Source of the DNA: an uncultured Tateyamaria sp. | Lineage (GTDB): Bacteria > Pseudomonadota > Alphaproteobacteria > Rhodobacterales > Rhodobacteraceae | DNA length: 64,000 bases | Assembly (NCBI RefSeq): GCF_947494755.1 | Contig: NZ_CANLVZ010000012.1 | Span: 1 to 64,000, forward strand | Direction: 5' to 3' | Part shown: one piece after another, positions 1-64,000 of the stretch | Layout of the letters: every line of letters begins with the position of its first letter | How positions within the stretch are numbered: the stretch's first letter is position 1 | Position numbers and translations under genes: made by a program | Notes under the pieces: generated by a model | Seen by the model: the letters and a program-made list of their open reading frames with translations, nothing else | The model's database searches: none | Told to the model about the DNA's origin: nothing

Positions 1-118
1 TATGCTAACCGGTCAGAAGAGGACCAAAACCTGAACAGTGCTAACTTATAAACACGGACTCTCAGGGGAGCAGGTCACCCGTTCCAATCGTTGCCTGAAC
101 TGTGCGAAGGCCATCACA

Positions 119-1183
119 TCACTCAGCCGCTTCGACTAACTCTAGCTGAGCCTTCTTTCCGAGGCGGTCGATCACAAATTCATAATCTGCGGCACGGACA
201 CAATTGTTGATCAATGCACCACTAATGATCGGGTTTCCGTTCTTCCCGTTGCCTGCGGGTCCACTGGCAGAAAGGCTTATGGCAGGGATGTAGAAAACGT
301 TGTCCTCGGCAAAGTTCCACTCGACGGTAATTCGATATATCGCGATTGCTTCTACCGCAGTTTTCCCAGCAACATGGTAAGCCTCAGTGCGTTGATCCGC
401 GTCCTTACGGCGGCGTGGCATCTTCTCATCTTTGATGCCACCCGTGGTCGTCTGGAACGTCATCTGCGTGACCGTTCCTTCTTTTGCGTCATCATAGAAA
501 GGCAGCACAGCGGGGAACAGATTCACTGGTTGGTCGATTTCAATACCAGCCCACTTGTTCACCATAGTTTTGAGGACGGAATGCAGGCCATGCACATCAG
601 CCTCGGCGACGCCACGCGGGTGATCAACGCGAATTTCTAGGAAATCACGGTGGTGGGGCATCCACACAACATGAAATAACTGCATTGGTTCACGCACCAG
701 CCCAACGACTTCATCGTAGCGGGTGCGCATCGCGGATGGGTCTTCAAAGTCATCGAAGAGGATTTCTTCGCGCTTCTTGACCCAGAACACGGATGATAAA
801 ACTACACCAACACCGTCTTCGTTGCTTTCGACCTGAACAACAGACATGTCGCCTGTGCCTTTATGCAATGCATCATCTTCCATCAGGTGAGGATAGGCTT
901 GGTATGCAGGACCATCGTCGATGGAAATATTGCTGATCGTCTGTTGGATCGCATGACGTTTGGATGATGGCACTGGGTAGAGCTTGGTATATTTCTCACC
1001 ACACAAGAGATGTTCAACCAGCGCATCTTCCAACTTGCCATGTTCAACCTGCAAGCCTGAGTCTGCGACCTTTTTTAGGGTCCCATCCCAACCGTGACTT
1101 GTCGAAATACCGTTGGCGTTCAAAATCTTCTTTGCGTTTGTCCAAGACATCCGATGCCGCATTGTGCGAAATAACTTCTTCAA
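119..1183 (-). CDS. Hypothetical protein, no family recognised
   Basis: I do not recognise this 354-residue protein. It has no signal peptide, no membrane segment and no motif I can name. It is charged and soluble-looking, with a basic N-terminus (KKLFRTMRHR) and a short basic stretch (MPRRRKDADQR) around residue 255. The longest reading starts at a TTG at 1183, preceded by a GAGGACG about 10 bases upstream. An in-frame ATG at 1162 would remove only seven residues, so the start is uncertain. It is divergent from the hipBA pair and the two share a 268-bp intergenic region. Its position next to a toxin-antitoxin module and a helicase suggests accessory DNA, but nothing in the sequence gives a function. 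Confidence 0.6.
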   Translation of the reverse strand: MKKLFRTMRHRMSWTNAKKILNANGISTSHGWDGTLKKVADSGLQVEHGKLEDALVEHLLCGEKYTKLYPVPSSKRHAIQQTISNISIDDGPAYQAYPHLMEDDALHKGTGDMSVVQVESNEDGVGVVLSSVFWVKKREEILFDDFEDPSAMRTRYDEVVGLVREPMQLFHVVWMPHHRDFLEIRVDHPRGVAEADVHGLHSVLKTMVNKWAGIEIDQPVNLFPAVLPFYDDAKEGTVTQMTFQTTTGGIKDEKMPRRRKDADQRTEAYHVAGKTAVEAIAIYRITVEWNFAEDNVFYIPAISLSASGPAGNGKNGNPIISGALINNCVRAADYEFVIDRLGKKAQLELVEAAE

Positions 1184-1311
1184 AAAAACTCGTCCTCAAG
1201 GTATCCGCAGCGGAACACAGCCTAGACGATTCTGCCAGGTGATTTGATCTTAGCCAAAGAGACCTGCATCAAATTTTACACGAGCATCTTTCCAGACTAT
1301 GTCGATCCCCC

Positions 1312-1334
1312 TATCGTGCGATAATTATCGTGCG
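1312..1334. repeat. 9-bp direct repeat around a 12-bp palindrome upstream of hipBA
   Basis: TATCGTGCG occurs at 1312-1320 and again at 1326-1334, 14 bp apart. Between them CGATAATTATCG (1319-1330) is a perfect palindrome. The GATAA/TTATC core resembles the half-sites of the two operator-like repeats downstream at 1373 and 1419, so this could be a third, weaker regulator site in the shared intergenic region. That role is inference. Confidence 0.45.
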
Positions 1335-1372
1335 GAGTAAATTTGTTTGTTATCAGGCATAACATACCAAGT

Positions 1373-1390
1373 TTTATCCTCTGAGATAAA
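1373..1390. promoter_or_regulatory. Distal HipB operator candidate
   Basis: TTTATC at 1373-1378 and GATAAA at 1385-1390 form a perfect inverted repeat with a 6-bp spacer. The same half-sites and spacer recur 49 bp downstream. The left half continues as TTTATCC in both copies, which resembles the TATCC half of known HipB operators. It lies about 60 bp before the hipB start and probably covers the promoter region. Confidence 0.7.
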
Positions 1391-1418
1391 TTCTGATGAC
1401 AGGAGGCTCAAAACTTGC

Positions 1419-1442
1419 TAATTTATCCTAAGTGATAAATTA
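1419..1442. promoter_or_regulatory. Proximal HipB operator candidate
   Basis: A perfect inverted repeat with 9-bp arms (TAATTTATC at 1419-1427, GATAAATTA at 1434-1442) and a 6-bp spacer ends nine bases before the hipB start codon. Its core matches the distal site. Binding here should block transcription, or ribosome access, of hipBA. The context (a HipB-type repressor gene directly downstream) makes autoregulation the likely role. Confidence 0.75.
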
Positions 1443-1451
1443 CGGTGCAAC

Positions 1452-1745
1452 ATGAACATCGAAACAAACCTGACAAAGTGGGCTGCCAAGATCGGCAAAC
1501 GATTGCGCAAAAGGCGTAAGGAAGTGGGGTTGAGCCTGACCGACCTGTCACGCTTGTCTGGGTCCACGGCATCAACATTATCACACATCGAACGGGGAAC
1601 ACGGGACGTGAAGCTGTCCACCCTTGTTGCATTGGCCGATGCACTTCGCATCGATTTGGCGGACCTTGTGGCCCCTAAAGGACGCGAAGCAAGCTCCGAC
1701 ACCCATAGCAGCATTGATGGTTATGATTTGGAAGATGACGCATGA
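1452..1745 (+). CDS. hipB: HipB-like XRE-family antitoxin and repressor
   Basis: This 97-residue protein carries an XRE-type helix-turn-helix at residues 13-68. The recognition region includes KEVGLSLTDLSRLSGST followed by ASTLSHIERG, typical of Cro/C1-type DNA binding. Its stop overlaps the hipA start (ATGA at 1742-1745), which implies translational coupling. In the family, HipB binds palindromic operators upstream of its own operon and sequesters the HipA kinase. Two palindromes of matching type lie at 1373-1390 and 1419-1442. There is no strong ribosome binding site before the ATG, and the proximal operator sits in that space. Confidence 0.88.
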   Translation: MNIETNLTKWAAKIGKRLRKRRKEVGLSLTDLSRLSGSTASTLSHIERGTRDVKLSTLVALADALRIDLADLVAPKGREASSDTHSSIDGYDLEDDA

Positions 1746-3055
1746 CCATCATTGATCAGGTGGACGTATATTATGAGGCTTTCAGCGTCGGACAGATTGA
1801 TGTCCACAACGATGGCAAACTGACGTTCATTTATGACAAACGATGGCTGGCCACCAAGAGCAGTTCTCCACTGTCCGTGACAATGCCACTTGCCAAGGCA
1901 ATCTACCCTGATCAGGTCATCACGCCTTGGCTTGCGAACCTTCTGCCTGAAGAACAGCAGTTGCTGACCCTCTCAAGGGCATTGGGCCTATCATCGACCG
2001 ATGCACTCGCCATACTCAAGGAGATCGGCGGGGACACCGCAGGTGCCATTTCAATCGGTGAACCCAGCGACAAGGTTGCTTGGTCGTATCGGCCCATCAC
2101 AGACTACTATGGCACGGAGGACCCACAGGACGCCCTCACAGCGCACTTCAAGGACCTTGGTCAGCGTCCCTTCCTCGCAGGAGAGGATGGTGTCAGGCTG
2201 TCCCTTGCTGGGGGACAAAAGAAGACTGCACTTGCAGTGTTGGATGCCGCAGGTGCGCCTAAGTTGGGGTTGCCAGAAAAGGGCGATCAACTTGCGATCC
2301 CGATGTCAGGTGCGCCATCGACCATCATCATCAAGCCCGACAATCCGAACCTTCCTGGCATCGTCGAGAACGAAGCCTACTGCCTGACGTTAGCCAAACT
2401 GATTGGAATGGTGGTTGCAGATGTCAGCATCGTGGATGTTGGAGACAGGACCGCACTTACCGTTGCACGGTATGATCGGACGAGCCGTAGGGACGGGTCA
2501 CTACGACGCCTTCACCAAGAGGATTTCGCGCAGGCCAACGGTATCTTCCCAAACCAGAAATATGAGCAGGGCACCGTGGCAGGTTTAGACCTCAATCGGC
2601 TTCTCATGACCGCGCAACATCTGCCTGCACAGGACGCGCTCACGCTGCAAGATCAGGTAATTTTTAACATCCTTGTCGCCAACACCGATGCCCACGCAAA
2701 GAACTATTCGATGTTACTCAGCGGCGGGCCGACGATGGCACCGCTCTATGACGTATCGACCGTGCTGCATTGGGATCATGTGAATCAATACCATGCCCAG
2801 AAGCTGGGGGGGCGCAAACGCAAGCCTGCTGACATGGCACGGCGGCACTGGGAACGGATTGCTGATGCAGCAGGCTTCAGCCCACGGGGCATTCGATTGC
2901 GGGTGCAGGAACTTGTCGATGCGATGGTGGCAAAGCGTGTGGAAGCTGTAGAGGCTGTCTGTGCGCACCAAGGTGCAGAGCGGGGCATGGTCGAACATGT
3001 GGCAGTGCTGGTCGAACAAAATGCACTGCGGATCGCTGGGCGTCTAAAGGAATAG
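1742..3055 (+). CDS. hipA: HipA-type serine/threonine kinase toxin
   Basis: The 437-residue product matches full-length HipA. The N-terminal HipA_N region contains LLPEEQQLL near residue 69, and a Gly-rich AGGQKKTAL segment lies around residue 156. The kinase core has a IIIKPD strand, the catalytic loop NTDAHAKN with Asp316 and Asn321, and a metal-binding PLYD with Asp337. In the family, HipA phosphorylates translation factors such as GltX and induces growth arrest, and HipB neutralises it. All key residues I can check are present, so it is probably active. It overlaps hipB by four bases and is followed 57 bp later by a helicase gene on the same strand. Confidence 0.88.
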   Translation: MTIIDQVDVYYEAFSVGQIDVHNDGKLTFIYDKRWLATKSSSPLSVTMPLAKAIYPDQVITPWLANLLPEEQQLLTLSRALGLSSTDALAILKEIGGDTAGAISIGEPSDKVAWSYRPITDYYGTEDPQDALTAHFKDLGQRPFLAGEDGVRLSLAGGQKKTALAVLDAAGAPKLGLPEKGDQLAIPMSGAPSTIIIKPDNPNLPGIVENEAYCLTLAKLIGMVVADVSIVDVGDRTALTVARYDRTSRRDGSLRRLHQEDFAQANGIFPNQKYEQGTVAGLDLNRLLMTAQHLPAQDALTLQDQVIFNILVANTDAHAKNYSMLLSGGPTMAPLYDVSTVLHWDHVNQYHAQKLGGRKRKPADMARRHWERIADAAGFSPRGIRLRVQELVDAMVAKRVEAVEAVCAHQGAERGMVEHVAVLVEQNALRIAGRLKE

Positions 3056-3111
3056 GGATATCCTGACCAAACTTCACGGCACGTTCGAAGCCTAATGATA
3101 AGAAACGAGAT

Positions 3112-6018
3112 TTGAGATTGAAGCGTATTGAATCCAAGCCATTGATAGGTTTTCTGTTGAACCCATTTGGCACCCACGCCCGCAGCATTGATTACGAAAA
3201 CGGTGTGGTGAGCATCAATGCGAGGCGTAAGCAGGACATCCAAGTCGCCGACCTTTCAGCACCTCCGTTGGTTACGAGAGGGTTTGTTGGAAGCACGATG
3301 AAAATAACTGTTGATAAGGGCACTCAGGTCTTGCTTCGGGGTGCCAATCACAAAGACGCCCGATCATTCAGCGACCGCGTCAAAACGGGTTGGACTGCCC
3401 ACAACATTGCGAAGTTCAATGCTGAACGTTTGGCCATTCACGAAGTTCTGCGCGTCATAACCGAGCTATCCCAGCCGACGCGATATCCGTCGGCATGTTT
3501 TGTGTCACCCACCCTCGAACAGGCACGGGGTCTGGATAAGCAACTCCTCTCGAAACTGTCCGAGGAGGCGGTTGGCGAAGAGATTTTCAATCAAATTCGG
3601 ACCATCCAAGGGTTCTTGCTAAACGCAGGTCCGATGCGCGACGACGCCATCAAGAAGTTTGAACATCAACAACTGCCCAAATGGCAAACGTTCTTTGATA
3701 CCTTCGAAAGCAATCCTCTGACCCCCGAACAGCGCACATCGATCATTGCCGATGAAGACGCCACACTTGTTTTGGCAGGCGCAGGATCGGGCAAGACCAG
3801 TGTTATCACGGCTAAGGCAGGCTACCTGATTAAATCTGGCATCCGACAACCAGAGGAAATCCTATTGCTGGCATTCGCGAGAGAAGCTGCAAAGGAGATG
3901 TCAGAACGCATTGAGGAACGGTGTGGTGAGCCACTCGAAGCCCGCACATTCCACTCATTGGCCTACGACATCATTGGGGCTGTCGAAGGCAGCAAACCTG
4001 CACTGGCAGCACATGCCACCGATGACAAAGCCTTTCTCGCACTCATCAAAGACATCCTACGGGCGCTGGTTCACAGCGTGGCTGGGGTATCAAAGTCTAT
4101 CATCGGCTGGTTTTCCTACGCCCGTCTTGAAGGCAAGAGTGAATGGGACTTCAAGAAAAAACATTACTATTACACCTATGTCGAAAAGCTGGACCTTCGG
4201 ACGCTTCAGGGCGAACAGGTCAAAAGCTATGAAGAGTTGATGATCGCCAACTGGCTTTTCGAAAACGGGATCGAATACGAGTATGAACCCGACTACGAAC
4301 ACAAAGTTTCAGAGGGGGGCTATCGTGACTATTGCCCCGATTTCCGCCTCACGAAGAGCGGCGTTTACATTGAACATTTTGGGGTGCGACGAACAAAAGC
4401 CGCAGATGGGACATATCACCTAACCACCGCCCCATTTGTTAACCGTGAGGAATATCTTGAGGGGATGGAATGGAAGCGTGGCGTTCACGCCAAGCATGAC
4501 ACCCAACTCATTGAGACCTTTAGCTATGATCGTGAAGAAGATCGGTTGCTGGAGGCTTTGGCAGAAAAGATCGCGCCGTTCGAAAAGGTCATGCCCCGTT
4601 CACCTGAAACTCTGTTCGATATTGTGATTGAGATGAAGCAGGCTGACAGCTTTGTGCAGCTAATCAGTACGTTTCTGAAGCACTACAAAGGTGGCGGCTA
4701 CCAACTGGCAGAGTGCGCGGACAAAGCTGGAAAGATGAAACTGGGCAAGCGGGCCAGTTCGTTCTTGTCAATATTCGAACCACTTTATGCGGAGTATCAA
4801 AAACGTTTGGGGGGTCGGATCGATTTCGAAGACATGATCCTGAGAGCCTCTGGCTATGTTGAAAACGGAACGTATCGCAGTCCGTTCAAGCATATATTGG
4901 TCGATGAGTTTCAGGACATTTCCCGCAGCCGTGGGCGGTTGGTGAAGGCACTGAAGGCGCAGCATTCCGACGGAAAGGTCTTTGCGGTTGGCGATGACTG
5001 GCAATCAATCTATCGATTTGCGGGGTCAGACATCAATATGATGCGTAATTTCGGCAACGAGTTTGGCGGCGTGTTCAATGGACGGACTGGGGTGCACCGC
5101 GTTGTTGACCTAGGCCGAACCTTCCGATCCGTGGATCAGATTGCATTTGCGGCCAAGAAGTTCGTTCTTCAAAACCCAGCACAGTTGAACAAAACCGTTA
5201 TTCCCGCTGGCACGACTGAGGTCCCAGCATTGAGGGTGGTTTCAACGTTGCGTGATAATGCCGATGAGAAACTGAGGCTGGTGCTGCGGTCACTGCACGA
5301 TATCGCAGCGACGGAGGGTAAAAGGTCATCGGTGCTTCTCCTTGGACGTAACAGGTATAACGAACCGTCCGATCTCCGACAGTTGCGACGCGGCTTCCCA
5401 AGCCTCGACATCGCGTTCAAGACAATCCACTCGTCCAAAGGGCAAGAGGCGGATCATGTGATCCTTGTGAATCTCTATCGGGGTCGCACAGGGTTTCCGT
5501 CGGAAATCGTGGACGATCCACTCCTGAGCTTGGTATCACCTGAAGCCGAACCTTTCGAGAGCGCCGAGGAACGCCGTGTAATGTATGTCGCACTCACCCG
5601 TGCGCGTCATTCAGTGACATTGATGAGCGCCGCGTCGAAGCAGTCGGCATTTGTAACGGAGTTGTTGGACGATCCTGAATACGGGGTCGTCGGTGATGCT
5701 GGGCAAGATCAAGCCAACCATACCTGCGGGGAATGTGGCGGTCACCTCGTTGCAGTTCCAACCAAGGATGGACGCACATGGTATAAATGTGAACACGCAG
5801 ACCTGTGTGGGTTTTCATTGAATGCCTGTTCGGAGTGCGGCAACGGTATGCCCGTGCTGCAAGGCAAATCAGGGCTGAAGATATGTGGATGTGGTGCTGA
5901 GTATCCGAGTTGCCCAACATGCGATAATGGCTGGCTGGGCGAAAGGCGGGGGCGGTATGGTAAGTTCTACGGGTGCGTTAGCTATCCTCGCTGCAAGGGA
6001 AAGATGAAGGCGACATGA
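3112..6018 (+). CDS. HelD-like superfamily 1 helicase with nuclease-like insert and zinc ribbons
   Basis: A 968-residue UvrD/Rep-type protein closest in layout to DNA helicase IV (HelD). A HelD-type N-terminal region of about 220 residues precedes the Walker A motif AGAGSGKT. LAFAREAAKEM, the Walker B motif ILVDEFQD (about 595), VGDDWQSIYRF (about 625), a TIHSSKGQEAD motif (about 770) and YVALTRARH (about 825) follow in order. Between motifs Ia and II an insert carries Glu375, PDF with Asp410, and IEHFG with Glu421, the spacing of a PD-(D/E)XK-like nuclease fold. The last 100 residues hold several Cys clusters of topoisomerase-type zinc ribbons. The start is a TTG; it places Walker A about where HelD has it. 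Standard HelD is about 680 residues and lacks both additions. Confidence 0.85.
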   Translation: MRLKRIESKPLIGFLLNPFGTHARSIDYENGVVSINARRKQDIQVADLSAPPLVTRGFVGSTMKITVDKGTQVLLRGANHKDARSFSDRVKTGWTAHNIAKFNAERLAIHEVLRVITELSQPTRYPSACFVSPTLEQARGLDKQLLSKLSEEAVGEEIFNQIRTIQGFLLNAGPMRDDAIKKFEHQQLPKWQTFFDTFESNPLTPEQRTSIIADEDATLVLAGAGSGKTSVITAKAGYLIKSGIRQPEEILLLAFAREAAKEMSERIEERCGEPLEARTFHSLAYDIIGAVEGSKPALAAHATDDKAFLALIKDILRALVHSVAGVSKSIIGWFSYARLEGKSEWDFKKKHYYYTYVEKLDLRTLQGEQVKSYEELMIANWLFENGIEYEYEPDYEHKVSEGGYRDYCPDFRLTKSGVYIEHFGVRRTKAADGTYHLTTAPFVNREEYLEGMEWKRGVHAKHDTQLIETFSYDREEDRLLEALAEKIAPFEKVMPRSPETLFDIVIEMKQADSFVQLISTFLKHYKGGGYQLAECADKAGKMKLGKRASSFLSIFEPLYAEYQKRLGGRIDFEDMILRASGYVENGTYRSPFKHILVDEFQDISRSRGRLVKALKAQHSDGKVFAVGDDWQSIYRFAGSDINMMRNFGNEFGGVFNGRTGVHRVVDLGRTFRSVDQIAFAAKKFVLQNPAQLNKTVIPAGTTEVPALRVVSTLRDNADEKLRLVLRSLHDIAATEGKRSSVLLLGRNRYNEPSDLRQLRRGFPSLDIAFKTIHSSKGQEADHVILVNLYRGRTGFPSEIVDDPLLSLVSPEAEPFESAEERRVMYVALTRARHSVTLMSAASKQSAFVTELLDDPEYGVVGDAGQDQANHTCGECGGHLVAVPTKDGRTWYKCEHADLCGFSLNACSECGNGMPVLQGKSGLKICGCGAEYPSCPTCDNGWLGERRGRYGKFYGCVSYPRCKGKMKAT

Positions 6019-6473
6019 CTTTGGCGTGACATTGGTTTGGTGGCAGAGTGGATGACAAGGCGGACACGTCATGTTAGTGTTGAGCGGCGGTCAAACCAAC
6101 CATATGTGAGCCTATCCATTTACAAGTTGAATGGGTCAAGCGTGGGACAAAACAGCACAAAATACTGCGATTTTTACTGTCCCATTTTCCGCTAAGATGT
6201 TGATTTATAAAGCTGAGTGTAGCCCGCCCCCGGGCACCATAAAATCAAACACGTGGAGCGTCATCACTTCGCTTAGGCTTGATCATAGGCTCTTAAGTGC
6301 TTGTTCTCATACGTCCTTATTGAACGTCGCCGACCGCCTCTTGCAGTCTTTAAGACTTCAGTGGGCTCTCAAACGAGCCGGACAGCGCCGCGTGGCTGAA
6401 ATCCCTCACGAGGATGCAGCCACTGCAAAGCACCGCGATCCAGCCTTCCAGCTGGCACCAGCGCGGATAAACC
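6019..6473. other. 455-bp non-coding boundary region
   Basis: I find no credible gene here. It contains an inverted repeat (TGGGACA at 6143-6149, TGTCCCA at 6178-6184) and, at 6223-6233, CCCGGGCACCA. That string has the form of a tRNA or tmRNA 3' end (7-base acceptor strand, A, CCA), but no T-arm or anticodon arm precedes it. Integrated elements often leave such 3'-end copies, so this may be an attachment-site remnant marking the edge of the accessory region. This is inference at low confidence. Confidence 0.35.
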
Positions 6474-6935
6474 TTACCGCTGCACGATAAGCGCGGAATT
6501 GCCTTGTCCACTTTGAAACATGGACGCTGTGCCGAGCGATGTTGTTTGATAGACGGACGCCTGATTGCCGGAGCCTGCCTGGACGACCGCTGCCGCATTG
6601 CCGTCGCCGACCTGATATATTGACGCGGACTGCATTCCTGTCTGCATGATCAGGGACGAATTCGAATTGCCTATGGATGTCACGCTTGCGACCGGACCCG
6701 TGATGGGCGCGCCGATGATCGGGTAGGCGCTTGTGTCGACATTTAAGGGCTGCAGATTTAGGGATGGCGTCTCGAGGCTTTGAATGACCTGCTGCGCATT
6801 GGTCGAAACGGCGGGCGAAGAAATCGCAAAGCTTGCTGACGACGTTGAAATCTGAGTGATAAACGCTTCTTGCGCATAGCCTTTCATCGGAATGAGAAGC
6901 GCAATGGCGAGGCCGGCAAATGCTCGAATATACAT
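6474..6935 (-). CDS. Exported curlin-repeat protein, divergent copy
   Basis: The 153-residue protein starts with a signal peptide ending GYAQ, then EAFITQI, the same mature N-terminus type as the two curlins on the other strand. A low-complexity Ser/Pro linker spans roughly residues 28-85. The last 65 residues contain curlin-like repeats with the Q-x-G-x-x-N / x-Q pattern (for example YQVGDGNAAAVVQ and QAGSGNQASVYQ). Such repeats stack as a beta-solenoid amyloid on the cell surface. A good ribosome binding site (AAGGG) precedes the ATG. It is transcribed away from the other curli genes across a 546-bp shared intergenic region. It may be a minor or nucleating subunit, which is inference. Confidence 0.75.
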   Translation of the reverse strand: MYIRAFAGLAIALLIPMKGYAQEAFITQISTSSASFAISSPAVSTNAQQVIQSLETPSLNLQPLNVDTSAYPIIGAPITGPVASVTSIGNSNSSLIMQTGMQSASIYQVGDGNAAAVVQAGSGNQASVYQTTSLGTASMFQSGQGNSALIVQR

Positions 6936-7278
6936 ATTTTACCCTTTCAAGGTTCCTTTAACGAAAAAGGGACACTTCAAAGTCTAGAGTGGCTGAAGCT
7001 GCTCGTTCCAATTCTCGTCTATGTCGAACTATAGAAAGGCAATCGGCTCATTCGCATGACTGGCACCAGACCATTTTCGTACATTGCTGTGTTGAAAATT
7101 GGGCCACGTTCCGTGGACAATCCATGCTGCGGCGTGCCCAAACATCTGCGCCAAAACACAGATTTACGCGAAGAGCGCCCTAATTTTGCCGTCAATAGGT
7201 TTATTGATTCGGGGGTCAGGTGGGCGATTTCCCGCTAAGCGATCATATTCACGCTCCAGTAGATTTTCGATTTTGGTA

Positions 7279-7301
7279 ATTGTCTCAATATTCTCGACAA
7301 T
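7279..7301. promoter_or_regulatory. Inverted repeat, possible operator
   Basis: ATTGTC (7279-7284) and GACAAT (7296-7301) are perfect complements 11 bp apart, with an A/T-rich spacer. The site lies about 180 bp before the first rightward curlin. A dimeric regulator could bind here, but no regulator gene is adjacent. Confidence 0.35.
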
Positions 7302-7307
7302 CCTAAT

Positions 7308-7333
7308 CAAAAGGTATGAAATTCGACCTTTTG
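7308..7333. promoter_or_regulatory. Second inverted repeat upstream of curlin genes
   Basis: CAAAAGGT (7308-7315) and ACCTTTTG (7326-7333) form a perfect 8-bp inverted repeat with a 10-bp spacer, six bases after the first repeat. One helical turn between the arms suits a dimeric DNA-binding protein. A transcript hairpin is an alternative. Confidence 0.4.
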
Positions 7334-7481
7334 GTCAGAAAAGGGGCGAAAAAACCGTAAACGACCTGTGATTTTATGCTGCGAAACGGTAGCGTCTGGT
7401 CCGCGGGGCCGAAAAAGAAGTGCCTCGCGGCCGGTTAAGGGGAAGCCACCGGCTCTTTTCAATGTTGGTATGGAGATATTA

Positions 7482-8051
7482 ATGAAAACTCTGATTATTT
7501 CTGCAGCGATGGTCGTGGCCTCCGGCGCGGCTTATGCGCAAGACGCTTACATCACCCAGCTTGGTAACGATCACGTCGCTATCAACTATTCTGAGTATTC
7601 GGTCGGCAACGACAACCTGCAGGTCGTGAACCAGCAAGGTGAAGGTTTCGCAGCTGCGACACTGACACGTGGCAGCGGCAACTCTGCACATACGTATCAG
7701 CTGGACGCGACAAACGGCTACGTCAACGAAGGCAAGCCATCGGGCGCGACCATGGACTCGCTGATCTGGCAATCCGCTGACGGCTTCACAAACGGCCGCA
7801 ACGTCGCCGTTGCTGTTCAGATTGCGGCGCAAAGCCCGGGCCCCAACGGCACCTATGTGTCCCAGATCATTCAAGAGGGTAACAATAACGTCGCTCTGAA
7901 CTGGGCACAAAACAGCGGTGGTGCGATGTTCCGTCAGTCCATCGGCTCTATCTCGGCACCGAAAGTGTCGTTGTCGGCTGTCCCAACATTGGCGACAGGC
8001 CCATCCTTGAGCCCCAGCATCCCCTTCAGCTCGTCAGTCTCCGTCAACTGA
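7482..8051 (+). CDS. Exported curlin-type protein
   Basis: I start this at the ATG with GGAG six bases upstream, giving 189 residues. A signal peptide ending AAYAQ is followed by DAYITQLG, shared with the next gene. The body alternates G-N-x and Q-x motifs (VGNDNLQVVNQQG, GSGNSAHTYQ, IIQEGNNNVALNW), a degenerate form of curlin repeats. The repeat spacing is looser than in the downstream copy, and the C-terminus is Ser/Pro-rich without repeats. It is first in the rightward curli run. Whether it is the major subunit, a nucleator or an accessory cannot be told from sequence. Confidence 0.7.
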   Translation: MKTLIISAAMVVASGAAYAQDAYITQLGNDHVAINYSEYSVGNDNLQVVNQQGEGFAAATLTRGSGNSAHTYQLDATNGYVNEGKPSGATMDSLIWQSADGFTNGRNVAVAVQIAAQSPGPNGTYVSQIIQEGNNNVALNWAQNSGGAMFRQSIGSISAPKVSLSAVPTLATGPSLSPSIPFSSSVSVN

Positions 8052-8070
8052 TCTGACGTAAGGCTTTCGG

Positions 8071-8096
8071 CCGCACCCGTTCCTGGATGGGTGCGG
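8071..8096 (+). terminator. Intercistronic stem-loop between two curlin genes
   Basis: CCGCACCC (8071-8078) and GGGTGCGG (8089-8096) form a perfect 8-bp stem with a 10-base loop. No T-run follows, so it is more likely a partial attenuator or a 3'-end stabiliser for the upstream curlin message than a full terminator. Confidence 0.5.
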
Positions 8097-8123
8097 ACAT
8101 TATGTCTGATGGCGAGGTTTGTT

Positions 8124-8744
8124 ATGATTAATAAATTTGATTTTACGGGTTTCATTATAAGAGCCATCGCTTTCGCCGGTATTTTCGCGGCGCACAGTGC
8201 GGCGGCACAAGACGCGTACATGGCGCAGATTGGTGAGGGCAATACGGGTGCGAATCTTGCACTTGGTCTGCAAAACACGCAGCGGGTCGTTCAGGCTGGC
8301 ATTGAGAACACGGGCGTTCAGATCGCGATGGGTATTGGCAACACATCTAACCTTGTGCAGGTCGGACGACAGAACGCAGCCCTCGCATTGAATGTCGGGC
8401 TTTCGAACACGACCAACACAGTCCAATTCGGCGCATTTAACCAGGCGATCACCGGCATCCAGGGGGTCAACAACACGGTCACAACCTTTCAATCGGGTAT
8501 TCTGAACCAATCCGCCGTACAAGTCCGGGGCAATGACACGGACGTCACTGTGGCGCAGTCCGGCTTTGGAAGACGGCTTTCGTTGAGTGTAGAGGACCAG
8601 ATGGTGCCGTCATCCGCAGCGTCGTCGCCATCCAGCGCAGCCGGGCGGCTTCAGGTTGGCGTTATTCAGGGGCGCAACGACGCGCCTGTGGCGGCCTCAA
8701 TCGCGCGTCTCCCGTCAGGGACGATTGTTATCAATCCTAGATAG
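8124..8744 (+). CDS. Curlin-repeat amyloid subunit (CsgA/CsgB-like)
   Basis: The 206-residue product, started at the ATG preceded by GAGG, has a signal peptide ending AAAQ and a mature N-terminus DAYMAQIGEGN. About five curlin repeats follow, each with the pattern Q-x-G-x-x-N-x-x-x-x-x-x-G-x-x-N-T (for example VVQAGIENTGVQIAMGIGN, LVQVGRQNAALALNVGLSN, TVQFGAFNQAI). This is the clearest curlin of the three and the best candidate for the main fibre subunit. The last 50 residues are non-repetitive. It lies between another curlin and csgF, as expected in curli operons. Confidence 0.83.
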   Translation: MINKFDFTGFIIRAIAFAGIFAAHSAAAQDAYMAQIGEGNTGANLALGLQNTQRVVQAGIENTGVQIAMGIGNTSNLVQVGRQNAALALNVGLSNTTNTVQFGAFNQAITGIQGVNNTVTTFQSGILNQSAVQVRGNDTDVTVAQSGFGRRLSLSVEDQMVPSSAASSPSSAAGRLQVGVIQGRNDAPVAASIARLPSGTIVINPR

Positions 8745-8895
8745 TGGCATTCCTAGTTTAACGCGAAATGAGCGTTGTTGTGATGCAACATTCAGGGACT
8801 TTGCCGCAATTCCGGGCATTGGATGAGCGAAAAATTGCGCATTTGCGCTAGTGTACCAAAAGCCGTTGCGAAATGTGGCAGAATGGAAACCGGAA

Positions 8896-9216
8896 ATGAA
8901 AAAATCAAATTGGATTGTTTTGGCTTTAAGCGTGTTCGGAGCGTTCAGCGCATCACTTACTTTTGCCCAGGATTTCTCAGTACAGTTTAAAAATCCGCAT
9001 TTCGGCGGAAACCCGTTCAATGGCACCTTTTTGCTGGGTGCGGCTGATGCGCAGCGCACAGCAACCGCGAGCACGGACACCGCCGCAGCGGCCGCAGGAA
9101 GTGGCGCGATCCCCGGAATTGGCGGAGCAGCAGTTGGTGGCCCGACAATCATCATTCCCATCGGGAATTTGGGTGCTAGCGATTTGACGGTGGGTACGGG
9201 CGGAACGAGTCCGTAA
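8896..9216 (+). CDS. csgF: CsgF-like curli assembly protein, short form
   Basis: The 106-residue product has a signal peptide ending TFAQ. The diagnostic CsgF segment follows: FSVQFKNPHFGGNPFNG, FLLGAADAQ. In E. coli this N-terminal region plugs into the CsgG pore and forms its second constriction. The C-terminal half does not match the E. coli protein: after residue 60 it is Ala/Gly-rich and about 30 residues shorter. So pore binding is likely kept, while the surface nucleator-docking part may be changed. An in-frame GTG at 8851 would extend it, but the signal peptide fits the ATG at 8896. Confidence 0.82.
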   Translation: MKKSNWIVLALSVFGAFSASLTFAQDFSVQFKNPHFGGNPFNGTFLLGAADAQRTATASTDTAAAAAGSGAIPGIGGAAVGGPTIIIPIGNLGASDLTVGTGGTSP

Positions 9217-9288
9217 TCGCCATAAAAAGAACAACATATTCTATTAACAGGCAGCGGCTATAAAAAGCTGCGGAGAATTGGCGAGCAT

Positions 9289-10176
9289 ATGAAAAGATCA
9301 TTCCGAATGATTGCGAGCGTGATTGCAACACTCGCAGTGGCCGCCTGCGCGGATGGCAACTCCTTCAGCGAAGCGACGTCGCGGTCCTATGACTACAGTC
9401 TTGCCCAGCCCTCGGAAGAGATGGCGCGCACCAAGACCGGGTTGCAGCTGGAAACGCTCACCGCGCCGCATCGTGCCCTTGATGTCGCGGTCTATGCCTT
9501 TCCCGACCTGACCGGCAAGAATGAAACCAGCGAAGGGTATGCCGAGTTTTCCCGTGCCGTGACCCAAGGTGGCGCAGATATTCTGGCCGATGTGCTTATG
9601 TCCGCTGGCCACGGCAAGTGGTTCAACGTGATCGAGCGTGGCCGTGTCGACAACCTGTTGCGCGAACGTGCGATCATCGAACAGACGCAAAAGGCGTATT
9701 CGGGCAACGTCAACCTGCCGCCCTTGCGCTTTGCAGGGACGTTGATCGAAGGATCCATCGTTGGATACGATTCCAACCTGTTTACGGGCGGGGCTGGCGT
9801 TCGCTTTCTTGGCATCGGGTTCCTGCAGCAATACCGCAAGGATGTTGTCACCGTCTCTCTGCGCGCCGTCAGCGTGTCGAGCGGGCGCGTCCTGACGTCG
9901 GTTACCACCACCAAGACGATCTATTCGGTGCAGACCCAAAATGACGTGTTCCGGTTTACATCCGTGGACGAGCTGCTTGAGATCGAAACAGGCGTGACAC
10001 GTAACGAGCCTGAAATCTTTGCGGTCCGTGACGCGATGGAATTGGCCGTGCTGTCCTTGATCATCGAAGGCGCAGAGAGCGGCCAGTGGGCCTTTGCCTC
10101 AGAAGCCGCCGGTCAGGAGATCATCGCAAGCTACAAAGGACGTTACAAAGCGGCGCGGACCCAAGGTTTGCCATAA
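9289..10176 (+). CDS. csgG: CsgG-like curli secretion pore lipoprotein
   Basis: The 295-residue protein begins with a lipoprotein signal (LAVAAC) and then matches the CsgG family: VAVYAFPDLTGKNE, a FNVIERGRVDNLLRERAIIEQ segment and RFAGTLIEGSIVGYDSN. The membrane hairpin region ends with QYRKDVVTVSLRAVSVSSGRV. In the family nine copies form an outer-membrane channel that exports unfolded curlin subunits together with CsgF. The length is close to the 277 residues of E. coli CsgG. It ends the rightward curli run. No csgE or regulator gene is present nearby. Confidence 0.9.
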   Translation: MKRSFRMIASVIATLAVAACADGNSFSEATSRSYDYSLAQPSEEMARTKTGLQLETLTAPHRALDVAVYAFPDLTGKNETSEGYAEFSRAVTQGGADILADVLMSAGHGKWFNVIERGRVDNLLRERAIIEQTQKAYSGNVNLPPLRFAGTLIEGSIVGYDSNLFTGGAGVRFLGIGFLQQYRKDVVTVSLRAVSVSSGRVLTSVTTTKTIYSVQTQNDVFRFTSVDELLEIETGVTRNEPEIFAVRDAMELAVLSLIIEGAESGQWAFASEAAGQEIIASYKGRYKAARTQGLP

Positions 10177-10202
10177 CGGACAATCCGCGTTAAGGGGCGT
10201 TC

Positions 10203-10224
10203 ATCGCATCGAACGTGATGCGAT
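10203..10224. terminator. Stem-loop between convergent csgG and the acyl-CoA ligase gene
   Basis: ATCGCATC (10203-10210) and GATGCGAT (10217-10224) form a perfect 8-bp stem with a 6-base loop in the 175-bp convergent gap. There is no T-run on either side, so it is a weak candidate terminator for both directions. Confidence 0.4.
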
Positions 10225-10351
10225 AGGGTCGCTGGAGTTGAGGTCTCAAGCGGCTTGTCATACTTGATGGCACCGGTTGTTTCAGGGACACTGTCCACCT
10301 CCCTCAACTATTGCCCTGCCACCAAAGCAACCGCCTCAGCCCGCACGCGCC

Positions 10352-11839
10352 TCAAAGCAATTCAGCCAGCTTCAGCCTTTGAATTTTCCCCGATGGCCCC
10401 TTCGGCAACTCGCTGAGGAAATGAACGCGTTCGGGGGCCTTGAACTGACCAAGCCGGTCTTTGCACAGCACCAACAAATCCGCTTCAACCACGGATGATC
10501 CGTCGCGTACGGCCACTGCCGCCTCGACCCGCTCGCCGTATTGCGCGCAAGGTCGCGCGAATGCGGCGGCCTCGACGATGTCATTGTGGCTGTAGAGCAC
10601 CTCGTCAATTTCGCGGGGGGCAATGTTTTCGCCGCCTTTGATGATCAGCTCCTTGAGCCGCCCCGTCACAAAGACATAGCCATCGCGATCCATACGCCCA
10701 AGGTCACCAGTGCGCAGCCAGTCCCCGGCAAAGGTCGCAGCCGTCGCATCCGGGTTGTGCAGATAGGCGTGCATCACATTGGGTCCACGCACAGCGATCT
10801 CGCCTTCTGACCCGCGTGGCGCTTCGGTCAGATCGCCGGCCATGATGCGGATGTCATTGCCATAGCCCACGCCCGGTGATCCGATCTTGCGCACCCCGGG
10901 TGGCAGCGGATTGGACAGGATTTGCGCCGCCGTTTCAGTCAGGCCCATCGTTTCGATGATCGGGACCCCAAAGCGGGTCTCGAAAGCGGTTTGCGTATCC
11001 ACCGCAAGCGCGGAGGAGGCCGAGCGCCCAAATCTGAGCCGCGCGCGCGCGGACGTGCTTGGATCGGCGGCACCATGGAGCAGATGACTAATGATCGTGG
11101 GCACCACCGAAAACCAGGTCGCGGCCCCCTTGTCGATCTGATCCCAGAACTTGCCGGCCGAAAACCGTGACACCATCGCCAGCGACCCGCCAGAGACCAG
11201 CGCCCCCATCACCGTGACGCACAGACCGTTGATGTGATAGATCGGCAGCACGCAAAACCCTCGATCCTGCGGCCTCAAATCGTGCGCGACCGCAGTTGTC
11301 CATCCGCCGGCAAGCAGGCTGGACTGCGTGTGCACGACGCCCTTGGGTTTCCCGGTCGTACCGGATGTGTACATCAGCAGCGCGTGGTCTGCGGCCTCGA
11401 CCTCATAAAGCGGCGCGTGCGTTTGAAGATCGCCAGCCTGCAGGGCCCGCGTGCCCTCGGGCGCGACATTGGCAAATGTGTCCGCTTGCGTTTCGTGCAC
11501 GAACGCAAACCGCGCGCCGGAATGATCCAGGGCATAGGCAATCGCGTCGGGCCCTGCAGCAAGGTTGATCATGGTGGCGCGAAATCCGCCGTAAAGCGTG
11601 GCATAGACCGCGACCAGACCTGCGCGCCCGTTGGGGTGGACGATGGCCACGCTTTCGCCCTTTGCGATGCCCAGTCCGGTCAGCCCCGCGGCGATGTCGC
11701 GGGCTTCATTTCGCAAGGTTCGCCACAACAGCGTTCCGCCCGTTTCGGCGAATACGACAGCAACCTCATCGCCGTCCGCGCGGGCGTTAAGCCAGTCACG
11801 GACCGTGCCCACAGGCGGAGTTGCGAGGTCAAAGATCAC
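10352..11839 (-). CDS. sauT: AMP-forming acyl-CoA ligase, SauT-like
   Basis: An ANL-superfamily ligase of 495 residues. The AMP-binding signature LLMYTSGTTGKPKGV lies near residue 160, then ETMGLTE, DWLRTGDLG and GRLKELIIKGGENI; the C-terminal catalytic lysine segment is GPSGKIQR. The start is the GTG at 11839 that overlaps the stop of the upstream gene (GTGA at 11836-11839). A TTG six codons earlier is possible but less likely. The enzyme should make a CoA thioester from a carboxylate with ATP. Its pairing with a SauS-type acylating dehydrogenase matches the sauST pair of sulfoacetate degradation in Cupriavidus. The substrate is inferred only from this pairing. Confidence 0.78.
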   Translation of the reverse strand: MIFDLATPPVGTVRDWLNARADGDEVAVVFAETGGTLLWRTLRNEARDIAAGLTGLGIAKGESVAIVHPNGRAGLVAVYATLYGGFRATMINLAAGPDAIAYALDHSGARFAFVHETQADTFANVAPEGTRALQAGDLQTHAPLYEVEAADHALLMYTSGTTGKPKGVVHTQSSLLAGGWTTAVAHDLRPQDRGFCVLPIYHINGLCVTVMGALVSGGSLAMVSRFSAGKFWDQIDKGAATWFSVVPTIISHLLHGAADPSTSARARLRFGRSASSALAVDTQTAFETRFGVPIIETMGLTETAAQILSNPLPPGVRKIGSPGVGYGNDIRIMAGDLTEAPRGSEGEIAVRGPNVMHAYLHNPDATAATFAGDWLRTGDLGRMDRDGYVFVTGRLKELIIKGGENIAPREIDEVLYSHNDIVEAAAFARPCAQYGERVEAAVAVRDGSSVVEADLLVLCKDRLGQFKAPERVHFLSELPKGPSGKIQRLKLAELL

Positions 11840-13239
11840 TTGCCGACCTGGTCCCAATAGCCGCCAAAGATATCGTCAAGGGTCGGTTCGCGCGCAGGAA
11901 TTTCGCGCACGATCTTGGTGGATTGCAGAAAATGCTTCCAATGCAGGTTTTCGTCGATGGAATTGCCGCCCCATGACCCGCACCCCATCGAAAGCGAAAA
12001 GGGCATCCCGTTGTTAAATGCGCCGCCCGTCGCAAACGTATGGGCCTGATTGACGATCACGCGGCTGGTCGGAATGGCGTTGGCCAATGTCATGGGGCGG
12101 GCGTCATCGCTGGTATGAATGCCGACCGAATGGCCTGCACCTTGATGCAATTGCACCCGCCGCGTGATGGCGACGGCATCCTCGAAATCGCGGGCACGAT
12201 AGACGCTCAGCACCCGGCTCAGCTTTTCCCCCGATAGCGGAGCGTCCGGGCCGATCCCTTTCGTTTCTACCGCGATGAACTGGGCGTCGGCGGGCACCTC
12301 ACCGGTCAGCCCCAAGGCGTCGATCATCACCTCCGCGTCTTGCGCGATGGCGCGCGGGTTGAGGTGGCCCTTGACCCACAAGCGCTCAGTGATCCGCGCG
12401 TCATCAGCAATCATCGCACCACCCGCTTGCGCCAGCTCGGCTGCAAAGGCGTCATAGATGGCGTCGACCACGACGATGGCGTTTTCGGACGAGCACGACG
12501 TGGCATTGTCAAAGGTCTTCGAGGCCGCGATCTTTTGCGCCGCCGCCGCCAGATCTGCGGTTTCATCCACGATCACACAGACATTACCGGCCCCCACGGC
12601 CAAAGCTGGCGTGCCTGAGGTATAGGCCCGTTTGACGTTGTTTTGGCTGCCGGTCACGACGATCAGGTCGGAAATTTCCAGAAGGCGCTGTGTCTTTTCC
12701 TTGGACCCACGACCGGGGATCATCTGGACCAGATCACGATCCAGCCCCAGCTTGTCAAATTCGGCATGGATATAGCCCAGCAACACCTCACAGGTGGGCA
12801 CACCTTTGGGCGAGGGGGAGACGACGATGGCGTTACCGCATTTCAGCGCGTTGATGATATTGTTGGCCGGTGTCGCACCGGGGTTGGTGGAAGGCACAAC
12901 CGCGCCGATCACGCCGATGGGGCGCGCAATCTCGGTGATGCCTGTGTCCGCATCATCGCGGATCACGCCAAAGGTTTTTGCATCCGCAATATCGCGCATC
13001 AGACCAAGCGTCTTGCGATGGTTCTTGGTGATCTTGTCGGGCACATTGCCAAGGCCCGTTGTCTCGACCGCCAGTTCGGCCAGATGGCGGTTGCGACCGG
13101 GTTCCATGATGGCCCAGGCCGCCGCCTGCGCCGCGCGATCATAAAGCGCTTGCGACCCTTGCGCCTCAAACGCCGCTTGCGCTGTTCTTGCGCGGGCAAC
13201 GATGGCTTCAACCTCGGCAATCGGCTCTACGGCGGTCAT
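11836..13239 (-). CDS. sauS: CoA-acylating aldehyde dehydrogenase, sulfoacetaldehyde dehydrogenase (SauS) type
   Basis: The 467-residue protein has the acylating aldehyde dehydrogenase fold. It includes VVPSTNPGATPANNIINAL, a NAD-binding VVTGSQNNV and the catalytic Cys in KTFDNATSCSSENAIV. The C-terminal block VNQAHTFATGGAFNNG, SLSMGCGSWGGN is typical of the SauS/EutE group. These enzymes interconvert an acyl-CoA and an aldehyde using NAD(P). With the ligase downstream it would turn sulfoacetyl-CoA into sulfoacetaldehyde. No sulfoacetaldehyde acetyltransferase (xsc) gene is in the window to finish that pathway. An acetaldehyde or other aldehyde substrate is the main alternative. Confidence 0.8.
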   Translation of the reverse strand: MTAVEPIAEVEAIVARARTAQAAFEAQGSQALYDRAAQAAAWAIMEPGRNRHLAELAVETTGLGNVPDKITKNHRKTLGLMRDIADAKTFGVIRDDADTGITEIARPIGVIGAVVPSTNPGATPANNIINALKCGNAIVVSPSPKGVPTCEVLLGYIHAEFDKLGLDRDLVQMIPGRGSKEKTQRLLEISDLIVVTGSQNNVKRAYTSGTPALAVGAGNVCVIVDETADLAAAAQKIAASKTFDNATSCSSENAIVVVDAIYDAFAAELAQAGGAMIADDARITERLWVKGHLNPRAIAQDAEVMIDALGLTGEVPADAQFIAVETKGIGPDAPLSGEKLSRVLSVYRARDFEDAVAITRRVQLHQGAGHSVGIHTSDDARPMTLANAIPTSRVIVNQAHTFATGGAFNNGMPFSLSMGCGSWGGNSIDENLHWKHFLQSTKIVREIPAREPTLDDIFGGYWDQVGK

Positions 13240-13261
13240 GGGATATCCTTTTGTGGGTGAC

Positions 13262-13289
13262 GCGGGGCGCGATCAGTGATGCGCCCCGC
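13262..13289 (-). terminator. Strong stem-loop between tctC and sauS
   Basis: GCGGGGCGC (13262-13270) pairs perfectly with GCGCCCCGC (13281-13289) around a 10-base loop. No T-run follows in the direction of transcription. Such hairpins after binding-protein genes usually protect the upstream message and lower downstream expression, which would give more TctC than SauS. Confidence 0.55.
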
Positions 13290-13309
13290 CGGTTGGTTTA
13301 GGCGGTGGT

Positions 13310-14278
13310 TCAGAGACCCGCCAGAAGCTCTTCGAGGGTTTCCTGACGCTGCGCCCACATTTCGATCACTTCATCGCGTGTCATGATCTGCATTGGCGAA
13401 CCACCTGCGGCCATCCGGCTGGCCACACGGCTGTTTTCGAACATGGTTGGCACCACTGCGGCGAGGTGATCAATGATCGCAGGGTCGGTGCCTGCGGGTA
13501 CCATCACACCGCGGAAATTCACCGAAGCGTTGTCGATGTCATAGCCCTGTTCCATCATCGTGGGCACGTCCTCAAGGAAGGCATTCCGCTCGAGATCAAA
13601 CACCCCAAGGATCTTGACCGTGCCCGCCTCGCGGGCGCGGAACGCGTCGGACAGGTTGTTCACACCGCCCAGCACTTCGCCTGCGATTACGGCGCGCATC
13701 GCACCCGCTCCGCCTGCGTTGTTCGGGATGTAGGCCAGCTTAACACCGGCCGCTTTTTCCAGTTGCAGCGCGGCGATGTGGTGCCCCACAAACAGGCCCG
13801 CCCCAGAGAAGGTAAGGCCGCCAGGATTTTCGGTCGCATAGGCAATCACGTCCGCCATGGAGTTGAACTCGCTGTCTGCAGCGACGACAAACACCGCCGG
13901 ATCAGCACCCCAGTTCGCAATGGGCTCAAAGCTGTCGACGGAGTAGTCCACGCCACCCTCAATCGATTGGGCGATAAAGTGTGGCACGTTGTAGGCCCCC
14001 AACGTGTAGCCATCGGCCTCGGCCTGCGTGGCAAACCAGTTCCAGCCGACGCGGCCGCCGGCGCCGGCCTTGTTCAGGATCGCGACGGGCATTTGCAGCG
14101 CGTCGTCGTTGCCAGCGGTCATGGTCACGATCCGCGCCTGAAAGTCGGTCGCACCTCCGGCACCATAGCTGACCATCAACATGATCGGGCGTTCGGGGTA
14201 GTCGCCATGGCCTTCCGCCATCGCGCTGCCCGTCATTGCGGTCAGGGCAAGTGCCGCCCCTGCAATCCATTTTTTCAT
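13310..14278 (-). CDS. tctC: TctC-type periplasmic binding protein of a tripartite tricarboxylate transporter
   Basis: This 322-residue protein has a signal peptide (MKKWIAGAALALTAMTGSAMA) and the TctC/Bug family start YPERPIMLMVSYGAGGATD. AGGVNNLSDAFRAREAGTVKILGVF-like segments typical of the fold follow. I chose the ATG at 14278, which has GGGAGAGAG just upstream and starts directly at the signal peptide. It should bind a small carboxylate in the periplasm and pass it to TctAB. Together with sauST the likely ligand is a C2-type acid such as sulfoacetate. It lies 44 bp after tctB. Confidence 0.88.
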   Translation of the reverse strand: MKKWIAGAALALTAMTGSAMAEGHGDYPERPIMLMVSYGAGGATDFQARIVTMTAGNDDALQMPVAILNKAGAGGRVGWNWFATQAEADGYTLGAYNVPHFIAQSIEGGVDYSVDSFEPIANWGADPAVFVVAADSEFNSMADVIAYATENPGGLTFSGAGLFVGHHIAALQLEKAAGVKLAYIPNNAGGAGAMRAVIAGEVLGGVNNLSDAFRAREAGTVKILGVFDLERNAFLEDVPTMMEQGYDIDNASVNFRGVMVPAGTDPAIIDHLAAVVPTMFENSRVASRMAAGGSPMQIMTRDEVIEMWAQRQETLEELLAGL

Positions 14279-14322
14279 TTTCTCTCTCCCTTGGTTGGAT
14301 CCTATTGCCGCCTCCCGCGGCG

Positions 14323-14787
14323 CTAGGAAAAAATCTCTTTTGGTGTGAAGACGTTCAGCAGTAGGGCGAAAAGGCCGTACATGACGGCCATGAAGCCAGC
14401 TGTGATCAGCACCCGCTTGATCCATGTCCTGGCGTCCCCATGCGGGGCCGGATCATAGAGCGTCAGCAGAATAAAGAAGGTGAGCGTTGTGGCCGTGTAG
14501 AAGCCCAACGCCTTGGCCGCCCAAAAGATGTAGATGATGGCGATGGCCAGACCGGGTGCCATGTTGCGCATCTCGGTCCCGCTGATCCCGGCACCGACCT
14601 TGGTGCGGCCCAACAGCGCTTTGATAAAGGTCCAGATCGCCAATACCGCGAACACGGATGAAATCAGGCGCGGAAAGACGAATGCCCCGGCGGGTTCCTG
14701 CGTGAAACTGACATAGGCCACCGACAGGCCCACGCCCGCGATCAGGCCCGATGCGACGATATGCTGGGTGCGGGGCAGGTCGGTCAT
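14323..14787 (-). CDS. tctB: TctB-type small membrane subunit of the transporter
   Basis: A 154-residue protein with about four hydrophobic segments (near residues 10-28, 37-59, 77-110 and 125-148), the usual size and topology of TctB. It is the poorly conserved small subunit that works with TctA and the binding protein. Its start overlaps the tctA stop by four bases (ATGA at 14784-14787), which indicates coupled translation. Confidence 0.85.
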   Translation of the reverse strand: MTDLPRTQHIVASGLIAGVGLSVAYVSFTQEPAGAFVFPRLISSVFAVLAIWTFIKALLGRTKVGAGISGTEMRNMAPGLAIAIIYIFWAAKALGFYTATTLTFFILLTLYDPAPHGDARTWIKRVLITAGFMAVMYGLFALLLNVFTPKEIFS

Positions 14788-16295
14788 GCGGTTGCATCCT
14801 CTTTGGTGGTGTAGCGACGCTGGCGCAGCTCCATCCAGATGGAATACCCGATTGAAACGACCACGATTACGATCAGCAACCAGTTCAGCCAGCCGGTAAA
14901 GAAATAGGCCATCTGCCCCACGGTCGCGTTGGCAATCATCGCTCCTTGCATAAAGTTCGCCTCTGCGATGGGTCCAAGGATCAGGCCAAGCACCAGCGGC
15001 GCGGCAGAGAACCCGAACCGTTCCAAAAAGAACATCGCCAAGCCCAAAGCCATCATGACATAGACGTCACCCATGGAATGCTGCACCGAATAGCTGCCAA
15101 AGACGGCAAGCCCCAAAACGACGGCGGCCATGACGGCGGGGGGCACGCGGGCCACATTGGCGGCCCAGCCCGCAATCAACAGGCCGAACACACACATCAA
15201 AATCTGCCCGATCAGCATCGAATTGATAAAGGGCCAAACCACCTGCGGATATTGCGTGAACAGGGTTGGGCCGGGAAAAATACCGTGGATCAGCAGCCCG
15301 CCCAGCAAAACGGCAGCTGTTGGTGATCCGGGGATCGACAGCGTCAGCAAGGGCACCAGCGACGGTCCGACCATCGCATTGTTCGCACTTTCTGCCGCGA
15401 TCACACCCTCGGGGTGGCCGGTGCCAAACTTCGCGCTTTCGGGGCTGATCTTCTTGGACTGATCATAGGCCACGAGCCCTGCAATCTGCCCGCCGACTCC
15501 CGGGATCAGTCCGATGATCGAACCGATGGCCGTGCCAATAGACAGGGCGCGCTTGCGGGCAAATACTTCGCGAAAGGCGGCCCCGATAGGGTGGCGTTTC
15601 ACGCTGATGATCTCGGCGTCGGTCCCTTTGCGCCCTTTTGCGAACATCGTGATCACTTGTGGGATGGCAAACAAGCCGATCAGCGCGGGGATGACGTTGA
15701 TGCCGCCGCTGACCGACGAGTGAAAGATAAACCGCTGCGCCCCCATGATGTCGTCAAACCCGATGGTGGCCAGCCACAGACCAATGCACCCCGACAGCAA
15801 GCCTTTCACAACCGAGCTGGAATCGAGCGTGCCAATGACCGTCACCCCCAGAATGGCGAGCCAAAACAGCTCTGACGGGCCAAAGGCAAGCGCCCATTTG
15901 GCCAGGACAGGGGTCAGAAAGATCAACAGGAAAACGCCAAAGAGGCCACCAATGGCGGATGCGATGAACGACAATTGCAGCGCCTTCGCGCCTTGCCCCT
16001 TCTGCGCCATCGTGTGCCCGTCCAGCGTGGTGGCGATGTTGGCGGGCGCGCCCGGAATCTTGAGCAGAATGGCACTGACCGCCCCGCCTGCAACCGTGGA
16101 GGTGTAGGCGGCCCCCAACAGGATCAGCCCCTGCTGCGGCTCGAGTTTGAAGGTAAACGGGATCATCAGCGCCACTGTCATCGTGGGCGACAGCCCCGGC
16201 GTGGCCCCAAGGATCAGCCCCCCGATTGTCCCAAGCAGCAACAGGCCGAAGTTAATCGGCGTAAAGACATCGCCCATGTAGAACAGGAAGTCCAA
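14784..16295 (-). CDS. tctA: TctA-type large membrane subunit of the transporter
   Basis: The 503-residue polytopic protein shows the TctA signature near the N-terminus (LGATPGLSPTMTVALMIPFTF) and a second copy-like segment IIGLIPGVGGQIAGLVAYDQ, plus SIPGSPTAAVLLGGLLIHG. These mark the two repeat halves of the family. It is the channel-forming subunit driven by an ion gradient. The start is a TTG at 16295 backed by a GGGAGG nine bases upstream. It is the first gene of the leftward tct-sau operon and is divergent from the LacI-type regulator. Confidence 0.88.
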   Translation of the reverse strand: MDFLFYMGDVFTPINFGLLLLGTIGGLILGATPGLSPTMTVALMIPFTFKLEPQQGLILLGAAYTSTVAGGAVSAILLKIPGAPANIATTLDGHTMAQKGQGAKALQLSFIASAIGGLFGVFLLIFLTPVLAKWALAFGPSELFWLAILGVTVIGTLDSSSVVKGLLSGCIGLWLATIGFDDIMGAQRFIFHSSVSGGINVIPALIGLFAIPQVITMFAKGRKGTDAEIISVKRHPIGAAFREVFARKRALSIGTAIGSIIGLIPGVGGQIAGLVAYDQSKKISPESAKFGTGHPEGVIAAESANNAMVGPSLVPLLTLSIPGSPTAAVLLGGLLIHGIFPGPTLFTQYPQVVWPFINSMLIGQILMCVFGLLIAGWAANVARVPPAVMAAVVLGLAVFGSYSVQHSMGDVYVMMALGLAMFFLERFGFSAAPLVLGLILGPIAEANFMQGAMIANATVGQMAYFFTGWLNWLLIVIVVVSIGYSIWMELRQRRYTTKEDATA

Positions 16296-16337
16296 GTGCC
16301 AAAGCCTCCCAACTTGAGCATTGACTGTTCAAGGTAA

Positions 16338-16376
16338 GTCATGAAAATAGTTTTGCAAATGTTTTCATAAAATGAC
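16338..16376. promoter_or_regulatory. Candidate LacI-type operator in the divergent intergenic region
   Basis: In the 96-bp gap between tctA and the regulator, nested inverted repeats occur: GTCAT/ATGAC (16338-16342, 16372-16376), ATGAAAA/TTTTCAT (16341-16347, 16362-16368) and a central TTTGCAAA (16352-16359). The centres differ by about one base. A TTGACT (16321-16326) may be the -35 box of the rightward promoter. Position and symmetry fit control of both transcripts by the adjacent regulator. Confidence 0.6.
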
Positions 16377-16391
16377 TAAATCACACCTTAA

Positions 16392-17468
16392 GTGACAGAT
16401 AAAATTAATAAAAAAGCGGATATAGTGAGTGTGGCAAAGGCTGCGCGCGTCTCTGCGTCGACCGTCTCGCGCTACTTCAATCATCCCGAACTTCTCAAGC
16501 CCGCGACGCGCAGCCGGATCGACAAGGCGGTGCGCAAAACCGGTTACATCCGCAATCGTGCGGCCCAGACGATCCACGGCATCCGCAGCGGCACCATTGG
16601 CGTGCTGGTGCCCACACTCGACCACGCTATCTTTGCCGAGGTCGTGCAGGCATTCTCTGATGAGGTGGCCGAGCAGGGGTTCACCATCCTGCTTGCCTCT
16701 CATGGGTACGATCCGCAACGCGAATATGCGATCCTGCGCAAAATGCTGGAACATCGGGTGGATGGCATTGTTCTGACCGGGCTCGACCATGATGAAGCTG
16801 TGTTCCAGTTGATCGATGCTCAGAATATTCCAACGGTCTTGATGTGGAATTATGCCCAGACAGCGCGGTACCCGGCGATTGGAACCGACAACTTGCTGGC
16901 CGGGCAGTTGATCGCGGAACATGTGCTCAGCCTTGGCCACCGCGACATCGCTTGCATGTTGCCGCCCGTGGCTGGAAACGACCGGGCCGCCGCGCGCTAT
17001 GATGCCGTCATGCAAACTCTGCAGGCCGCCGGTGTGTCCGTGCGGCCGGAATGGCAGCTGACGACCGTCTACAGCGTTGCCGCAGCCAAACGCGATACAT
17101 TGGCGTTGCTGGCCAGCGCCGCACGACCCACGGCCTTGATCTGCGGGAACGACGTCTTGGCCACGGGCGCGATTTACGGCGCGACTGCCGCGGGTCTTTC
17201 GGTGCCCGACGACATGTCCATCACGGGCATCGGCGATTTCAAAGGATCCGCCGATATCGAACCGCCCCTGACAACGGTGCGGATCCCGGCCAAGCGGATC
17301 GGTCGCGAAGCGGGCAGGGCGTTGTCGTCGACCATTGTTCAGTCGACCTCGACATCCGTGGGGGTCCACTGCAAACCCGCGCTGATCATTCGATCATCAA
17401 GCCGAAGCGTGAATAACGCAGGTGAGGACCTCCCCACCCACACGCGCGTGACGGCTCAGAGGACGTGA
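16392..17468 (+). CDS. LacI-family transcriptional regulator
   Basis: The 358-residue protein has a LacI helix-turn-helix at residues 14-60 (SVAKAARVSASTVSRYFNHP) and the hinge region (IRNRAAQTIHG), then a periplasmic-binding-like effector domain (IGVLVPTLDHAIFAEVVQAF, DGIVLTGLDHD, CGNDVLATGAIYGA). It is divergent from tctA-sauT and probably represses that operon until an effector such as the imported acid or a breakdown product appears. The start is a GTG with no strong ribosome binding site. It is followed one base later by the Tm-1-like gene, so the two are probably co-transcribed. Confidence 0.88.
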   Translation: MTDKINKKADIVSVAKAARVSASTVSRYFNHPELLKPATRSRIDKAVRKTGYIRNRAAQTIHGIRSGTIGVLVPTLDHAIFAEVVQAFSDEVAEQGFTILLASHGYDPQREYAILRKMLEHRVDGIVLTGLDHDEAVFQLIDAQNIPTVLMWNYAQTARYPAIGTDNLLAGQLIAEHVLSLGHRDIACMLPPVAGNDRAAARYDAVMQTLQAAGVSVRPEWQLTTVYSVAAAKRDTLALLASAARPTALICGNDVLATGAIYGATAAGLSVPDDMSITGIGDFKGSADIEPPLTTVRIPAKRIGREAGRALSSTIVQSTSTSVGVHCKPALIIRSSSRSVNNAGEDLPTHTRVTAQRT

Positions 17469-17469
17469 A

Positions 17470-18705
17470 ATGACGAAAACCATCCTGGTCATTGGCACCT
17501 ATGATACCAAGGACGACGAGCTTGGCTACCTCTGCGATTGCATTCGCGGGCAGGGAGGCGAGGTGATCTCGATGGATGTGAGTGTGCTGGGTGATCCGTC
17601 ACGCCCGACAGACATTTCCAAACACATGGTCGCGCAAGCGGCAGGGGCGTCGATTGCCGAGGCCATAGACAGCGGAGATGAAAACCATGCTATGCAGATC
17701 ATGGCGCGTGGCGCCGGGGCCTTGGCGACCAAGCTTTATGGTGAGGGCAGGATTGATGGCATGCTCGCCCTTGGGGGCACGATGGGCACTGACCTCGCGC
17801 TGGATTGCGCGCAGGCGCTGCCGGTTGGCGTGCCGAAATATGTGGTTTCCACGGTCGCTTTTTCTCCGCTGATCCCGGCGGACCGGCTGAGCCCGGACAT
17901 TCAGATGATCCTCTGGGCCGGTGGGCTTTATGGGCTGAACGCGGTCTGCAAATCATCCCTGTCCCAAGCGGCGGGAGCGGTGTTGGGCGCGGCCAAAGCA
18001 GTGGAGACGCCGGTTACCAAGCGGCCAGTGATCGGCATGACGAGCCTTGGGTCCTCGTGCCTCAAATACATGACATGGCTGCGCGATCCGCTGGAAGAAC
18101 GCGGTTTCGAGGTCGCTGTGTTTCATGCGACCGGCATGGGGGGCATGGCCTTTGAGGCGCTTGCGCGCCAAGGCTATTTTGCCGCCGTGATGGATTTTGC
18201 ATTGCCCGAGCTTGGGAACCTGATGGTGGGGTCGGTCGTCAATGCGGGGGCCGATCGCCTGACCCATGCAGGCGCGCGCGGCATCCCGCAGATCGTGTCC
18301 CCGGGATGCGCCGACCTGATTGACTTTGCGGGCTGGCAGGACATCCCCGACGCCTACGCCGACCGCCCGTTTCATGCGCACAACCGCCTGATCAAGTCTG
18401 CGGGCCTGTCCGCGAATGAACGGCGGGCGCTGGTGCGCGATATCGCGGCGCGCCTGAAGCGGGCAAAAGGACCAGTGCATGTTCTGATGCCGACCCACGG
18501 CGTCGAGGAATGGGACCGTGCGGGTCAGCCAGCCTATGACCCGGACGGTCTGGCCGCGATGGCGGACGAGATGGGCAAAGCAATCGAACCCCCGGCACAG
18601 CTGACCATGGTTGAGTGCCACATCAACGATCAAGCGTTTGCAGACGCGGCCCTTGCGGTGCTTGATGGCTGGCTTGCGGACGGGACGGTGACGACACAAG
18701 CGTGA
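17470..18705 (+). CDS. Tm-1-like ATP-binding (UPF0261) protein
   Basis: The 411-residue product matches the bacterial UPF0261 family, related to the N-terminal half of the tomato Tm-1 resistance protein. The start KTILVIGTYDTKDDELGYL and the middle MLALGGTMGTDLALD are typical, as are FHATGMGGMAFEAL and IVSPGCADLIDF. Members bind ATP; their reaction is not established. In many genomes this gene sits next to one encoding a TIM-barrel (PEP hydrolase-like) partner. None is present here, where the next 1.9 kb is decayed DNA. Co-transcription with the LacI regulator suggests a link to the tct-sau pathway. Confidence 0.82.
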   Translation: MTKTILVIGTYDTKDDELGYLCDCIRGQGGEVISMDVSVLGDPSRPTDISKHMVAQAAGASIAEAIDSGDENHAMQIMARGAGALATKLYGEGRIDGMLALGGTMGTDLALDCAQALPVGVPKYVVSTVAFSPLIPADRLSPDIQMILWAGGLYGLNAVCKSSLSQAAGAVLGAAKAVETPVTKRPVIGMTSLGSSCLKYMTWLRDPLEERGFEVAVFHATGMGGMAFEALARQGYFAAVMDFALPELGNLMVGSVVNAGADRLTHAGARGIPQIVSPGCADLIDFAGWQDIPDAYADRPFHAHNRLIKSAGLSANERRALVRDIAARLKRAKGPVHVLMPTHGVEEWDRAGQPAYDPDGLAAMADEMGKAIEPPAQLTMVECHINDQAFADAALAVLDGWLADGTVTTQA

Positions 18706-18730
18706 TCCGCTTTCTCTTATCACCGCCTTC

Positions 18731-18765
18731 GCGCCACATATGAAACCCGGAAACGCATGTGGCGC
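18731..18765 (+). terminator. Stem-loop after the UPF0261 gene
   Basis: GCGCCACAT (18731-18739) pairs perfectly with ATGTGGCGC (18757-18765), followed by only TTT. The 9-bp G/C-rich stem 25 bp after the stop codon is a plausible terminator, though its 17-base loop and short T-run are not ideal. Confidence 0.5.
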
Positions 18766-18822
18766 TTTCGGCTCTGTCGCTGGTCGTCACCCGATCATAT
18801 GACTGTCATGCAGATCGATCCG

Positions 18823-19560
18823 TTAAAGCGGATGCATCTCCGTGCCCGCGAACTTGCGGTTCGAATGGTTGTAGAGCGAGCGCCAGTAGGGCTGGATCAC
18901 CACCCCCTCATCCTGCATGATCTGCTGGATCTTCGCCATGATCTCGCGCCGTGCATCGGCATCCGAAATACCCATGCCCTGATCCACAAGCGCGTCGAAT
19001 TCGGCGTTGTTGAGACCAGACGCGGTCCACGCCGCATCCGATTTGTAGGCCAGCTGCATCATCCGAACCCCAAGCGGGCGCGGGCCCCTTTCGGTGGCCG
19101 ACCACGGATAGCCCGACCAGTTGTTCCAGAAGGTGGCCCCGGGCAGGATCTTGCACCGCACGCGGATGCCCGCATCGCGCAACTGGGCCGCCATTCGGTG
19201 TCGATCGAGATCAGTTCGAACTCGGTATCGGCATGACCGGCGGCGTCGATGATCTCCTTTGCCGCTGCCAGGTCGAAGACGGGCGCGGGCATTTCGGCAT
19301 ATTCGGGATGGACCGTGTTGACGTGATGGCTTTCGCGCACCGTGCCCAGATCGCTGATCGCCAGTTCGAGTACCTTTTTGTTCTCAAAGGCATCTGCAGC
19401 GCGCGGCGCACATCAGCGTTGTCATGGGACGCTGCTGGTTGAACCGCACGGCGATGGTGTTGGCGGTGACCACGGAGGTCTGTGCGCAACCAAGCCCGTC
19501 AACGACCTCGACATAATCCGCATCCGTCCGGCAGGTCAGGTCGATCAGCGCAGCACTCAT
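18823..19560 (-). pseudogene. Decayed peptide ABC transporter substrate-binding protein (C-terminal part)
   Basis: Translations in all three leftward frames join into the C-terminal third of a DppA/OppA-type binding protein. The pieces are DLTCRTDADYVEVVDG..., then NADVRRALQM, then VHPEYAEMPAPVFDLAAAKEIIDAAGH, and finally WNNWSGYPWSATERGPRPLG...MQDEGVVIQPYW. At least three frameshifts separate them, so no functional product is possible. Its upstream end abuts the aminotransferase remnant within a single reading frame near 19560, showing a deletion that fused the two. Confidence 0.8.
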
Positions 19561-19561
19561 G

Positions 19562-19945
19562 GTGCCCGACCCGTGATAGGCCGCCTCGCGCGCGATGATG
19601 CGTTTCTTGTCCGTCTTGCCGCGCGCGTTCTGAAAGTGCCAGACGATTTTGGCCGCCGTATCCACCGCCTCGGACCCGGCTGTGCCGAACAGGACGTGGT
19701 TGATCCCATGAGGGAGCTGCTGTGCCAGTCGCGCGGCAAGCTCTTCGGCGGGGCTGTGTGCGACCCAGAAAGCTGTGATAGTAGCCGAGCGTATTCATCT
19801 GCGCCGCGGCCCGCTTTGCGATCCGCGCATTCGTCAGGCCGAGCGGGCAGCTCGACAAGGCAGACGCCGCGTCGATATATTTCTTGGCCTCCACATCTGT
19901 CACCCGGATACCATCCGCACTGAACATCCGGTGTGGCGATGTCTG
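19562..19945 (-). pseudogene. Decayed class III aminotransferase (N-terminal part)
   Basis: One frame gives GIRVTDVEAKKYIDAASALSS...AAAQMNTLGYYHSF, the N-terminal region of omega-amino-acid/pyruvate-type aminotransferases. After a frameshift near 19760 another frame continues HSPAEELAARLAQQLPHGIN, FGTAGSEAVDTAAKIVW and AREAAYHG, which are family-typical. The sequence then runs directly into the binding-protein remnant. The PLP-lysine half of the enzyme is missing, so this is a dead fragment. Confidence 0.78.
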
Positions 19946-19979
19946 GTCAGCGCCGAACAGATCCGGTTCGTGGGGGACG

Positions 19980-20610
19980 CGGATTTCGTACAGCTCTGGC
20001 TTTTTGCCAAGCTGCCGACCTTCGAGGCGGCGCATCGCAACATCCGTGTCTCGCCGCATATGCAGGTTGGCATGAACGCGGCTCCGGATACGGATTATGA
20101 TTGCGGCATCATCTGGGGGCGGGGGGATTGGCAGAATTGGCAATACACGCCGTTCCTGACCAATCGGGTGCTCCAGTCGCCCGGCCGGGGTTCTTTGATC
20201 ATCTCGACCGCGCGCCCAAACTGGATGATATCGACGACAGCCAGCTGATCCACGACCAAACCCGGTTCTGGTGGACGGCTTTGCGCAAAGCCGCCGGGGG
20301 TCCGGGGGTCGATGCAGACCCGGGGCGGACCTACAATCAAATCCATCTCTGCCTTGAGGCGGCGGCGCGCGGTGAGGGGGTGACCATCGGCCGCGAGGTC
20401 ACGACGCGCGACTACCTGCAAGGCGGTCGGCTGGTGCGCCCGTTCCTACCGACGCTGCCTCTACATGATAGCCATTTCCTGATCCGGCCACGCCACGCGC
20501 CACTGTCCGAAGCGACGGAGGCGGTCATGGACTGGCTGCAGGAAGAAGCGAACGCACACGAGACGTGGTACAGTTTGATATCAAACGCGCCGTCATCGCC
20601 GAAGGTTTGA
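19980..20610 (+). pseudogene. Decayed LysR-type regulator (effector domain only)
   Basis: The rightward strand encodes LPTFEAAHRNIRVS, then TDYDCGIIWGRGDWQNWQYTPFL in one frame. Past a shift near 20170 another frame continues LIHDQTRFWWTAL, YNQIHLCLEAAARGEGV and GREVTTRDYLQGGRLVRPF. This is the GcvA-type LysR effector domain. The helix-turn-helix half is absent, and the 5' end overlaps the aminotransferase remnant on the other strand. It cannot make a working regulator. Confidence 0.78.
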
Positions 20611-20902
20611 ACTCGGTTTCAGAGACGCGCCCATTGCGTGCGGTGTCGCAGCCTGCTTTGCATATGCGCACGCCTTCTCTCCTTTCACAAACCCACCCGG
20701 ACGGTCCCCTGTGTCGTGATGATCTGCGCGTCGCACGGACGGGTTCAGCTATAGTGAAGGGGCGCGATATGCAGGTCTCGGCGCTTTCTTGCAGGTTCGC
20801 ATCGCGGCGCAAGCGGCTGAAATGATGACAGACCGCACACGTTATGCTAGATTTGCAGAATTGTTAAAGTCGACTGTTTAAAGTTAATTCTGAGGTAACG
20901 TT
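20611..20902. other. Intergenic region before the exported-protein operon
   Basis: I see no supported gene in these 292 bp. The last 60 bp become A/T-rich and lead to a good ribosome binding site (GAGG at 20892-20895), so the promoter of the next operon is probably here. Confidence 0.4.
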
Positions 20903-22642
20903 ATGCGTCTCACTGTTTTGGTGCTCAGCATGATTGTGCTGACAGCATCTACGCTATCGGTCCGAGCCGACGAGCGCCCGATCATTTTCATCCCCGGTAT
21001 CATCGGATCAAAGCTGGTCGAACAAGGCGATCCATCCAAGGTGGTGTGGGGGTCTTTGGCGTCATTGCGCAAGTCGCAGACCGCAAAGATGAACCTGCTT
21101 CCGGCGAGTGGCACACCCGTCCCACTTGAGCCGGGCGATATACTGCGGGACTTCAATCTGGCCTTTGGCGCGTTCGAGGTGGGGATCTATTCGCATCTCA
21201 TTAATTTCCTCACGGGGACCAGACAGTCCGCCAAGGACATGGCGTTCTCGCCCGAGCTGACGGAAAACCAGAATTTCTTTGTCTTTGCCTATGACTGGCG
21301 GCGCAGCGTCTTTGCCAATGGAGTGCGCTTTGCGCATTTCATCGAAGAGAAGGTGCCGAACGGAGAATTCGATATCGTGGCGCACAGTATGGGCGGGCTT
21401 GTGACGCGCGCGATGCTGTCATCAAAACGCCCCGGGGATCGATGCGTGGAAACAAACGCCGACTACCCTGCGGATATTGGTGGGGCAGATTTGACAGCAG
21501 TCTGCACTGCCGCCTATTTCGATCTGACCGCGGACGCGTGGGACACGAAACCGGATGTGTCCAGCCGATTGCACAGCTTTGTCGAAGTGGGCGTGCCGCA
21601 TTTTGGCTCGGTGGCCACTGTGTCGACGATGCGCGATGGGTCGGGAAGCAATCTGGCCAACCGCTTGCTTGGCGGGCTGACGCATCTGCAGGACGTCTCG
21701 ACATCCATGGTCGGCGTTTTTGAACTGACACCCACATATGAAAACTGTTGCTGGATCAAAAGCACCGATGACGACAGCTTTCGGCAGCTCAACCTGTTCC
21801 GCGACAGTTTCATCCGCGATCACTGGATGGGTAAGATCGTGCCGATCACAACGTCACCTTGTGGCTTTTCCAACTGCGACCAACGGGCCGCGATCATCGA
21901 GATCGGCTTGGCCAACCGCGCGCTGCTGGACGAGATCATGGCCGACAAGCTGCCCGATGGCGTGCAATCAAACCACGTCCTGCGGGGGACCAAGACCAGC
22001 GACACGCCTTCGCGATACTATGTCGAACGTCCGTTTCGCAACGCCCAGGACAGCGTCGTCGTGGACGGGTCCTTGGACGGTGATGGAACGGTGCATGAAT
22101 TCAGCGCAAAGGCCCCCGGCGCGTCCGGACAGGCCGGTGTGAACGAAGGCCTTGTAGCATTCACCAAACATCAGGCGCTGTTTCGCGACAGCGCGACCAA
22201 GCGCTATCTGGGGCGATTTGTGATTGACGAGGTTGCGCCGCCGCCCGCTTGGTCGTCAGCTGAGAGGGATGACCTTCAAATCGCCGGTGCCACGATCGAC
22301 GCCACCAGCTTTGAGGCTGTACCAAGCATCGTCGAGCCGGGGCAGAGCCTGCCATTGGCCTTTATTGTGGACAGGGTGAACAGCGACGGGAACGCCTTTG
22401 ATCAGGTGGCCTTGGAGGGCCTGCGCTATGGTCTTCAGTATACCCGTCTTGATGACGGTGCTGACCAAGCGGCCCAGGACCTGAGCGATACGTTGTCGCT
22501 GGCCGAGGAAACGGATTTGCGCGCGGTCTTCCGCGGGTCTCCCGTTAGCCCCGAGGTCGAGGGCATTTATCTTTACGAAGTTCTGATGGACGGCGTTTCG
22601 CTTGGAGAAACGACTGTCTACGTTCTGTCATCGGAAGGTTGA
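20903..22642 (+). CDS. Exported LCAT-like alpha/beta-hydrolase (lipase or acyltransferase)
   Basis: The 579-residue protein has a signal peptide (VLTASTLSVRADE), then PIIFIPGIIGSKL, the LCAT/lipase-type entry strand. FVFAYDWRRS follows, and the nucleophile elbow VAHSMGG with its serine lies near residue 163. A later VDGSLDGDGTV segment probably gives the catalytic Asp; the histidine may be in FTKHQAL. Extra regions of about 200 residues after the core have no family I know. LCAT-fold enzymes cleave or transfer acyl chains from phospholipids or other esters. It is first of a tightly spaced operon with a protease gene four bases downstream. Confidence 0.72.
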   Translation: MRLTVLVLSMIVLTASTLSVRADERPIIFIPGIIGSKLVEQGDPSKVVWGSLASLRKSQTAKMNLLPASGTPVPLEPGDILRDFNLAFGAFEVGIYSHLINFLTGTRQSAKDMAFSPELTENQNFFVFAYDWRRSVFANGVRFAHFIEEKVPNGEFDIVAHSMGGLVTRAMLSSKRPGDRCVETNADYPADIGGADLTAVCTAAYFDLTADAWDTKPDVSSRLHSFVEVGVPHFGSVATVSTMRDGSGSNLANRLLGGLTHLQDVSTSMVGVFELTPTYENCCWIKSTDDDSFRQLNLFRDSFIRDHWMGKIVPITTSPCGFSNCDQRAAIIEIGLANRALLDEIMADKLPDGVQSNHVLRGTKTSDTPSRYYVERPFRNAQDSVVVDGSLDGDGTVHEFSAKAPGASGQAGVNEGLVAFTKHQALFRDSATKRYLGRFVIDEVAPPPAWSSAERDDLQIAGATIDATSFEAVPSIVEPGQSLPLAFIVDRVNSDGNAFDQVALEGLRYGLQYTRLDDGADQAAQDLSDTLSLAEETDLRAVFRGSPVSPEVEGIYLYEVLMDGVSLGETTVYVLSSEG

Positions 22643-22646
22643 TTTC

Positions 22647-24398
22647 ATGCATCGCTTCTTTTCATTCATTCCCGCCATTCTTCTTGCATCCGTCGCGCTG
22701 GCCGACCCGCCCACGCTCGATAAAAACGCGGTTTTCGTGGCCAATGTCACCGGCACGCCGGAAGACACCGATCTGAGGGATATTGATCGCGTCGGAATAG
22801 CGTTTGCGATTGGCAACGGCGTACTTTTGACGGCTGGGCATGTGCCCGGCGACCTGCACGCTTTTCAGGACCGCAACAATCCAACCCGGTCGGCGGATGG
22901 GCAATTGGCGAATGTGCCAAGTTTTGTGCGCGAAATCGCCGTCAGCTACACGGCCTTGGATACAAATGGCGATCTGACGGCCCGAACGCTCAAGCAAGAG
23001 GCCGGAGGGTTCAAGACGCGCAACAGTCCCTTCGGGCTGGATGTCGTGGATGTGGCCCGGATTGATATCACCAAGAGCAGGATAGCGCTTGGAACCCTCC
23101 CGCTGAATGCGTGCGGGCTGAGTGCGGACGAAGACTACTTCGTGCATACGTTCGATTTCCTGAATGGCGACGAGGCAAAGCGCGACGCGCGCAAACCGCA
23201 GGTGTTCAAGGTCAACCTGCAGCAATATCCGGACTTCGTTGATCTCAATCTGTCGACGCTGGTCGTGCACAGCGAAAGCCGCACGACCAATGGGCGGCAA
23301 CTTCAGCAAGGCGACAGCGGCGCGCCGGTGGTCAATGCGAAGGGCGAGGTTGTGGGGCTCTTGTCGGCCACGATCAAATCGACCGAGCAGAATGTCATCT
23401 TCCTGACGCCGGTTGCGTCCTTCCTTGAACTTGTGCCGACAGATGCGCGAGTCGAATGCACGACACGGGTGCTGCGCGATGAGTTTGACGCGGTTGTCAG
23501 CCGGTTGGAGGCGCTTGAAGGTTACGTCTTTGGACAGATCAACGGCCTGCCTGTTCCGGTCGAAGAGACGTTTATCGATCTGGTTCAAACGCGGATCAAC
23601 ACAGCGATCGAACCGGTTGATGGCAAATCAGAAGTCGCCGTGCGTTCGGTACACAGCAAAGACCTGTTCGAGGCCGAGCAGATCACAAGCGAGGTTGTCA
23701 TTCAGTTGAAAGAACAGATGGATCAGGACGATTTTGTTCCCATCGGCGACGACATTCGCGCGCTCAAGGCATCCCTTGCCAGTTTGGACTGGGGGCTGAA
23801 TGTCGGTGCGGTTCTCAATGGTGAAAAGAAGTTTCAGCTTAAAATTGACTATACTTATGAACGCGCATTGCTGGCCCGCCCCTACCGCGAATACCTGCAA
23901 ATATGCGCCTTCCCGCTTGTCGGCCCGGATTCCAGCGACGAAAGCTACATCAAGGGTCTGCTCAGCCGCGATATCATAAATGGTTCAAAGGCTTGCGCGG
24001 ATGCAGAACACAGCGAGGCCGAAGATATCACGCGGGTGAACAACGGGCGGTTTACCCGTCTGGTGGACCATCGCGAGCTGAACAACATCATCGAGACGTT
24101 GGAAGACGGGGAAAACTGGTACGGTGAGTTTTTTGTGGTTATCATAGACCCGCAGAAAAAGAGCAAAAACCCGCGCGACTACATCATGGCAAGCCTGCTT
24201 GTCGATGTGTTTGAAGGCGAAACGAATGCGCGCATGGAAGACAGACCCTACGCCGTGAAACGGTGTGGCAAGATAAAAAGACTGCGGGATGCACCGCTGG
24301 TCGCTGTGAGCCATCTCGCGGTAGAGCAACCAGATCTCGACGACGGGTTCAAGCTCAATGAAGAGGACATCGAGAAGTTAACGGAGAACTGCGTGTGA
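22647..24398 (+). CDS. Exported trypsin-like serine protease with long C-terminal extension
   Basis: The 583-residue product starts at the ATG at 22647 (GGAAGG upstream) with a signal peptide ending SVALA. The chymotrypsin-type triad is visible: LLTAGHV (His), DVVDVARID (Asp) and QQGDSGAPV (Ser), all within the first 235 residues. The remaining 350 residues match nothing I know; they contain charged, partly helical segments. It begins four bases after the lipase-like gene, and its stop overlaps the next start (GTGA at 24395-24398), so expression is coupled on both sides. The target could be its operon partners or an external substrate. Confidence 0.78.
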   Translation: MHRFFSFIPAILLASVALADPPTLDKNAVFVANVTGTPEDTDLRDIDRVGIAFAIGNGVLLTAGHVPGDLHAFQDRNNPTRSADGQLANVPSFVREIAVSYTALDTNGDLTARTLKQEAGGFKTRNSPFGLDVVDVARIDITKSRIALGTLPLNACGLSADEDYFVHTFDFLNGDEAKRDARKPQVFKVNLQQYPDFVDLNLSTLVVHSESRTTNGRQLQQGDSGAPVVNAKGEVVGLLSATIKSTEQNVIFLTPVASFLELVPTDARVECTTRVLRDEFDAVVSRLEALEGYVFGQINGLPVPVEETFIDLVQTRINTAIEPVDGKSEVAVRSVHSKDLFEAEQITSEVVIQLKEQMDQDDFVPIGDDIRALKASLASLDWGLNVGAVLNGEKKFQLKIDYTYERALLARPYREYLQICAFPLVGPDSSDESYIKGLLSRDIINGSKACADAEHSEAEDITRVNNGRFTRLVDHRELNNIIETLEDGENWYGEFFVVIIDPQKKSKNPRDYIMASLLVDVFEGETNARMEDRPYAVKRCGKIKRLRDAPLVAVSHLAVEQPDLDDGFKLNEEDIEKLTENCV

Positions 24399-25924
24399 TA
24401 AGGCGTCTATTCACTGAAACGGCAACGATCCTGACGGCCTGCCTGCTGTTGGGCACGCAGCAGGCTGCTGCAGAAGAGCCGACACCCGAGGAAAAGAGCT
24501 ATGTGGATGGTATTTTCGATCTCGAGAACCTTGGACCAATCGAGATTGACGAGCATCGCAACAAGCTTGTTCTGAGCGTCGGTGCTGAAATTCTGGAAGT
24601 GTCCACCTTCCCGATTGAGACGGTCAGCCGGAAGAAGATCGATTTCGTCCCAGAAATCATCCGCGCGTCCAAGGATTTCGTGTTTGCCCTTGGATATGTC
24701 GAACAGCAGGTGACCCTGTTGGATGGCAAAACCAAGAACGCACGTGGCCAGATCTTTCGCGGTCTGGGTGTCTCGCCCAAAGGTCCATCGGAGGATATCG
24801 AGTATCAGTTTCTGACCTTTGACAAGACGATTGGCAACGGATCCAAGAACCGCTTGGAACAGGCCACAATCCTCGAGATTGACGACGGCAATCGAAGCTT
24901 CATCTCGAGCGTGACATCCAACGAAATCAATGTGATCGAGTTTGGGAAACTGTCGGAGTCGGAACGTGTTCGTCATCCGTTTCTGATCACGCGCTGTGGC
25001 ACGCCGAACCAGCTGTCCATCGGTGATCCATCGGGCGAAGAGAAATTCTATGTGGTGTCGATCAGCGGCAGCAAAACGATTGAAATCGGGTCGCTGGACG
25101 TTTTGGAAACCGGACGTGGGGAAGCGGAATGCGTGTCCATCTCGCAGTCCGGATCCGACGACAAGACCCCGGGCAGCGTTGGTATGCCCTCGCTCAACCA
25201 CGTTCTGACGCGTAACAAGGAGACGGGCGATTTCTCGTTGGTCACCTTCGATTTCGAGACGCGCGCGCTGGTGGCCACGCCGATCATTTCCTTCTTTGGC
25301 GAGATTTTCTTGGAGGTCTACCAATCGGTGAATGCGAAGGAAAACATCAGCTTTCCGACCATCGAAAACGGGTCACGTTTTGGCATTCTCACCGGAAGCG
25401 ATGATGGCGGCGTCATCCTTGTGTCGGGCGTGGGCCAGAAGCGTTTGCACCGGTTCCGCCTTGTCGATCGCCAATTCGAATATCTCGGGGCCTGGAACTT
25501 TGATCAGCCCATCCGGACCGTGAAGCTGAGCAGGAACGGGCGCTTGGCGGTCGTGGTGACCGGCGACGGCTTTCCCAGCTATATCGAGGAGGTCACAGTG
25601 ATCCGCGACCTCGAAGAGATTCCGGCGAACTGGAAAATGACCGACAAACGCTATTCCATCCGCGCCATCCAAGAAGAACTCAATGAACAGGGCGAGCGTG
25701 TTGCGGTTGATGGGCGGCTGGGGCCGATTACCCGCACGGCAATCAGCAAAGTGATCGAAGGCGACGTTGCCAAAGGGCCCAAACCAGCCGGAGCAACAAA
25801 GGCGGCGGCCCCGCTGAAGACCCGAAAAATCTCGGTGAGACCCAAGGCAACCATCTCTAGACCGGTTGCCAAATCGGTGTCCCGGGCCATTGAAGGTGCG
25901 TTCCCCATGGGCGTGTTCCGATGA
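24395..25924 (+). CDS. Exported protein, propeller-like body with C-terminal peptidoglycan-binding-like domain
   Basis: This 509-residue protein starts at a GTG overlapping the protease stop. It has a signal peptide ending QQAAAEE. The long middle looks beta-rich, with repeated short strands such as ILVSGVGQKRLHRFRLVDRQ and FDQPIRTVKLSRNGRLAVVVTGDG. This could be a beta-propeller, but I cannot confirm it. Near residue 428 the stretch IRAIQEELNEQGERVAVDG, LGPITRTAI matches the PG_binding_1 pattern (helix, then DGxxGPxTxxAI). The C-terminus is basic and Ala/Lys-rich. It may anchor or recruit the operon's enzymes at the cell wall, which is inference. Confidence 0.65.
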   Translation: MIRRLFTETATILTACLLLGTQQAAAEEPTPEEKSYVDGIFDLENLGPIEIDEHRNKLVLSVGAEILEVSTFPIETVSRKKIDFVPEIIRASKDFVFALGYVEQQVTLLDGKTKNARGQIFRGLGVSPKGPSEDIEYQFLTFDKTIGNGSKNRLEQATILEIDDGNRSFISSVTSNEINVIEFGKLSESERVRHPFLITRCGTPNQLSIGDPSGEEKFYVVSISGSKTIEIGSLDVLETGRGEAECVSISQSGSDDKTPGSVGMPSLNHVLTRNKETGDFSLVTFDFETRALVATPIISFFGEIFLEVYQSVNAKENISFPTIENGSRFGILTGSDDGGVILVSGVGQKRLHRFRLVDRQFEYLGAWNFDQPIRTVKLSRNGRLAVVVTGDGFPSYIEEVTVIRDLEEIPANWKMTDKRYSIRAIQEELNEQGERVAVDGRLGPITRTAISKVIEGDVAKGPKPAGATKAAAPLKTRKISVRPKATISRPVAKSVSRAIEGAFPMGVFR

Positions 25925-25945
25925 GCGAAAGTGAGTAGGTAAGGC

Positions 25946-26122
25946 ATGAAAACATTAGCTGGACTAGTTTTGTTGCTGGCAACATCCGATGTCAGTCTTC
26001 CCCATTGCGCCGCTGACCGTGTGGATCAGAGGCAGTATTGCTGCAGCGCAACCCTTGGCGGGCAATGCTGCTCGTCCTCCATCGGGACGAATGGTCTGCC
26101 GGGTGGGTGCAACTGCCGATGA
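25946..26122 (+). CDS. Small exported cysteine-rich protein (58 residues)
   Basis: An ATG 22 bases after the preceding stop opens a 58-codon frame. It starts with a hydrophobic signal peptide (KTLAGLVLLLA) and ends with a compact tail holding Cys at 21, 32, 33, 41, 42, 55 and 57, in the order C...CC...CC...CxC with several Gly. An AGG six bases upstream gives a weak ribosome binding site. Signal peptide plus paired cysteines is unlikely by chance, and the spacing puts it in the same operon as the hydrolase and protease. I know no matching family; a disulfide-stabilised peptide or metal-binding protein are both possible. Confidence 0.55.
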   Translation: MKTLAGLVLLLATSDVSLPHCAADRVDQRQYCCSATLGGQCCSSSIGTNGLPGGCNCR

Positions 26123-26304
26123 GGGATGTGCGCCCGGTCCTGAGCCCGTCACTACAGCGCTGATCACCAACACCTCTTGACCACGACAGACCCGCCCCGC
26201 CATGTCGGAGCGGTGGGCCGATTTGAGGGTTGTTCGCCCGCGCCCACCGACTGAGCGTTTCGCCGGGCGCTTGTCGGAACTGGGCACGCGGTTGGAGACA
26301 TGAT

Positions 26305-26895
26305 TTGGACAAGCCCAGACGGTTCGACGTTCTCAGCGAACGCAGCTACCGCCTGTTCGTCATTGGCTACGGCATCTCATACACACTGTACTGGATTACC
26401 CTGCTCGCTGTCGGCTGGTGGATGTGGGAGACGACGGGGTCTGCGGCATGGGTCGGCTTTGTGTTCTTTTGTGACCTCTTTCCAGTTGTTCTTGTCACGC
26501 CCTGGGCATCGGCCTTGGCAGATCGCGGCGACCGCTTCCAGTTCCTGAAATCCGTTTTGTGGATACAAGTGGGCACCGGGCTTGCACCGGCGAGTGTCGC
26601 GTGGATGGGTCTGTTGACGCCGGGCTTGGGCGATGGATCGCGATGGCTGTTCTGTCTTGGCCTTGGCAGCAGCTACATCTGGACGGGCAACAATATCGTC
26701 CTGCAAAATCCGACGCCTGAACATCTGCGCAGCCGGGTGCTTGGCAACAGCTTTATGCTGACACGAGCCATTGGTGCCATTTCTGTCGTGCTGACCGGGT
26801 TGGTGATTGAGCAAGTTGGGTTCGTGTCCGGCATGTTTGCGGTCGCCGTTGCCGTGGCCTGCCTGGTGCCATCTGCCTTACGGGTCAAAAGATAG
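26305..26895 (+). pseudogene. MFS transporter gene with an internal deletion
   Basis: The frame encodes 196 residues, about half an MFS_3/EntS-type exporter. It starts with the N-terminal helices (RSYRLFVIGYGISYTLYWI, FPVVLVTPWASALADRGDR, the MFS loop 2-3 signature). After about 110 residues it jumps to a segment that belongs near the C-terminus (GNNIVLQNPTPEHLRSRVLGN, FMLTRAIGAISVVLTG). Roughly five to six helices in the middle are missing while the frame stays open. The likely start is a TTG with GGAGA six bases upstream. It is most likely a non-functional deletion derivative. Confidence 0.6.
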
Positions 26896-26944
26896 GGCCG
26901 GGAGAGCAGACAGCAGACCTATCGCGCAACGCACTCAGGTCCGC

Positions 26945-28138
26945 CTACTGCTGAACCCTGTAGACGAAATTGAGCGCCCTGCTTTGCCCGCCCGGCGGCG
27001 GTGGGAAGGGTGCGCCTCTGCGCACATGCTCTCGGGCGGCCCGTTCGACTTCGGATGATCCGCTGCCATCGATGATGTCCACAGTCGCCAGCGTCCCGTC
27101 AGGGTTGATCCGAAACAACACGCGCGCCCAACCGCGCACGGACACGGCAACCGGCGGCACGCGGTTCAATTGCATCAGGACCCGGCCCGCGTAATTCGTC
27201 ACATTCGAATTGCCCGGACCAAGGGACCCGCCAGAGCGCGACCCGCTGGATTGCGACCGTGCGCGTCGTCCCGCAAACAGGTTTGTGCCGTCTCGTTTAA
27301 AGGCTGTCAGGGGTGACTCGATCAGGTTGGTCGGGGGCGCGGGCGGAGGCGGACTGGATTGGCCTGCGCTTCCGTCGACCGCTCCGAACCGCTGCGAAGA
27401 CGGAGGCGTCGGGCGGAGTTGCGGCCGCAGAGAGGTCGTTGTGCCGGCCTCTGACGTCTCGCTCTCGGGGGGCTGATTTTGGACCTCGACGTTAGCGGGC
27501 GGGACTTCCGGAGGCTGGGCCTCGGGCGGCAGCGCGGCGATCACGTCGGGCAGGGGCGCAGCAGCAAGCGGTGCGGTGGGCGGGGTCACAACCGGTTCTG
27601 TGACCGCGGGAGGGGCAAAGGGCGCGGCGACAGGTGGTAAGGCCGAGGGGTCTGCGTCCGGACTGCCCTCCGCGACCTCTTGTGTCTCCGTTTCGACCGG
27701 CGGTGTAGGGGCAGGCGCCGGAGCGGTGGTTTGCGGAGCGTCCGAAGAGGCACCCCCCTCTTGCCCATCTGTGGTCTCCGGCGATACCGGCTCGTTCACG
27801 GTCGGCTGCACCGCATCAGCAGGGCCGCTATCTGGCGCAAACGTCGCTTGCGGGTTGGACGACGCAACAAGCGCCTCGCTGGTGGGGGCTTCGGCTTCGG
27901 TCGGTTCTGGCGGGGTTTCCTCAGGCGGTTCGGGAGGCTCGGCGGGGGTGGGTTCGACCGGTGTTATGCTGGTTTCGGCAAGGTCGGCAAAATCATCGCC
28001 CACCTCGACTCTTTCGACACCCTGATCCGCCGTTTCGGGCGACGCCACGTCGGCCCCGGTCAGCGAAAGGCCGACCACGTGGATGATCAAGGACAGGATC
28101 AGCGCGCCAACGCCAATGGCAGTCGATCTGCGGATCAT
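26945..28138 (-). CDS. tonB: TonB-like energy transducer
   Basis: The 397-residue protein has an N-terminal membrane anchor (residues 8-28). A very long Pro/Glu/Ala-rich periplasmic spacer runs to about residue 300, and a TonB C-terminal domain ends the protein (YAGRVLMQLNRVPPVAVSVRGWARVLFRI, SSEVERAAREHVRRGAPFPPPP). It passes energy from the ExbBD motor to outer-membrane receptors. Its start overlaps the preceding exbD stop (ATGA at 28135-28138). The spacer is longer than in E. coli TonB (239 residues total). No TonB-dependent receptor gene lies in the window. Confidence 0.87.
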   Translation of the reverse strand: MIRRSTAIGVGALILSLIIHVVGLSLTGADVASPETADQGVERVEVGDDFADLAETSITPVEPTPAEPPEPPEETPPEPTEAEAPTSEALVASSNPQATFAPDSGPADAVQPTVNEPVSPETTDGQEGGASSDAPQTTAPAPAPTPPVETETQEVAEGSPDADPSALPPVAAPFAPPAVTEPVVTPPTAPLAAAPLPDVIAALPPEAQPPEVPPANVEVQNQPPESETSEAGTTTSLRPQLRPTPPSSQRFGAVDGSAGQSSPPPPAPPTNLIESPLTAFKRDGTNLFAGRRARSQSSGSRSGGSLGPGNSNVTNYAGRVLMQLNRVPPVAVSVRGWARVLFRINPDGTLATVDIIDGSGSSEVERAAREHVRRGAPFPPPPGGQSRALNFVYRVQQ

Positions 28139-28512
28139 TCCAAAGATCGCTCGGTAACGAGGATGACCGACGAGGCACCTGAGGTGCGCAGCGCGCGCGA
28201 GACCTCCATCATCCGCAGCCCGCTCGCATTTCGGTCGGGGACGATGCGCACAGGGCCATCCGCGTGGATTTGCATATACGCCTCCACATCCATCTGGTCG
28301 CCGCGGAAATTCAGCGTCCCATCGGCGCGCAACACCAGCGCATCGGGCGGTTCGCGGCCTTCAAGCTCGTCTGTTTCGACAAGTTTCAGGTCTGGATCCA
28401 AAGGCGCTGCAATCGTCCCGGCGATCAGAAAGAACACCAGCATCAGGAACACGATGTTGATCAAGGCGATGGAGGGGTCGCGTTTGCGTGTCTGCGGCGT
28501 GGGTCTGATCAT
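28135..28512 (-). CDS. exbD: ExbD/TolR-family motor subunit, second copy
   Basis: The 125-residue protein has one N-terminal membrane helix preceded by DPSIALINIVFLMLVFFLIAGT. In most ExbD the helix contains the proton-carrying Asp in a P-L-I-D-V context; here the equivalent spot reads IALINIVFL, with Asn in place of Asp. It lies between the first exbD and tonB with overlapping or near-touching ends, so the four motor genes are translated as one unit. Confidence 0.83.
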   Translation of the reverse strand: MIRPTPQTRKRDPSIALINIVFLMLVFFLIAGTIAAPLDPDLKLVETDELEGREPPDALVLRADGTLNFRGDQMDVEAYMQIHADGPVRIVPDRNASGLRMMEVSRALRTSGASSVILVTERSLE

Positions 28513-28516
28513 CGCG

Positions 28517-28882
28517 TCATTCCAGCACCAGAACGCTCAACGCGTCGCGCCCGCGCAGCCGGACCAACAGGTCCACAACTCTTTGGGCCGTCGCATCCTC
28601 ATCAAGGCTGACCAGAACCTGCCCCTCTTCGATGGTTTCGGCCAGTTCATCCAGTGTCACGTCCGATCCATTCAGCGTCAGGCGATCCTCGCCCAATTGC
28701 ACGAAGGCGCGGTTTTGCGTTTCACCTTGGACAGAACGCCCGCCCGCGGCCTGGTTGAGCTCGATCTCTCCGAAGGTCGAAAAGGTCGATGTCAGCATGA
28801 AGAACAAGAGCAGCAGAAAGACCACGTCGATCAAGGGTGTCATCGACACCGCGCGTCTTTTGAAAGGTGCGGTGTTACGCAT
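28517..28882 (-). CDS. exbD: ExbD/TolR-family motor subunit, first copy
   Basis: The 121-residue product starts at the ATG at 28882, which overlaps the exbB stop by eight bases. It has the canonical motif SMTPLIDVVFLLLLFFML with the helix Asp needed for proton flow. A periplasmic domain of about 75 residues follows. Together with the second copy (where this Asp is Asn) it would form a heterodimeric ExbD, as known for paired ExbD1/ExbD2 systems. Confidence 0.87.
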   Translation of the reverse strand: MRNTAPFKRRAVSMTPLIDVVFLLLLFFMLTSTFSTFGEIELNQAAGGRSVQGETQNRAFVQLGEDRLTLNGSDVTLDELAETIEEGQVLVSLDEDATAQRVVDLLVRLRGRDALSVLVLE

Positions 28883-29534
28883 TGACGCGCGCGCCATAGG
28901 TCGGGTCGGCGACCTCCGGCGCAGCCATTTCGGGGACAAGCACCGTGCGCAGCGCCTTGTCGGCAAAGACCCGTTCGCGCGCCGTCCGGCTCTCCAGCCA
29001 GGTCAGCACCATCGAGGTGGGGATCGCGACCGCCAGGCCCACGGCCGTCGTCAGCAGTGCAACCCAAATGCCGCCCGCCAGCAATGAGGGATCAACCGAC
29101 GATCCGGCCTCCTGAAGGCTTCGAAAGGCGTCGATCATACCGATGACCGTGCCGAAAAGCCCAAGCAGGGGCGCAATCTGGGCGATGGTGTCGAGCACGC
29201 GAAATCCGCGCTCAAGGCTCGCCAATGCGAGACCGGCCTCTGCATCAAGGCGCGCCTCGATCCCGGGCCGTTGCGATCCGGCCATCGCATTGCCCAGAAG
29301 AGGGGCCAGATAGCTTCGGCTCGCGCCCAATCGCGTCAGCGCGGCACCTTGTTTACCCTTGTCCCAGAGGTGCAAAGCGTCCGACAAGACCCGGTGACGC
29401 CCCACACCGGACACGGAAAATTGCCATATCTTGTAAAGAGTGACGGTCAGCGTCAGCACGGACATCGCAAACAGGACCAGGACGACCGGGCCGCCAAGTG
29501 CGAAAAAACCGCTGAGAGTGTCAAAAACAGTCAT
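28875..29534 (-). CDS. exbB: ExbB/TolQ-family proton channel subunit
   Basis: The 219-residue protein has an N-terminal helix (VVLVLFAMSVLTLTVTLYKIW). The MotA/TolQ/ExbB core follows: RGFRVLDTIAQIAPLLGLFGTVIGMI with the helix-3 Pro-Leu-Leu-Gly-Leu-x-Gly-Thr motif, and GGIWVALLTTAVGLAVAIP. This matches ExbB in length and topology. It overlaps the exported protein gene upstream (ATGA at 29531-29534) and exbD downstream. Confidence 0.87.
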   Translation of the reverse strand: MTVFDTLSGFFALGGPVVLVLFAMSVLTLTVTLYKIWQFSVSGVGRHRVLSDALHLWDKGKQGAALTRLGASRSYLAPLLGNAMAGSQRPGIEARLDAEAGLALASLERGFRVLDTIAQIAPLLGLFGTVIGMIDAFRSLQEAGSSVDPSLLAGGIWVALLTTAVGLAVAIPTSMVLTWLESRTARERVFADKALRTVLVPEMAAPEVADPTYGARVNA

Positions 29535-29965
29535 CCGAGCAACTCCACGTCGATCCGGCTGCGGGTCGACAGGGCACTGTCACAGATATCGCTCTCTGCC
29601 CCGGCGGCGGTGCAGGTGTTTGCGCCGTTGATCAAAACGCGCGCGATGGAGGCACAGGGGATGCCGGGCACATCGAACTGGCGCACCCGGGGTCTGCCCT
29701 GCGGCAAATCCCTGAAATCGAAAAGCGACAAGGTGGCCACGCCGCCCGCGCCGTCAAAGATGACGGTTTCGAAAACTACTTTGTCGATAGCCGAGGTGGT
29801 CCGATTGTGCGCCACAAAGCTCAGACGGCACGCAGAGTCGGTGTCGGTGATTGTGTTCAGTTCAAGATCGACGGTGGGTGGGGATTGCGCATCGGTATCG
29901 GCCTGCGCAAGGGCCGGAAATGCTGCTGCGAGTAGAACACAGGCAGCGGTGTAGCGAAAAAGCAT
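29531..29965 (-). CDS. Small exported protein heading the exbB-exbD-tonB operon
   Basis: The 144-residue protein has a clear signal peptide (LLAAAFPALAQA) and a beta-rich mature part. Four cysteines are present (in ACRLSF, IPCAS, NTCTA and DICDS). I do not know a family. It overlaps exbB by four bases, so it is translated with the TonB motor. Its place suggests a periplasmic accessory for the motor, but that is only an inference from context. Confidence 0.65.
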   Translation of the reverse strand: MLFRYTAACVLLAAAFPALAQADTDAQSPPTVDLELNTITDTDSACRLSFVAHNRTTSAIDKVVFETVIFDGAGGVATLSLFDFRDLPQGRPRVRQFDVPGIPCASIARVLINGANTCTAAGAESDICDSALSTRSRIDVELLG

Positions 29966-30226
29966 CCAAAGGCTCCTGACGTATCAATGCCGGTCGCGCC
30001 ACCAACCGGAGCATCCCGCCTCGAGCGGGGGATGTCTGGGGCAAACTAGTACAGGGCTGTGCCACTGCAAAGGCCTGCGGACGTCATTGTGAACCGTCGC
30101 TGGTATCGGTGCGGAATGTGGCCGAATTGGTGTTGCTGCGAGGGTCGTCGCCGCTCAGATATCGCAAGCCATAATTGCATTGGATCGCAGCTGCAATTCA
30201 CGCCGAGCGGCGCATCGATATGGAGG

Positions 30227-30301
30227 TGGCTGGGATGGTAGGATTCGAACCTACGGTACACTGTACCAAAAACAGTTGCCTTACCACTTGGCTACATCCC
30301 A
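30227..30301 (-). tRNA. tRNA-Gln (anticodon UUG)
   Basis: Read leftward, the sequence starts TGGGATG and ends CATCCCA-G-CCA, a perfect 7-bp acceptor stem with encoded CCA. The D-arm contains GCCAAGTGGTAAGGC. The anticodon stem ACTGT/ACAGT holds a 7-base loop with TTG at the anticodon positions. The T-arm has the standard GGTTCGAATCC. All cloverleaf parts fit a tRNA-Gln reading CAA and CAG codons. Confidence 0.97.
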
Positions 30302-30361
30302 ACGTGACGCGCTAACTAGTCTGCTCGCGGCGTGCGTGCAAGCCCCCTGACAGCAAAAAAG

Positions 30362-31684
30362 TCATTCCTTGGGTGCGTCTTCAGTTAACAAATCGGGAGC
30401 CTGCGGGTCGCTGCGTTCCGCGTCGACCAGTCGATCCAGAGCGGCGTCCGAAAATTCCTGCACGTCTTCGGCCTTGAGCGGTGGCGCAGGCGCGGGCGTT
30501 GGCGCAGGGGCGTTTGTCGTTTCAGTGGCGATGGCCTGTCCGCCGCCCATCAACTGGATGCGATAGGTCGTGTCGGGCACCTCGACGCCCGCGGCCTCGA
30601 TGGCTGATTTGACAAGGCGCAGCGCCTCGCCCTTGGCCCGCACAAGCGATGTGGCACCCTGATCAATCCAGCCGGTGACCGACATGAAAATCGCGCCGTC
30701 CCCGATCCGTTCGATCCAGACTACAGGCTCGGGCACTTTCAGCACGAAGGGCAGGTCGGCGACCGTCTGCGTCGCAAGGTCACGAATGGCCGACAGATCC
30801 GCGTCCGAGGCGACCCCGATTTCAAACTCGAACCGGCGTTCGACATTTGTGGAAAAGTTCACGATCCGGCTTTTGAAGACGGTCGCATTGGGGATGCGAA
30901 TATGATTGCCGTCAAAGCTGAGCAGGATTGTCGCGCGGCTTGTCAGCCGGATCACCTTGCCGATGTCGCCTTCGATCTCGACCGTGTCATTGGGCCGAAA
31001 GGGCTGGCGGATCGACAGCATGATCGAGGCGATGAAATTTTCGACCGTGTCACGCACCGCAAAACCAATGGCGAGACCGACGATCCCGGCGGCCCCCATG
31101 ATCGTGCCAAGCAGGGCCGTCGCCCCCAGAATATCCAGCGCAATAACAAGCCCGCTGACAAAGAACACCATGCGCACGACTTGCCGGTAGATGTTGGCGA
31201 TGAACGCATTGGGCGCGATCCGGTCCCAAGGGTATTTCATCCGAGCGATCAAGATGCCCGCCAGCAATACAAGGCCAAAGGCGACGACCGCGACCCCGAT
31301 CAGTGGCAACAGCGCAACCGCCTGTTCAATCCGCGTGCGGAACCTGTTGACTGCCGGGTTCAGCCGCGCGGCCACATCTGTCGTTTCGGTGACTTCGTTT
31401 TCGATGGCCACGACGCCCTCAACCCGCGTGACCAACTCGCTGAGCCGGGTCGCTGCGGCCGTGTCGACCGTGGTGCCACGCAATGTCACGATGCCCGAGG
31501 ACACTGCCACCGTTACCCCGTCATAGCCGTCGAGCTCGCCCAGAATGTCGCGAATGCGCACGGCGATGGCGGCGTCTTGCGTGGCGCTGTCGGTGACGGT
31601 GATTGTGCCTTGGGGCTGGTCTGCGGTCTGGGCAAATGCGACTGAGCCCATCAGGCACAGCGTCAGGATCAGGGCGCGGATCAT
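30362..31684 (-). CDS. MscS-family mechanosensitive channel with N-terminal BON domain
   Basis: The 440-residue protein has a signal peptide (MGSVAFAQ). A BON domain at about residues 35-105 (IRDILGELDGYDGVTVAVSSGIVTLRG) precedes three to four membrane helices. The last helix has the MscS pore pattern (GTIMGAAGIVGLAIGFAVRDTVENFIA), and the cytoplasmic beta domain follows (RPFRPNDTVEIEGDIGKV, IPNATVFKSRIVNFS). The C-terminus is Pro/Ala-rich. It likely gates in response to membrane tension; the BON domain may bind lipid on the periplasmic side. Its start overlaps the stop of the oxidoreductase upstream (ATGA at 31681-31684). Confidence 0.87.
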   Translation of the reverse strand: MIRALILTLCLMGSVAFAQTADQPQGTITVTDSATQDAAIAVRIRDILGELDGYDGVTVAVSSGIVTLRGTTVDTAAATRLSELVTRVEGVVAIENEVTETTDVAARLNPAVNRFRTRIEQAVALLPLIGVAVVAFGLVLLAGILIARMKYPWDRIAPNAFIANIYRQVVRMVFFVSGLVIALDILGATALLGTIMGAAGIVGLAIGFAVRDTVENFIASIMLSIRQPFRPNDTVEIEGDIGKVIRLTSRATILLSFDGNHIRIPNATVFKSRIVNFSTNVERRFEFEIGVASDADLSAIRDLATQTVADLPFVLKVPEPVVWIERIGDGAIFMSVTGWIDQGATSLVRAKGEALRLVKSAIEAAGVEVPDTTYRIQLMGGGQAIATETTNAPAPTPAPAPPLKAEDVQEFSDAALDRLVDAERSDPQAPDLLTEDAPKE

Positions 31685-32673
31685 GTCCGTGTATCCACAA
31701 GGATTGCACCCGCCCGCCCGCCCGCTTCAACTGCCTCATGGGCGGCGGCGCAATCTGCCAAGGCAAACGTGTCGTGGACCGGGCACACCAACGCGCCGTC
31801 CCCCAGTGCCGCATGCAGGCGTTTGATCGCCGCGTCCCGCTCAGGTGGCGGCAGCAGGTAGATCAGCAGAATGTCGATGGTGGCGGCTTTGAACAGCAAC
31901 GGACCGAAGGGCAGGGTGGGTGACAGGTCCTTGGCGGACCCATAGGCAGCGATCACCCCATTGGGCGCAATCACCTCGGCATCAAGCGCGGCATTCACGC
32001 CAAACTCCGTATCGATGATCCGGTCGATCAGCGCGCCGTCATTCGCCGCCAGAATCGCCGCGCCAAGGTCGGGGTCCGTGTAGTCAAGCACCGTATCAGC
32101 CCCGGCCTGCGTAGTACGGGTCATCCCGTCGCCCCGTGCCGTTGCGATCACGCGCGCGCCGCCCCACTTGCCAAGTTGCACGGCAAGGAACCCGACGGTG
32201 CCCGCACCGCCATGGATCAACAGGGTTTCTCCACGCACATCGCCCGAACCAAATACCGCATGGGCAGCGGTCAGGCCCGGAATGCCAAGCACAGCACCGG
32301 TTTCCATCGACACATCGTCAGGCAAGGGCACCGCCTGTTCTGCGGGCAGCGCAATATGCGTCGCCGCCGTCCCGAAGGGGCGCTGCCACTGGCCGTTCCA
32401 GATCCAGACCCGCTCACCGATGCGGGTGTCGGACACGCCGGGGCCGACCGCCTCGATCACGCCCGCGCCGTCGCTGTGGGGGATGATCTGGTCAAATGCA
32501 GGCTTGGTCACGCCGGGGCGACTGCCGCTACGCGCTTTGACGTCCGATGGGTTCACCCCGGAAAAATGCAGCGCGACGCGCACCTGGCCCGCGCCGGGTT
32601 CGGAAGTGGGCATATCCACCAGATGCAGCACTTGGGATGCGGGGCCAAAGGCGGAATAGGATATGGATTTCAT
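31681..32673 (-). CDS. NADPH:quinone oxidoreductase-type MDR enzyme
   Basis: A 330-residue medium-chain dehydrogenase/reductase of the zinc-free quinone reductase group. The N-terminal GroES-like part has HFSGVNPSDVKARSG and HSDGAGVIEAVGPG. The Rossmann part has LLIHGGAGTVGFLAVQLGKWGGARVIATARG. Such enzymes reduce quinones or enones with NADPH. I prefer the ATG at 32673 over the TTG one codon earlier. It is co-translated with the BON-MscS channel, an unusual pair with no evident functional tie. It is divergent from the RidA-type gene. Confidence 0.85.
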   Translation of the reverse strand: MKSISYSAFGPASQVLHLVDMPTSEPGAGQVRVALHFSGVNPSDVKARSGSRPGVTKPAFDQIIPHSDGAGVIEAVGPGVSDTRIGERVWIWNGQWQRPFGTAATHIALPAEQAVPLPDDVSMETGAVLGIPGLTAAHAVFGSGDVRGETLLIHGGAGTVGFLAVQLGKWGGARVIATARGDGMTRTTQAGADTVLDYTDPDLGAAILAANDGALIDRIIDTEFGVNAALDAEVIAPNGVIAAYGSAKDLSPTLPFGPLLFKAATIDILLIYLLPPPERDAAIKRLHAALGDGALVCPVHDTFALADCAAAHEAVEAGGRAGAILVDTRT

Positions 32674-32773
32674 CAATGGGTCTCGTCAATTCAATGTCGG
32701 TCCGTGTAGCCTAGCCGCGACAGCCAAAAAGGCCAGCCGTGAAACGCAGGGCCGCGACCGCAGGAGTGCCTCC

Positions 32774-33163
32774 ATGTCCAGACGTGCCCTGATCCCACCC
32801 GCTTTGCGCGATGCCTGTGAGAGTGCCGGCATGTCGCCCGGCATCCTGTCTGGGGGGCACGTATTCATGACGGGTGTGACGGGTGCTGGCGCAGATGGTG
32901 TGATGCCCGACACCGAGAAGGCGCAATTTCATGCGTGTTTTGAAAAGATCGCCACCGTGCTGGCCGAGGCCGACATGGCGCTGACGCACATCGTCGAAAT
33001 GACCAGCTATCACGTGGGGTTGCGGGCGCATTTTGGGGCGTTTGACGACGTGCGCACGGCCTACCTTACTGCACCATACCCGGCGTGGACAGCTGTTGAG
33101 GTCGCAGGTTTGCGCCGCGAAGGGGCTGTGGTCGAAATCCGGGTGATTGCCGCGCTGGACTAA
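32774..33163 (+). CDS. RidA/YjgF-family protein
   Basis: The 129-residue product, started at the ATG with AGGAG seven bases upstream, has the RidA fold pattern: SGGHVFMTGVTGAG, FEKIATVLAEADMALTHIVEMTSYHV and YPAWTAVEVAGL, ending VVEIRVIAALD. Family members hydrolyse reactive enamine/imine intermediates or act in related steps. The usual catalytic Arg in a TR/SR context is replaced by WTAVEVAGLR, so the subtype is uncertain. The stop is TAA (33161-33163), with the last A coming from the inserted IS element. Confidence 0.83.
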   Translation: MSRRALIPPALRDACESAGMSPGILSGGHVFMTGVTGAGADGVMPDTEKAQFHACFEKIATVLAEADMALTHIVEMTSYHVGLRAHFGAFDDVRTAYLTAPYPAWTAVEVAGLRREGAVVEIRVIAALD

Positions 33164-33187
33164 AGCGTTTCGACATTAACCTGAGGC
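33163..33187 (+). repeat. IS630 left terminal inverted repeat
   Basis: AAGCGTTTC...AACCTGAGGC at the left end matches the complement of the right end at 18 of 25 positions. It overlaps the transposase stop codon (TAA at 33176-33178). Confidence 0.85.
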
Positions 33188-34134
33188 ATATCCGGGAGCC
33201 TTGAAGTAGTTCCAGCACTCTTCTGGATCGTAGAGATCGCAGATTGATCCGATAGCGTCGAAGACCTCGGTGAAAGTTCTTGCCCCGATCCGTCGCAGGT
33301 GGGCTTTGAGCTTCAAGTATGCCAGCTCGATGGGGTTCAGATCAGGCGAGTACGGTGGCAGGTAGAGGAACCAGCAGCCGTGGTCGCGCAAGGCCTGCGC
33401 CGCGTCCTTGTTCCGATGCGTGGCCAGGTTGTCGAGGATGACGACGGTGCCGGGCGCGATCTTGGGGACAAGCACCTCGCGGAAGTAGGCGGCAAATGCC
33501 GGGCCGTCAATTGCGCCCTTGATGACCCATGGCGCGATCAGGGCATCTTGCGTCAGACCCGCGATCAGGGTCTGCGTTCCCCAACTTCCGAAGGGCGCGT
33601 CCATGGTCAGGCGTTCACCCCGTTTCGCCCTGCCTCGCAGGCGGTTCAGGTTCGACTTCACTGCGGTTTCGTCAATAAGGACAACACGGTTTGGTATCTC
33701 AGAGATGGCGGGCAGGCGATGCTTGAACCAATCGCCGCGCTGCTGCCTTACCTTGGCGCGACGACGTTCGCTCGCGACCAGCGACTTTTTTTGTACGTGA
33801 ACTCGAGACGGGACAGTAGGTTGGCGATGGAAGAGTGATGCACTTGCACGCCCTCTGCCTCGGCCAGAGCGTCGCGTAGCTCGAAGAGGGTGATGTCAGG
33901 GTCCAGTGCGATCAACTCCTCAAGGAAAGCCTGATGCGGTGCCAGCTTGCCTTTGCCGCGCGGCGGTCCCTGGGGTGCGGGTTCCGCGTGGCCCTTGGTT
34001 CTTACCTGGCGCGCCCATCGCGCACCTGTCGCCGGTGACAGCCTCAGACGCAACGCCGCCGCGCGCCCGCTTAACCCTTCTTCAATATACCTCTGAATCC
34101 GCGTCTAGAGTGCCAAGGGTAACGGTGCTGACAT
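33176..34134 (-). pseudogene. IS630 transposase, frameshift-organised and interrupted by an amber codon
   Basis: From the ATG at 34134 the frame reads MSAPLPLAL, then an in-frame TAG (34105-34107), then TRIQRYIEEGLSGRAAAL, the usual N-terminal helix-turn-helix. The first frame ends just past YKKSRWSR. A run of seven A followed by G (33786-33792 on the other strand) lets a -1 shift continue as YKKKSLVASERRRAKV, then VVLIDETAV, the first catalytic Asp. The rest has VVILDNLATHRN and PPYSPDLNPIELAY with the second Asp and Glu. The A-run is a standard programmed frameshift site for this family. The amber codon at position 10 is the real lesion; a TTG at 34053 could restart only after losing the first helix. 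Confidence 0.82.
33786..33792 (-). promoter_or_regulatory. Programmed -1 frameshift site (A7G) in the transposase
   Basis: Seven A followed by G on the coding (minus) strand, read AAA-AAA-AGT in the first frame. Slipping back one base gives AAA-AAA-AAG-TCG and opens the catalytic frame. The protein sequence across the site matches IS630 transposases only after the shift. Confidence 0.75.
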
Positions 34135-34190
34135 GATCCATTCTCCCAAGCAGGATGAATCACATCTGAAACCTCATGGGGATCCCAAGC

Positions 34191-34215
34191 GCTTCAGGTT
34201 CAAACAGAAATGCTT
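34191..34215 (-). repeat. IS630 right terminal inverted repeat
   Basis: Read leftward it is AAGCATTTC...AACCTGAAGC, pairing with the left end. It is followed by the second TA copy at 34216-34217. Confidence 0.85.
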
Positions 34216-34733
34216 TAGTCGCGCACTTCGTCCATGGCCACACCCCAAAGCCGCGCTTTGGGCACCCAGCCTTTGTATCCTGCCGAGGACACGCGGCACC
34301 ACTCCAGATCGCATTTGCCAAGGCGGGCAATAACGCCCGCCTCAAGGGCGGCGGTGACGGGGGCCTGGGGTTCGGGGCGGCTGCGCAGGGTCATCATGTC
34401 CTGTTCGATGATCACGGTACGGGTACCCGACAAAAGCGAATAGTGGATCCAGCCGCCAAGGCCATCGCGGTCTTCGACCCGGCGCCAGTGGCCGTGTTCT
34501 GCGGTGATGCGCAGGGGCATGTCGCGGCGTTGAAACACCCAGTCGATACGGTGCGTCAGCGACGGACCACGGCGCACATTGCCTTCGGCGGCCTTGAGCG
34601 AGACAAAGCGGGGCAGAGGCAGGTTCGTAACCGGCCCCACGTCCTGCGCGGCGACGGGTGCAAGCATGCACATCACTGCGCATATCACCGCCGCAAACCG
34701 TCCGGGCAATCCCATCAGAGAAGTTCTGCTCAT
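34215..34733 (-). CDS. Exported SH3-domain protein
   Basis: The 172-residue product begins at the ATG with AAGAGG six bases upstream. It has a signal peptide (MCMLAPVAAQ) and two bacterial SH3-like repeats: FVSLKAAEGNVRRGPS...WRRVEDRDGLGGWIHYSLLSG and MTLRSRPEPQAPV...WCRVSSAGYKGWVPKARLWG. Such domains bind cell-wall peptides or assist envelope proteins. Its last codon GAC is followed by TAA, where the final A comes from the IS element; without the insertion it would end with TAG. Confidence 0.82.
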   Translation of the reverse strand: MSRTSLMGLPGRFAAVICAVMCMLAPVAAQDVGPVTNLPLPRFVSLKAAEGNVRRGPSLTHRIDWVFQRRDMPLRITAEHGHWRRVEDRDGLGGWIHYSLLSGTRTVIIEQDMMTLRSRPEPQAPVTAALEAGVIARLGKCDLEWCRVSSAGYKGWVPKARLWGVAMDEVRD

Positions 34734-34833
34734 CACGCGCCTCTTGAATATGGCCGAGGTTCTTGTGCCTCGTGCTCACATCCGCCACCATGCCATGGAA
34801 ACGGCGCGTACGCCAAGGTCAGGGAGGGCCCAC

Positions 34834-35820
34834 ATGCCAAAGGATCGTCTGAGTGTTGTTGTTACGCGACGGTTGCCCGCCGAGGTTGAGACCCGGTTGA
34901 GTGAGTTGTTCGACGTCACACTGCGCGACAGTGACGCACCCATGACCCGGACGCAGCTTGTGGAGGCGATGAAATCAGCGGATGTGCTGGTGCCCACGAT
35001 CACTGACACGGTTGATGGCGCGATGATCGGGCAGGCGGGGGATCGCCTGAAACTGATCGCGAATTACGGCGCGGGGGTCGACAATATTGATGTGGCCACG
35101 GCCCGCCAGCGCGGCATCCTTGTGTCTAATACGCCGGGCGTTCTGACCGATGATACTGCTGACATGACGATGGGCCTGATCCTCGCCGTCACACGGCGTC
35201 TGCCCGAAGGGCTGGCGGCCATGCAGTCGGGCACATGGGACGGATGGGCACCGACCGCCTTACTTGGGGGCCGTGTTGCGGGCCGTCGTCTGGGCATTCT
35301 GGGCATGGGCCGGATCGGGCAGGCCGTCGCACGGCGCGCCGCCGCATTCGGCATGCAGGTCCACTATCACAACCGCCGCCGTCTGCGCCCGGAGATCGAA
35401 GCGGATCTGGAGGCGACATGGTGGGAAAGCCTCGATCAGATGGTGGCGCGCATGGACGTGTTGTCGATCAACTGCCCGCACACGCCCTCGACCTTTCATC
35501 TGATGAACGCCCGCCGCCTCAAGCTGATGAAAGAGGATGCGGTGATCGTGAACACGTCGCGCGGTGAGGTGATCGACGAAAACGCACTCACCCGGATGCT
35601 GCGCGCGGGCGAGATCGCGGGAGCGGGTCTGGATGTTTACGAAAAGGGCACCGAGGTGAACCCGCGTCTGCGCGAACTGAAAAACGTGGTCCTGTTGCCC
35701 CATATGGGCTCGGCCACCCGCGAAAGCCGGGTCGAGATGGGCGAAAAGGTCATCATCAACATCAAGACCTTCGATGATGGCCACCGCCCGCCCGATCAGG
35801 TTGTGCCATCTATGCTGTAA
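34834..35820 (+). CDS. D-2-hydroxyacid dehydrogenase, glyoxylate/hydroxypyruvate reductase type
   Basis: The 328-residue enzyme starts at the ATG with AGGGAGG upstream. It has the NAD-binding motif LGILGMGRIGQAVARR. The catalytic residues are in VNTSRGEVID (Arg), GLDVYEKGTEVN (Glu) and LLPHMGSATRES (His). The NYGAGVDNIDV segment is typical of glyoxylate reductases. It would reduce glyoxylate or hydroxypyruvate, or oxidise D-glycerate. Nearby genes for a FAD-linked D-hydroxyacid oxidase and a demethylating dehydrogenase support a role in C2/C3 acid metabolism. The exact substrate is not decided by sequence. Confidence 0.85.
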   Translation: MPKDRLSVVVTRRLPAEVETRLSELFDVTLRDSDAPMTRTQLVEAMKSADVLVPTITDTVDGAMIGQAGDRLKLIANYGAGVDNIDVATARQRGILVSNTPGVLTDDTADMTMGLILAVTRRLPEGLAAMQSGTWDGWAPTALLGGRVAGRRLGILGMGRIGQAVARRAAAFGMQVHYHNRRRLRPEIEADLEATWWESLDQMVARMDVLSINCPHTPSTFHLMNARRLKLMKEDAVIVNTSRGEVIDENALTRMLRAGEIAGAGLDVYEKGTEVNPRLRELKNVVLLPHMGSATRESRVEMGEKVIINIKTFDDGHRPPDQVVPSML

Positions 35821-35871
35821 GACCTCGGGGGCGGTCTGTTCCCGAGAGATTTTGACCCAAGGAGAGACCAC

Positions 35872-37659
35872 ATGCGCTTTTGTCTGACTGTTGCTTTTTC
35901 TCTGATCGCGGGGGCTGCGCTGGCCCAACAGACCGCCGATGCGGTACAACCGGAATCCGGCACCGAGGGCGCGGGTGCTGTCCTGTCCGACGCCGCTGCC
36001 GCGTCGCAGGCGGCGAAAGAGGCGGGCACACCGGTCTCTGCCGCGACTTACATGGTCTCGGCGGCGAACCCACTGGCTGTGCAGGCGGGCGTTGATGTGT
36101 TGGCCGAAGGTGGCACCGCAGCGGATGCGCTGGTCGCGGTGCAGACAGTGTTGGGTCTGGTCGAGCCGCAATCTTCGGGTCTGGGCGGAGGCGCGTTTCT
36201 GGTCTGGTACGATGCCGAGGCGGGGGAGTTGACGACACTCGATGCCCGCGAAACCGCGCCCTTGGCGGCCACACCGACACTGTTCCAGACAGACGGCGGC
36301 GAGCCGATGGGCTTTTTCGACGCGGTCGTGGGCGGACGGTCCGTCGGGACGCCCGGCACGCCTGCGTTGTTGCAGTTGGTGCATGACAAGTGGGGCAGTC
36401 AGCCGTGGGAGGGTCTCTTTGACGCGGCTATTGATCATGCCGAGGGCGGCTTTGTCGTCTCGCCCCGTCTCGCCGGGCTGGTGGAGGGCGATGCCGAGCG
36501 TCTGACGGTCGCATCGGATGTCACCGCCGCCTACTTCTATCCAGAAGGCGTGGCGGTGAAGGCGGGCGACACGCTGATCAACGCGGACTATGCCAAGACG
36601 TTGCGCGCTATGGCGGCAGGTGGCGCGGATGCGTTCTATACCGGGCAAATCGCCGAGGATATCGTGGCCACGGTAACAGGCCATGCGTCCAATCCCGGTG
36701 TTCTGTCCGCGGTCGATTTGTCGATCTACGAAGTGAAGGAACGCGCGCCCGTCTGTGCCACCTACCGCGCGCATGAGGTCTGCGGCATGGGGCCTCCGTC
36801 TTCGGGCGCGCTGACGGTCGGGCAAATCCTGGGGATGCTGGACAATTATGATCTGGCCACTTTAGGCGCAGAAAACACCGAAAGCTGGCGATTGATCGGG
36901 GACGCCTCGCGCCTTGCCTTCGCGGATCGGGGACGGTTCATGGCCGACAGTGATTTCGTGCCCATGCCGACGGCGGGGCTGGTGGACCCTGACTATCTCG
37001 CGGCGCGCGCGGCATTGCTGGGCGGGGATACGGCGCTGAGCACGACACCTCCGGGCAATCCCGGCTTTGATCACGCATCGAACTGGGCGGATGATGAAAG
37101 CCTCGAACTGCCCTCGACCTCGCATATCTCCATCGTCGACAGCTTTGGCAACGTTGCCTCGATGACGACCACCATCGAAAACGCGTTCGGCTCGCGGCTG
37201 ATGGTGCATGGCTTCCTGCTGAACAACGAGTTGACGGACTTCAGCTTTCGCACCCATGCCGAAGGGGTACCAATCGCCAATGCGATTGCGCCGGGCAAGC
37301 GGCCCCGCTCGTCCATGTCGCCCACCATCGTGATGAAGGACGGCGCGCCCGTGCTGGCCATCGGGAGCCCCGGCGGCAGCCGCATCATCGGCTATACGGC
37401 AAAGGCCATCATCGCCCATCTTGACTGGGGTATGGACGTGCAGGCGGCCATTGATCTGCCACATGCGGTGAACCGCTTCGGCACGTATGATTTCGAGGAA
37501 GGCACAACTGCTGCCGATCTGGCCCCCGCGCTTGAGGCGATGGGGTTTGAGGTCAACGTGCGCGGCCTCAATTCCGGGCTGCACGCGATCCAGATCGGGC
37601 CGGACGGGCTGAAAGGCGGCGCTGATCCGCGCCGTGAAGGGATTGCACTGGGCGACTGA
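35872..37659 (+). CDS. ggt: Gamma-glutamyltransferase, periplasmic precursor
   Basis: The 595-residue protein has a signal peptide (LIAGAALAQ) and the full GGT layout. The N-terminal large chain holds GGTAADALVAVQTVLGLVEPQSSGLGGGAF. Processing occurs before the catalytic Thr in LPSTSHISIVDSFGN. The small chain has RPRSSMSPTIV and IGSPGGSRIIGY. The enzyme self-cleaves, then hydrolyses or transfers gamma-glutamyl groups from glutathione and related peptides. GGAGAG lies five bases before the start. It is 51 bp after the hydroxyacid dehydrogenase gene. Confidence 0.92.
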   Translation: MRFCLTVAFSLIAGAALAQQTADAVQPESGTEGAGAVLSDAAAASQAAKEAGTPVSAATYMVSAANPLAVQAGVDVLAEGGTAADALVAVQTVLGLVEPQSSGLGGGAFLVWYDAEAGELTTLDARETAPLAATPTLFQTDGGEPMGFFDAVVGGRSVGTPGTPALLQLVHDKWGSQPWEGLFDAAIDHAEGGFVVSPRLAGLVEGDAERLTVASDVTAAYFYPEGVAVKAGDTLINADYAKTLRAMAAGGADAFYTGQIAEDIVATVTGHASNPGVLSAVDLSIYEVKERAPVCATYRAHEVCGMGPPSSGALTVGQILGMLDNYDLATLGAENTESWRLIGDASRLAFADRGRFMADSDFVPMPTAGLVDPDYLAARAALLGGDTALSTTPPGNPGFDHASNWADDESLELPSTSHISIVDSFGNVASMTTTIENAFGSRLMVHGFLLNNELTDFSFRTHAEGVPIANAIAPGKRPRSSMSPTIVMKDGAPVLAIGSPGGSRIIGYTAKAIIAHLDWGMDVQAAIDLPHAVNRFGTYDFEEGTTAADLAPALEAMGFEVNVRGLNSGLHAIQIGPDGLKGGADPRREGIALGD

Positions 37660-37687
37660 GCCTTGTTGCCAAGGGGAGACGACGGAT

Positions 37688-39103
37688 ATGGCGCAAGCGA
37701 TTGATCTGCCACGCAATGAGGACGGGATTGCGACCGCACTCGGGGTGCTGAAACAGCAATTCGGGGATCGGTTTCACACCGGGCAGGCCATGCGCGACCA
37801 GCATGCGCACACGACCACCTATATCCGCGCGCAGGCCCCGGATGCGGTGGTTTTTCCGACCTCGACCCAAGAGGTGTCCGACATCGTCAAGGTCTGCGCG
37901 ACGCACCGTGTGCCCGTCATTCCCTACGGCACCGGCACCTCGCTTGAGGGGCATGTGAACGCGCCTGCCGGGGGGATTTCGGTGGATCTGACCCAGATGG
38001 ATCAGATCGTGTGCGTCAACAACGAGGATCTGGATTGCGTCGTACAACCTGGCGTGACGCGCGAACAGCTCAACACCTATCTGCGCGATCGCGGCCTCTT
38101 CTTTCCGATTGATCCGGGTGCCAATGCCTCGCTTGGGGGCATGGCCTCGACCCGTGCATCCGGCACCAACGCGGTGCGCTACGGGACGATGAAGGACAAC
38201 GTGCTGAGCCTTGAGGCGGTGATGGCGGATGGTCGCGTGATCCGCACGGCGCAGCGGGCGAAGAAGACGTCCGCCGGCTATGATTTGACCCGGCTGCTGA
38301 TCGGGTCCGAAGGCACGTTGGGGCTGATCACCGAGATCACGCTGAAATTGCAGGGCATCCCCGAGGCGATCTCGGCAGCACGCATGTCGTTCCCGTCGAT
38401 CGATGCGGCCTGTCAGGCGGTGATGACGACGATTCAATACGGCATCCCGGTTGCCCGGATCGAGCTGATGGACGCGCTGAACGTGCGCGCGGCCAATGCC
38501 TATGCGGGGCTGGATTTGCCTGAAACACCGCTGTTGCTGCTGGAATTTCACGGCTCGGACAACGGGGTGAAAGAACAGGCCGAGATGTTCGGCTCCATCG
38601 CCGAAGACGCGGGTGGGACGGATTTCGCCACCACCGCAACGGCGGAAGAGCGGAACAAGCTGTGGAAGGCGCGCCACGATCTTTATTGGGCGACGCTGCA
38701 ACTGCGCCCCGGTGCGCAGGGCATTTCCACGGATGTGTGCGTGCCGATTTCGCGGCTCGCAGAGGCCGTGACAGGCGCGCAGGCCAAGGCCGAAGAATTG
38801 GGTCTGTTGGCACCCATCGTGGGGCATGTGGGGGACGGGAATTTCCATTCACTGGTGCTGATCGACATGGAGGATGCGGGTGAGGTCGCCCGCGCCGAGG
38901 AATTCACTGCCTATCTCGCGGATGAGGCGATCCGCATGGATGGCACCTGCACCGGGGAGCACGGGATCGGGCAGGGCAAGATGCCCTACCTCGTCAAGGA
39001 ACTTGGCGCAGCGACGGAATACATGGCTGCCATCAAGGGGGCGCTTGATCCGCACAATATCATGAACCCCGGCAAGATTTTTGCGCCTCGCGGAGGCACG
39101 TAG
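37688..39103 (+). CDS. FAD-linked D-2-hydroxyacid dehydrogenase (D-lactate dehydrogenase/GlcD type)
   Basis: The 471-residue enzyme has the PCMH FAD-binding part (VVFPTSTQEVSDIVKVC, VIPYGTGTSLEGH, DPGANASLGGMASTRASGTNAVRYG). The C-terminal FAD-oxidase domain has GHVGDGNFHSL with the active-site His, then GTCTGEHGIGQGK and HNIMNPGKIF. It oxidises D-lactate or a related D-2-hydroxyacid with FAD, passing electrons to cytochrome c or quinone. The ATG at 37688 with GGGGAGAC upstream is the better start. It begins 28 bases after ggt, so both are probably one transcript. Confidence 0.88.
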   Translation: MAQAIDLPRNEDGIATALGVLKQQFGDRFHTGQAMRDQHAHTTTYIRAQAPDAVVFPTSTQEVSDIVKVCATHRVPVIPYGTGTSLEGHVNAPAGGISVDLTQMDQIVCVNNEDLDCVVQPGVTREQLNTYLRDRGLFFPIDPGANASLGGMASTRASGTNAVRYGTMKDNVLSLEAVMADGRVIRTAQRAKKTSAGYDLTRLLIGSEGTLGLITEITLKLQGIPEAISAARMSFPSIDAACQAVMTTIQYGIPVARIELMDALNVRAANAYAGLDLPETPLLLLEFHGSDNGVKEQAEMFGSIAEDAGGTDFATTATAEERNKLWKARHDLYWATLQLRPGAQGISTDVCVPISRLAEAVTGAQAKAEELGLLAPIVGHVGDGNFHSLVLIDMEDAGEVARAEEFTAYLADEAIRMDGTCTGEHGIGQGKMPYLVKELGAATEYMAAIKGALDPHNIMNPGKIFAPRGGT

Positions 39104-39285
39104 CGCCAGAAAGATGACGCGACGCGCGGCTTTGGTACGCTCTGCGGCCGTCCTGCCGCGCTGATCTGCTTAATGACACACGCGACCCGGAGTCGTTTTT
39201 GTCTACTGAGCGGTCGGCTTGCTCGCGCGGGTTTGTCGCGCATTTTCTAGTAATGGCTCAACAGGTTTTTGAGGGATTCGGGGAC

Positions 39286-41787
39286 ATGAAAACGCATGTG
39301 AAGGCGCTTGTGGTCGGCGGTGGCGCTGTGGGCACGTCGATTGCCTACCATCTGGCCCGCGCGGGCTGGGATGATGTGATGCTTCTCGAGCGGGACGAGT
39401 TGACGTCCGGCTCCACCTGGCACGCGGCTGGCCTGCTGCCCTATTTCAACATGTCCTACGCCACGACCCACATCCACGACTACTCGATCAAGTTCTACAA
39501 GACACTTGAGGAAGAGACTGGGCTGAACGCCGGTTTCGCCGTTGTCGGCAACCTGCGCATGGCCCAGACGGACGAGCGTATGGACGAATACATGCTCTAT
39601 GCCTCGACCGCCGAGACCTGCGGGGTGCCTTATGAGTTCATGACCCCCGACCAGATCAAGGCGAAGTGGCCCCTGATCCGCACCGAGGATCTGAAGGGCG
39701 CGCTGTATCACCAGACCGACGGCTATATTAATCCCGCAGATGTCACCATGGCGATGGCCAAGGGGGCGCGGCAGCGCGGCGTGATGATCGAACGGAAGTG
39801 GCAGGCGGACGCTTTTCACTGGAATGGCGAGGCCTGGGAGGTCACCGTCACCAAGATGGTCGAAAAAGGCGGCAACCTGATCCCCTCGGACGAGCAGCAG
39901 GTGATCACCGCCGAACATGTCGTCACCGCCAGCGGTAACCATGCACAGCGCACCGCCAAGATGCTGGGCATCAAGATGCCTGCCATCCCCGTCGAACACC
40001 AGTTCATCGTGATGGAGCAGGACCCCGAGTTGGTGAAGTTTCGCGCCGAGGGCAATGTGGAACATCCCGTCATTCGCGATGCGGACGCGCAGTCCTATGT
40101 CCGCGAGGAACGCGGCGGCTGGATTTTGGGGGTATATGAGAAAAACGCGCCTGCGCGGTTTGAATATGGCGTGCCGGACAGCTTCCGCGCCGACCTCTTC
40201 CAGCTGGATCTTGAGCGGATCGAAGAGCAGTACATGGCGATGATCCACCGGATTCCGTCTTGCGAGGACTCGGGCCTAAAGGACGATTTCAACGGGCCGA
40301 TCTGTTACACGCCGGACGGCAACCCGCTGGTCGGCCCCGCGCCAGGCTTGCGCAACATGTGGCTGGCTGAGGGCTTTTCCTTTGGGATCACGGCCGCCGG
40401 TGGCACGGGGTACTACCTTGCGCAGCTGATGGTGGACGGAGAGGCCGAGATCGACATGGCTTCGCTTGATCCCAAACGTTACGGCGACTGGATGACGACC
40501 GAGTTCGCGGCGCGCAAGAACGAGGAGTGTTACGACCACGTCTATATCCTGCACCATCCCGACGAAGAGCGACCCGCCTGCCGCCCCCTGCGCACCTCGC
40601 CCGCCTATGACCGTCAGGCGGCCAAGGGCGCGCAGTTTGGGTTCGTGAACGGGTGGGAGCGGCCTAATTACTATGGGCCAATCGACGCGCCCGAGAACTT
40701 CGACCATGATACGCGGTCGTTCCGCCGTGGCGGGTGGTGGCAATATGCGGTGGAGGAGGCTAGGGCGATCCGTGAGGGCGTCGGCCTGATCGACGCGACG
40801 GCCTTTACCAAACATGTGGTCAAAGGGCCCGGCGCGACCGCGTTTCTGGATTGGTTCACCTGCAACAAGCTGCCCTCGGTGGGGCGCATCAACCTGACCT
40901 ATGCGCTGACGGGCGCGGGTACGACGCGGACGGAATATACCATCGTGCGCATTGCGCAGGACGAATATTACCTCGTGAGCGCGGGGGCCTGGACGGCCTA
41001 TGACAGTGATTATCTGCGCAAGGCGATTGAGGATAAAGCGCCCGAGTTTGGTTATATTGAGTGCCATGACGTAACAACCCAATGGGGTGTGTTCGCAATT
41101 GCCGGGCCGAAGTCACGCGATGTGCTGAACGCGCTGGTCAAGGACGGCGATCCGTCGACTGTCCTGTCCAACAAGCGGTTCCCGTGGCTGACAATGCGCA
41201 ATATCGAGTTGGGGATGTGCCCGGTGCGCGCGATCCGCGTGGCCTATACCGGTGAGCTGGGCTGGGAGTTGCACCACCCGATTGAGATGCAGAATTACCT
41301 TTGGGATCAACTGCTTGCCGCCGGAGAGCCACACGGCATGAAGCTGGTCGGGGCGCGGGCGCAGAACTGGTTGCGGCAGGAGAAATCCTATCGCGCCTTC
41401 GGGACCGAGTTGGGCCGGGATGCGACGCCTTTGGAGGCGGATCTGCCCCGCTTTGTGGACCTCAGCAAGGACTTCCACGGCAAGGCGGCGATGGAGGCGC
41501 TTGGCGTGCGTTCGAAATGCGTGACCGTTTTGATCGACGGGCCAGAGGATGCGGACCCATGGGGGCGCGAGGTGCTCTATCACGGCGACACGCGTGTGGG
41601 TCGTTTGACCTCGGGCGGGTATTCCGTGGCTTTCGGCAAGTCCATCGGGATGGGCTATGTCAGCCCCGATCTGGCGGTGCCGGGCACCAAGTTGAAGGTA
41701 AAGATGCTGGACCAGATGTGGGACGCCGAGATTGTCGTCGACAGTCCCTACGACCCCAAGAACGAGACGATCCGCAAGGATGGATAA
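39286..41787 (+). CDS. FAD-dependent demethylating dehydrogenase (DAO plus GcvT domains, dimethylglycine/sarcosine type)
   Basis: An 833-residue protein built as in dimethylglycine and sarcosine dehydrogenases. An N-terminal DAO domain has the dinucleotide motif ALVVGGGAVGTSIAYHLA and STWHAAGLL, the covalent-FAD His region, then a linker. A C-terminal GcvT tetrahydrofolate-binding domain follows (GVGLIDATAFTKHVVKGPGA, VRAIRVAYTGELGWELH, and ending YDPKNE). It oxidises N-methyl groups and transfers the C1 unit to folate. I use the ATG at 39286; an in-frame ATG at 39253 would add 11 residues. Confidence 0.86.
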   Translation: MKTHVKALVVGGGAVGTSIAYHLARAGWDDVMLLERDELTSGSTWHAAGLLPYFNMSYATTHIHDYSIKFYKTLEEETGLNAGFAVVGNLRMAQTDERMDEYMLYASTAETCGVPYEFMTPDQIKAKWPLIRTEDLKGALYHQTDGYINPADVTMAMAKGARQRGVMIERKWQADAFHWNGEAWEVTVTKMVEKGGNLIPSDEQQVITAEHVVTASGNHAQRTAKMLGIKMPAIPVEHQFIVMEQDPELVKFRAEGNVEHPVIRDADAQSYVREERGGWILGVYEKNAPARFEYGVPDSFRADLFQLDLERIEEQYMAMIHRIPSCEDSGLKDDFNGPICYTPDGNPLVGPAPGLRNMWLAEGFSFGITAAGGTGYYLAQLMVDGEAEIDMASLDPKRYGDWMTTEFAARKNEECYDHVYILHHPDEERPACRPLRTSPAYDRQAAKGAQFGFVNGWERPNYYGPIDAPENFDHDTRSFRRGGWWQYAVEEARAIREGVGLIDATAFTKHVVKGPGATAFLDWFTCNKLPSVGRINLTYALTGAGTTRTEYTIVRIAQDEYYLVSAGAWTAYDSDYLRKAIEDKAPEFGYIECHDVTTQWGVFAIAGPKSRDVLNALVKDGDPSTVLSNKRFPWLTMRNIELGMCPVRAIRVAYTGELGWELHHPIEMQNYLWDQLLAAGEPHGMKLVGARAQNWLRQEKSYRAFGTELGRDATPLEADLPRFVDLSKDFHGKAAMEALGVRSKCVTVLIDGPEDADPWGREVLYHGDTRVGRLTSGGYSVAFGKSIGMGYVSPDLAVPGTKLKVKMLDQMWDAEIVVDSPYDPKNETIRKDG

Positions 41788-41796
41788 GTGCCGGTC

Positions 41797-41830
41797 GGGC
41801 GGTTCTGTTTGCCGATTGGCAAATGCGCCC
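41797..41830. terminator. Stem-loop between convergent genes
   Basis: An inner stem TTTGCC/GGCAAA (41808-41813, 41818-41823) is enclosed by GGGCG/CGCCC (41797-41801, 41826-41830) with small mismatches, in the 54-bp gap between two convergent genes. It could serve both as a terminator; no long T-run is present. Confidence 0.45.
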
Positions 41831-41841
41831 GCCCACCGACC

Positions 41842-42609
41842 CTAACGTAGCGTGCGCCGCTCCAGCCATGCCTCCCACGCCGCCGTCGATCCGTTGAACG
41901 CGTTGATATCAATGGCGCCCGGCGTGTTGGGCAGCGTCCCTGTCGAGGTGTACTGCCAGAACGTCCACTTTTGGCCCGGGAAAGCCTCGGCAGGAGTTTT
42001 GGCGGTGGTGCGCAGCCAGAACTCGGTGTTGCGGAAGGCCGCCAGCTCGTTCTCCTTATAGAACCGTGGCGTTGTGTAGATGATCGGCGCTTGGCCATAA
42101 TGTGCCTGCACGATGTTGATCCAGCGTTGCATTTCATCGCGCACCGTGGCGGCAGCGGGTCGCCGCTGGCAGGTGGGTGAAAACGGGTTCCATTCCATGT
42201 CCAGCACCGGGGGCAATGTGCCACGTGTGCGGGGCACGGTGTCGATAAAGAACTGCGCCTGTACCTCCGGAGACGTGCAGAAATAGTAGAAATGGTAGGC
42301 TCCTCGTTTGATGCCAGCCTGCGCCGCCCCGGCCCAGTGATCCTTGAACTTGATGTCCAGCAGGTCGCCGCCTTCGGTTGCTTTGAGGAATACAAATTCA
42401 ATGCCGACGGCTTTGGCGCGTGGCCAGTCTACAAAGGTCTGGAACCGCGCGGCGTCCATACCACGCACGGGAAAAGTCGTGGGCTGACGGCCCGAAAACC
42501 GCACCGGGTCGCTGTCGCCGATCACCATGGGCCCGGAAAAGGGCGTGGGGGCCGGGGTGCTGGTGCAGGCGGCCAGGAGGGCAAGGGCGGCGATGACGCG
42601 TTTGAACAT
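41842..42609 (-). CDS. GH25 muramidase lipoprotein
   Basis: The 255-residue product has a lipobox (LALLAACTS) and a GH25 lysozyme fold. It starts VRGMDAARFQTFVDW, then FVFLKATEGGDLLD, a DMEWNPF segment with catalytic Asp and Glu, IIYTTPRFYKEN, and WTFWQYTSTGTLPN near the end. GH25 enzymes cut the beta-1,4 bond in peptidoglycan. The ATG at 42609 with AAGGGA upstream is chosen. It follows the DAO oxidase gene by 17 bases, as the last of a leftward three-gene run. Confidence 0.85.
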   Translation of the reverse strand: MFKRVIAALALLAACTSTPAPTPFSGPMVIGDSDPVRFSGRQPTTFPVRGMDAARFQTFVDWPRAKAVGIEFVFLKATEGGDLLDIKFKDHWAGAAQAGIKRGAYHFYYFCTSPEVQAQFFIDTVPRTRGTLPPVLDMEWNPFSPTCQRRPAAATVRDEMQRWINIVQAHYGQAPIIYTTPRFYKENELAAFRNTEFWLRTTAKTPAEAFPGQKWTFWQYTSTGTLPNTPGAIDINAFNGSTAAWEAWLERRTLR

Positions 42610-42626
42610 GAATGTCCCTTTCGTGA

Positions 42627-43682
42627 TCAGAATCGGGCGGGAGAGAGGGCGGTGATGACATCTGCGTCCACGGCGCAAGCATGACCCAGAGCGAGGTCGG
42701 CAACAAGCTGGCTCGCGGCGGGGGCCGTGGAAAATCCGTATCCGCCTTGGCCCGCACACCAAATGAATGAGTGGTTGGCCGGGTCTGGCCCCAATACCAG
42801 CGTGCGATCCGGTGCAAAGCTACGCAAACCGGCCCAGGTGGTTTCGACACGGGAAACGGGTGTGGTGACGTGCTGGCCGTATCGGTCCAGCCCTTCGGCG
42901 ATGACCATGTCTTCGGCCCACGCGTCCTGCGCAGCTATCGGGTCTTCGTCCGCAGGGGAGACGAGCAGTTTGCCCGCATCCGGTTTGGCATACCATGTCT
43001 CGCCCACGCCGAAAAAGATCGGCCAGCCTGACACGTCGTGCCCGCCCGGTGCCGGTATCCGCGCCATCGAGCGGCGCATCGGGGTGATCCCTACGGGCTT
43101 GATCCCGGCCATCTCTGCAATCGTGTCGGCCCACGCGCCTGCTGCATTTACCAGCGTACGGGCTGTGAGCTGGTCCGTTCCGTATTGCACTGTCCAATGC
43201 CGGGCATGGCTGATTGCGTGGACCGGTTGGCCCGTGATGATCCGGCCCCCGTTCGCGCGCAGATGTCTCGCAAAGTCCTGTATCATCCGGTCGGTGTCGA
43301 TGTCTTGCGCCCCGTTGTGATAGGCGGCGCGGGTGATGGTGTCGTTCAGGATCGGCACATGCGCCCGTGCGGTATCGACCGAAATCTCCTGCGTTTGCAG
43401 CGCTTTCAGGTCAGCGTCAAAGCCCGCATCCTCACCCGCACGGCCAAGCAGAAGAAAACCTCGTGGGCTGAGATACGGCTGGTGAAATGCCGCACTGGCG
43501 CGGTTGAGCGCCACAACGGACGGGCAGCCATAGTTTTCTTCAAACAGCGCGGCAGAGCGGCCAGAGGCGTGATAGCCAAGCACGCTTTCGGCCTCGATCA
43601 ATGTGACGGTGGCGTGTTCGGACAGGCGCGCAGCGGCAGAGACGCCGGCGATCCCGCCGCCGATGACGATGACGTCCCTCAT
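42627..43682 (-). CDS. FAD-dependent amine/amino-acid oxidase (DAO family)
   Basis: The 351-residue protein opens with the dinucleotide motif VIVIGGGIAGVSAAARLSEH and has LGYHASGRSAALFEENYG, typical of D-arginine dehydrogenase-like DAO enzymes. It ends with the FAD-contact IWCAGQGGYGFSTAPAASQ. It probably oxidises a D-amino acid or secondary amine. It overlaps the aldo/keto reductase stop by four bases (ATGA at 43679-43682), so both are translated together. Confidence 0.83.
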   Translation of the reverse strand: MRDVIVIGGGIAGVSAAARLSEHATVTLIEAESVLGYHASGRSAALFEENYGCPSVVALNRASAAFHQPYLSPRGFLLLGRAGEDAGFDADLKALQTQEISVDTARAHVPILNDTITRAAYHNGAQDIDTDRMIQDFARHLRANGGRIITGQPVHAISHARHWTVQYGTDQLTARTLVNAAGAWADTIAEMAGIKPVGITPMRRSMARIPAPGGHDVSGWPIFFGVGETWYAKPDAGKLLVSPADEDPIAAQDAWAEDMVIAEGLDRYGQHVTTPVSRVETTWAGLRSFAPDRTLVLGPDPANHSFIWCAGQGGYGFSTAPAASQLVADLALGHACAVDADVITALSPARF

Positions 43683-44605
43683 GCCTCTTCGATGCGGTCG
43701 GTGGCGGGGGGCGGTGTCACGCTGAGGGCTGTGATCCGATCATAAAGGTCGCGCGTCATGTCAAAGCCGAGCGCGGCCAGCGAGGGGGCCAACTGGTCCA
43801 CGTTACGCGCTGAAATGATGGGCCGGGGGCGCGCGGGGTGCGCCATGGCCCAAGCGACGGCGAGGGTTGCGGGACTGGTGCCCAGATCGGCGGCAAGTGC
43901 GGTCAGTTGCCGGGCTGCCTTGTGCATCCAGTCCACATCATAGCGCGCGGTATACCGTTCATCCTGGGTCAGTCGCCCGGTGCCGCCATCAGCGTATTTG
44001 CCCGTCAGCAACCCACCCCCGAGCGGAGAGTAAGGCGCAATCTCGATCCCGAGATCGATGCACATCGGGAAAATCTCGACCTCGGCTTGCCGCTTTACAA
44101 GGCTGTGCATGGGCTGCACGATGTCGATGCGCACATCGAACTGGGCGGCCACCCCCTGTGCCTTGACCACTTGCCAGGCCGCAAAGTTGGAGACGCCGAT
44201 ATGCTTGATCCGGCCCTCGTGTTTGAGGGTCGCGAGCGCGTCAAAGGTTTCCTGCAAGGGCGTATCATCGTCAAAGCGGTGCAGATACAGGATGTCGACA
44301 CAATCCAGTTCCAGGCGTTGTTGCGAGGTCGCAAAACCTGACAGGATATTGGCGCGGCTCGATCCGCCGTCATAGGCGGCTTTGGTTGCGATGATCAGGC
44401 CGTCCCGGTCGTCCTTGATCATCTGCCCAAGCAGGGTTTCGGACTGCCCGCCTGTATAGACGAAAGCGGTGTCGAAATGCGTGATCCCGGCGGCGCGGGC
44501 GGCGTCGAACGTGGCCCGACTGGCATGGGCATCCGCGTTGCCACCGAATTGCATCGTGCCAAAGGTCAGGGGCGAAAGCGGGGTGCCGTTGGGTGCGCTG
44601 ATCAT
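43679..44605 (-). CDS. Aldo/keto reductase
   Basis: A 308-residue TIM-barrel reductase, started at the ATG at 44605. The family tetrad parts are visible: THFDTAFVYTGGQSE (Asp, Tyr), IIATKAAY (Lys), DILYLHRFDDDTPL (His), and IKHIGVSNFAAWQV. YSPLGGGLLTGKY and RPIISARNVDQL complete the NADPH site. The substrate is unknown. It is the first gene of a leftward run with the DAO oxidase and GH25 genes. Confidence 0.85.
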   Translation of the reverse strand: MISAPNGTPLSPLTFGTMQFGGNADAHASRATFDAARAAGITHFDTAFVYTGGQSETLLGQMIKDDRDGLIIATKAAYDGGSSRANILSGFATSQQRLELDCVDILYLHRFDDDTPLQETFDALATLKHEGRIKHIGVSNFAAWQVVKAQGVAAQFDVRIDIVQPMHSLVKRQAEVEIFPMCIDLGIEIAPYSPLGGGLLTGKYADGGTGRLTQDERYTARYDVDWMHKAARQLTALAADLGTSPATLAVAWAMAHPARPRPIISARNVDQLAPSLAALGFDMTRDLYDRITALSVTPPPATDRIEEA

Positions 44606-44732
44606 GGTGAAATTCGTGCCATGTGGGTGCCGTGCGCGCAATGTGAAATCCCGGGTCTCTGCGGAAATCCTGTTGTTCGGGTGGGCCGCGATGCTAACCT
44701 TCCGCCTGACACGACGAGAGGGAGTGACCCCG

Positions 44733-45398
44733 ATGGCCGATGGATTTGAGCAGATGGTGGACGAGGCGCTGACCTTTTTCACCAAGCTGGACAAGAACAA
44801 CACCAAAGACTGGTTCGAGCCGCACAAGGCCCATTACAAGGACGCCATCGCAGCCCCCGCCGGCTTATTTGCGGACCTGATGGCCGAGGATATTGCCCGC
44901 CTGACTGGCAAACCCCACAGCCCCAAAGTGTTCCGCATCTACCGCGATGTACGGTTTTCCAATGACAAGACGCCGCTCAACACGCATCTGCATCTGATGT
45001 GGAGCCCGGCGGACAAGGACGCGCTGGCCCCGTCCTGGTTCTGGGGCCTGTCGCCGGACTATTTCATCGTTGGTATGGGGGTGATGGGGTTACAGGGCGA
45101 AAGCCTGACCCGCTACCGCGCCTTTGTCGACAAGTGGGGGGATGGGCTTCGGGACGCGCTTGACGCGGCCGGACAATCGATCGACGCGCAGATTAGCGAT
45201 TGGGGGCCTGAGCCGCTCAAGCGCGTGCCCAAACCCTACGAGCCCGATCATCCTCACGGTGTGTTGTTGAAGCGCAAGGCGCTGGCCGTGTCGGCACCGA
45301 TGCCCGCCGATTGGCGCAATCAGGGTGTGCTCAAGGCGAGTGTCGACAGCATTAGGGGATTGCTGCCCGTCTGGGAGATGTTTGACAAACATTTGTGA
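44733..45398 (+). CDS. DUF2461 family protein
   Basis: The 221-residue protein matches DUF2461 (TIGR02453): FFTKLDKNNTKDWFEPHKAHY, then KVFRIYRDVRFSNDKTPLNTH, and late LKRVPKPYEPDHPH. The family is common in bacteria but has no known reaction. The ATG with GAGGGAG upstream is used. It is divergent from the aldo/keto reductase gene. Confidence 0.85.
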   Translation: MADGFEQMVDEALTFFTKLDKNNTKDWFEPHKAHYKDAIAAPAGLFADLMAEDIARLTGKPHSPKVFRIYRDVRFSNDKTPLNTHLHLMWSPADKDALAPSWFWGLSPDYFIVGMGVMGLQGESLTRYRAFVDKWGDGLRDALDAAGQSIDAQISDWGPEPLKRVPKPYEPDHPHGVLLKRKALAVSAPMPADWRNQGVLKASVDSIRGLLPVWEMFDKHL

Positions 45399-45487
45399 TT
45401 TTTTTCGCGCAGATGTCCATTTGCCCGGTTCCCGTTCGTCATGTTGGTGAAAGCGCTGATGCTTTCATCGATTGAAGGACGGACATA

Positions 45488-45997
45488 ATGACGATTTGGA
45501 CTATTCTCGGGGGCGGCACATGTGCGGTTGTCCTGCTTGCTGCGGGCGCTCTGCTGCTGCCCCGCCATGTACATGTTGAGCGGCAGGCGACGCTTGCAGG
45601 GAACGCGGACGCGGTGCTTGCGCTGGCGGCCTCGAACACCGGCTATCAACGCTTCAACCCGTATCTGAGCACCGACCCCGATCTGAAGATCGACCCGTTC
45701 GGGCCAGAGACCGGTATCGGCTCCGGCTTTGCCTTTGATGGCAAGGACGGGACCGGGACGCAGGTCGTTTCGGCCGTGTCACAGGATGCGGTGCGCTATG
45801 ATATCGACCTTGGCGCGATGGGTCAGCCCACGCAGATGATTGCCGCCCGATCCGTTCCCGACGGGGTCGTCGTGACGTGGAGCATGGACGCCGATATGGG
45901 CTTTAATCCGGTTGGGCGCGTCATGGGTCTGTTCATGGACGCCATGATCGGCAAAACTTTTGAGCGGGGCCTTGGCAACCTGGCCACCGCGATTTGA
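45488..45997 (+). CDS. SRPBCC-fold protein with N-terminal membrane anchor
   Basis: The 169-residue product has one N-terminal hydrophobic helix (ILGGGTCAVVLLAAGALLL) and then a START/polyketide-cyclase-like region (HVERQATLAGNADAVLALAAS). The last part is GMGFNPVGRV-like (MGFNPVGRVMGLFMDAMIGKTFERGLGNLA), typical of SRPBCC proteins. It probably binds a hydrophobic ligand. AAGGACGG precedes the start, and it is followed 16 bases later by the DGPF-domain gene. Confidence 0.78.
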   Translation: MTIWTILGGGTCAVVLLAAGALLLPRHVHVERQATLAGNADAVLALAASNTGYQRFNPYLSTDPDLKIDPFGPETGIGSGFAFDGKDGTGTQVVSAVSQDAVRYDIDLGAMGQPTQMIAARSVPDGVVVTWSMDADMGFNPVGRVMGLFMDAMIGKTFERGLGNLATAI

Positions 45998-46013
45998 AAA
46001 GAAGGATTTCACC

Positions 46014-46367
46014 ATGCGTTATACATTTTTGCTGTACTCGGACCCGGCAGATTTTGCCGACATGACACCCGAGGATTGGGAGGCTGAGAAACAGCTTTAT
46101 GGCGCCTACATTGCGGCCCTCAACGAGGCGGGGGCCTTTCTGGATACGGACTGGTTGCAGCCTGTCAATACCGCCACGACGCTGACAACGAAGGGCGGCA
46201 CCCGACAAGTGCAGGATGGCCCCTTTGCCGAAACCAAAGAGCGGTTGGGTGGCTACTTCGCCGTCGATGTGCCTGATCTGGATGCGGCGCTGGCCTGGGC
46301 TGAAAAATGCCCTGCCGCGCGGCATGGGCGCATTGAAATCCGTCCCTCGGCCATGAGCGAGGGGTGA
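46014..46367 (+). CDS. YCII/DGPF-domain protein, partner of the ECF sigma factor
   Basis: The 117-residue protein has the family pattern RYTFLLYSDPADF, then VQDGPFAETKERLGGYF, which is the DGPF motif, and PAARHGRIEIRPS. Such proteins are standard neighbours of ECF42-type sigma factors. The ATG at 46014 gives the normal family N-terminus. It overlaps the sigma factor start by four bases (GTGA at 46364-46367). Confidence 0.87.
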   Translation: MRYTFLLYSDPADFADMTPEDWEAEKQLYGAYIAALNEAGAFLDTDWLQPVNTATTLTTKGGTRQVQDGPFAETKERLGGYFAVDVPDLDAALAWAEKCPAARHGRIEIRPSAMSEG

Positions 46368-47470
46368 GCCAAACCGCCCGCGCTGCTGAACAGGCGGCGC
46401 GGGACAGCTATGGGCGGCTGCTCGCGTTTCTGGCAGCGCGCACGGGCGATATTGCATTGGCCGAGGATGCGTTGGCCGAGGCCTTTGCCGCCGCGCTCAC
46501 CCATTGGCCGACGCGGGGGGTGCCTGACACTCCTGATGCATGGCTGCTGCGGGTGGCGCGTAACTCCATGACGGATCGACAACGCCATATCGCCCGCTTT
46601 CACAGCCCCGAGGAGTCCCCGGAGATGGTCGCACCCGACGACGCAGGGGCCGACGCGCTGCCCGATGATCGCCTGGCCTTGCTGCTGGTCTGCGCCCATC
46701 CCGCGATTGCGCGCGATCTGCACACGCCTTTGATGTTGCAGACCGTTCTGGGGCTCGATGCCGCCACGATTGCGCGCGTGTTCATGGTCTCTGCCCCGGC
46801 CCTGACCAAGCGGTTGGTGCGCGCCAAGTCCAAGGTCCGCGACGCCCGTATCCCCTTTGTTATTCCCGGCCCTGATGCCCTGCCCGAACGGGCTGAGGCG
46901 GTGATGGAGGCGGTCTATGCCGCCCACACAGTCGATTGGCTTGCCCCGTCGGACATGATGGGCGGCGAGGCGCTCTATTTGGCTGACCTGCTGGTGAGGC
47001 TTTTGCCGGACCTGCCTGAAGCGCGGGGATTGGCGGCGTTGATCGCCTATGGCCACGCGCGCCGCGCGGCCCGCGTCGTCGATGATGTGTTGGTGCCGAC
47101 CGACCAGCAGGATATGGCGCTTTGGGATGCGGACCTGTCGCGCTATGGGGACGGGCATTTGGCGGCTGCCTTGGCGCATGCGGCTCCCGGTCGGTTCCAG
47201 ATCGAGGCGGCAATCCAACAGGTCCACATGGCCCGCGCCGCAACCGGAGCGACGGATTGGGCGGCGCTGAACAAGCTCTATTTCGCTTTGCTTCAAGTCG
47301 CGCCCTCGGCCGGGGCGTTGGTTGCGCAGGCGGTGGTGACGGGCAAGGTCCACGGGCCCGCTGCGGGGCTCGCGGCATTGGATGCAGTGGCGGGATCAGT
47401 CGGCGCGGATGTTCAGCCCCTTTGGGCCGCGCGCGCCGATTTACTGGCCGAGGCAGGCGAGATCGCGTAG
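46364..47470 (+). CDS. ECF42-like RNA polymerase sigma factor, C-terminus cut by an amber codon
   Basis: The 368-residue product has sigma region 2 (YGRLLAFLAARTGDIALAEDALAEAF and WLLRVARNSMTDRQR) and region 4 (LQTVLGLDAATIARVFMVSAPALTKRLVRAKSKV). A long helical C-terminal domain follows (TPR-like, with YLADLLVRLLP and LNKLYFALLQVAPS). ECF42 members regulate genes with DGPF partners, as here. A TAG at 47468-47470 stops the frame, but the same frame continues ARAAYDQAICLTQDAPLVRFLQALRAALDG to a TGA at 47563, the normal family ending. So the gene has lost its last 33 codons by a point change, or the change is a sequencing error. Confidence 0.82.
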   Translation: MSQTARAAEQAARDSYGRLLAFLAARTGDIALAEDALAEAFAAALTHWPTRGVPDTPDAWLLRVARNSMTDRQRHIARFHSPEESPEMVAPDDAGADALPDDRLALLLVCAHPAIARDLHTPLMLQTVLGLDAATIARVFMVSAPALTKRLVRAKSKVRDARIPFVIPGPDALPERAEAVMEAVYAAHTVDWLAPSDMMGGEALYLADLLVRLLPDLPEARGLAALIAYGHARRAARVVDDVLVPTDQQDMALWDADLSRYGDGHLAAALAHAAPGRFQIEAAIQQVHMARAATGATDWAALNKLYFALLQVAPSAGALVAQAVVTGKVHGPAAGLAALDAVAGSVGADVQPLWAARADLLAEAGEIA

Positions 47471-47689
47471 GCCCGCGCTGCCTATGATCAGGCGATCTGT
47501 CTGACGCAGGACGCGCCGCTTGTCCGCTTTCTGCAAGCCCTGCGCGCCGCCCTCGACGGCTGAGCGTCCGCGCGATGGTATAGATCGGATTTGAAGTAAT
47601 TTCCCGCCCGAGCGCCGTGTGCGGGCAACCTTCTGTCAACGGCTTTGCGTCATTCAGACCCCACGCGATGATTTCAGAATGAGGTTGCT

Positions 47690-48409
47690 ATGCGCAAGAT
47701 GTGGGGCCCTTTGGCCTGCGTTGGGGTATGTGTTCAGGCCGCAATGGCTTGGTCCGAGGCGATGCCGATGGTGTCGCGTGCCAGTCTGATGGTGGCCCGT
47801 GCGCCGCTGATTGCAGCCCCCCAACCGAACACACGCGCCTCTCCCAGCCTGTTTGCGGGCGTTTCCGGCAAAAGCCTGTTTGCACCGTCCCCCCGCGCAC
47901 AGCCGCGCGCCGCGTTGCGGGCCCCAACCGACGGGCCCATTGATCAGCTGCGCGCCCTGATCGCCAAGGCCGAAGCCGGGCCCAAGGATTATGATGCCGT
48001 CCAGTATGGGGCCACGATCCGACCTGATGACGCGCCGACAAGCATGACCGTTCAACAGATCTATGACTGGATCGACGCAACCCCCGGGCAACCCCATGCA
48101 ATTGGCCGGTATCAGTTCATTCCGCCGACCCTGCGCCGCTTGGTCAAAAGGGCGGGCATTGATCCCTCGGCAAGGTTCACACCACAGGTGCAGGACCAGT
48201 TGGCTGATATTCTGTTGACGGATGCGGGGTTGGATCGCTTCGTGTCGGGGGAGCTTGAGCGGCACGCCTTCATGAACAATCTGGCAAAAATCTGGGCGGG
48301 TTTGCCCAATGACACCGGCAAGTCACACTATCACGGCTATGCAGGCAACAAGGCCAGCATCACTTGGGCCTATTTCGATGCCCGGATGGAGGCGATTTTC
48401 TCCGGCTGA
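47690..48409 (+). CDS. Exported lysozyme-like protein
   Basis: A 239-residue protein with a probable N-terminal signal (MWGPLACVGVCVQAAMAWSEA) and a Pro/Ala/Arg-rich linker. A lysozyme-like domain runs from about residue 85: LRALIAKAEAGPKDYDAVQYG with a likely catalytic Glu, AIGRYQFIPPTLRRL, and LAKIWAGLPND near the end. It resembles phage endolysins of the GH104 type, but I cannot fix the family. The spacing from the sigma factor gene (about 220 bp) suggests a separate promoter. A terminator follows at 48448. Confidence 0.72.
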   Translation: MRKMWGPLACVGVCVQAAMAWSEAMPMVSRASLMVARAPLIAAPQPNTRASPSLFAGVSGKSLFAPSPRAQPRAALRAPTDGPIDQLRALIAKAEAGPKDYDAVQYGATIRPDDAPTSMTVQQIYDWIDATPGQPHAIGRYQFIPPTLRRLVKRAGIDPSARFTPQVQDQLADILLTDAGLDRFVSGELERHAFMNNLAKIWAGLPNDTGKSHYHGYAGNKASITWAYFDARMEAIFSG

Positions 48410-48447
48410 TGTGACCGGAGAAAACCCGCACTTTCCCACATAAAAAA

Positions 48448-48471
48448 GCCCCGCGTTATACGGGGCCTTTT
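48448..48471. terminator. Bidirectional Rho-independent terminator
   Basis: GCCCCG (48448-48453) and CGGGGC (48461-48466) form a stem with a 7-base loop. The stem is preceded by AAAAAA and followed by CTTTTT, so it can end transcription from both the lysozyme-like gene and the leftward BMP operon. Confidence 0.85.
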
Positions 48472-48490
48472 TCTGATTGTATCTGTCGGA

Positions 48491-49573
48491 TCAGTTGGGG
48501 ATGTCGCCTTCGATCCCCTCGACGAAGAAGTTCATACCAGCCAACGTGCCGTCATCAGCCGTTTCGCCCTCTGCCAGGAAGGGTGAGCCGTCCTGTTTGT
48601 TAAGTGGGCCGGTGAATGCGTGATAAGACCCGTCCGCCAAGGCGGCTTTCATCTCCAGCGCCTCAGCTTTGATGTCGGCAGGCACCGCGTCCGAGATTTC
48701 ACCGATACCGACCATGCCAGCGCCGATGCCGTCCCATGTGTCTTTCTGCTCCCATGTGCCTTCCATCACGGCGCGGGTGCGCGCGATGTAGTAAGGGGCC
48801 CAGTCATCAATGATCGACGACACGCGGGGCAGGGGCGCGTACTGGCCCATGTCCGAAGCTTGGCCAAACGTGATCACGTTGCCCGCTTCCTGAGCCGCCG
48901 CTTGTGGTGCGGTGGAGTCCGTGTGTTGCAGCACGACATCCGCGCCCTGTTCGATCAGCACCTTGGCCGCGTCCGCCTCTTTGGAGGGGTCGAACCATGT
49001 GTAGGCCCAGATGATCTTGAACTCGACATCCGGGTTCACCTTCTTGGCGTGGATATAGGCCGAGTTGATGCCCCGGATCACTTCGGGGATCGGGAAGGAG
49101 GCGATGTAGCCGATGATGTTGGATTTGGTCATTTTGCCGGCGATGTGACCCTGAATGGCGCGCCCTTCGTAAAAGCGAGCCGAATAGGTCGACACGTTGG
49201 GATGCAGGCGCTTGTAGCCGGTCGCGTGTTCGAATTTCACATCCGGGAACTTTGCGGCGACGTTGTTGGTCGGATCCATGTAGCCAAAGGATGTGGTAAA
49301 GATCAGATCGGCACCGTCCAGCGCCATCTGCGTCATCACGCGCTCGCTGTCGGGGCCTTCGGCGACGTTTTCAACGAACACAGTTTCGACTGCGTCGCCA
49401 AATTCCGCTTCGACCGCGAGGCGGCCCTGATCGTGTTCGTAAGTCCAGCCGCCATCGCCGACCGGGCCGACATAGACAAAGCCGACTTTGGTTTTCTCGT
49501 GCCCGTCCGCGACTGCGGCACCGGCCAGACCAAGGGCAAGCGCAGCGCCTGCCATGAGTGTGGTGAATTTCAT
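48491..49573 (-). CDS. BMP-family nucleoside/purine ABC transporter binding protein
   Basis: The 360-residue protein has a signal peptide (GAALALGLAGAAVADGH) and the BMP (Med/PnrA-type) core. VGFVYVGPVGDGGWTYEHDQGRLAVEAEFG comes first, then TTSFGYMDPTNNVAAKFPDVKFEHATGY and VLQHTDSTAPQAAAQEAG. Such proteins bind purine nucleosides or related bases. It is the last gene of a long leftward run with two permeases, an ATPase and xanthine dehydrogenase genes. Confidence 0.88.
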   Translation of the reverse strand: MKFTTLMAGAALALGLAGAAVADGHEKTKVGFVYVGPVGDGGWTYEHDQGRLAVEAEFGDAVETVFVENVAEGPDSERVMTQMALDGADLIFTTSFGYMDPTNNVAAKFPDVKFEHATGYKRLHPNVSTYSARFYEGRAIQGHIAGKMTKSNIIGYIASFPIPEVIRGINSAYIHAKKVNPDVEFKIIWAYTWFDPSKEADAAKVLIEQGADVVLQHTDSTAPQAAAQEAGNVITFGQASDMGQYAPLPRVSSIIDDWAPYYIARTRAVMEGTWEQKDTWDGIGAGMVGIGEISDAVPADIKAEALEMKAALADGSYHAFTGPLNKQDGSPFLAEGETADDGTLAGMNFFVEGIEGDIPN

Positions 49574-49631
49574 GTGAGTAATAACTCCCCAGTTATGTCC
49601 CGCGCGGCGTTGCGCGCTTGTTATGTGCCTC

Positions 49632-50552
49632 TTAACCCGAAGCGTGAAAGGTACGTCCCAGTGATCCGGGCGCGCGCGATTTGTCCGCCGAAAGAATCAC
49701 CAACACGATGATCGTCACGATGTAGGGGGACATTGCCAAATACTCGACCGGAATGGCAACGCCTGCGCCTTGCAGGTTCAACTGTAATTGGGTGATCCCG
49801 CCAAAAAGATAGGCACCCAGCAACACGCGCCAGGGTTTCCAAGACGCAAATACCACCAGAGCGAGTGCGATCCAGCCGACACCGGCTGTCATCCCTTCGG
49901 TCCATTGGGGCACGCGCACGAGGCTGATATAAGCTCCGCCCAAGCCTGCGCAGGCACCGCCGAACAGGATCGCCAGAGTGCGGATGCGCTTGACCTTGTA
50001 GCCGAGCGCATGGGCTGCGTCGTGGTTTTCGCCAACCGCGCGCAGCACCAGACCGGCACGCGTGAATTTCAGCGTGGCCCATGTCGCAGCCACGATGGCC
50101 AACCCGAGGTAGACGACCATGTCATGTCCGAAAACGATTGGTCCGATGACGGGTATATCTGCCAGAGGTCCAAGCGGGGTCGCCTCCATCCGGGGCGGTT
50201 TGATGCCGACATAGCTTTGGCCCATCAGTGCCGACAGACCCAGCCCGAACAAGGTCAACGCGAGGCCCGAGGCGACCTGATTTGCCAGCGCCACCTGGGT
50301 CAAAAATGCGAACAACAGTGACAACACCGCCCCACCGATCGCTGCAGCAATGAAACCCACTGTGGGCGAACCGGTATTGACCGTGATGATAAACCCACAG
50401 ACGGCACCGGTGATCATCATCCCCTCGACCCCAAGGTTCAGCACCCCTGCGCGCTCGACGACCAACTCGCCGATGGCCGCTAGCAAGATGGGTGTGGCGG
50501 CAGCGATCATGGCTGCAACGAGGAGGACGGGATTGATGGCAGAAAGGTCCAT
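49632..50552 (-). CDS. ABC transporter permease (BMP/nucleoside type), second subunit
   Basis: A 306-residue polytopic protein of the BPD_transp_2 class. Features are GELVVERAGVLNLGVEGMMITGAVCGF and the cytoplasmic NHDAAHALGYKVKRIRTLAILFGGACAGLGGAYISL, the usual ATPase-contact loop. It starts 1 base after the preceding gene's stop, so translation is coupled. It works with the other permease to form the membrane channel for the BMP importer. Confidence 0.87.
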   Translation of the reverse strand: MDLSAINPVLLVAAMIAAATPILLAAIGELVVERAGVLNLGVEGMMITGAVCGFIITVNTGSPTVGFIAAAIGGAVLSLLFAFLTQVALANQVASGLALTLFGLGLSALMGQSYVGIKPPRMEATPLGPLADIPVIGPIVFGHDMVVYLGLAIVAATWATLKFTRAGLVLRAVGENHDAAHALGYKVKRIRTLAILFGGACAGLGGAYISLVRVPQWTEGMTAGVGWIALALVVFASWKPWRVLLGAYLFGGITQLQLNLQGAGVAIPVEYLAMSPYIVTIIVLVILSADKSRAPGSLGRTFHASG

Positions 50553-50553
50553 T

Positions 50554-50961
50554 TCAGGCTCCGTCCGTTGGCAAACAGCGGATCATCAGAGTGTCGCCAT
50601 CACCGCGATCTACATTAAGGATCATGACTGACGTGTCCGAGAAAACGGCAGACGCGCGCCATTCCTTTGCGTCCCCTTCGGTCGAGACTTCACCCACCAA
50701 TTGTAGGTCGTGTTGGAAATAGGCCCACGTCCCGGTCCATGTCATGTGTTTGAAGGTAGTGCCGTCAAAGGCGTGGCCTTGCCCTAGAAATCGTGCCGGA
50801 TAACTGTGATCACCAAGGGTCAAGCGGAATGAAAACTCAGGCTGCGGAAGGCCATTGTGATCTGCGGCACTCACGAGCGGCGCGCCACAGTGATGATACG
50901 AATTGGCGAGTGCGACCTGCGGCGCAAGAAGCGTCAAAACGAGGGCTGTCCAATGCATCAT
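50554..50961 (-). CDS. Small exported protein inside the BMP transporter operon
   Basis: The 135-residue protein has a signal peptide (VLTLLAPQVALA) followed by NSYHHCGAPLVSAADHN and a beta-rich body (EFSFRLTLGDHSYPARFLGQG, MTWTGTWAYFQHDL). Two Cys, near residues 25 and 129, could pair. I know no family. Its start overlaps the upstream permease stop (ATGA at 50958-50961) and its stop is 1 base from the next start. So it is embedded in the transporter operon, where a periplasmic assisting role would fit. Confidence 0.65.
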   Translation of the reverse strand: MMHWTALVLTLLAPQVALANSYHHCGAPLVSAADHNGLPQPEFSFRLTLGDHSYPARFLGQGHAFDGTTFKHMTWTGTWAYFQHDLQLVGEVSTEGDAKEWRASAVFSDTSVMILNVDRGDGDTLMIRCLPTDGA

Positions 50962-52040
50962 GCGACCTCCTGAGACCCAAACCGCACCCGATAGTTCGTC
51001 AATACATCCAGCGCGAGCAGGAAAAACAGCAACATGCCCTGAAACACCTGAATGGCCGCTGCGGGCAGGCCCAACTGGCTTTGCGCAATGTCTCCGCCGA
51101 TATACGTGAGCGCCATCAGCAGCCCCGCCGCCACGATGCCAAGCGGGTTGAGGCGCCCCAGAAAGGCGACGATGATCGCGGTGAACCCATAGCCGACATT
51201 GAAATCAATACTGATCTGTCCGGCGGGGCCCGACACCTCGAACATGCCCGCCAGACCGGCGAGCAGACCGGATGTGCCAAGGCAGAACAGGATCAGGCGG
51301 CCCGGGTTGACGCCCCCGAACTTGGCCGCGCGCGGGGCTTCACCGGTAACCCGAATGGCAAAGCCCAAACGGTGTCGCGCCAACAAGGCGTACGCAAAGA
51401 TAACCGCAACCAAGGCCGCCACCACGCCCCAGTGCATGCCCGTGCCCGCGATCAACTCGGCATTGTGGGCGGAGGCGTATTGCTGCAGATTGCGTGACCC
51501 TGGGAAGCCGAACCCTTCCGGGTTTTTCAGCAATCCCAATGACATAGAGGCCAGCAGTTGCTCGGCCACATAGACCAGCATCAGCGACACCAAAATCTCG
51601 TTGGTGCCGAACTTCACCTTGAGCACGCCGGGGATCATCGCCCAGGCCCACCCGCCGAATGCGCCCGCCAACACCATCAGCGGAAAGATAAAGGCGCTCT
51701 CGGTCGGGTAAAAGGCAAGGCCCGCTGCTGCGCCACAGATCGCGCCGACGATGTACTGCCCCTCGGCCCCGATGTTCCAGATGCCGGCTTTGAACCCGAG
51801 GGCCAGACCGATCGCGATCAGGACCAATGGCGCCCCTTTGATCAGCAGTTGGGGGCGGTAGAAAAACGCGAATTCGCCGAAAACAGGTTCCCAAAAGATC
51901 GTGGTGATCGCCTGAAGCGGGTCCTTGCCCAAAACGGCGAACAACACCCCGCCAAAGATCATGGTGAGCAACACGGCCAAAACCGGCGTTGCATAGGCCA
52001 TGACGGCGCTTGGCTGTGGACGCGCCTCAAGCCGGATCAT
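50958..52040 (-). CDS. ABC transporter permease (BMP/nucleoside type), first subunit
   Basis: A 360-residue BPD_transp_2 permease with about nine hydrophobic segments. FKAGIWNIGAEGQYIVGAICGAAAGL is the family motif, and RVTGEAPRAAKFGGVNPGRLILF is the ATPase-contact region. It starts 54 bp after the ATPase gene. It pairs with the second permease further downstream. Confidence 0.87.
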   Translation of the reverse strand: MIRLEARPQPSAVMAYATPVLAVLLTMIFGGVLFAVLGKDPLQAITTIFWEPVFGEFAFFYRPQLLIKGAPLVLIAIGLALGFKAGIWNIGAEGQYIVGAICGAAAGLAFYPTESAFIFPLMVLAGAFGGWAWAMIPGVLKVKFGTNEILVSLMLVYVAEQLLASMSLGLLKNPEGFGFPGSRNLQQYASAHNAELIAGTGMHWGVVAALVAVIFAYALLARHRLGFAIRVTGEAPRAAKFGGVNPGRLILFCLGTSGLLAGLAGMFEVSGPAGQISIDFNVGYGFTAIIVAFLGRLNPLGIVAAGLLMALTYIGGDIAQSQLGLPAAAIQVFQGMLLFFLLALDVLTNYRVRFGSQEVA

Positions 52041-52094
52041 GGGCGCGATCCTTGGTTTTTGTGTTCCACGGGCGTCCTTTGTGATGGGCGGGTC

Positions 52095-53609
52095 TCAAAC
52101 ATGTGCGACCTCGATCCCGTGGGCACCGCCCAGCATCAGGCCAATCTGTTCCACATCCAGTTCCGACGTGGGGCGCGGCGCGCTCAGACGTCCTTCGTTC
52201 AGGGCCGCGAACCGGTCCGAGATTTCCATCAACTCATCCAAATCCTGACTGATCACGACCACCGCAGCGCCCCCTGCCGCCAGATCCAGAAGCGATTGGC
52301 GGATGGCGGCAGCAGCGGCGGCGTCCACGCCCCAAGTCGGCTGGTTGACCACCAATACTTCGGGGCGCTGTAACACCTCGCGTCCAATCACAAACTTCTG
52401 CAGGTTGCCGCCAGACAAGGACCGCGCGGCATTGTCCGGTCCCGGCGTGCGCACGTCAAATTCCGCAATGATCCGTTCCGCGAAAGCGCGGGTTTTGGGC
52501 CAGTTCAGCAGCCCGCGCACAGACAGACCTTCGCGCGCGGCACCGGTCAGCATCGCGTTTTCGGTGAGCGACATGTTGGGGGCGGCCGCATGGCCCAGGC
52601 GTTCTTCGGGGGCCGACAGCACGCCAAGCCCGCGACGGGCTTCGGGGGCGATGGTGGACAAATCGCCGCCCAGAAATGACACCATGCCGGGGGCGCAGGG
52701 GGTTTCGCCGGACAGCGCCGCCAGCAACTCATCCTGCCCGTTGCCCGCAACGCCCCCAATGCCAAGCACATCGCCAGCGCGGACCTGAAACGTCACATCC
52801 TTGAGCGCCATGCCAAAAGCCGACGGCGCGGGGGCAGACAGCCCGGTCACATCCAGCACCACGTTGCCGGTGTTGTGTGCGGCGGCTTTCGGGGTGGCCA
52901 GCGTGCTGCCAACCATCAGTTCCGCCATGTCGCGGGCTGATGTATCGCGCGGAATGCAGGTGCCGACCACCTTGCCCCCGCGCAGAATCGTGGCCGCATC
53001 GCACAGGGCGCGGATCTCCTCGAGCTTGTGCGAGATATAGAGGATCGCGGTGCCCTCTGCGCTCAGCTTGCGCAGGGTTTCGAAAAGGATATCAACCTCT
53101 TGCGGGGTCAGCACCGATGTCGGCTCGTCCATGATCAACAGCTTGGGATCCTGCAGCAGACAGCGGATGATCTCGACGCGCTGCCGCTCTCCGGCGGACA
53201 GATCGCCCACCGTGCGGTCAGGCGACAGTGGCAGGCCATAGGTTTCGGAGACTTTGCGAATTTGGGTCGCGAGCGCGCGCATCGCGGGGGGTGTTTCCAT
53301 GCCGAGGGCGATGTTTTCGGCCACGCTGAGCGCATCAAAGAGGGAAAAATGCTGGAACACCATGCCGACCCCGGCGCTGCGTGCGGCACGCGGATCGGTC
53401 GGCACATAGTCGGCCCCGCGCATTTGCATCGTACCGCTATCAGGTTTGACCAGCCCGTAGATCATCTTGACCAGCGTGGACTTGCCAGCCCCGTTTTCGC
53501 CAAGCAAAGCGTGGATCTCACCCGGAGCGATCTCCAGCGTCACCGCATCATTGGCAATGACCCCGGGATAGGCTTTGGTCAGGCCGCGCAAGGCAAGCAA
53601 TGGGGTCAC
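52095..53609 (-). CDS. ABC transporter ATPase with two nucleotide-binding domains (BMP/sugar type)
   Basis: The 504-residue ATPase has two ABC domains. The first has Walker A LLGENGAGKSTLVKMIYGL, the signature LSAGERQRVEIIRCL and Walker B KLLIMDEPTSVL. The second has GVAGNGQDELLAALSG in place of Walker A and signature SLSGGNLQKFVIGRE, the degenerate pattern normal in this family. The start is the GTG at 53609 overlapping the xdhC stop (GTGA at 53606-53609). It powers the nucleoside-type importer and is translated together with xdhC, linking uptake to purine breakdown. Confidence 0.9.
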   Translation of the reverse strand: MTPLLALRGLTKAYPGVIANDAVTLEIAPGEIHALLGENGAGKSTLVKMIYGLVKPDSGTMQMRGADYVPTDPRAARSAGVGMVFQHFSLFDALSVAENIALGMETPPAMRALATQIRKVSETYGLPLSPDRTVGDLSAGERQRVEIIRCLLQDPKLLIMDEPTSVLTPQEVDILFETLRKLSAEGTAILYISHKLEEIRALCDAATILRGGKVVGTCIPRDTSARDMAELMVGSTLATPKAAAHNTGNVVLDVTGLSAPAPSAFGMALKDVTFQVRAGDVLGIGGVAGNGQDELLAALSGETPCAPGMVSFLGGDLSTIAPEARRGLGVLSAPEERLGHAAAPNMSLTENAMLTGAAREGLSVRGLLNWPKTRAFAERIIAEFDVRTPGPDNAARSLSGGNLQKFVIGREVLQRPEVLVVNQPTWGVDAAAAAAIRQSLLDLAAGGAAVVVISQDLDELMEISDRFAALNEGRLSAPRPTSELDVEQIGLMLGGAHGIEVAHV

Positions 53610-54529
53610 GCAAAGGTCTCCAGTGGCCGGTGTATGGTTCGCGACGCCATTGCTAGCCGATAGGCGACCCCAATCGCAATCAAATGTGGTTGCTTGCCGA
53701 GGCTTGGATCGCCGATGGGGCACTGAATGCGTTCGATTTCACCGCTTGTGTGGCCCAGATCGGTCAGCCGTTTGCGAAAGCGTGCCCATTTGGTGGCCGA
53801 CCCGATCAGCCCGCAGGATGCAAAGGAATGGCGCAGCAGGGCGTGACACAACGCGAGATCAATCTCGTGGGAATAGGTCAGAACCAGGTGCTCTGCGTCT
53901 TTGGGCGCAAAGGGCACCAGCGACGTGGGATCGGCGGCGGGTACGGTGGTGACATCGTCCGGCACAGTGCGCGGAAACCGGTCTTCGGCCGTGTCGACCC
54001 ACGTGATCGCAAGGCCCGGAACCGGATGCACCACATCCACCAGCGCGCGCCCCACATGCCCAGCCCCCCAAATCCAGAGCGGTCGGTCGGGGGGCTGCAC
54101 AGGCTCTATCATCCAGCCATCATACAGCGCTGCCTTGGGGTGCACCCCTTGACTGCGGACGGTGCTAAGCGCCCGTTTGACGCCCAACGGCATGGGCCCG
54201 GTGCCACGCGCGAAAACATCCTCGGGCACCCCGCGCGCGCGCGCCGTGTCAAACACCTCACTCAGAATATCCACCGCGCCGCCGCAGCATTGGCCAAGGT
54301 CTGGCCCAAGCGCGTGACGGCTGTGCGTGTCGTGCAGCAGGCCGCGCGCCTGTGCGGCCAGTTCAAATTCCAGCGCGCCGCCACCGATGGTGCCGGACTG
54401 CCCGTCTGCCCAGACATGCATCGCGGCACCCACCTCGCGCGGGGCAGAGCCGCGCACATTGGCCACCACCACCCGCACCACGCGGCCATGCGCCGCGCAT
54501 TCCGCGATCAGGCGGGCGCGGTCAAACAT
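53606..54529 (-). CDS. xdhC: XdhC molybdenum-cofactor sulfurase-type maturation protein
   Basis: The 307-residue protein has the XdhC_CoxI N-terminal domain (VRVVVANVRGSAPREVGAAMHVWADGQSGTIGGGALEF), including DLGQCCGGAVDIL, and a C-terminal Rossmann domain (LWIWGAGHVGRALVDVV, CGLIGSATKWARFRKRL). XdhC binds the molybdenum cofactor and passes it, sulfurated, to XdhB. It overlaps xdhB by eight bases and the ABC ATPase by four. Confidence 0.93.
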   Translation of the reverse strand: MFDRARLIAECAAHGRVVRVVVANVRGSAPREVGAAMHVWADGQSGTIGGGALEFELAAQARGLLHDTHSRHALGPDLGQCCGGAVDILSEVFDTARARGVPEDVFARGTGPMPLGVKRALSTVRSQGVHPKAALYDGWMIEPVQPPDRPLWIWGAGHVGRALVDVVHPVPGLAITWVDTAEDRFPRTVPDDVTTVPAADPTSLVPFAPKDAEHLVLTYSHEIDLALCHALLRHSFASCGLIGSATKWARFRKRLTDLGHTSGEIERIQCPIGDPSLGKQPHLIAIGVAYRLAMASRTIHRPLETFA

Positions 54530-56825
54530 CGCCGCGCGCCTTGTGGATGGCGCACATCACAGCCTCGCCGGTCGCGGGGGCCTGCAGGTCAGGATAGTGC
54601 GGCCCGCAGGCCGACGCGGCATCGCTGAGCGCAAGAAAGGCCGAGATACCCAGCATCAGGGGCGGCTCGCCCACGGCCTTGGATTTGTAAATCGTGTCGG
54701 CCCGGTTTTCACCGTCCCAAAGGTCGACATTGAACACGTCAGGCCGATCACCGCAGGCCGGGATCTTGTAGGTGGAAGGCGCGTGGGTGCGCAGCCGCCC
54801 GACATCGTCCCAGACCAATTCTTCGGTGGTCAGCCAACCTGCCCCTTGCACATATCCACCCTCGACCTGCCCGATGTCCAAGGCAGGGTTCAGCGAAGTG
54901 CCCGCATCATGCAACACATCCGCGCGCAGGATGCGGTTTTCGCCTGTCAGCGTGTCGATGACGACTTCGGTAACGGCTGCCCCGTAGGCGAAGTAGAAAA
55001 ACGGGCGGCCATGGCCTTTGATGCGGTCCCATTCGATGTCGGGTGTCTTGTAGAACCCGGTCGAGGACAGGCTGATGCGGGCCTGATGGGTGAGGGCCGC
55101 CACTTCGGCAAAGCTGTAGGTCGCCTCGCCGGCGATCACTTGACCGTCTACGAACTGCACAGCGTCGGGCGCGCATTGATGCAGGTGCGCCAGATGCATA
55201 GCCATACGGTCGCGGATTGTGTCGCAAGCTGCCTTGACTGCCATGCCGTTGAGATCGCTGCCGGATGAAGCAGCAGTGGCAGAGGTGTTGGGCACTTTGG
55301 CGGTATCGGTCGCGGTGATCTTGATGGCGGCCATATCGACCCCGAACCGACTGGCCGCGACCTGCGCCACTTTCTGGAACAGGCCCTGACCCATTTCCGT
55401 GCCGCCATGGTTCAGATGGATTGATCCATCCGCATAGACGTGCACCAGCGCGCCCGCTTGGTTGAGGTGGGTGAGGGTGAACGATATGCCGAACTTGACG
55501 GGGCTGAGGGCAATGCCCTTTTTCAGCACAGGATTGTCAGCGTTCCACTGCGCAATGGCATCGCGTCGCGCGTCGTACTCGGATGAGGCACGCAACTGCG
55601 CAACCAGTTTATCCAGGATAAAGTCACCCACAATCTGGCCATAGGGCGTGGTCTGCATCTTCTTTTGACCAGAAATACCGCCACCGGAGGTATAAAAGTT
55701 CCTTTGGCGCACCAGCAGTGGATCAAGGCCAAGGTGGGCGGCGATGTGGTCCACGATCCGCTCCATCCCCAGCATCCCTTGCGGGCCACCAAACCCGCGA
55801 AAGGCGGTGGCGGATTGGGTATTGGTGCGCAGACGGTGGCTTTCGATGCGCACATCGGGCAGCCAATAGGCGTTGTCGGCATGCAGCATGGCGCGGTCAG
55901 CGACGGGCAGGGACAAATCCATCGCCCATCCGCAGCGGGTAAAGTGACGCACGTCCAGTGCGGTGATCCGCCCCTCAGCATCAAAGCCGACATCATAATC
56001 GATGCGGAAATCGTGGCGTTTGCCCGTCACGATCATATCGTCATCACGGTCATATCGCATTTTGCACGGGCGGGCCGTGCGTAGCGCGGCAACCGCACAG
56101 GCGACAGCAAGCGCGTTGCCCTGGCTTTCCTTACCCCCAAATCCGCCGCCCATCCGCCGGGTTTCAACGCGCACGGCGTGCATGGGTTTGCCAATGGCTT
56201 CGGCCACTTTGTGCTGGATCTCGGTCGGGTGCTGCGTCGAGGAAATGACGTGCATATCCCCGTCCTCGCCGGGCAGGGCGAGGGCCGCTTGGCCTTCGAG
56301 ATAGAAATGCTCTTGTCCGCCGATATGGAACTGGCCCGACAGGTTGTTTTTGGCTTGGGCAAGGGCCTGCGCGGCATCCCCGCGTTCATAGATGCGCGGG
56401 CCATCCTCGAACCGCGCACCGTCGGCCAGAGCATCTTCGATGCTGAAAATCGGCGTGCTCTCCGCGATCGTGACCTCGGCCTGACGCGCTGCAAACCGTG
56501 CGGCAAGATGCGATGTGGCGATCACCAGAAAGAGGGGCTGGCCGACATAGTGCACAGTCTCTTTGGCCAGCAGCGGCTCGTCATGGGCAGAAGGGGACAC
56601 GTCATTGTCGAATGGCAAATCATCCGCCACCACAACATCCACAACACCTGGAGCGGCCCGGACCTTTGCCAGATCAAGCGCCGTGATCGTGCCACTTGCC
56701 GACGGGCTGAGACCAAAGGCGAGGTGCAATGTGCCGCTTGGCGTGGGTGTATCATCCACGTAGCGCGCCGCTCCGGTCACATGCAGATGGGCGGCGTCGT
56801 GGGGCAGGGGGCTCGCAACGCTCAT
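54522..56825 (-). CDS. xdhB: Xanthine dehydrogenase molybdopterin-binding subunit
   Basis: The 767-residue large subunit has the family order: [17 protein letters not shown] at the start, [40 protein letters not shown] with the Arg that holds the substrate, and [21 protein letters not shown]. Near the end [18 protein letters not shown] carries the active-site Glu. It oxidises hypoxanthine and xanthine to urate with XdhA. Its start overlaps the xdhA stop by four bases (56822-56825). Confidence 0.94.
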
Positions 56826-58201
56826 GATAGGACCTCAAGCACGTTGGCGGCTTGCCCCTGATCTTCGAGCCATGCGCGCAGCAGCATGTTTTGTGCCGCC
56901 TCCATCCGGTAACTGGCTGAGGCGCGCATGTCCGACAGCGGTGTAAAGTCTTGGGACAGGGCGGTCATCGCGGCGGCAATCGTGGCCTCGTTCCAGGGGT
57001 TGCCGTTCAGCGCGGCCTCGGCCCAGCCAGCGCGGCACGGCGTTCCTGCCATCCCGCCAAAGGCGAGGCGGGCTTGGCTCACGGTGCCGTCGGTGACTTC
57101 GATCCAGAAACAGCCGCACACCGCCGAGATGTCCTGATCGAAACGTTTGGACAGTTTGTAGCACCGCAGATGATCGGCGCGGCGCGGGATGCTGATGGCC
57201 TCGACAAACTCGTTGTCCGCGCGATCTTGCTTGCCATAGGCGACAAAGAAATCCTCGAGCGACAAGGTGCGCGTTCCATTGACGCTGCGAAGATGCAGGG
57301 TTGCGTCCAGCGCGATCAACGCGGGCGAACCATCCCCGATGGGTGATCCGTTGGCGACATTGCCCCCGATGGTTGCTGCGTTGCGCACCTGCACTGACCC
57401 GTAGCGCCGGATCAGTTCGGCAAAGGCGGGGTGGTGCGGCGCGATTGCGCGTTGCAGATCGCTGAGCGTTGTGGCCGCGCCGATGCGGATTGTATCGTCG
57501 TTGACATCGACCCCCGCCAGTTCGGGAATGCGGTTGAGAAAGGCAATCGGTCCGAGGTCGCGGAAATCCTTGGTCACCCACAGTCCCACATCCGTTGCAC
57601 CTGCGATCAGGGCGCCCTGGGGGTTCTCATCCATCCATGCGGCGAGGGCTGCGGGCGTGGTTGGAGGCGCTGCCCCCGCCTGCGGCTCCCCCGCGGTATT
57701 TTCGGTCAAAAGATGGGCCGTGTCGTCCATGTGGCCAGGTGCGGGCGCGCTTTCGGCCTCTTGTGCAGCGCGGATGATCGGGGCGTAACCGGTGCAACGG
57801 CACAGGTTCCCGGCCAGCTGCGTGTCGTGATCGGTGGCCCCATTCAGGTGCGCGGTGGCCATGGTTGTTATGAAGCCCGGGGTGCAGAACCCGCACTGGC
57901 TGCCATGGTGTTTGATCATCGCCTCTTGGACGGGGTGCAGGGTGCCGTCCGGTGCGGCGATCCCTTCGACGGTGCGGATCGCCTTGCCCTCGATCTGGGG
58001 CATGAACAGAATGCAGGCGTTGAGCGTGCGGGCTCCGGTCTCATCCGTGACCATGACAGAACAGGCCCCGCAATCCCCTTCGTTACAGCCTTCCTTGGTA
58101 CCGGTAAGGTTTTGATCCTCACGCAGCCAGTCGAGCAGGGTTGTAGTGGGGGACGTCTCGGCGGTGACGGGTGTTCCGTTGAGGTGGAAACGCGTGCGCA
58201 T
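56822..58201 (-). CDS. xdhA: Xanthine dehydrogenase iron-sulfur and FAD subunit
   Basis: The 459-residue small subunit has the plant-type [2Fe-2S] motif [15 protein letters not shown] and the second cluster domain ([12 protein letters not shown] and [12 protein letters not shown]). An FAD domain follows ([35 protein letters not shown]). The ATG at 58201 is used. It is the first gene of the leftward purine operon and is divergent from dnaE with a 212-bp gap. Confidence 0.93.
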
Positions 58202-58413
58202 GTGAACAGGACCTGCCGCTCTACCAAAGCCCATGGATGTGGCGCAGCCTCGATGCGGCGTAGAGGCGGGGCTCGGGCGGATCGCATAACAGGCTATGCG
58301 GGGGCGATGGAGGTGGCAAGGGCGATTGCGGATTTGGTGGCGGGCTTGATTTGGTGTGCATAACTTTGCAGCACCACTGGATATGGGGGCTACAGGTGTT
58401 CTACGTTGGCTTC

Positions 58414-61400
58414 ATGACAGACACGCCCCGATTCATTCACCTGCGCACCCATTCCGAATATTCGCTGTTGGAAGGGGCCATGCGCCTCAAGAAGCTGCCC
58501 GATCTGGTGCGTGGTGCGGGGATGCCGGCTATTGCCCTGACTGACACCAACAACATGTTCGCCGCCCTCGAGTTTTCGGTGGGAATGGCGGGTGCCGGGG
58601 TGCAACCCATCATTGGCTGTCAGGTTGATGTACAATATGTCGCGCCGCGCCCCGGCGAGCGGCCCCGCGATCCCGCCCCGGTGGTTTTGCTGGCCCAGAG
58701 TGAGGCGGGCTATGAGAACCTGATGAAGTTGAACTCGTGCCTCTATCTGCGCGAGGGGTCCGAGTTGCCGCATGTGACACTCGCTGAGTTGGCGGGTCAT
58801 TCCGCTGGCCTCATTTGTCTGAGCGGTGGGCCGAACGGGCCTGTGGGCATGCTGCTGCAAGCCGGGCAACGTCCGGCGGCGGAGGCGTTCATGACGCAAC
58901 TGGCCGAGATGTTCGGCGATCGTCTATATGTCGAATTGCAGCGCCACCCGGGCGAGGATGGCCTGCCCAAAGCGGAGCGTTTGAGCGAGCGCGGCTTTGT
59001 CGAGATGGCCTATGCGATGGATCTGCCGCTGGTGGCGACCAACGATGTCTATTTCCCCAAACCGGATATGTATGAGAGCCACGATGCGCTGATCTGCATC
59101 GCCGAAGGTGCCTATGTCGATCAGCAGGAACCACGCCGCCGCTTGACCGCCCAGCATTATTTCAAGAGCCCCGCCGAGATGGTGACCCTGTTCGCCGACC
59201 TGCCTGAGGCCATTGAAAATACGGTGGAAATCGCGCGTCGTTGCGCGTTTATGGCCTATCGGCGTGACCCGATCCTGCCCAAGTTTGCCGATGACGAGGT
59301 CGAGGAGTTGCGCCGTCAGGCCAATGCGGGGCTGGTGGAGCGGCTCAAGGTCATTCCGCATGCCGCCAGCGTTGAGGACTACCAAAAACGGCTCGATTTC
59401 GAGTTGGATATCATCGAGGGCATGGGCTTTCCGGGTTATTTCCTAATCGTTGCCGACTTCATCAAATGGGCCAAGGATGAGAATATTCCGGTCGGTCCCG
59501 GACGTGGCTCGGGTGCGGGGTCTCTGGTGGCCTACGCGCTGACGGTGACCGACCTCGATCCCTTGCGTTATGCCCTGCTGTTCGAGCGGTTCCTGAACCC
59601 CGAGCGGGTCAGCATGCCCGACTTCGACATCGACTTCTGCATGGATCGGCGCGAGGAAGTCATCCGCTATGTTCAGCAGAAATACGGGCGCGACAAGGTG
59701 GGGCAGATCATCACCTTTGGCGCGCTGTTGTCCAAGGCGGCGGTGCGTGACATCGGGCGCGTGTTGCAGATGCCCTATGGGCAGGTGGATCGGCTGTCAA
59801 AATTGATTCCGGTGGAGGGTGTAAAGCCCGTCAGCATCGAGAAGGCGCTGGCGGACGAGCCGCGCCTGCGCGAAGAGGCCCGCAATGAAGAGGTCGTCGC
59901 GCGCCTGCTTGAATACGGTCAGCAGGTCGAGGGGCTGTTGCGCAACGCCTCGACCCATGCGGCCGGGGTGGTGATTGGTGATCGGCCCTTGGATGCGCTT
60001 GTGCCGCTGTATCAGGACCCGCGTTCGGATATGCCTGCGACCCAGTTCAATATGAAATGGGTGGAGCAGGCGGGCCTCGTCAAATTCGACTTTCTGGGGC
60101 TCAAGACCCTGACCGTGATCCAGAACGCGGTGGATCAGATTTTGGCGTCGGGCCGCACGCTGCATACGGCAGCGGACGGAACAGAATTGTACGTGCCCGC
60201 CGAGGGCATGGAAAACGATATCGGCGGCATCCCTCTGGATGACGAGGCGTCCTACAAACTCTATGCGTCGGCGAAAACCGTAGCCGTGTTTCAGGTGGAA
60301 AGTTCGGGCATGATGGATGCCCTCAAACGGATGAAACCGGACTGCATCGAGGACATAATCGCCCTTGTGGCGCTGTACCGTCCGGGGCCGATGGAGAACA
60401 TTCCCAAGTTCTGCGAGGTTAAGAACAAGCTGTCGGAGCGGGAGTTGCTGCACCCGACCATCGACCACATCCTTGACGAAACTCAAGGCATCATCGTCTA
60501 TCAGGAACAGGTGATGCAGATTGCGCAAGAGATGGCGGGGTACTCCTTGGGGGGGGCGGATCTGCTGCGTCGTGCGATGGGCAAGAAGATCCAGGAAGCG
60601 ATGGACGCCGAGCGGCCAAAGTTCCTCAAAGGGGCGGCTGAAAACGGCGTGGACGAACCCAAAGCGGTCGAGGTCTGGAACCTGCTCGACAAGTTTGCCA
60701 ACTACGGTTTCAACAAATCCCATGCGGCAGCGTATGCTGTGGTGAGTTATCAGACCGCATGGCTCAAGGCGAACCACCCGGTCGAATTCATGGCCGGGGT
60801 CATGAACTGCGATATCCACCTGACCGACAAGCTGGGTGTCTATTTCGAAGAGGTGCGCAAATCACTGGACCTGCCATGGGTGCCGCCTTGCGTAAACCGG
60901 TCTGATGCGACGTTCAAAGTGGTGGACGGCGCACTGGTCTATGCGCTTGGGGCGTTGAAAAACGTTGGGGTGGAGGCGATGCGACTAGTCGTCGAGGGGC
61001 GGGGTGATAAGCCGTTCGCGACCCTGTTTGACATGGCCCGCCGGGTCGATTTGAAACGGGTGGGCAAGCGCCCGCTTGAGATGTTGGCACGTGCCGGTGC
61101 TTTTGACCAGCTCGATCCAAACCGGCGTCGCGTGTTTGACGCGCTGGACGCGTTGTCGGCCTATTCCGCAGCAGTCCATGACCAGAAGTCGTCCAATCAG
61201 GTATCGCTCTTTGGCGAAGCAGGTGATGATCTGCCTGAGCCCCGAATGATGCCCGTCGATGACTGGTTGCCGGCCGAGCGGTTGGGCGAGGAACACAAGG
61301 CGGTGGGCTTTTACCTCTCGGGCCACCCGCTGGATGACTACATGGGCCAGTTGAAACGCAAGGGGATCATCACCCTTGATGAGGTGATCGCCAAGGCGGA

Positions 61401-61914
61401 GCGCCAGCCGCTTGTGGCCAAGCTCGCCGGTGTCGTATCGGGCCTTCAAATCCGCAAATCGGCGCGCGGCAACCGGTTTGCGTTTTGTCAGATGTCGGAC
61501 ACGACGGGCGCTTACGAGGTGACCCTGTTCTCTGAAAGCCTTGAAAAGGCACAGGATATTCTTGAGACCGGGGCCAAGGTCATCGTCACGGTCGAAGCGA
61601 CCATGGAAAGCGAGCAGTTGAAATTGCTGGGCCGCTCGGTCGCGCCTGTGGACACGGTTGTGGCGGATGTGGGCGGCATGGGCCTGCGCATTTTTGTCGA
61701 AGTACCCTCTGCACTCGCCTCGGTGGCGACCGTCCTTGAGGGGGCGGCACAAGGGGCGCGGACGGGGGGGCGCGGGCCGATCACGCTGTGCCTGCGCGAC
61801 GACAGCCTGCCGGGTGAGGTCGAAATGGATCTGGGCGCGGACTTCCCGGTCACGCCCCAGATCAAGGGTGCGATCAAGTCGCTTTCCGGCGTGATTGAGG
61901 TTCAGGAAATCTAG
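58414..61914 (+). CDS. dnaE: DNA polymerase III alpha subunit
   Basis: The 1166-residue polymerase has the PHP domain start (FIHLRTHSEYSLLEGAM) and palm motifs including GRGSGAGSLVAYAL and the catalytic MPDFDIDFCMDRREEVI with Asp403 and Asp405. A YGFNKSHAAAYAVVSYQTAWLKANHP finger segment follows, and a C-terminal OB domain (AKLAGVVSGLQIRKSARGNRFAF). The length fits alphaproteobacterial DnaE1, the main replicase. The ATG at 58414 is the family start, though a ribosome binding site is weak. It looks complete and standard. Confidence 0.96.
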   Translation: MTDTPRFIHLRTHSEYSLLEGAMRLKKLPDLVRGAGMPAIALTDTNNMFAALEFSVGMAGAGVQPIIGCQVDVQYVAPRPGERPRDPAPVVLLAQSEAGYENLMKLNSCLYLREGSELPHVTLAELAGHSAGLICLSGGPNGPVGMLLQAGQRPAAEAFMTQLAEMFGDRLYVELQRHPGEDGLPKAERLSERGFVEMAYAMDLPLVATNDVYFPKPDMYESHDALICIAEGAYVDQQEPRRRLTAQHYFKSPAEMVTLFADLPEAIENTVEIARRCAFMAYRRDPILPKFADDEVEELRRQANAGLVERLKVIPHAASVEDYQKRLDFELDIIEGMGFPGYFLIVADFIKWAKDENIPVGPGRGSGAGSLVAYALTVTDLDPLRYALLFERFLNPERVSMPDFDIDFCMDRREEVIRYVQQKYGRDKVGQIITFGALLSKAAVRDIGRVLQMPYGQVDRLSKLIPVEGVKPVSIEKALADEPRLREEARNEEVVARLLEYGQQVEGLLRNASTHAAGVVIGDRPLDALVPLYQDPRSDMPATQFNMKWVEQAGLVKFDFLGLKTLTVIQNAVDQILASGRTLHTAADGTELYVPAEGMENDIGGIPLDDEASYKLYASAKTVAVFQVESSGMMDALKRMKPDCIEDIIALVALYRPGPMENIPKFCEVKNKLSERELLHPTIDHILDETQGIIVYQEQVMQIAQEMAGYSLGGADLLRRAMGKKIQEAMDAERPKFLKGAAENGVDEPKAVEVWNLLDKFANYGFNKSHAAAYAVVSYQTAWLKANHPVEFMAGVMNCDIHLTDKLGVYFEEVRKSLDLPWVPPCVNRSDATFKVVDGALVYALGALKNVGVEAMRLVVEGRGDKPFATLFDMARRVDLKRVGKRPLEMLARAGAFDQLDPNRRRVFDALDALSAYSAAVHDQKSSNQVSLFGEAGDDLPEPRMMPVDDWLPAERLGEEHKAVGFYLSGHPLDDYMGQLKRKGIITLDEVIAKAERQPLVAKLAGVVSGLQIRKSARGNRFAFCQMSDTTGAYEVTLFSESLEKAQDILETGAKVIVTVEATMESEQLKLLGRSVAPVDTVVADVGGMGLRIFVEVPSALASVATVLEGAAQGARTGGRGPITLCLRDDSLPGEVEMDLGADFPVTPQIKGAIKSLSGVIEVQEI

Positions 61915-61991
61915 CCGCGCGTCCCGCCGACTGGACGAAAGCCCGCCTAGGCACTAAGTATACGCGCTAGCAGAGGTGGGGGGAGAAACCA

Positions 61992-63005
61992 ATGCGCAAG
62001 ATGTGGCTCACATCCGGGATCGTCTGTGCGTTGGGCGCGTGCAGTGATCCCATGTCGCAGATCGAGACCGTTCCGCAAGACGCGCCGTTGACTCCGTTCG
62101 ACGCCAGCGCCGCTTTACCAAGTGAGGCGGAACTGGCGCGTGAAGAGAGCGTGTTGGCCGGTCTGTTTCGCACCGATCAACCCGCCCCCGAAGATGATGT
62201 GACGGGCGAGGTCACGGTCGCGCCGGACCCTGCCGATGCCGGGGTAGATACTGACACAACCGTTGCGACTGCTGACCCCGCGCCACGACAAGGCGGAATC
62301 GTTGGCTGGTTGCGTCGCGCCGCAACCGCCGAAGCGGTTGTGCAAAGCGATAGCGACGAGAACACCGTGACGGCCACAGCGGAGCCACAACCCGACAATG
62401 CCCCCGAGCAGGTTGCCGCGCTTGAACCGGACCAGCCGACACGCTCAACTGATACCAATCAACCAACGCTGACCTTGTTTGGAGGTGGCAAGAACGCGAA
62501 CCGCTCCGGTCCGGATGCGGGCGATGTCCCGCTTGGCACAATGCTGGCCTTTGGTGAAATTGCGCGGGTGTGTGAGGCGAAACCGGCCCAGCTTGGCACA
62601 CTCGTGGATCAGGGTGCGCGCAAAGGGCGGGGATACAAGTTGTTCGATACGGTTCCGAATGGAGGGGGTCCGCGGACCTTCTATATCACCGGGTTCACCG
62701 ACAACTGCCCGCGTCAGTTCACAGCATCGCTCGCGTTGTTCGGGGCACCGGAATTTCACGAACAACTCCGCTATGGGCTGCCTGCCAAGGAGTACCCCTA
62801 TTCCACGACGGATCAGGCGTATGAAAAGGTGAAGGCCAAAGTGTGCAATGTCGGGCGCAGCAAACCATGTGGCGCGCGTATTTCGCGGCTGGACCGGACG
62901 ACGGTGTTCGTAAGCGCCTACGAAAATTTCGGAGAGAATGCGCGTTGGGCCGATATGCTGCTGCATGACGGCGCGGTATTGGCAAAGTCGCTCAAGCGGC
63001 CCTGA
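61992..63005 (+). CDS. Hypothetical lipoprotein
   Basis: The 337-residue protein has a lipobox ([10 protein letters not shown]). Its first 155 residues are acidic, Ala/Pro/Thr-rich and probably disordered. The last 160 residues form a folded domain: [49 protein letters not shown] and [31 protein letters not shown], with several Cys. I know no function. The conserved-looking C-terminal domain and its place between dnaE and slyX suggest a family-specific envelope protein. Confidence 0.7.
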
Positions 63006-63032
63006 AGGGGTCCGATGCCCGTGGCATCCTTG

Positions 63033-63239
63033 TCAATAATGCGGTGGTCTCTCATCCCCGACCACGACGCCGCCACCGCCTTGCGCCTCGCGCTCGGCCT
63101 CGCGTGCCATCAGCATCTGCGCCCGCCGGGTCAGAATGGCGAGTTCCGTTTCCTGCCGCGCAACCACATCTGACAGGTCCTCCACGGTCCGTGTCAGGTG
63201 CGCAATCTGCTCTTCAAGTCGTTCGATCCGCGTGTCCAT
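63033..63239 (-). CDS. slyX: SlyX family protein
   Basis: A 68-residue coiled-coil protein with the SlyX pattern: [30 protein letters not shown], then [14 protein letters not shown], and a C-terminal GDERPPHY typical of the family. Its role is unknown. It is convergent with the lipoprotein and divergent from hisS. Confidence 0.9.
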
Positions 63240-63343
63240 GCCCCCTCATGTGCGCCAATCCGGGGGCGCGCGCAACCCAAGCGCGCCTTGCCCCCTTTGG
63301 CCACCTGCGATATGGCCCGCGCGATCCCTATCGGAGTGGCATC

Positions 63344-64000
63344 ATGGCCAAGCCCAAAAAGACCCCCCGCCCCAAGGCGCAGACGCCCAAGGGCTTTGCA
63401 GATTACTTTGGCACGGATGTGCGCGACCGCAACGACATGCTGCGCGCCATCGGCGAGGTCTATCATCGCTATGGCTTTGACGCCTTCGAAAGCAGCGCGG
63501 TCGAGACGGTCGAGGCGTTGGGCAAGTTTCTGCCGGATGTGGATCGCCCGAACGAGGGTGTCTTTGCCTGGCAGGAAGAGGACGGCGATTGGCTGGCCCT
63601 GCGCTATGACATGACCGCTCCGCTGGCGCGTGTATATGCCCAGCACCGCAATGATTTGCCCACGCCCTATCGTCGCTTCACGATGGGCCCGGTGTGGCGT
63701 AACGAAAAGCCGGGACCGGGTCGGTTTCGCCAGTTTTATCAATGCGATGCGGATACGGTGGGCACTGCGAGCATGGCCGCGGATGCCGAGATTTGCGCGA
63801 TGCTGTCCGACACGCTTGAAGCCGTCGGCATTCCGCGCGGCGACTACGTGATCCGCATCAACAACCGCAAAGTGTTGAACGGCGTCATGGAGGTTGCGGG
63901 CCTTTCCGGCGACGATAAAGAGGCCGAGCGCGGCATTGTGCTGCGCGCGATCGACAAGCTGGACCGGCTTGGTGCGGACGGCGTGCGCGCGCTGTTGGGT
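63344..64000 (+). CDS. hisS: Histidyl-tRNA synthetase, 5' part (continues past window)
   Basis: The first 219 codons are present. The N-terminal part has the class II motif 1 region ([42 protein letters not shown]). [28 protein letters not shown] includes the histidine-specific contacts, and [32 protein letters not shown] is motif 2. The ATG at 63344 is used. The gene runs out of the window with an open frame. Confidence 0.95.

Follow-up and report, generated by a model that had tools for sequence, protein, structure and literature searches.

A rare operon of four export-like proteins in Rhodobacteraceae: a candidate protease-controlled envelope-hydrolase module

What purpose could be served by a hydrolase, a protease, a propeller and a tiny cysteine-rich protein that are encoded side by side and all look exported? 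Four such genes (g1 to g4) stand in one row at positions 20903-26122 of the window, the 64,000-nucleotide stretch of an uncultured Tateyamaria sp. that we analysed. The open reading frames are present as described in an earlier note, whose picture of a tightly spaced, exported-looking set held up: the spacing is +4 bases between g1 and g2, -4 between g2 and g3 and +21 between g3 and g4. The start of g2 was taken as the ATG at 22647 (the mechanical reading frame begins at TTG 22602), and g3 starts with GTG. A weak match to a sigma-70-like promoter lies at 20825..20853 (forward strand), 50 bases ahead of g1, and is at chance level, with one match in 20700-26400 versus 2.1 expected in shuffles, and a promoter and terminator scan around the operon found nothing above shuffles.

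All four proteins begin with a strongly hydrophobic 9-mer (scores of 3.29, 2.74, 2.54 and 2.93 for g1 to g4). Among the nine loci described below, the score exceeded 2.0 for g1 in 3 of 3, for g2 in 9 of 9, for g3 in 8 of 9 (1.99 in the ninth) and for g4 in 9 of 9. This measure is coarse, being passed also by 17 of the 38 gene calls of at least 200 aa in the window, operon genes and membrane proteins included, and it is from this score rather than from a signal-peptide predictor that we infer export of g1 to g4.

The earlier note had asked whether the genes occur together elsewhere, and they do: the full set was found in two more genera and the core, g2-g3-g4, in six more loci. Aliishimia ponticola and Sulfitobacter sp. 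EhC04 have the four genes in the same order, with identities to the window proteins of 35 and 39% for g1, 25 and 28% for g2, 28 and 24% for g3, and 37 and 42% for g4, respectively. The six further loci, three in Rhodovulum and three in Paracoccus, have the core without g1. Thus, the core is present in nine loci and the four-gene order in three genera; g2 and g3 overlap in 9 of 9 loci, and the gap between g3 and g4 ranges from 12 to 51 bases. Judging from these sequences, the core is a rare but conserved set of marine and soil bacteria with a patchy distribution.

The hydrolase profile alone was rejected as an anchor because it was too promiscuous, matching 194 of 394 family genomes at E 0.001. 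When only matches above 600 bits were counted as g1 orthologues, the LCAT orthologue was found at 634-647 bits in 3 of 13 genomes tested (next best, 64.5) and in 2 of the 394 family genomes (next best, 92 bits), and it adjoined the core in all three genomes. Nine alphaproteobacterial LCAT matches outside the family had no adjoining trypsin by motif (0 of 9), a motif insensitive enough to miss the Pfam-confirmed trypsin of an R. etli plasmid; the contig of the best of these matches ends on the side where g2 would stand. We also considered and rejected a plasmid home for the full four-gene set: a tblastn search of plasmids with g1 gave relatives on five Rhizobiales plasmids, four of which were inspected. 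On two Rhizobium plasmids, an export-like hydrolase is followed directly by an export-like trypsin-like protein, and a plasmid search with g3 yielded one Paracoccus plasmid with the core and the GH19 fusion described below. A contig search with g2 returned 72 stretches, none of which was confirmed, and a scan of viral contigs with the g3 alignment found no conserved stretch.

g1 (20903..22642, forward strand) encodes an export-like, LCAT/PGAP1-like alpha/beta hydrolase of 579 aa. It resembles the LCAT/phospholipid acyltransferase-like hydrolases (PF02450) in passing the Pfam cut-off (28.4 bits; cut-off, 21), as does its Sulfitobacter counterpart (31.5 bits), and in conserving S162 (HSMGG), D394 (GDGTV) and H423, which are invariant in 6 of 6 aligned sequences and which we take, from knowledge of the family, to be the Ser-Asp-His triad. 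A vicinal pair, C282-C283 (LxPxYxxCC), is likewise invariant in all six. By contrast with that family, g1 has operon-specific cysteine pairs, C181/C201 and C320/C325, which are common to the three operon hydrolases and absent from the other three aligned sequences, and a C-terminal region of about 100 residues that matched no Pfam family. Of these, C181/C201 is carried by an insert that follows the nucleophile elbow. In these alignments, the Aliishimia row begins ten codons upstream of the likely ATG. g1 is described here as a putative (phospho)lipase, lipid being its presumed substrate.

g2 (22647..24398, forward strand) encodes an export-like, trypsin-like serine protease of 583 aa. Pfam Trypsin matches residues 215-261 (31.3 bits; cut-off, 20.6), and the catalytic residues H65 and S224 are present. 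The roughly 320 residues beyond this match belong to no family; downstream of the protease part comes a coiled-coil-like stretch, followed by a conserved, cysteine-containing C-terminal region of no recognised fold (an AlphaFold model from six sequences had a pLDDT of 36). The catalytic His and Ser motifs are found in six of the nine loci (the window, Aliishimia, Sulfitobacter and the three Rhodovulum) and are missing from all three Paracoccus loci, in which g2 is, by its sequence, a pseudoprotease. It follows that proteolysis by g2 is not essential to the role of the core and that g2 cannot be a maturing protease in Paracoccus. Other exported-looking trypsins are present in the Paracoccus loci despite the dead g2.

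g3 (24395..25924, forward strand) encodes an export-like protein of 509 aa. Its AlphaFold model (pTM 0.67, pLDDT 64) gave Foldseek matches to propellers such as Sec12 and YncE (4h5i, TMt 0.63; 7seu, TMt 0.69), and on this moderate model g3 is a beta-propeller. A peptidoglycan-binding-like domain lies near the C terminus, at about residues 421-451. In the window protein, PG_binding_3 (18.0 bits; cut-off, 24.6) and PG_binding_1 (13.7 bits; cut-off, 23) are both below threshold; the earlier note's label of a wall-binding-like protein is nonetheless fair, since the Rhodovulum marinum relative clears the PG_binding_1 cut-off at 28.9 bits. A g3 profile matched 34 of the 394 family genomes, only three of them above 31.1 bits (957, 931 and 123); nearly all the remaining matches covered the peptidoglycan-binding end alone.

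g4 (25946..26122, forward strand) encodes a cysteine-rich protein of 58 aa with a hydrophobic N terminus and the motif C-x10-CC-x4-G-x2-CC-x11-GC-x-C, and it matched no Pfam family. The part from CC-x4 onwards was kept in none of 200000 shuffles of residues 21-58. The cysteine spacing is conserved, with seven cysteines in 14 of 15 sequences (the Paracoccus start was placed at the second Met). A pattern scan gave at least 118 loci; among those listed, 39 of 118 had the motif in a reading frame of at least 30 aa, of which 11 small export-like ones were kept and 28 left out, many being cysteine-rich runs or long frames. Two loci left out, L089 and L142, may be distant g4 relatives. Two further types of exported operon (B and C) have g4 relatives but neither g3 nor the protease, so g4 need not act on the protease. 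In the scans made, no curated family matched g4, the tail of g2 or the propeller part of g3, which makes each of the three a concrete new target for study.

The partner of the core is not constant. All six core loci without g1 carry an export-like peptidoglycan-binding-trypsin protein, which is fused to a GH19 part in five of the six. All five of the other core genomes have the fusion, as does the Paracoccus MC1862 plasmid; the R. strictum protein aligns at residues 253-625 only. In the three LCAT genomes the fusion was absent, and only generic trypsin similarity was seen, in the window's own genome. By sequence comparison, the LCAT orthologue and the fusion are mutually exclusive (three versus five genomes), although this split tracks lineage and may reflect just one or two swaps. 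The P. salipaludis fusion exceeds the cut-offs for Trypsin and PG_binding_1, with GH19 below threshold (17.1 bits; cut-off, 25.5), and the N-terminal part of the MC1862 fusion (about residues 24-229) shares 36-46% identity with plasmid-borne proteins annotated as GH19. A trypsin of about 306 residues stands alongside in five of the six loci (Paracoccus and two of the three Rhodovulum). Rhodovulum strictum has the core and the peptidoglycan-binding-trypsin protein only, with neither LCAT nor GH19; no second trypsin was found between that gene, which has one in-frame stop near its end, and g2. The earlier suggestion of a secreted lytic system gains weight from the fusion in five of six hydrolase-less loci; in the sixth, R. 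strictum, GH19 is missing. Between them, the nine loci vary naturally in both respects: g2 is active or a pseudoprotease, and the partner is of one kind or the other or, in one locus, neither.

The explanation that we favour, tentatively and at somewhat short of even odds, is that g1 to g4 form a single operon and belong to an extracytoplasmic module of patchy distribution, free of NTPases, in which a protease controls an envelope hydrolase and the effector is exchangeable. The R. strictum locus lowers these odds slightly. Gene conservation, co-occurrence, the alternation of partners, the catalytic residues and the propeller fold of the moderate model are seen in the data themselves; we infer export, proteolytic gating, the lipid and peptidoglycan substrates, sensing and the role of g4. 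The core would consist of g2 (trypsin or pseudo-trypsin plus tail), g3 and g4, coupled to either the LCAT-like g1 or the GH19-peptidoglycan-binding-trypsin fusion with its trypsin of about 306 residues, and all parts would be exported. g3 might park the complex on peptidoglycan, and g3 or g2 would sense an envelope event, upon which an exported trypsin would cut the effector in a gating segment; for g1, this may be the cysteine-bearing insert, specific to the operon, that follows the nucleophile elbow. The lipase or muramidase so unleashed would damage the envelope of the cell itself (programmed lysis or defence) or of neighbours (competition or predation), and g4 would have a regulatory role, most probably by inhibiting or triggering the protease. 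That the protease matures its partners, as the earlier note had proposed, is plausible in the light of published effectors that proteases activate.

Secreted nutrient-scavenging enzymes could give the same mix of proteins. Such an operon, in which a lipase, a protease and a chitinase or muramidase digest polymers or dead cells without triggered killing, has perhaps a one-in-four claim on the data, as does its corollary that g3 tethers the enzymes to the wall and that g4 plays an accessory part, in folding or as an inhibitor. Marine Rhodobacteraceae use organic matter, all parts look exported, the lipase, protease and GH19 mix suits depolymerisation, and no NTPase or other sensor family was found in the four proteins. 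However, the set is rare, with three of the 394 family genomes giving a g3 match above 31.1 bits; it is closely tied to two proteins that lack any catalytic family, as well as to a pseudoprotease in the case of Paracoccus; and the operon itself has no transporter for the products.

It is also possible, though unlikely, that the set works in the periplasm and is directed at its own cell, for immunity or programmed lysis, which would make it the extracytoplasmic equivalent of the CARD-NLR trypsin/phospholipase systems of the cytosol; that it senses phage envelope damage or serves particle release is an equally doubtful part of this idea. In its favour, the same bacterial family has two trypsin-NTPase-LCAT rows in which a hydrolase likewise stands with a trypsin, the distribution is patchy and partners are swapped. 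In Paracoccus MC1862, the module adjoins genes for a contractile tail, and lysis might be needed to release the particles that they encode, but this neighbour was seen once. In PADLOC-DB, the Rhodovulum marinum g2 matched RT-Protease (E 1.7e-11) and LmuA (E 8.2e-8), and the window g2 matched RT-Protease models only (residues 208-256, E 5e-5). These matches fall on the trypsin domain alone, the window g1 and g3 had none, and the database gave no defence match beyond this generic protease domain; nor does any of the four proteins contain an NTPase family, and no defence gene was recognised by eye among the neighbouring gene calls.

An improbable alternative is that the operon makes and matures a secreted cysteine-rich peptide: g4 would be a bacteriocin or signal that is processed by the protease g2, with g1 or the GH19 fusion in an accessory role. 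The conserved cysteine pattern and the two further operon types are in line with this, as is the presence of g4 in 9 of 9 core loci, a count partly built in by locating most loci through g4 or its pattern; but the operon has no exporter or immunity gene, no protease was seen in the gene calls beside g4 in types B and C, and the Paracoccus g2 is catalytically dead. A chance neighbourhood of unrelated exported genes, to which the presence of the operon in one of the 20 genomes from its genus might point, is refuted by the co-occurrence, with the four-gene order in three genera, the core in nine loci and the overlap of g2 and g3 in every one.

Our favoured reading, the protease-controlled module, has precedents among cytosolic systems. 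Effectors unlocked by proteases (gasdermins, nucleases and phospholipases) are known in cytosolic bacterial immunity, often alongside NTPases, and the CARD-NLR-type immune or lysis systems (Lysobacter; LypABC of Caulobacter) use a gasdermin, phospholipase or endonuclease as effector. Of the 13 next-best hydrolase regions inspected (three by Pfam, ten by motif and eye), two are trypsin-NTPase-LCAT operons from the same bacterial family that resemble these systems and, like the two Rhizobium plasmids, give a precedent for pairing a hydrolase with a trypsin-like protein: G294 has a trypsin, an NLR-like NTPase and an LCAT protein in a row and is CARD-NLR-like by layout, and G404 has a trypsin, an AAA-like protein just below cut-off and an LCAT match. 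Another such region (L250) combines a subtilase, an MBL-fold protein and an LCAT protein.

CARD-NLR systems encode a trypsin-like protease with an exchangeable lytic effector, phospholipases included (PMC13236601); the window operon likewise has a trypsin-like protease, with an exchangeable effector that is presumably lytic. Membership was rejected because the four window proteins have no NTPase: none matched an NTPase family (Pfam, E up to 5), hence no NLR-like (STAND/NACHT) ATPase was found. None matched Pfam CARD, a domain recognised by structure, for which the g2 model is of low confidence. CARD-NLR systems are cytosolic, whereas all four window proteins have export-like N termini by the 9-mer score, and the operon adds a peptidoglycan-binding-like propeller and a cysteine-rich mini-protein. 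The NucA-trypsin conflict systems of alphaproteobacteria (Kaur et al. 2020, PMC7159879) likewise couple trypsin-like peptidases to degradative effectors, with a proposed proteolytic cascade and lysozyme-like accessory effectors. Membership in these was also rejected, as Pfam found neither NucA nor any other nuclease family in the four proteins, nor a STAND component; the module here has a lipase or GH19 effector and other core proteins. In the Hachiman/AVAST nuclease-protease pairs (PMC12799240), a trypsin-like protease activates a gated nuclease proenzyme, an unmasking shown there and proposed here; those pairs have an MBL-type nuclease and a protease fused to phage-defence enzymes, of which the window operon has no such part.

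We searched the literature and found no description of this module. It is conceivable, at odds of about three to one against in our judgement, that it is a conflict system new in kind: NTPase-free and wholly extracytoplasmic, with a peptidoglycan-anchored propeller and (pseudo)protease hub, an exported protease cascade, interchangeable envelope-destroying enzymes and a secreted disulfide-rich mini-protein as brake. An exported version of protease-unlocked effectors, with a wall-binding, sensor-like protein and interchangeable lipase or muramidase, would mean that this logic also works in the periplasm or outside the cell, the first point of contact for phages and rivals.

The operon at 20903–26122 (forward strand) belongs to a 4.1-Mb genome in 60 contigs whose named sequence relatives are Rhodobacteraceae. 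Its four genes lie on one strand at spacings of +4, −4 and +21 bases and encode an LCAT-like hydrolase of 579 residues (g1; Pfam LCAT supported), a trypsin-like protease of 583 residues (g2; Pfam Trypsin supported), a protein of 509 residues with only sub-threshold Pfam matches to peptidoglycan-binding (PGB) families (g3) and a protein of 58 residues without a Pfam match (g4). An NCBIfam scan of these proteins gave no match above the cut-offs. The earlier note had assigned signal peptides to the products; their N termini are export-like by hydropathy score, an unspecific measure.

A check proposed in the note, a search for the same gene order in other genomes, gave a positive result: all four genes occur in order in Aliishimia ponticola and Sulfitobacter sp. 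EhC04, and the core g2–g3–g4 occurs in six more loci. A g2 search of 198 Rhodobacteraceae genomes, including the window's, found one additional genome, A. ponticola MYP11; within the genus, the operon's g2 was present in 1 of 20 genomes, the window's alone. In A. ponticola, g4 is a 59-residue Cys-rich protein read from the DNA past g3. Searching 394 family genomes with g3 gave three strong matches (the window, Aliishimia and Rhodovulum euryhalinum). Genome contigs were also scanned with a DNA pattern of the g4 motif and script-filtered, which yielded, among the matches listed, at least 11 small proteins that are credible and export-like. Inspection of longer stretches around the matches listed revealed the full order in Sulfitobacter and the core without an LCAT gene in R. 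euryhalinum, R. marinum, R. strictum, Paracoccus luteus and P. salipaludis; the ninth core locus is on a plasmid of Paracoccus sp. MC1862. In all nine loci compared, g2 and g3 overlap by 4–25 bases and g4 lies 12–51 bases past g3. Identities to the window's g1, g2, g3 and g4 are 35, 25, 28 and 37% for Aliishimia and 39, 28, 24 and 42% for Sulfitobacter.

Loci without the LCAT gene carry a different partner. Upstream of the core, R. euryhalinum and R. marinum have a GH19–PGB–trypsin fusion and, between fusion and core, a trypsin of about 306 residues. In P. salipaludis and on the plasmid of MC1862, g4 is followed first by the fusion and next by the approximately 306-residue trypsin; in P. luteus both lie at least 3.2 kb downstream, beyond a cytochrome-like gene. 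In R. strictum, the gene before g2 encodes an export-like PGB–trypsin protein that lacks GH19; a single in-frame stop falls near the end of this gene, and there is no second trypsin between it and g2. GH19 and the extra trypsin thus occur in five of the six loci without LCAT. A fusion search found the fusion in 5/5 core genomes without LCAT (in R. strictum, residues 253–625 only) and in 0/3 LCAT genomes, with generic trypsin similarity only (E 4.6e-5) in the window's genome. This search counted one TAG inside the R. euryhalinum stretch; the ORF called there runs for 636 residues with no stop. Conversely, an LCAT orthologue search of 13 genomes recovered exactly the three LCAT-core genomes (634–647 bits; best other match, 64.5). 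MC1862 was covered by its plasmid alone. The GH19 part of the fusion scores 17.1 bits against a Pfam cut-off of 25.5, and is 36–46% identical to proteins annotated as GH19. Because the LCAT and fusion states track lineage, few independent swaps may underlie the alternation. These results provide good support for a real, conserved, rare and export-like operon with a constant core and an alternating partner.

About 200 bases upstream of g1 in Sulfitobacter (fetched region L207, 6114–7301) is a lytic-transglycosylase-like SLT_2 protein with PG_binding_1. In Aliishimia (L009, 12260–15832), the gene next after g4 encodes a possible sensor, a hybrid histidine kinase that combines PAS domains and a receiver domain with two SBP_bac_3 stretches. 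On the MC1862 plasmid (L265, 18526–30176), the core and GH19–trypsin module adjoins, on the opposite strand, a cluster of contractile-tail genes (sheath, baseplate V, gp25 and baseplate J) similar to an extracellular contractile injection system; a tie to particle release would be a guess.

Acquisition of the operon by horizontal transfer is likely, if unproven. The flank at 26945–28512 matches 12 of 20 genus genomes, the window's included, with the best congener match (genome G209) at 84% identity. Similarity to G209 starts at about 26961, and window positions 15001–26960 have no counterpart in the 16 kb compared on its contig. The operon is bordered by gene pieces (18823–20610) and a short MFS frame (26230–26895). 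The former, just upstream, are by eye short solute-binding-protein, aminotransferase and LysR-like pieces; their DNA matches stretches within G000:C14:109120-114497, a region of the same genome, at 74–77% identity, which suggests decayed duplicates. The MFS-like frame directly after g4 has only 221 residues (MFS_1 23.3 bits, below cut-off) and looks truncated, being shorter than the family norm. Elsewhere in the window, two IS630-like transposase pieces were seen by eye at 33176–34053, and at 6474–10176 three to four small ORFs with what we take, by eye, to be curlin-like repeats precede a CsgG-like gene; this may be a locus for a curli-type fibre.

In g1, Ser 162, Asp 394, His 423 and a vicinal Cys pair are invariant in all six aligned sequences. 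The three operon hydrolases share two additional Cys pairs (window C181/C201, in an insert, and C320/C325), which are missing from the two Rhizobium proteins and that of genome G439 in this alignment. The His and Ser motifs of g2 are intact in six of nine loci and lost in all three Paracoccus loci, which gives g2 a non-catalytic role there. An AlphaFold model of g3 from eight sequences (pLDDT 64, pTM 0.67) matches propellers in a structure search, for example Sec12 and YncE. Those two propellers are themselves seven-bladed.

The g4 spacing CC-x7-CC-x11-GC-x-C is exact in 15/15 sequences listed, by construction in pattern-found members because the spacing was in the search pattern; members found independently were those of Aliishimia and R. 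euryhalinum (earlier), MC1862 (beside g3) and genomes G229 and G127 (by profile search). Seven cysteines occur in 14 of the 15, and six in P. luteus. The g4 profile was positive in seven of 394 family genomes: three with the core, two of a second type and two of a third. The second type (Roseivivax lentus and the Prado181 bin) has g4, an exported protein of about 400 residues, then a small membrane protein (about 97 residues) and/or a solute-binding protein. It also occurs in Roseovarius and Yoonia maritima, with SBP_bac_3 confirmed for Yoonia; of the four stretches with this type (L209, 10072–12596; L211, 3479–5967; L213, 6884–9361; L133, 3280–4943), not all showed both the membrane and the solute-binding gene. 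In the third type (G229 and G127; L222, 7608–9399; L223, 7892–9626), g4 directly follows an exported protein of about 525 residues, which in L222 matched no family in a Pfam scan. Since g4 occurs in two operon types besides the core, it is not tied to the protease. ORFs in a Rhodospirillaceae region (L089, 5714–6304, reverse strand) and in Hyphomicrobium (L142, 164–571, reverse strand) have CC-x4-G-x2-CC-x5-C-GG-x2-P-GC-x-C, the g4 spacing plus one extra Cys; the motif may be a wider alphaproteobacterial mini-domain.

One plausible reading, to which we give somewhat less than even weight, is that the operon is a protease-controlled envelope-lytic module. In the literature searched, which covers a minority of subscription journals, no description of an exported hydrolase–protease pairing accompanied by g3 and g4 was recognised. 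Pairings of the caspase/alpha-beta-hydrolase kind, and alphaproteobacterial NucA–trypsin systems for which a proteolytic cascade is proposed, have been described by Kaur et al. 2020 (PMC7159879), and a nuclease proenzyme unmasked by a trypsin-like protease is reported in PMC12799240. Caulobacter LypABC is presented as a CARD-NLR type system in PMC13236601, which also reports phospholipase effectors in other such systems. The family's 13 next-best hydrolase regions include that of genome G294, which has a row of trypsin–AAA, NLR-like and LCAT proteins (L247, 4163–10480, reverse strand), and that of G404, with a row of trypsin, AAA-like protein (31.2 bits; cut-off, 32.6) and LCAT match (L246, 4905–10490, reverse strand); both are probably systems of CARD-NLR type in which the effector is a lipase. 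On two Rhizobium plasmids, the gene directly after that of an export-like hydrolase encodes a trypsin-like protein that is itself export-like; one of these proteins has MORN repeats. On two further plasmids, a hydrolase that has no obvious signal peptide is paired with a protein annotated as CHAT. The pairing of hydrolase and peptidase, found on plasmids and in the family rows, is therefore recurrent.
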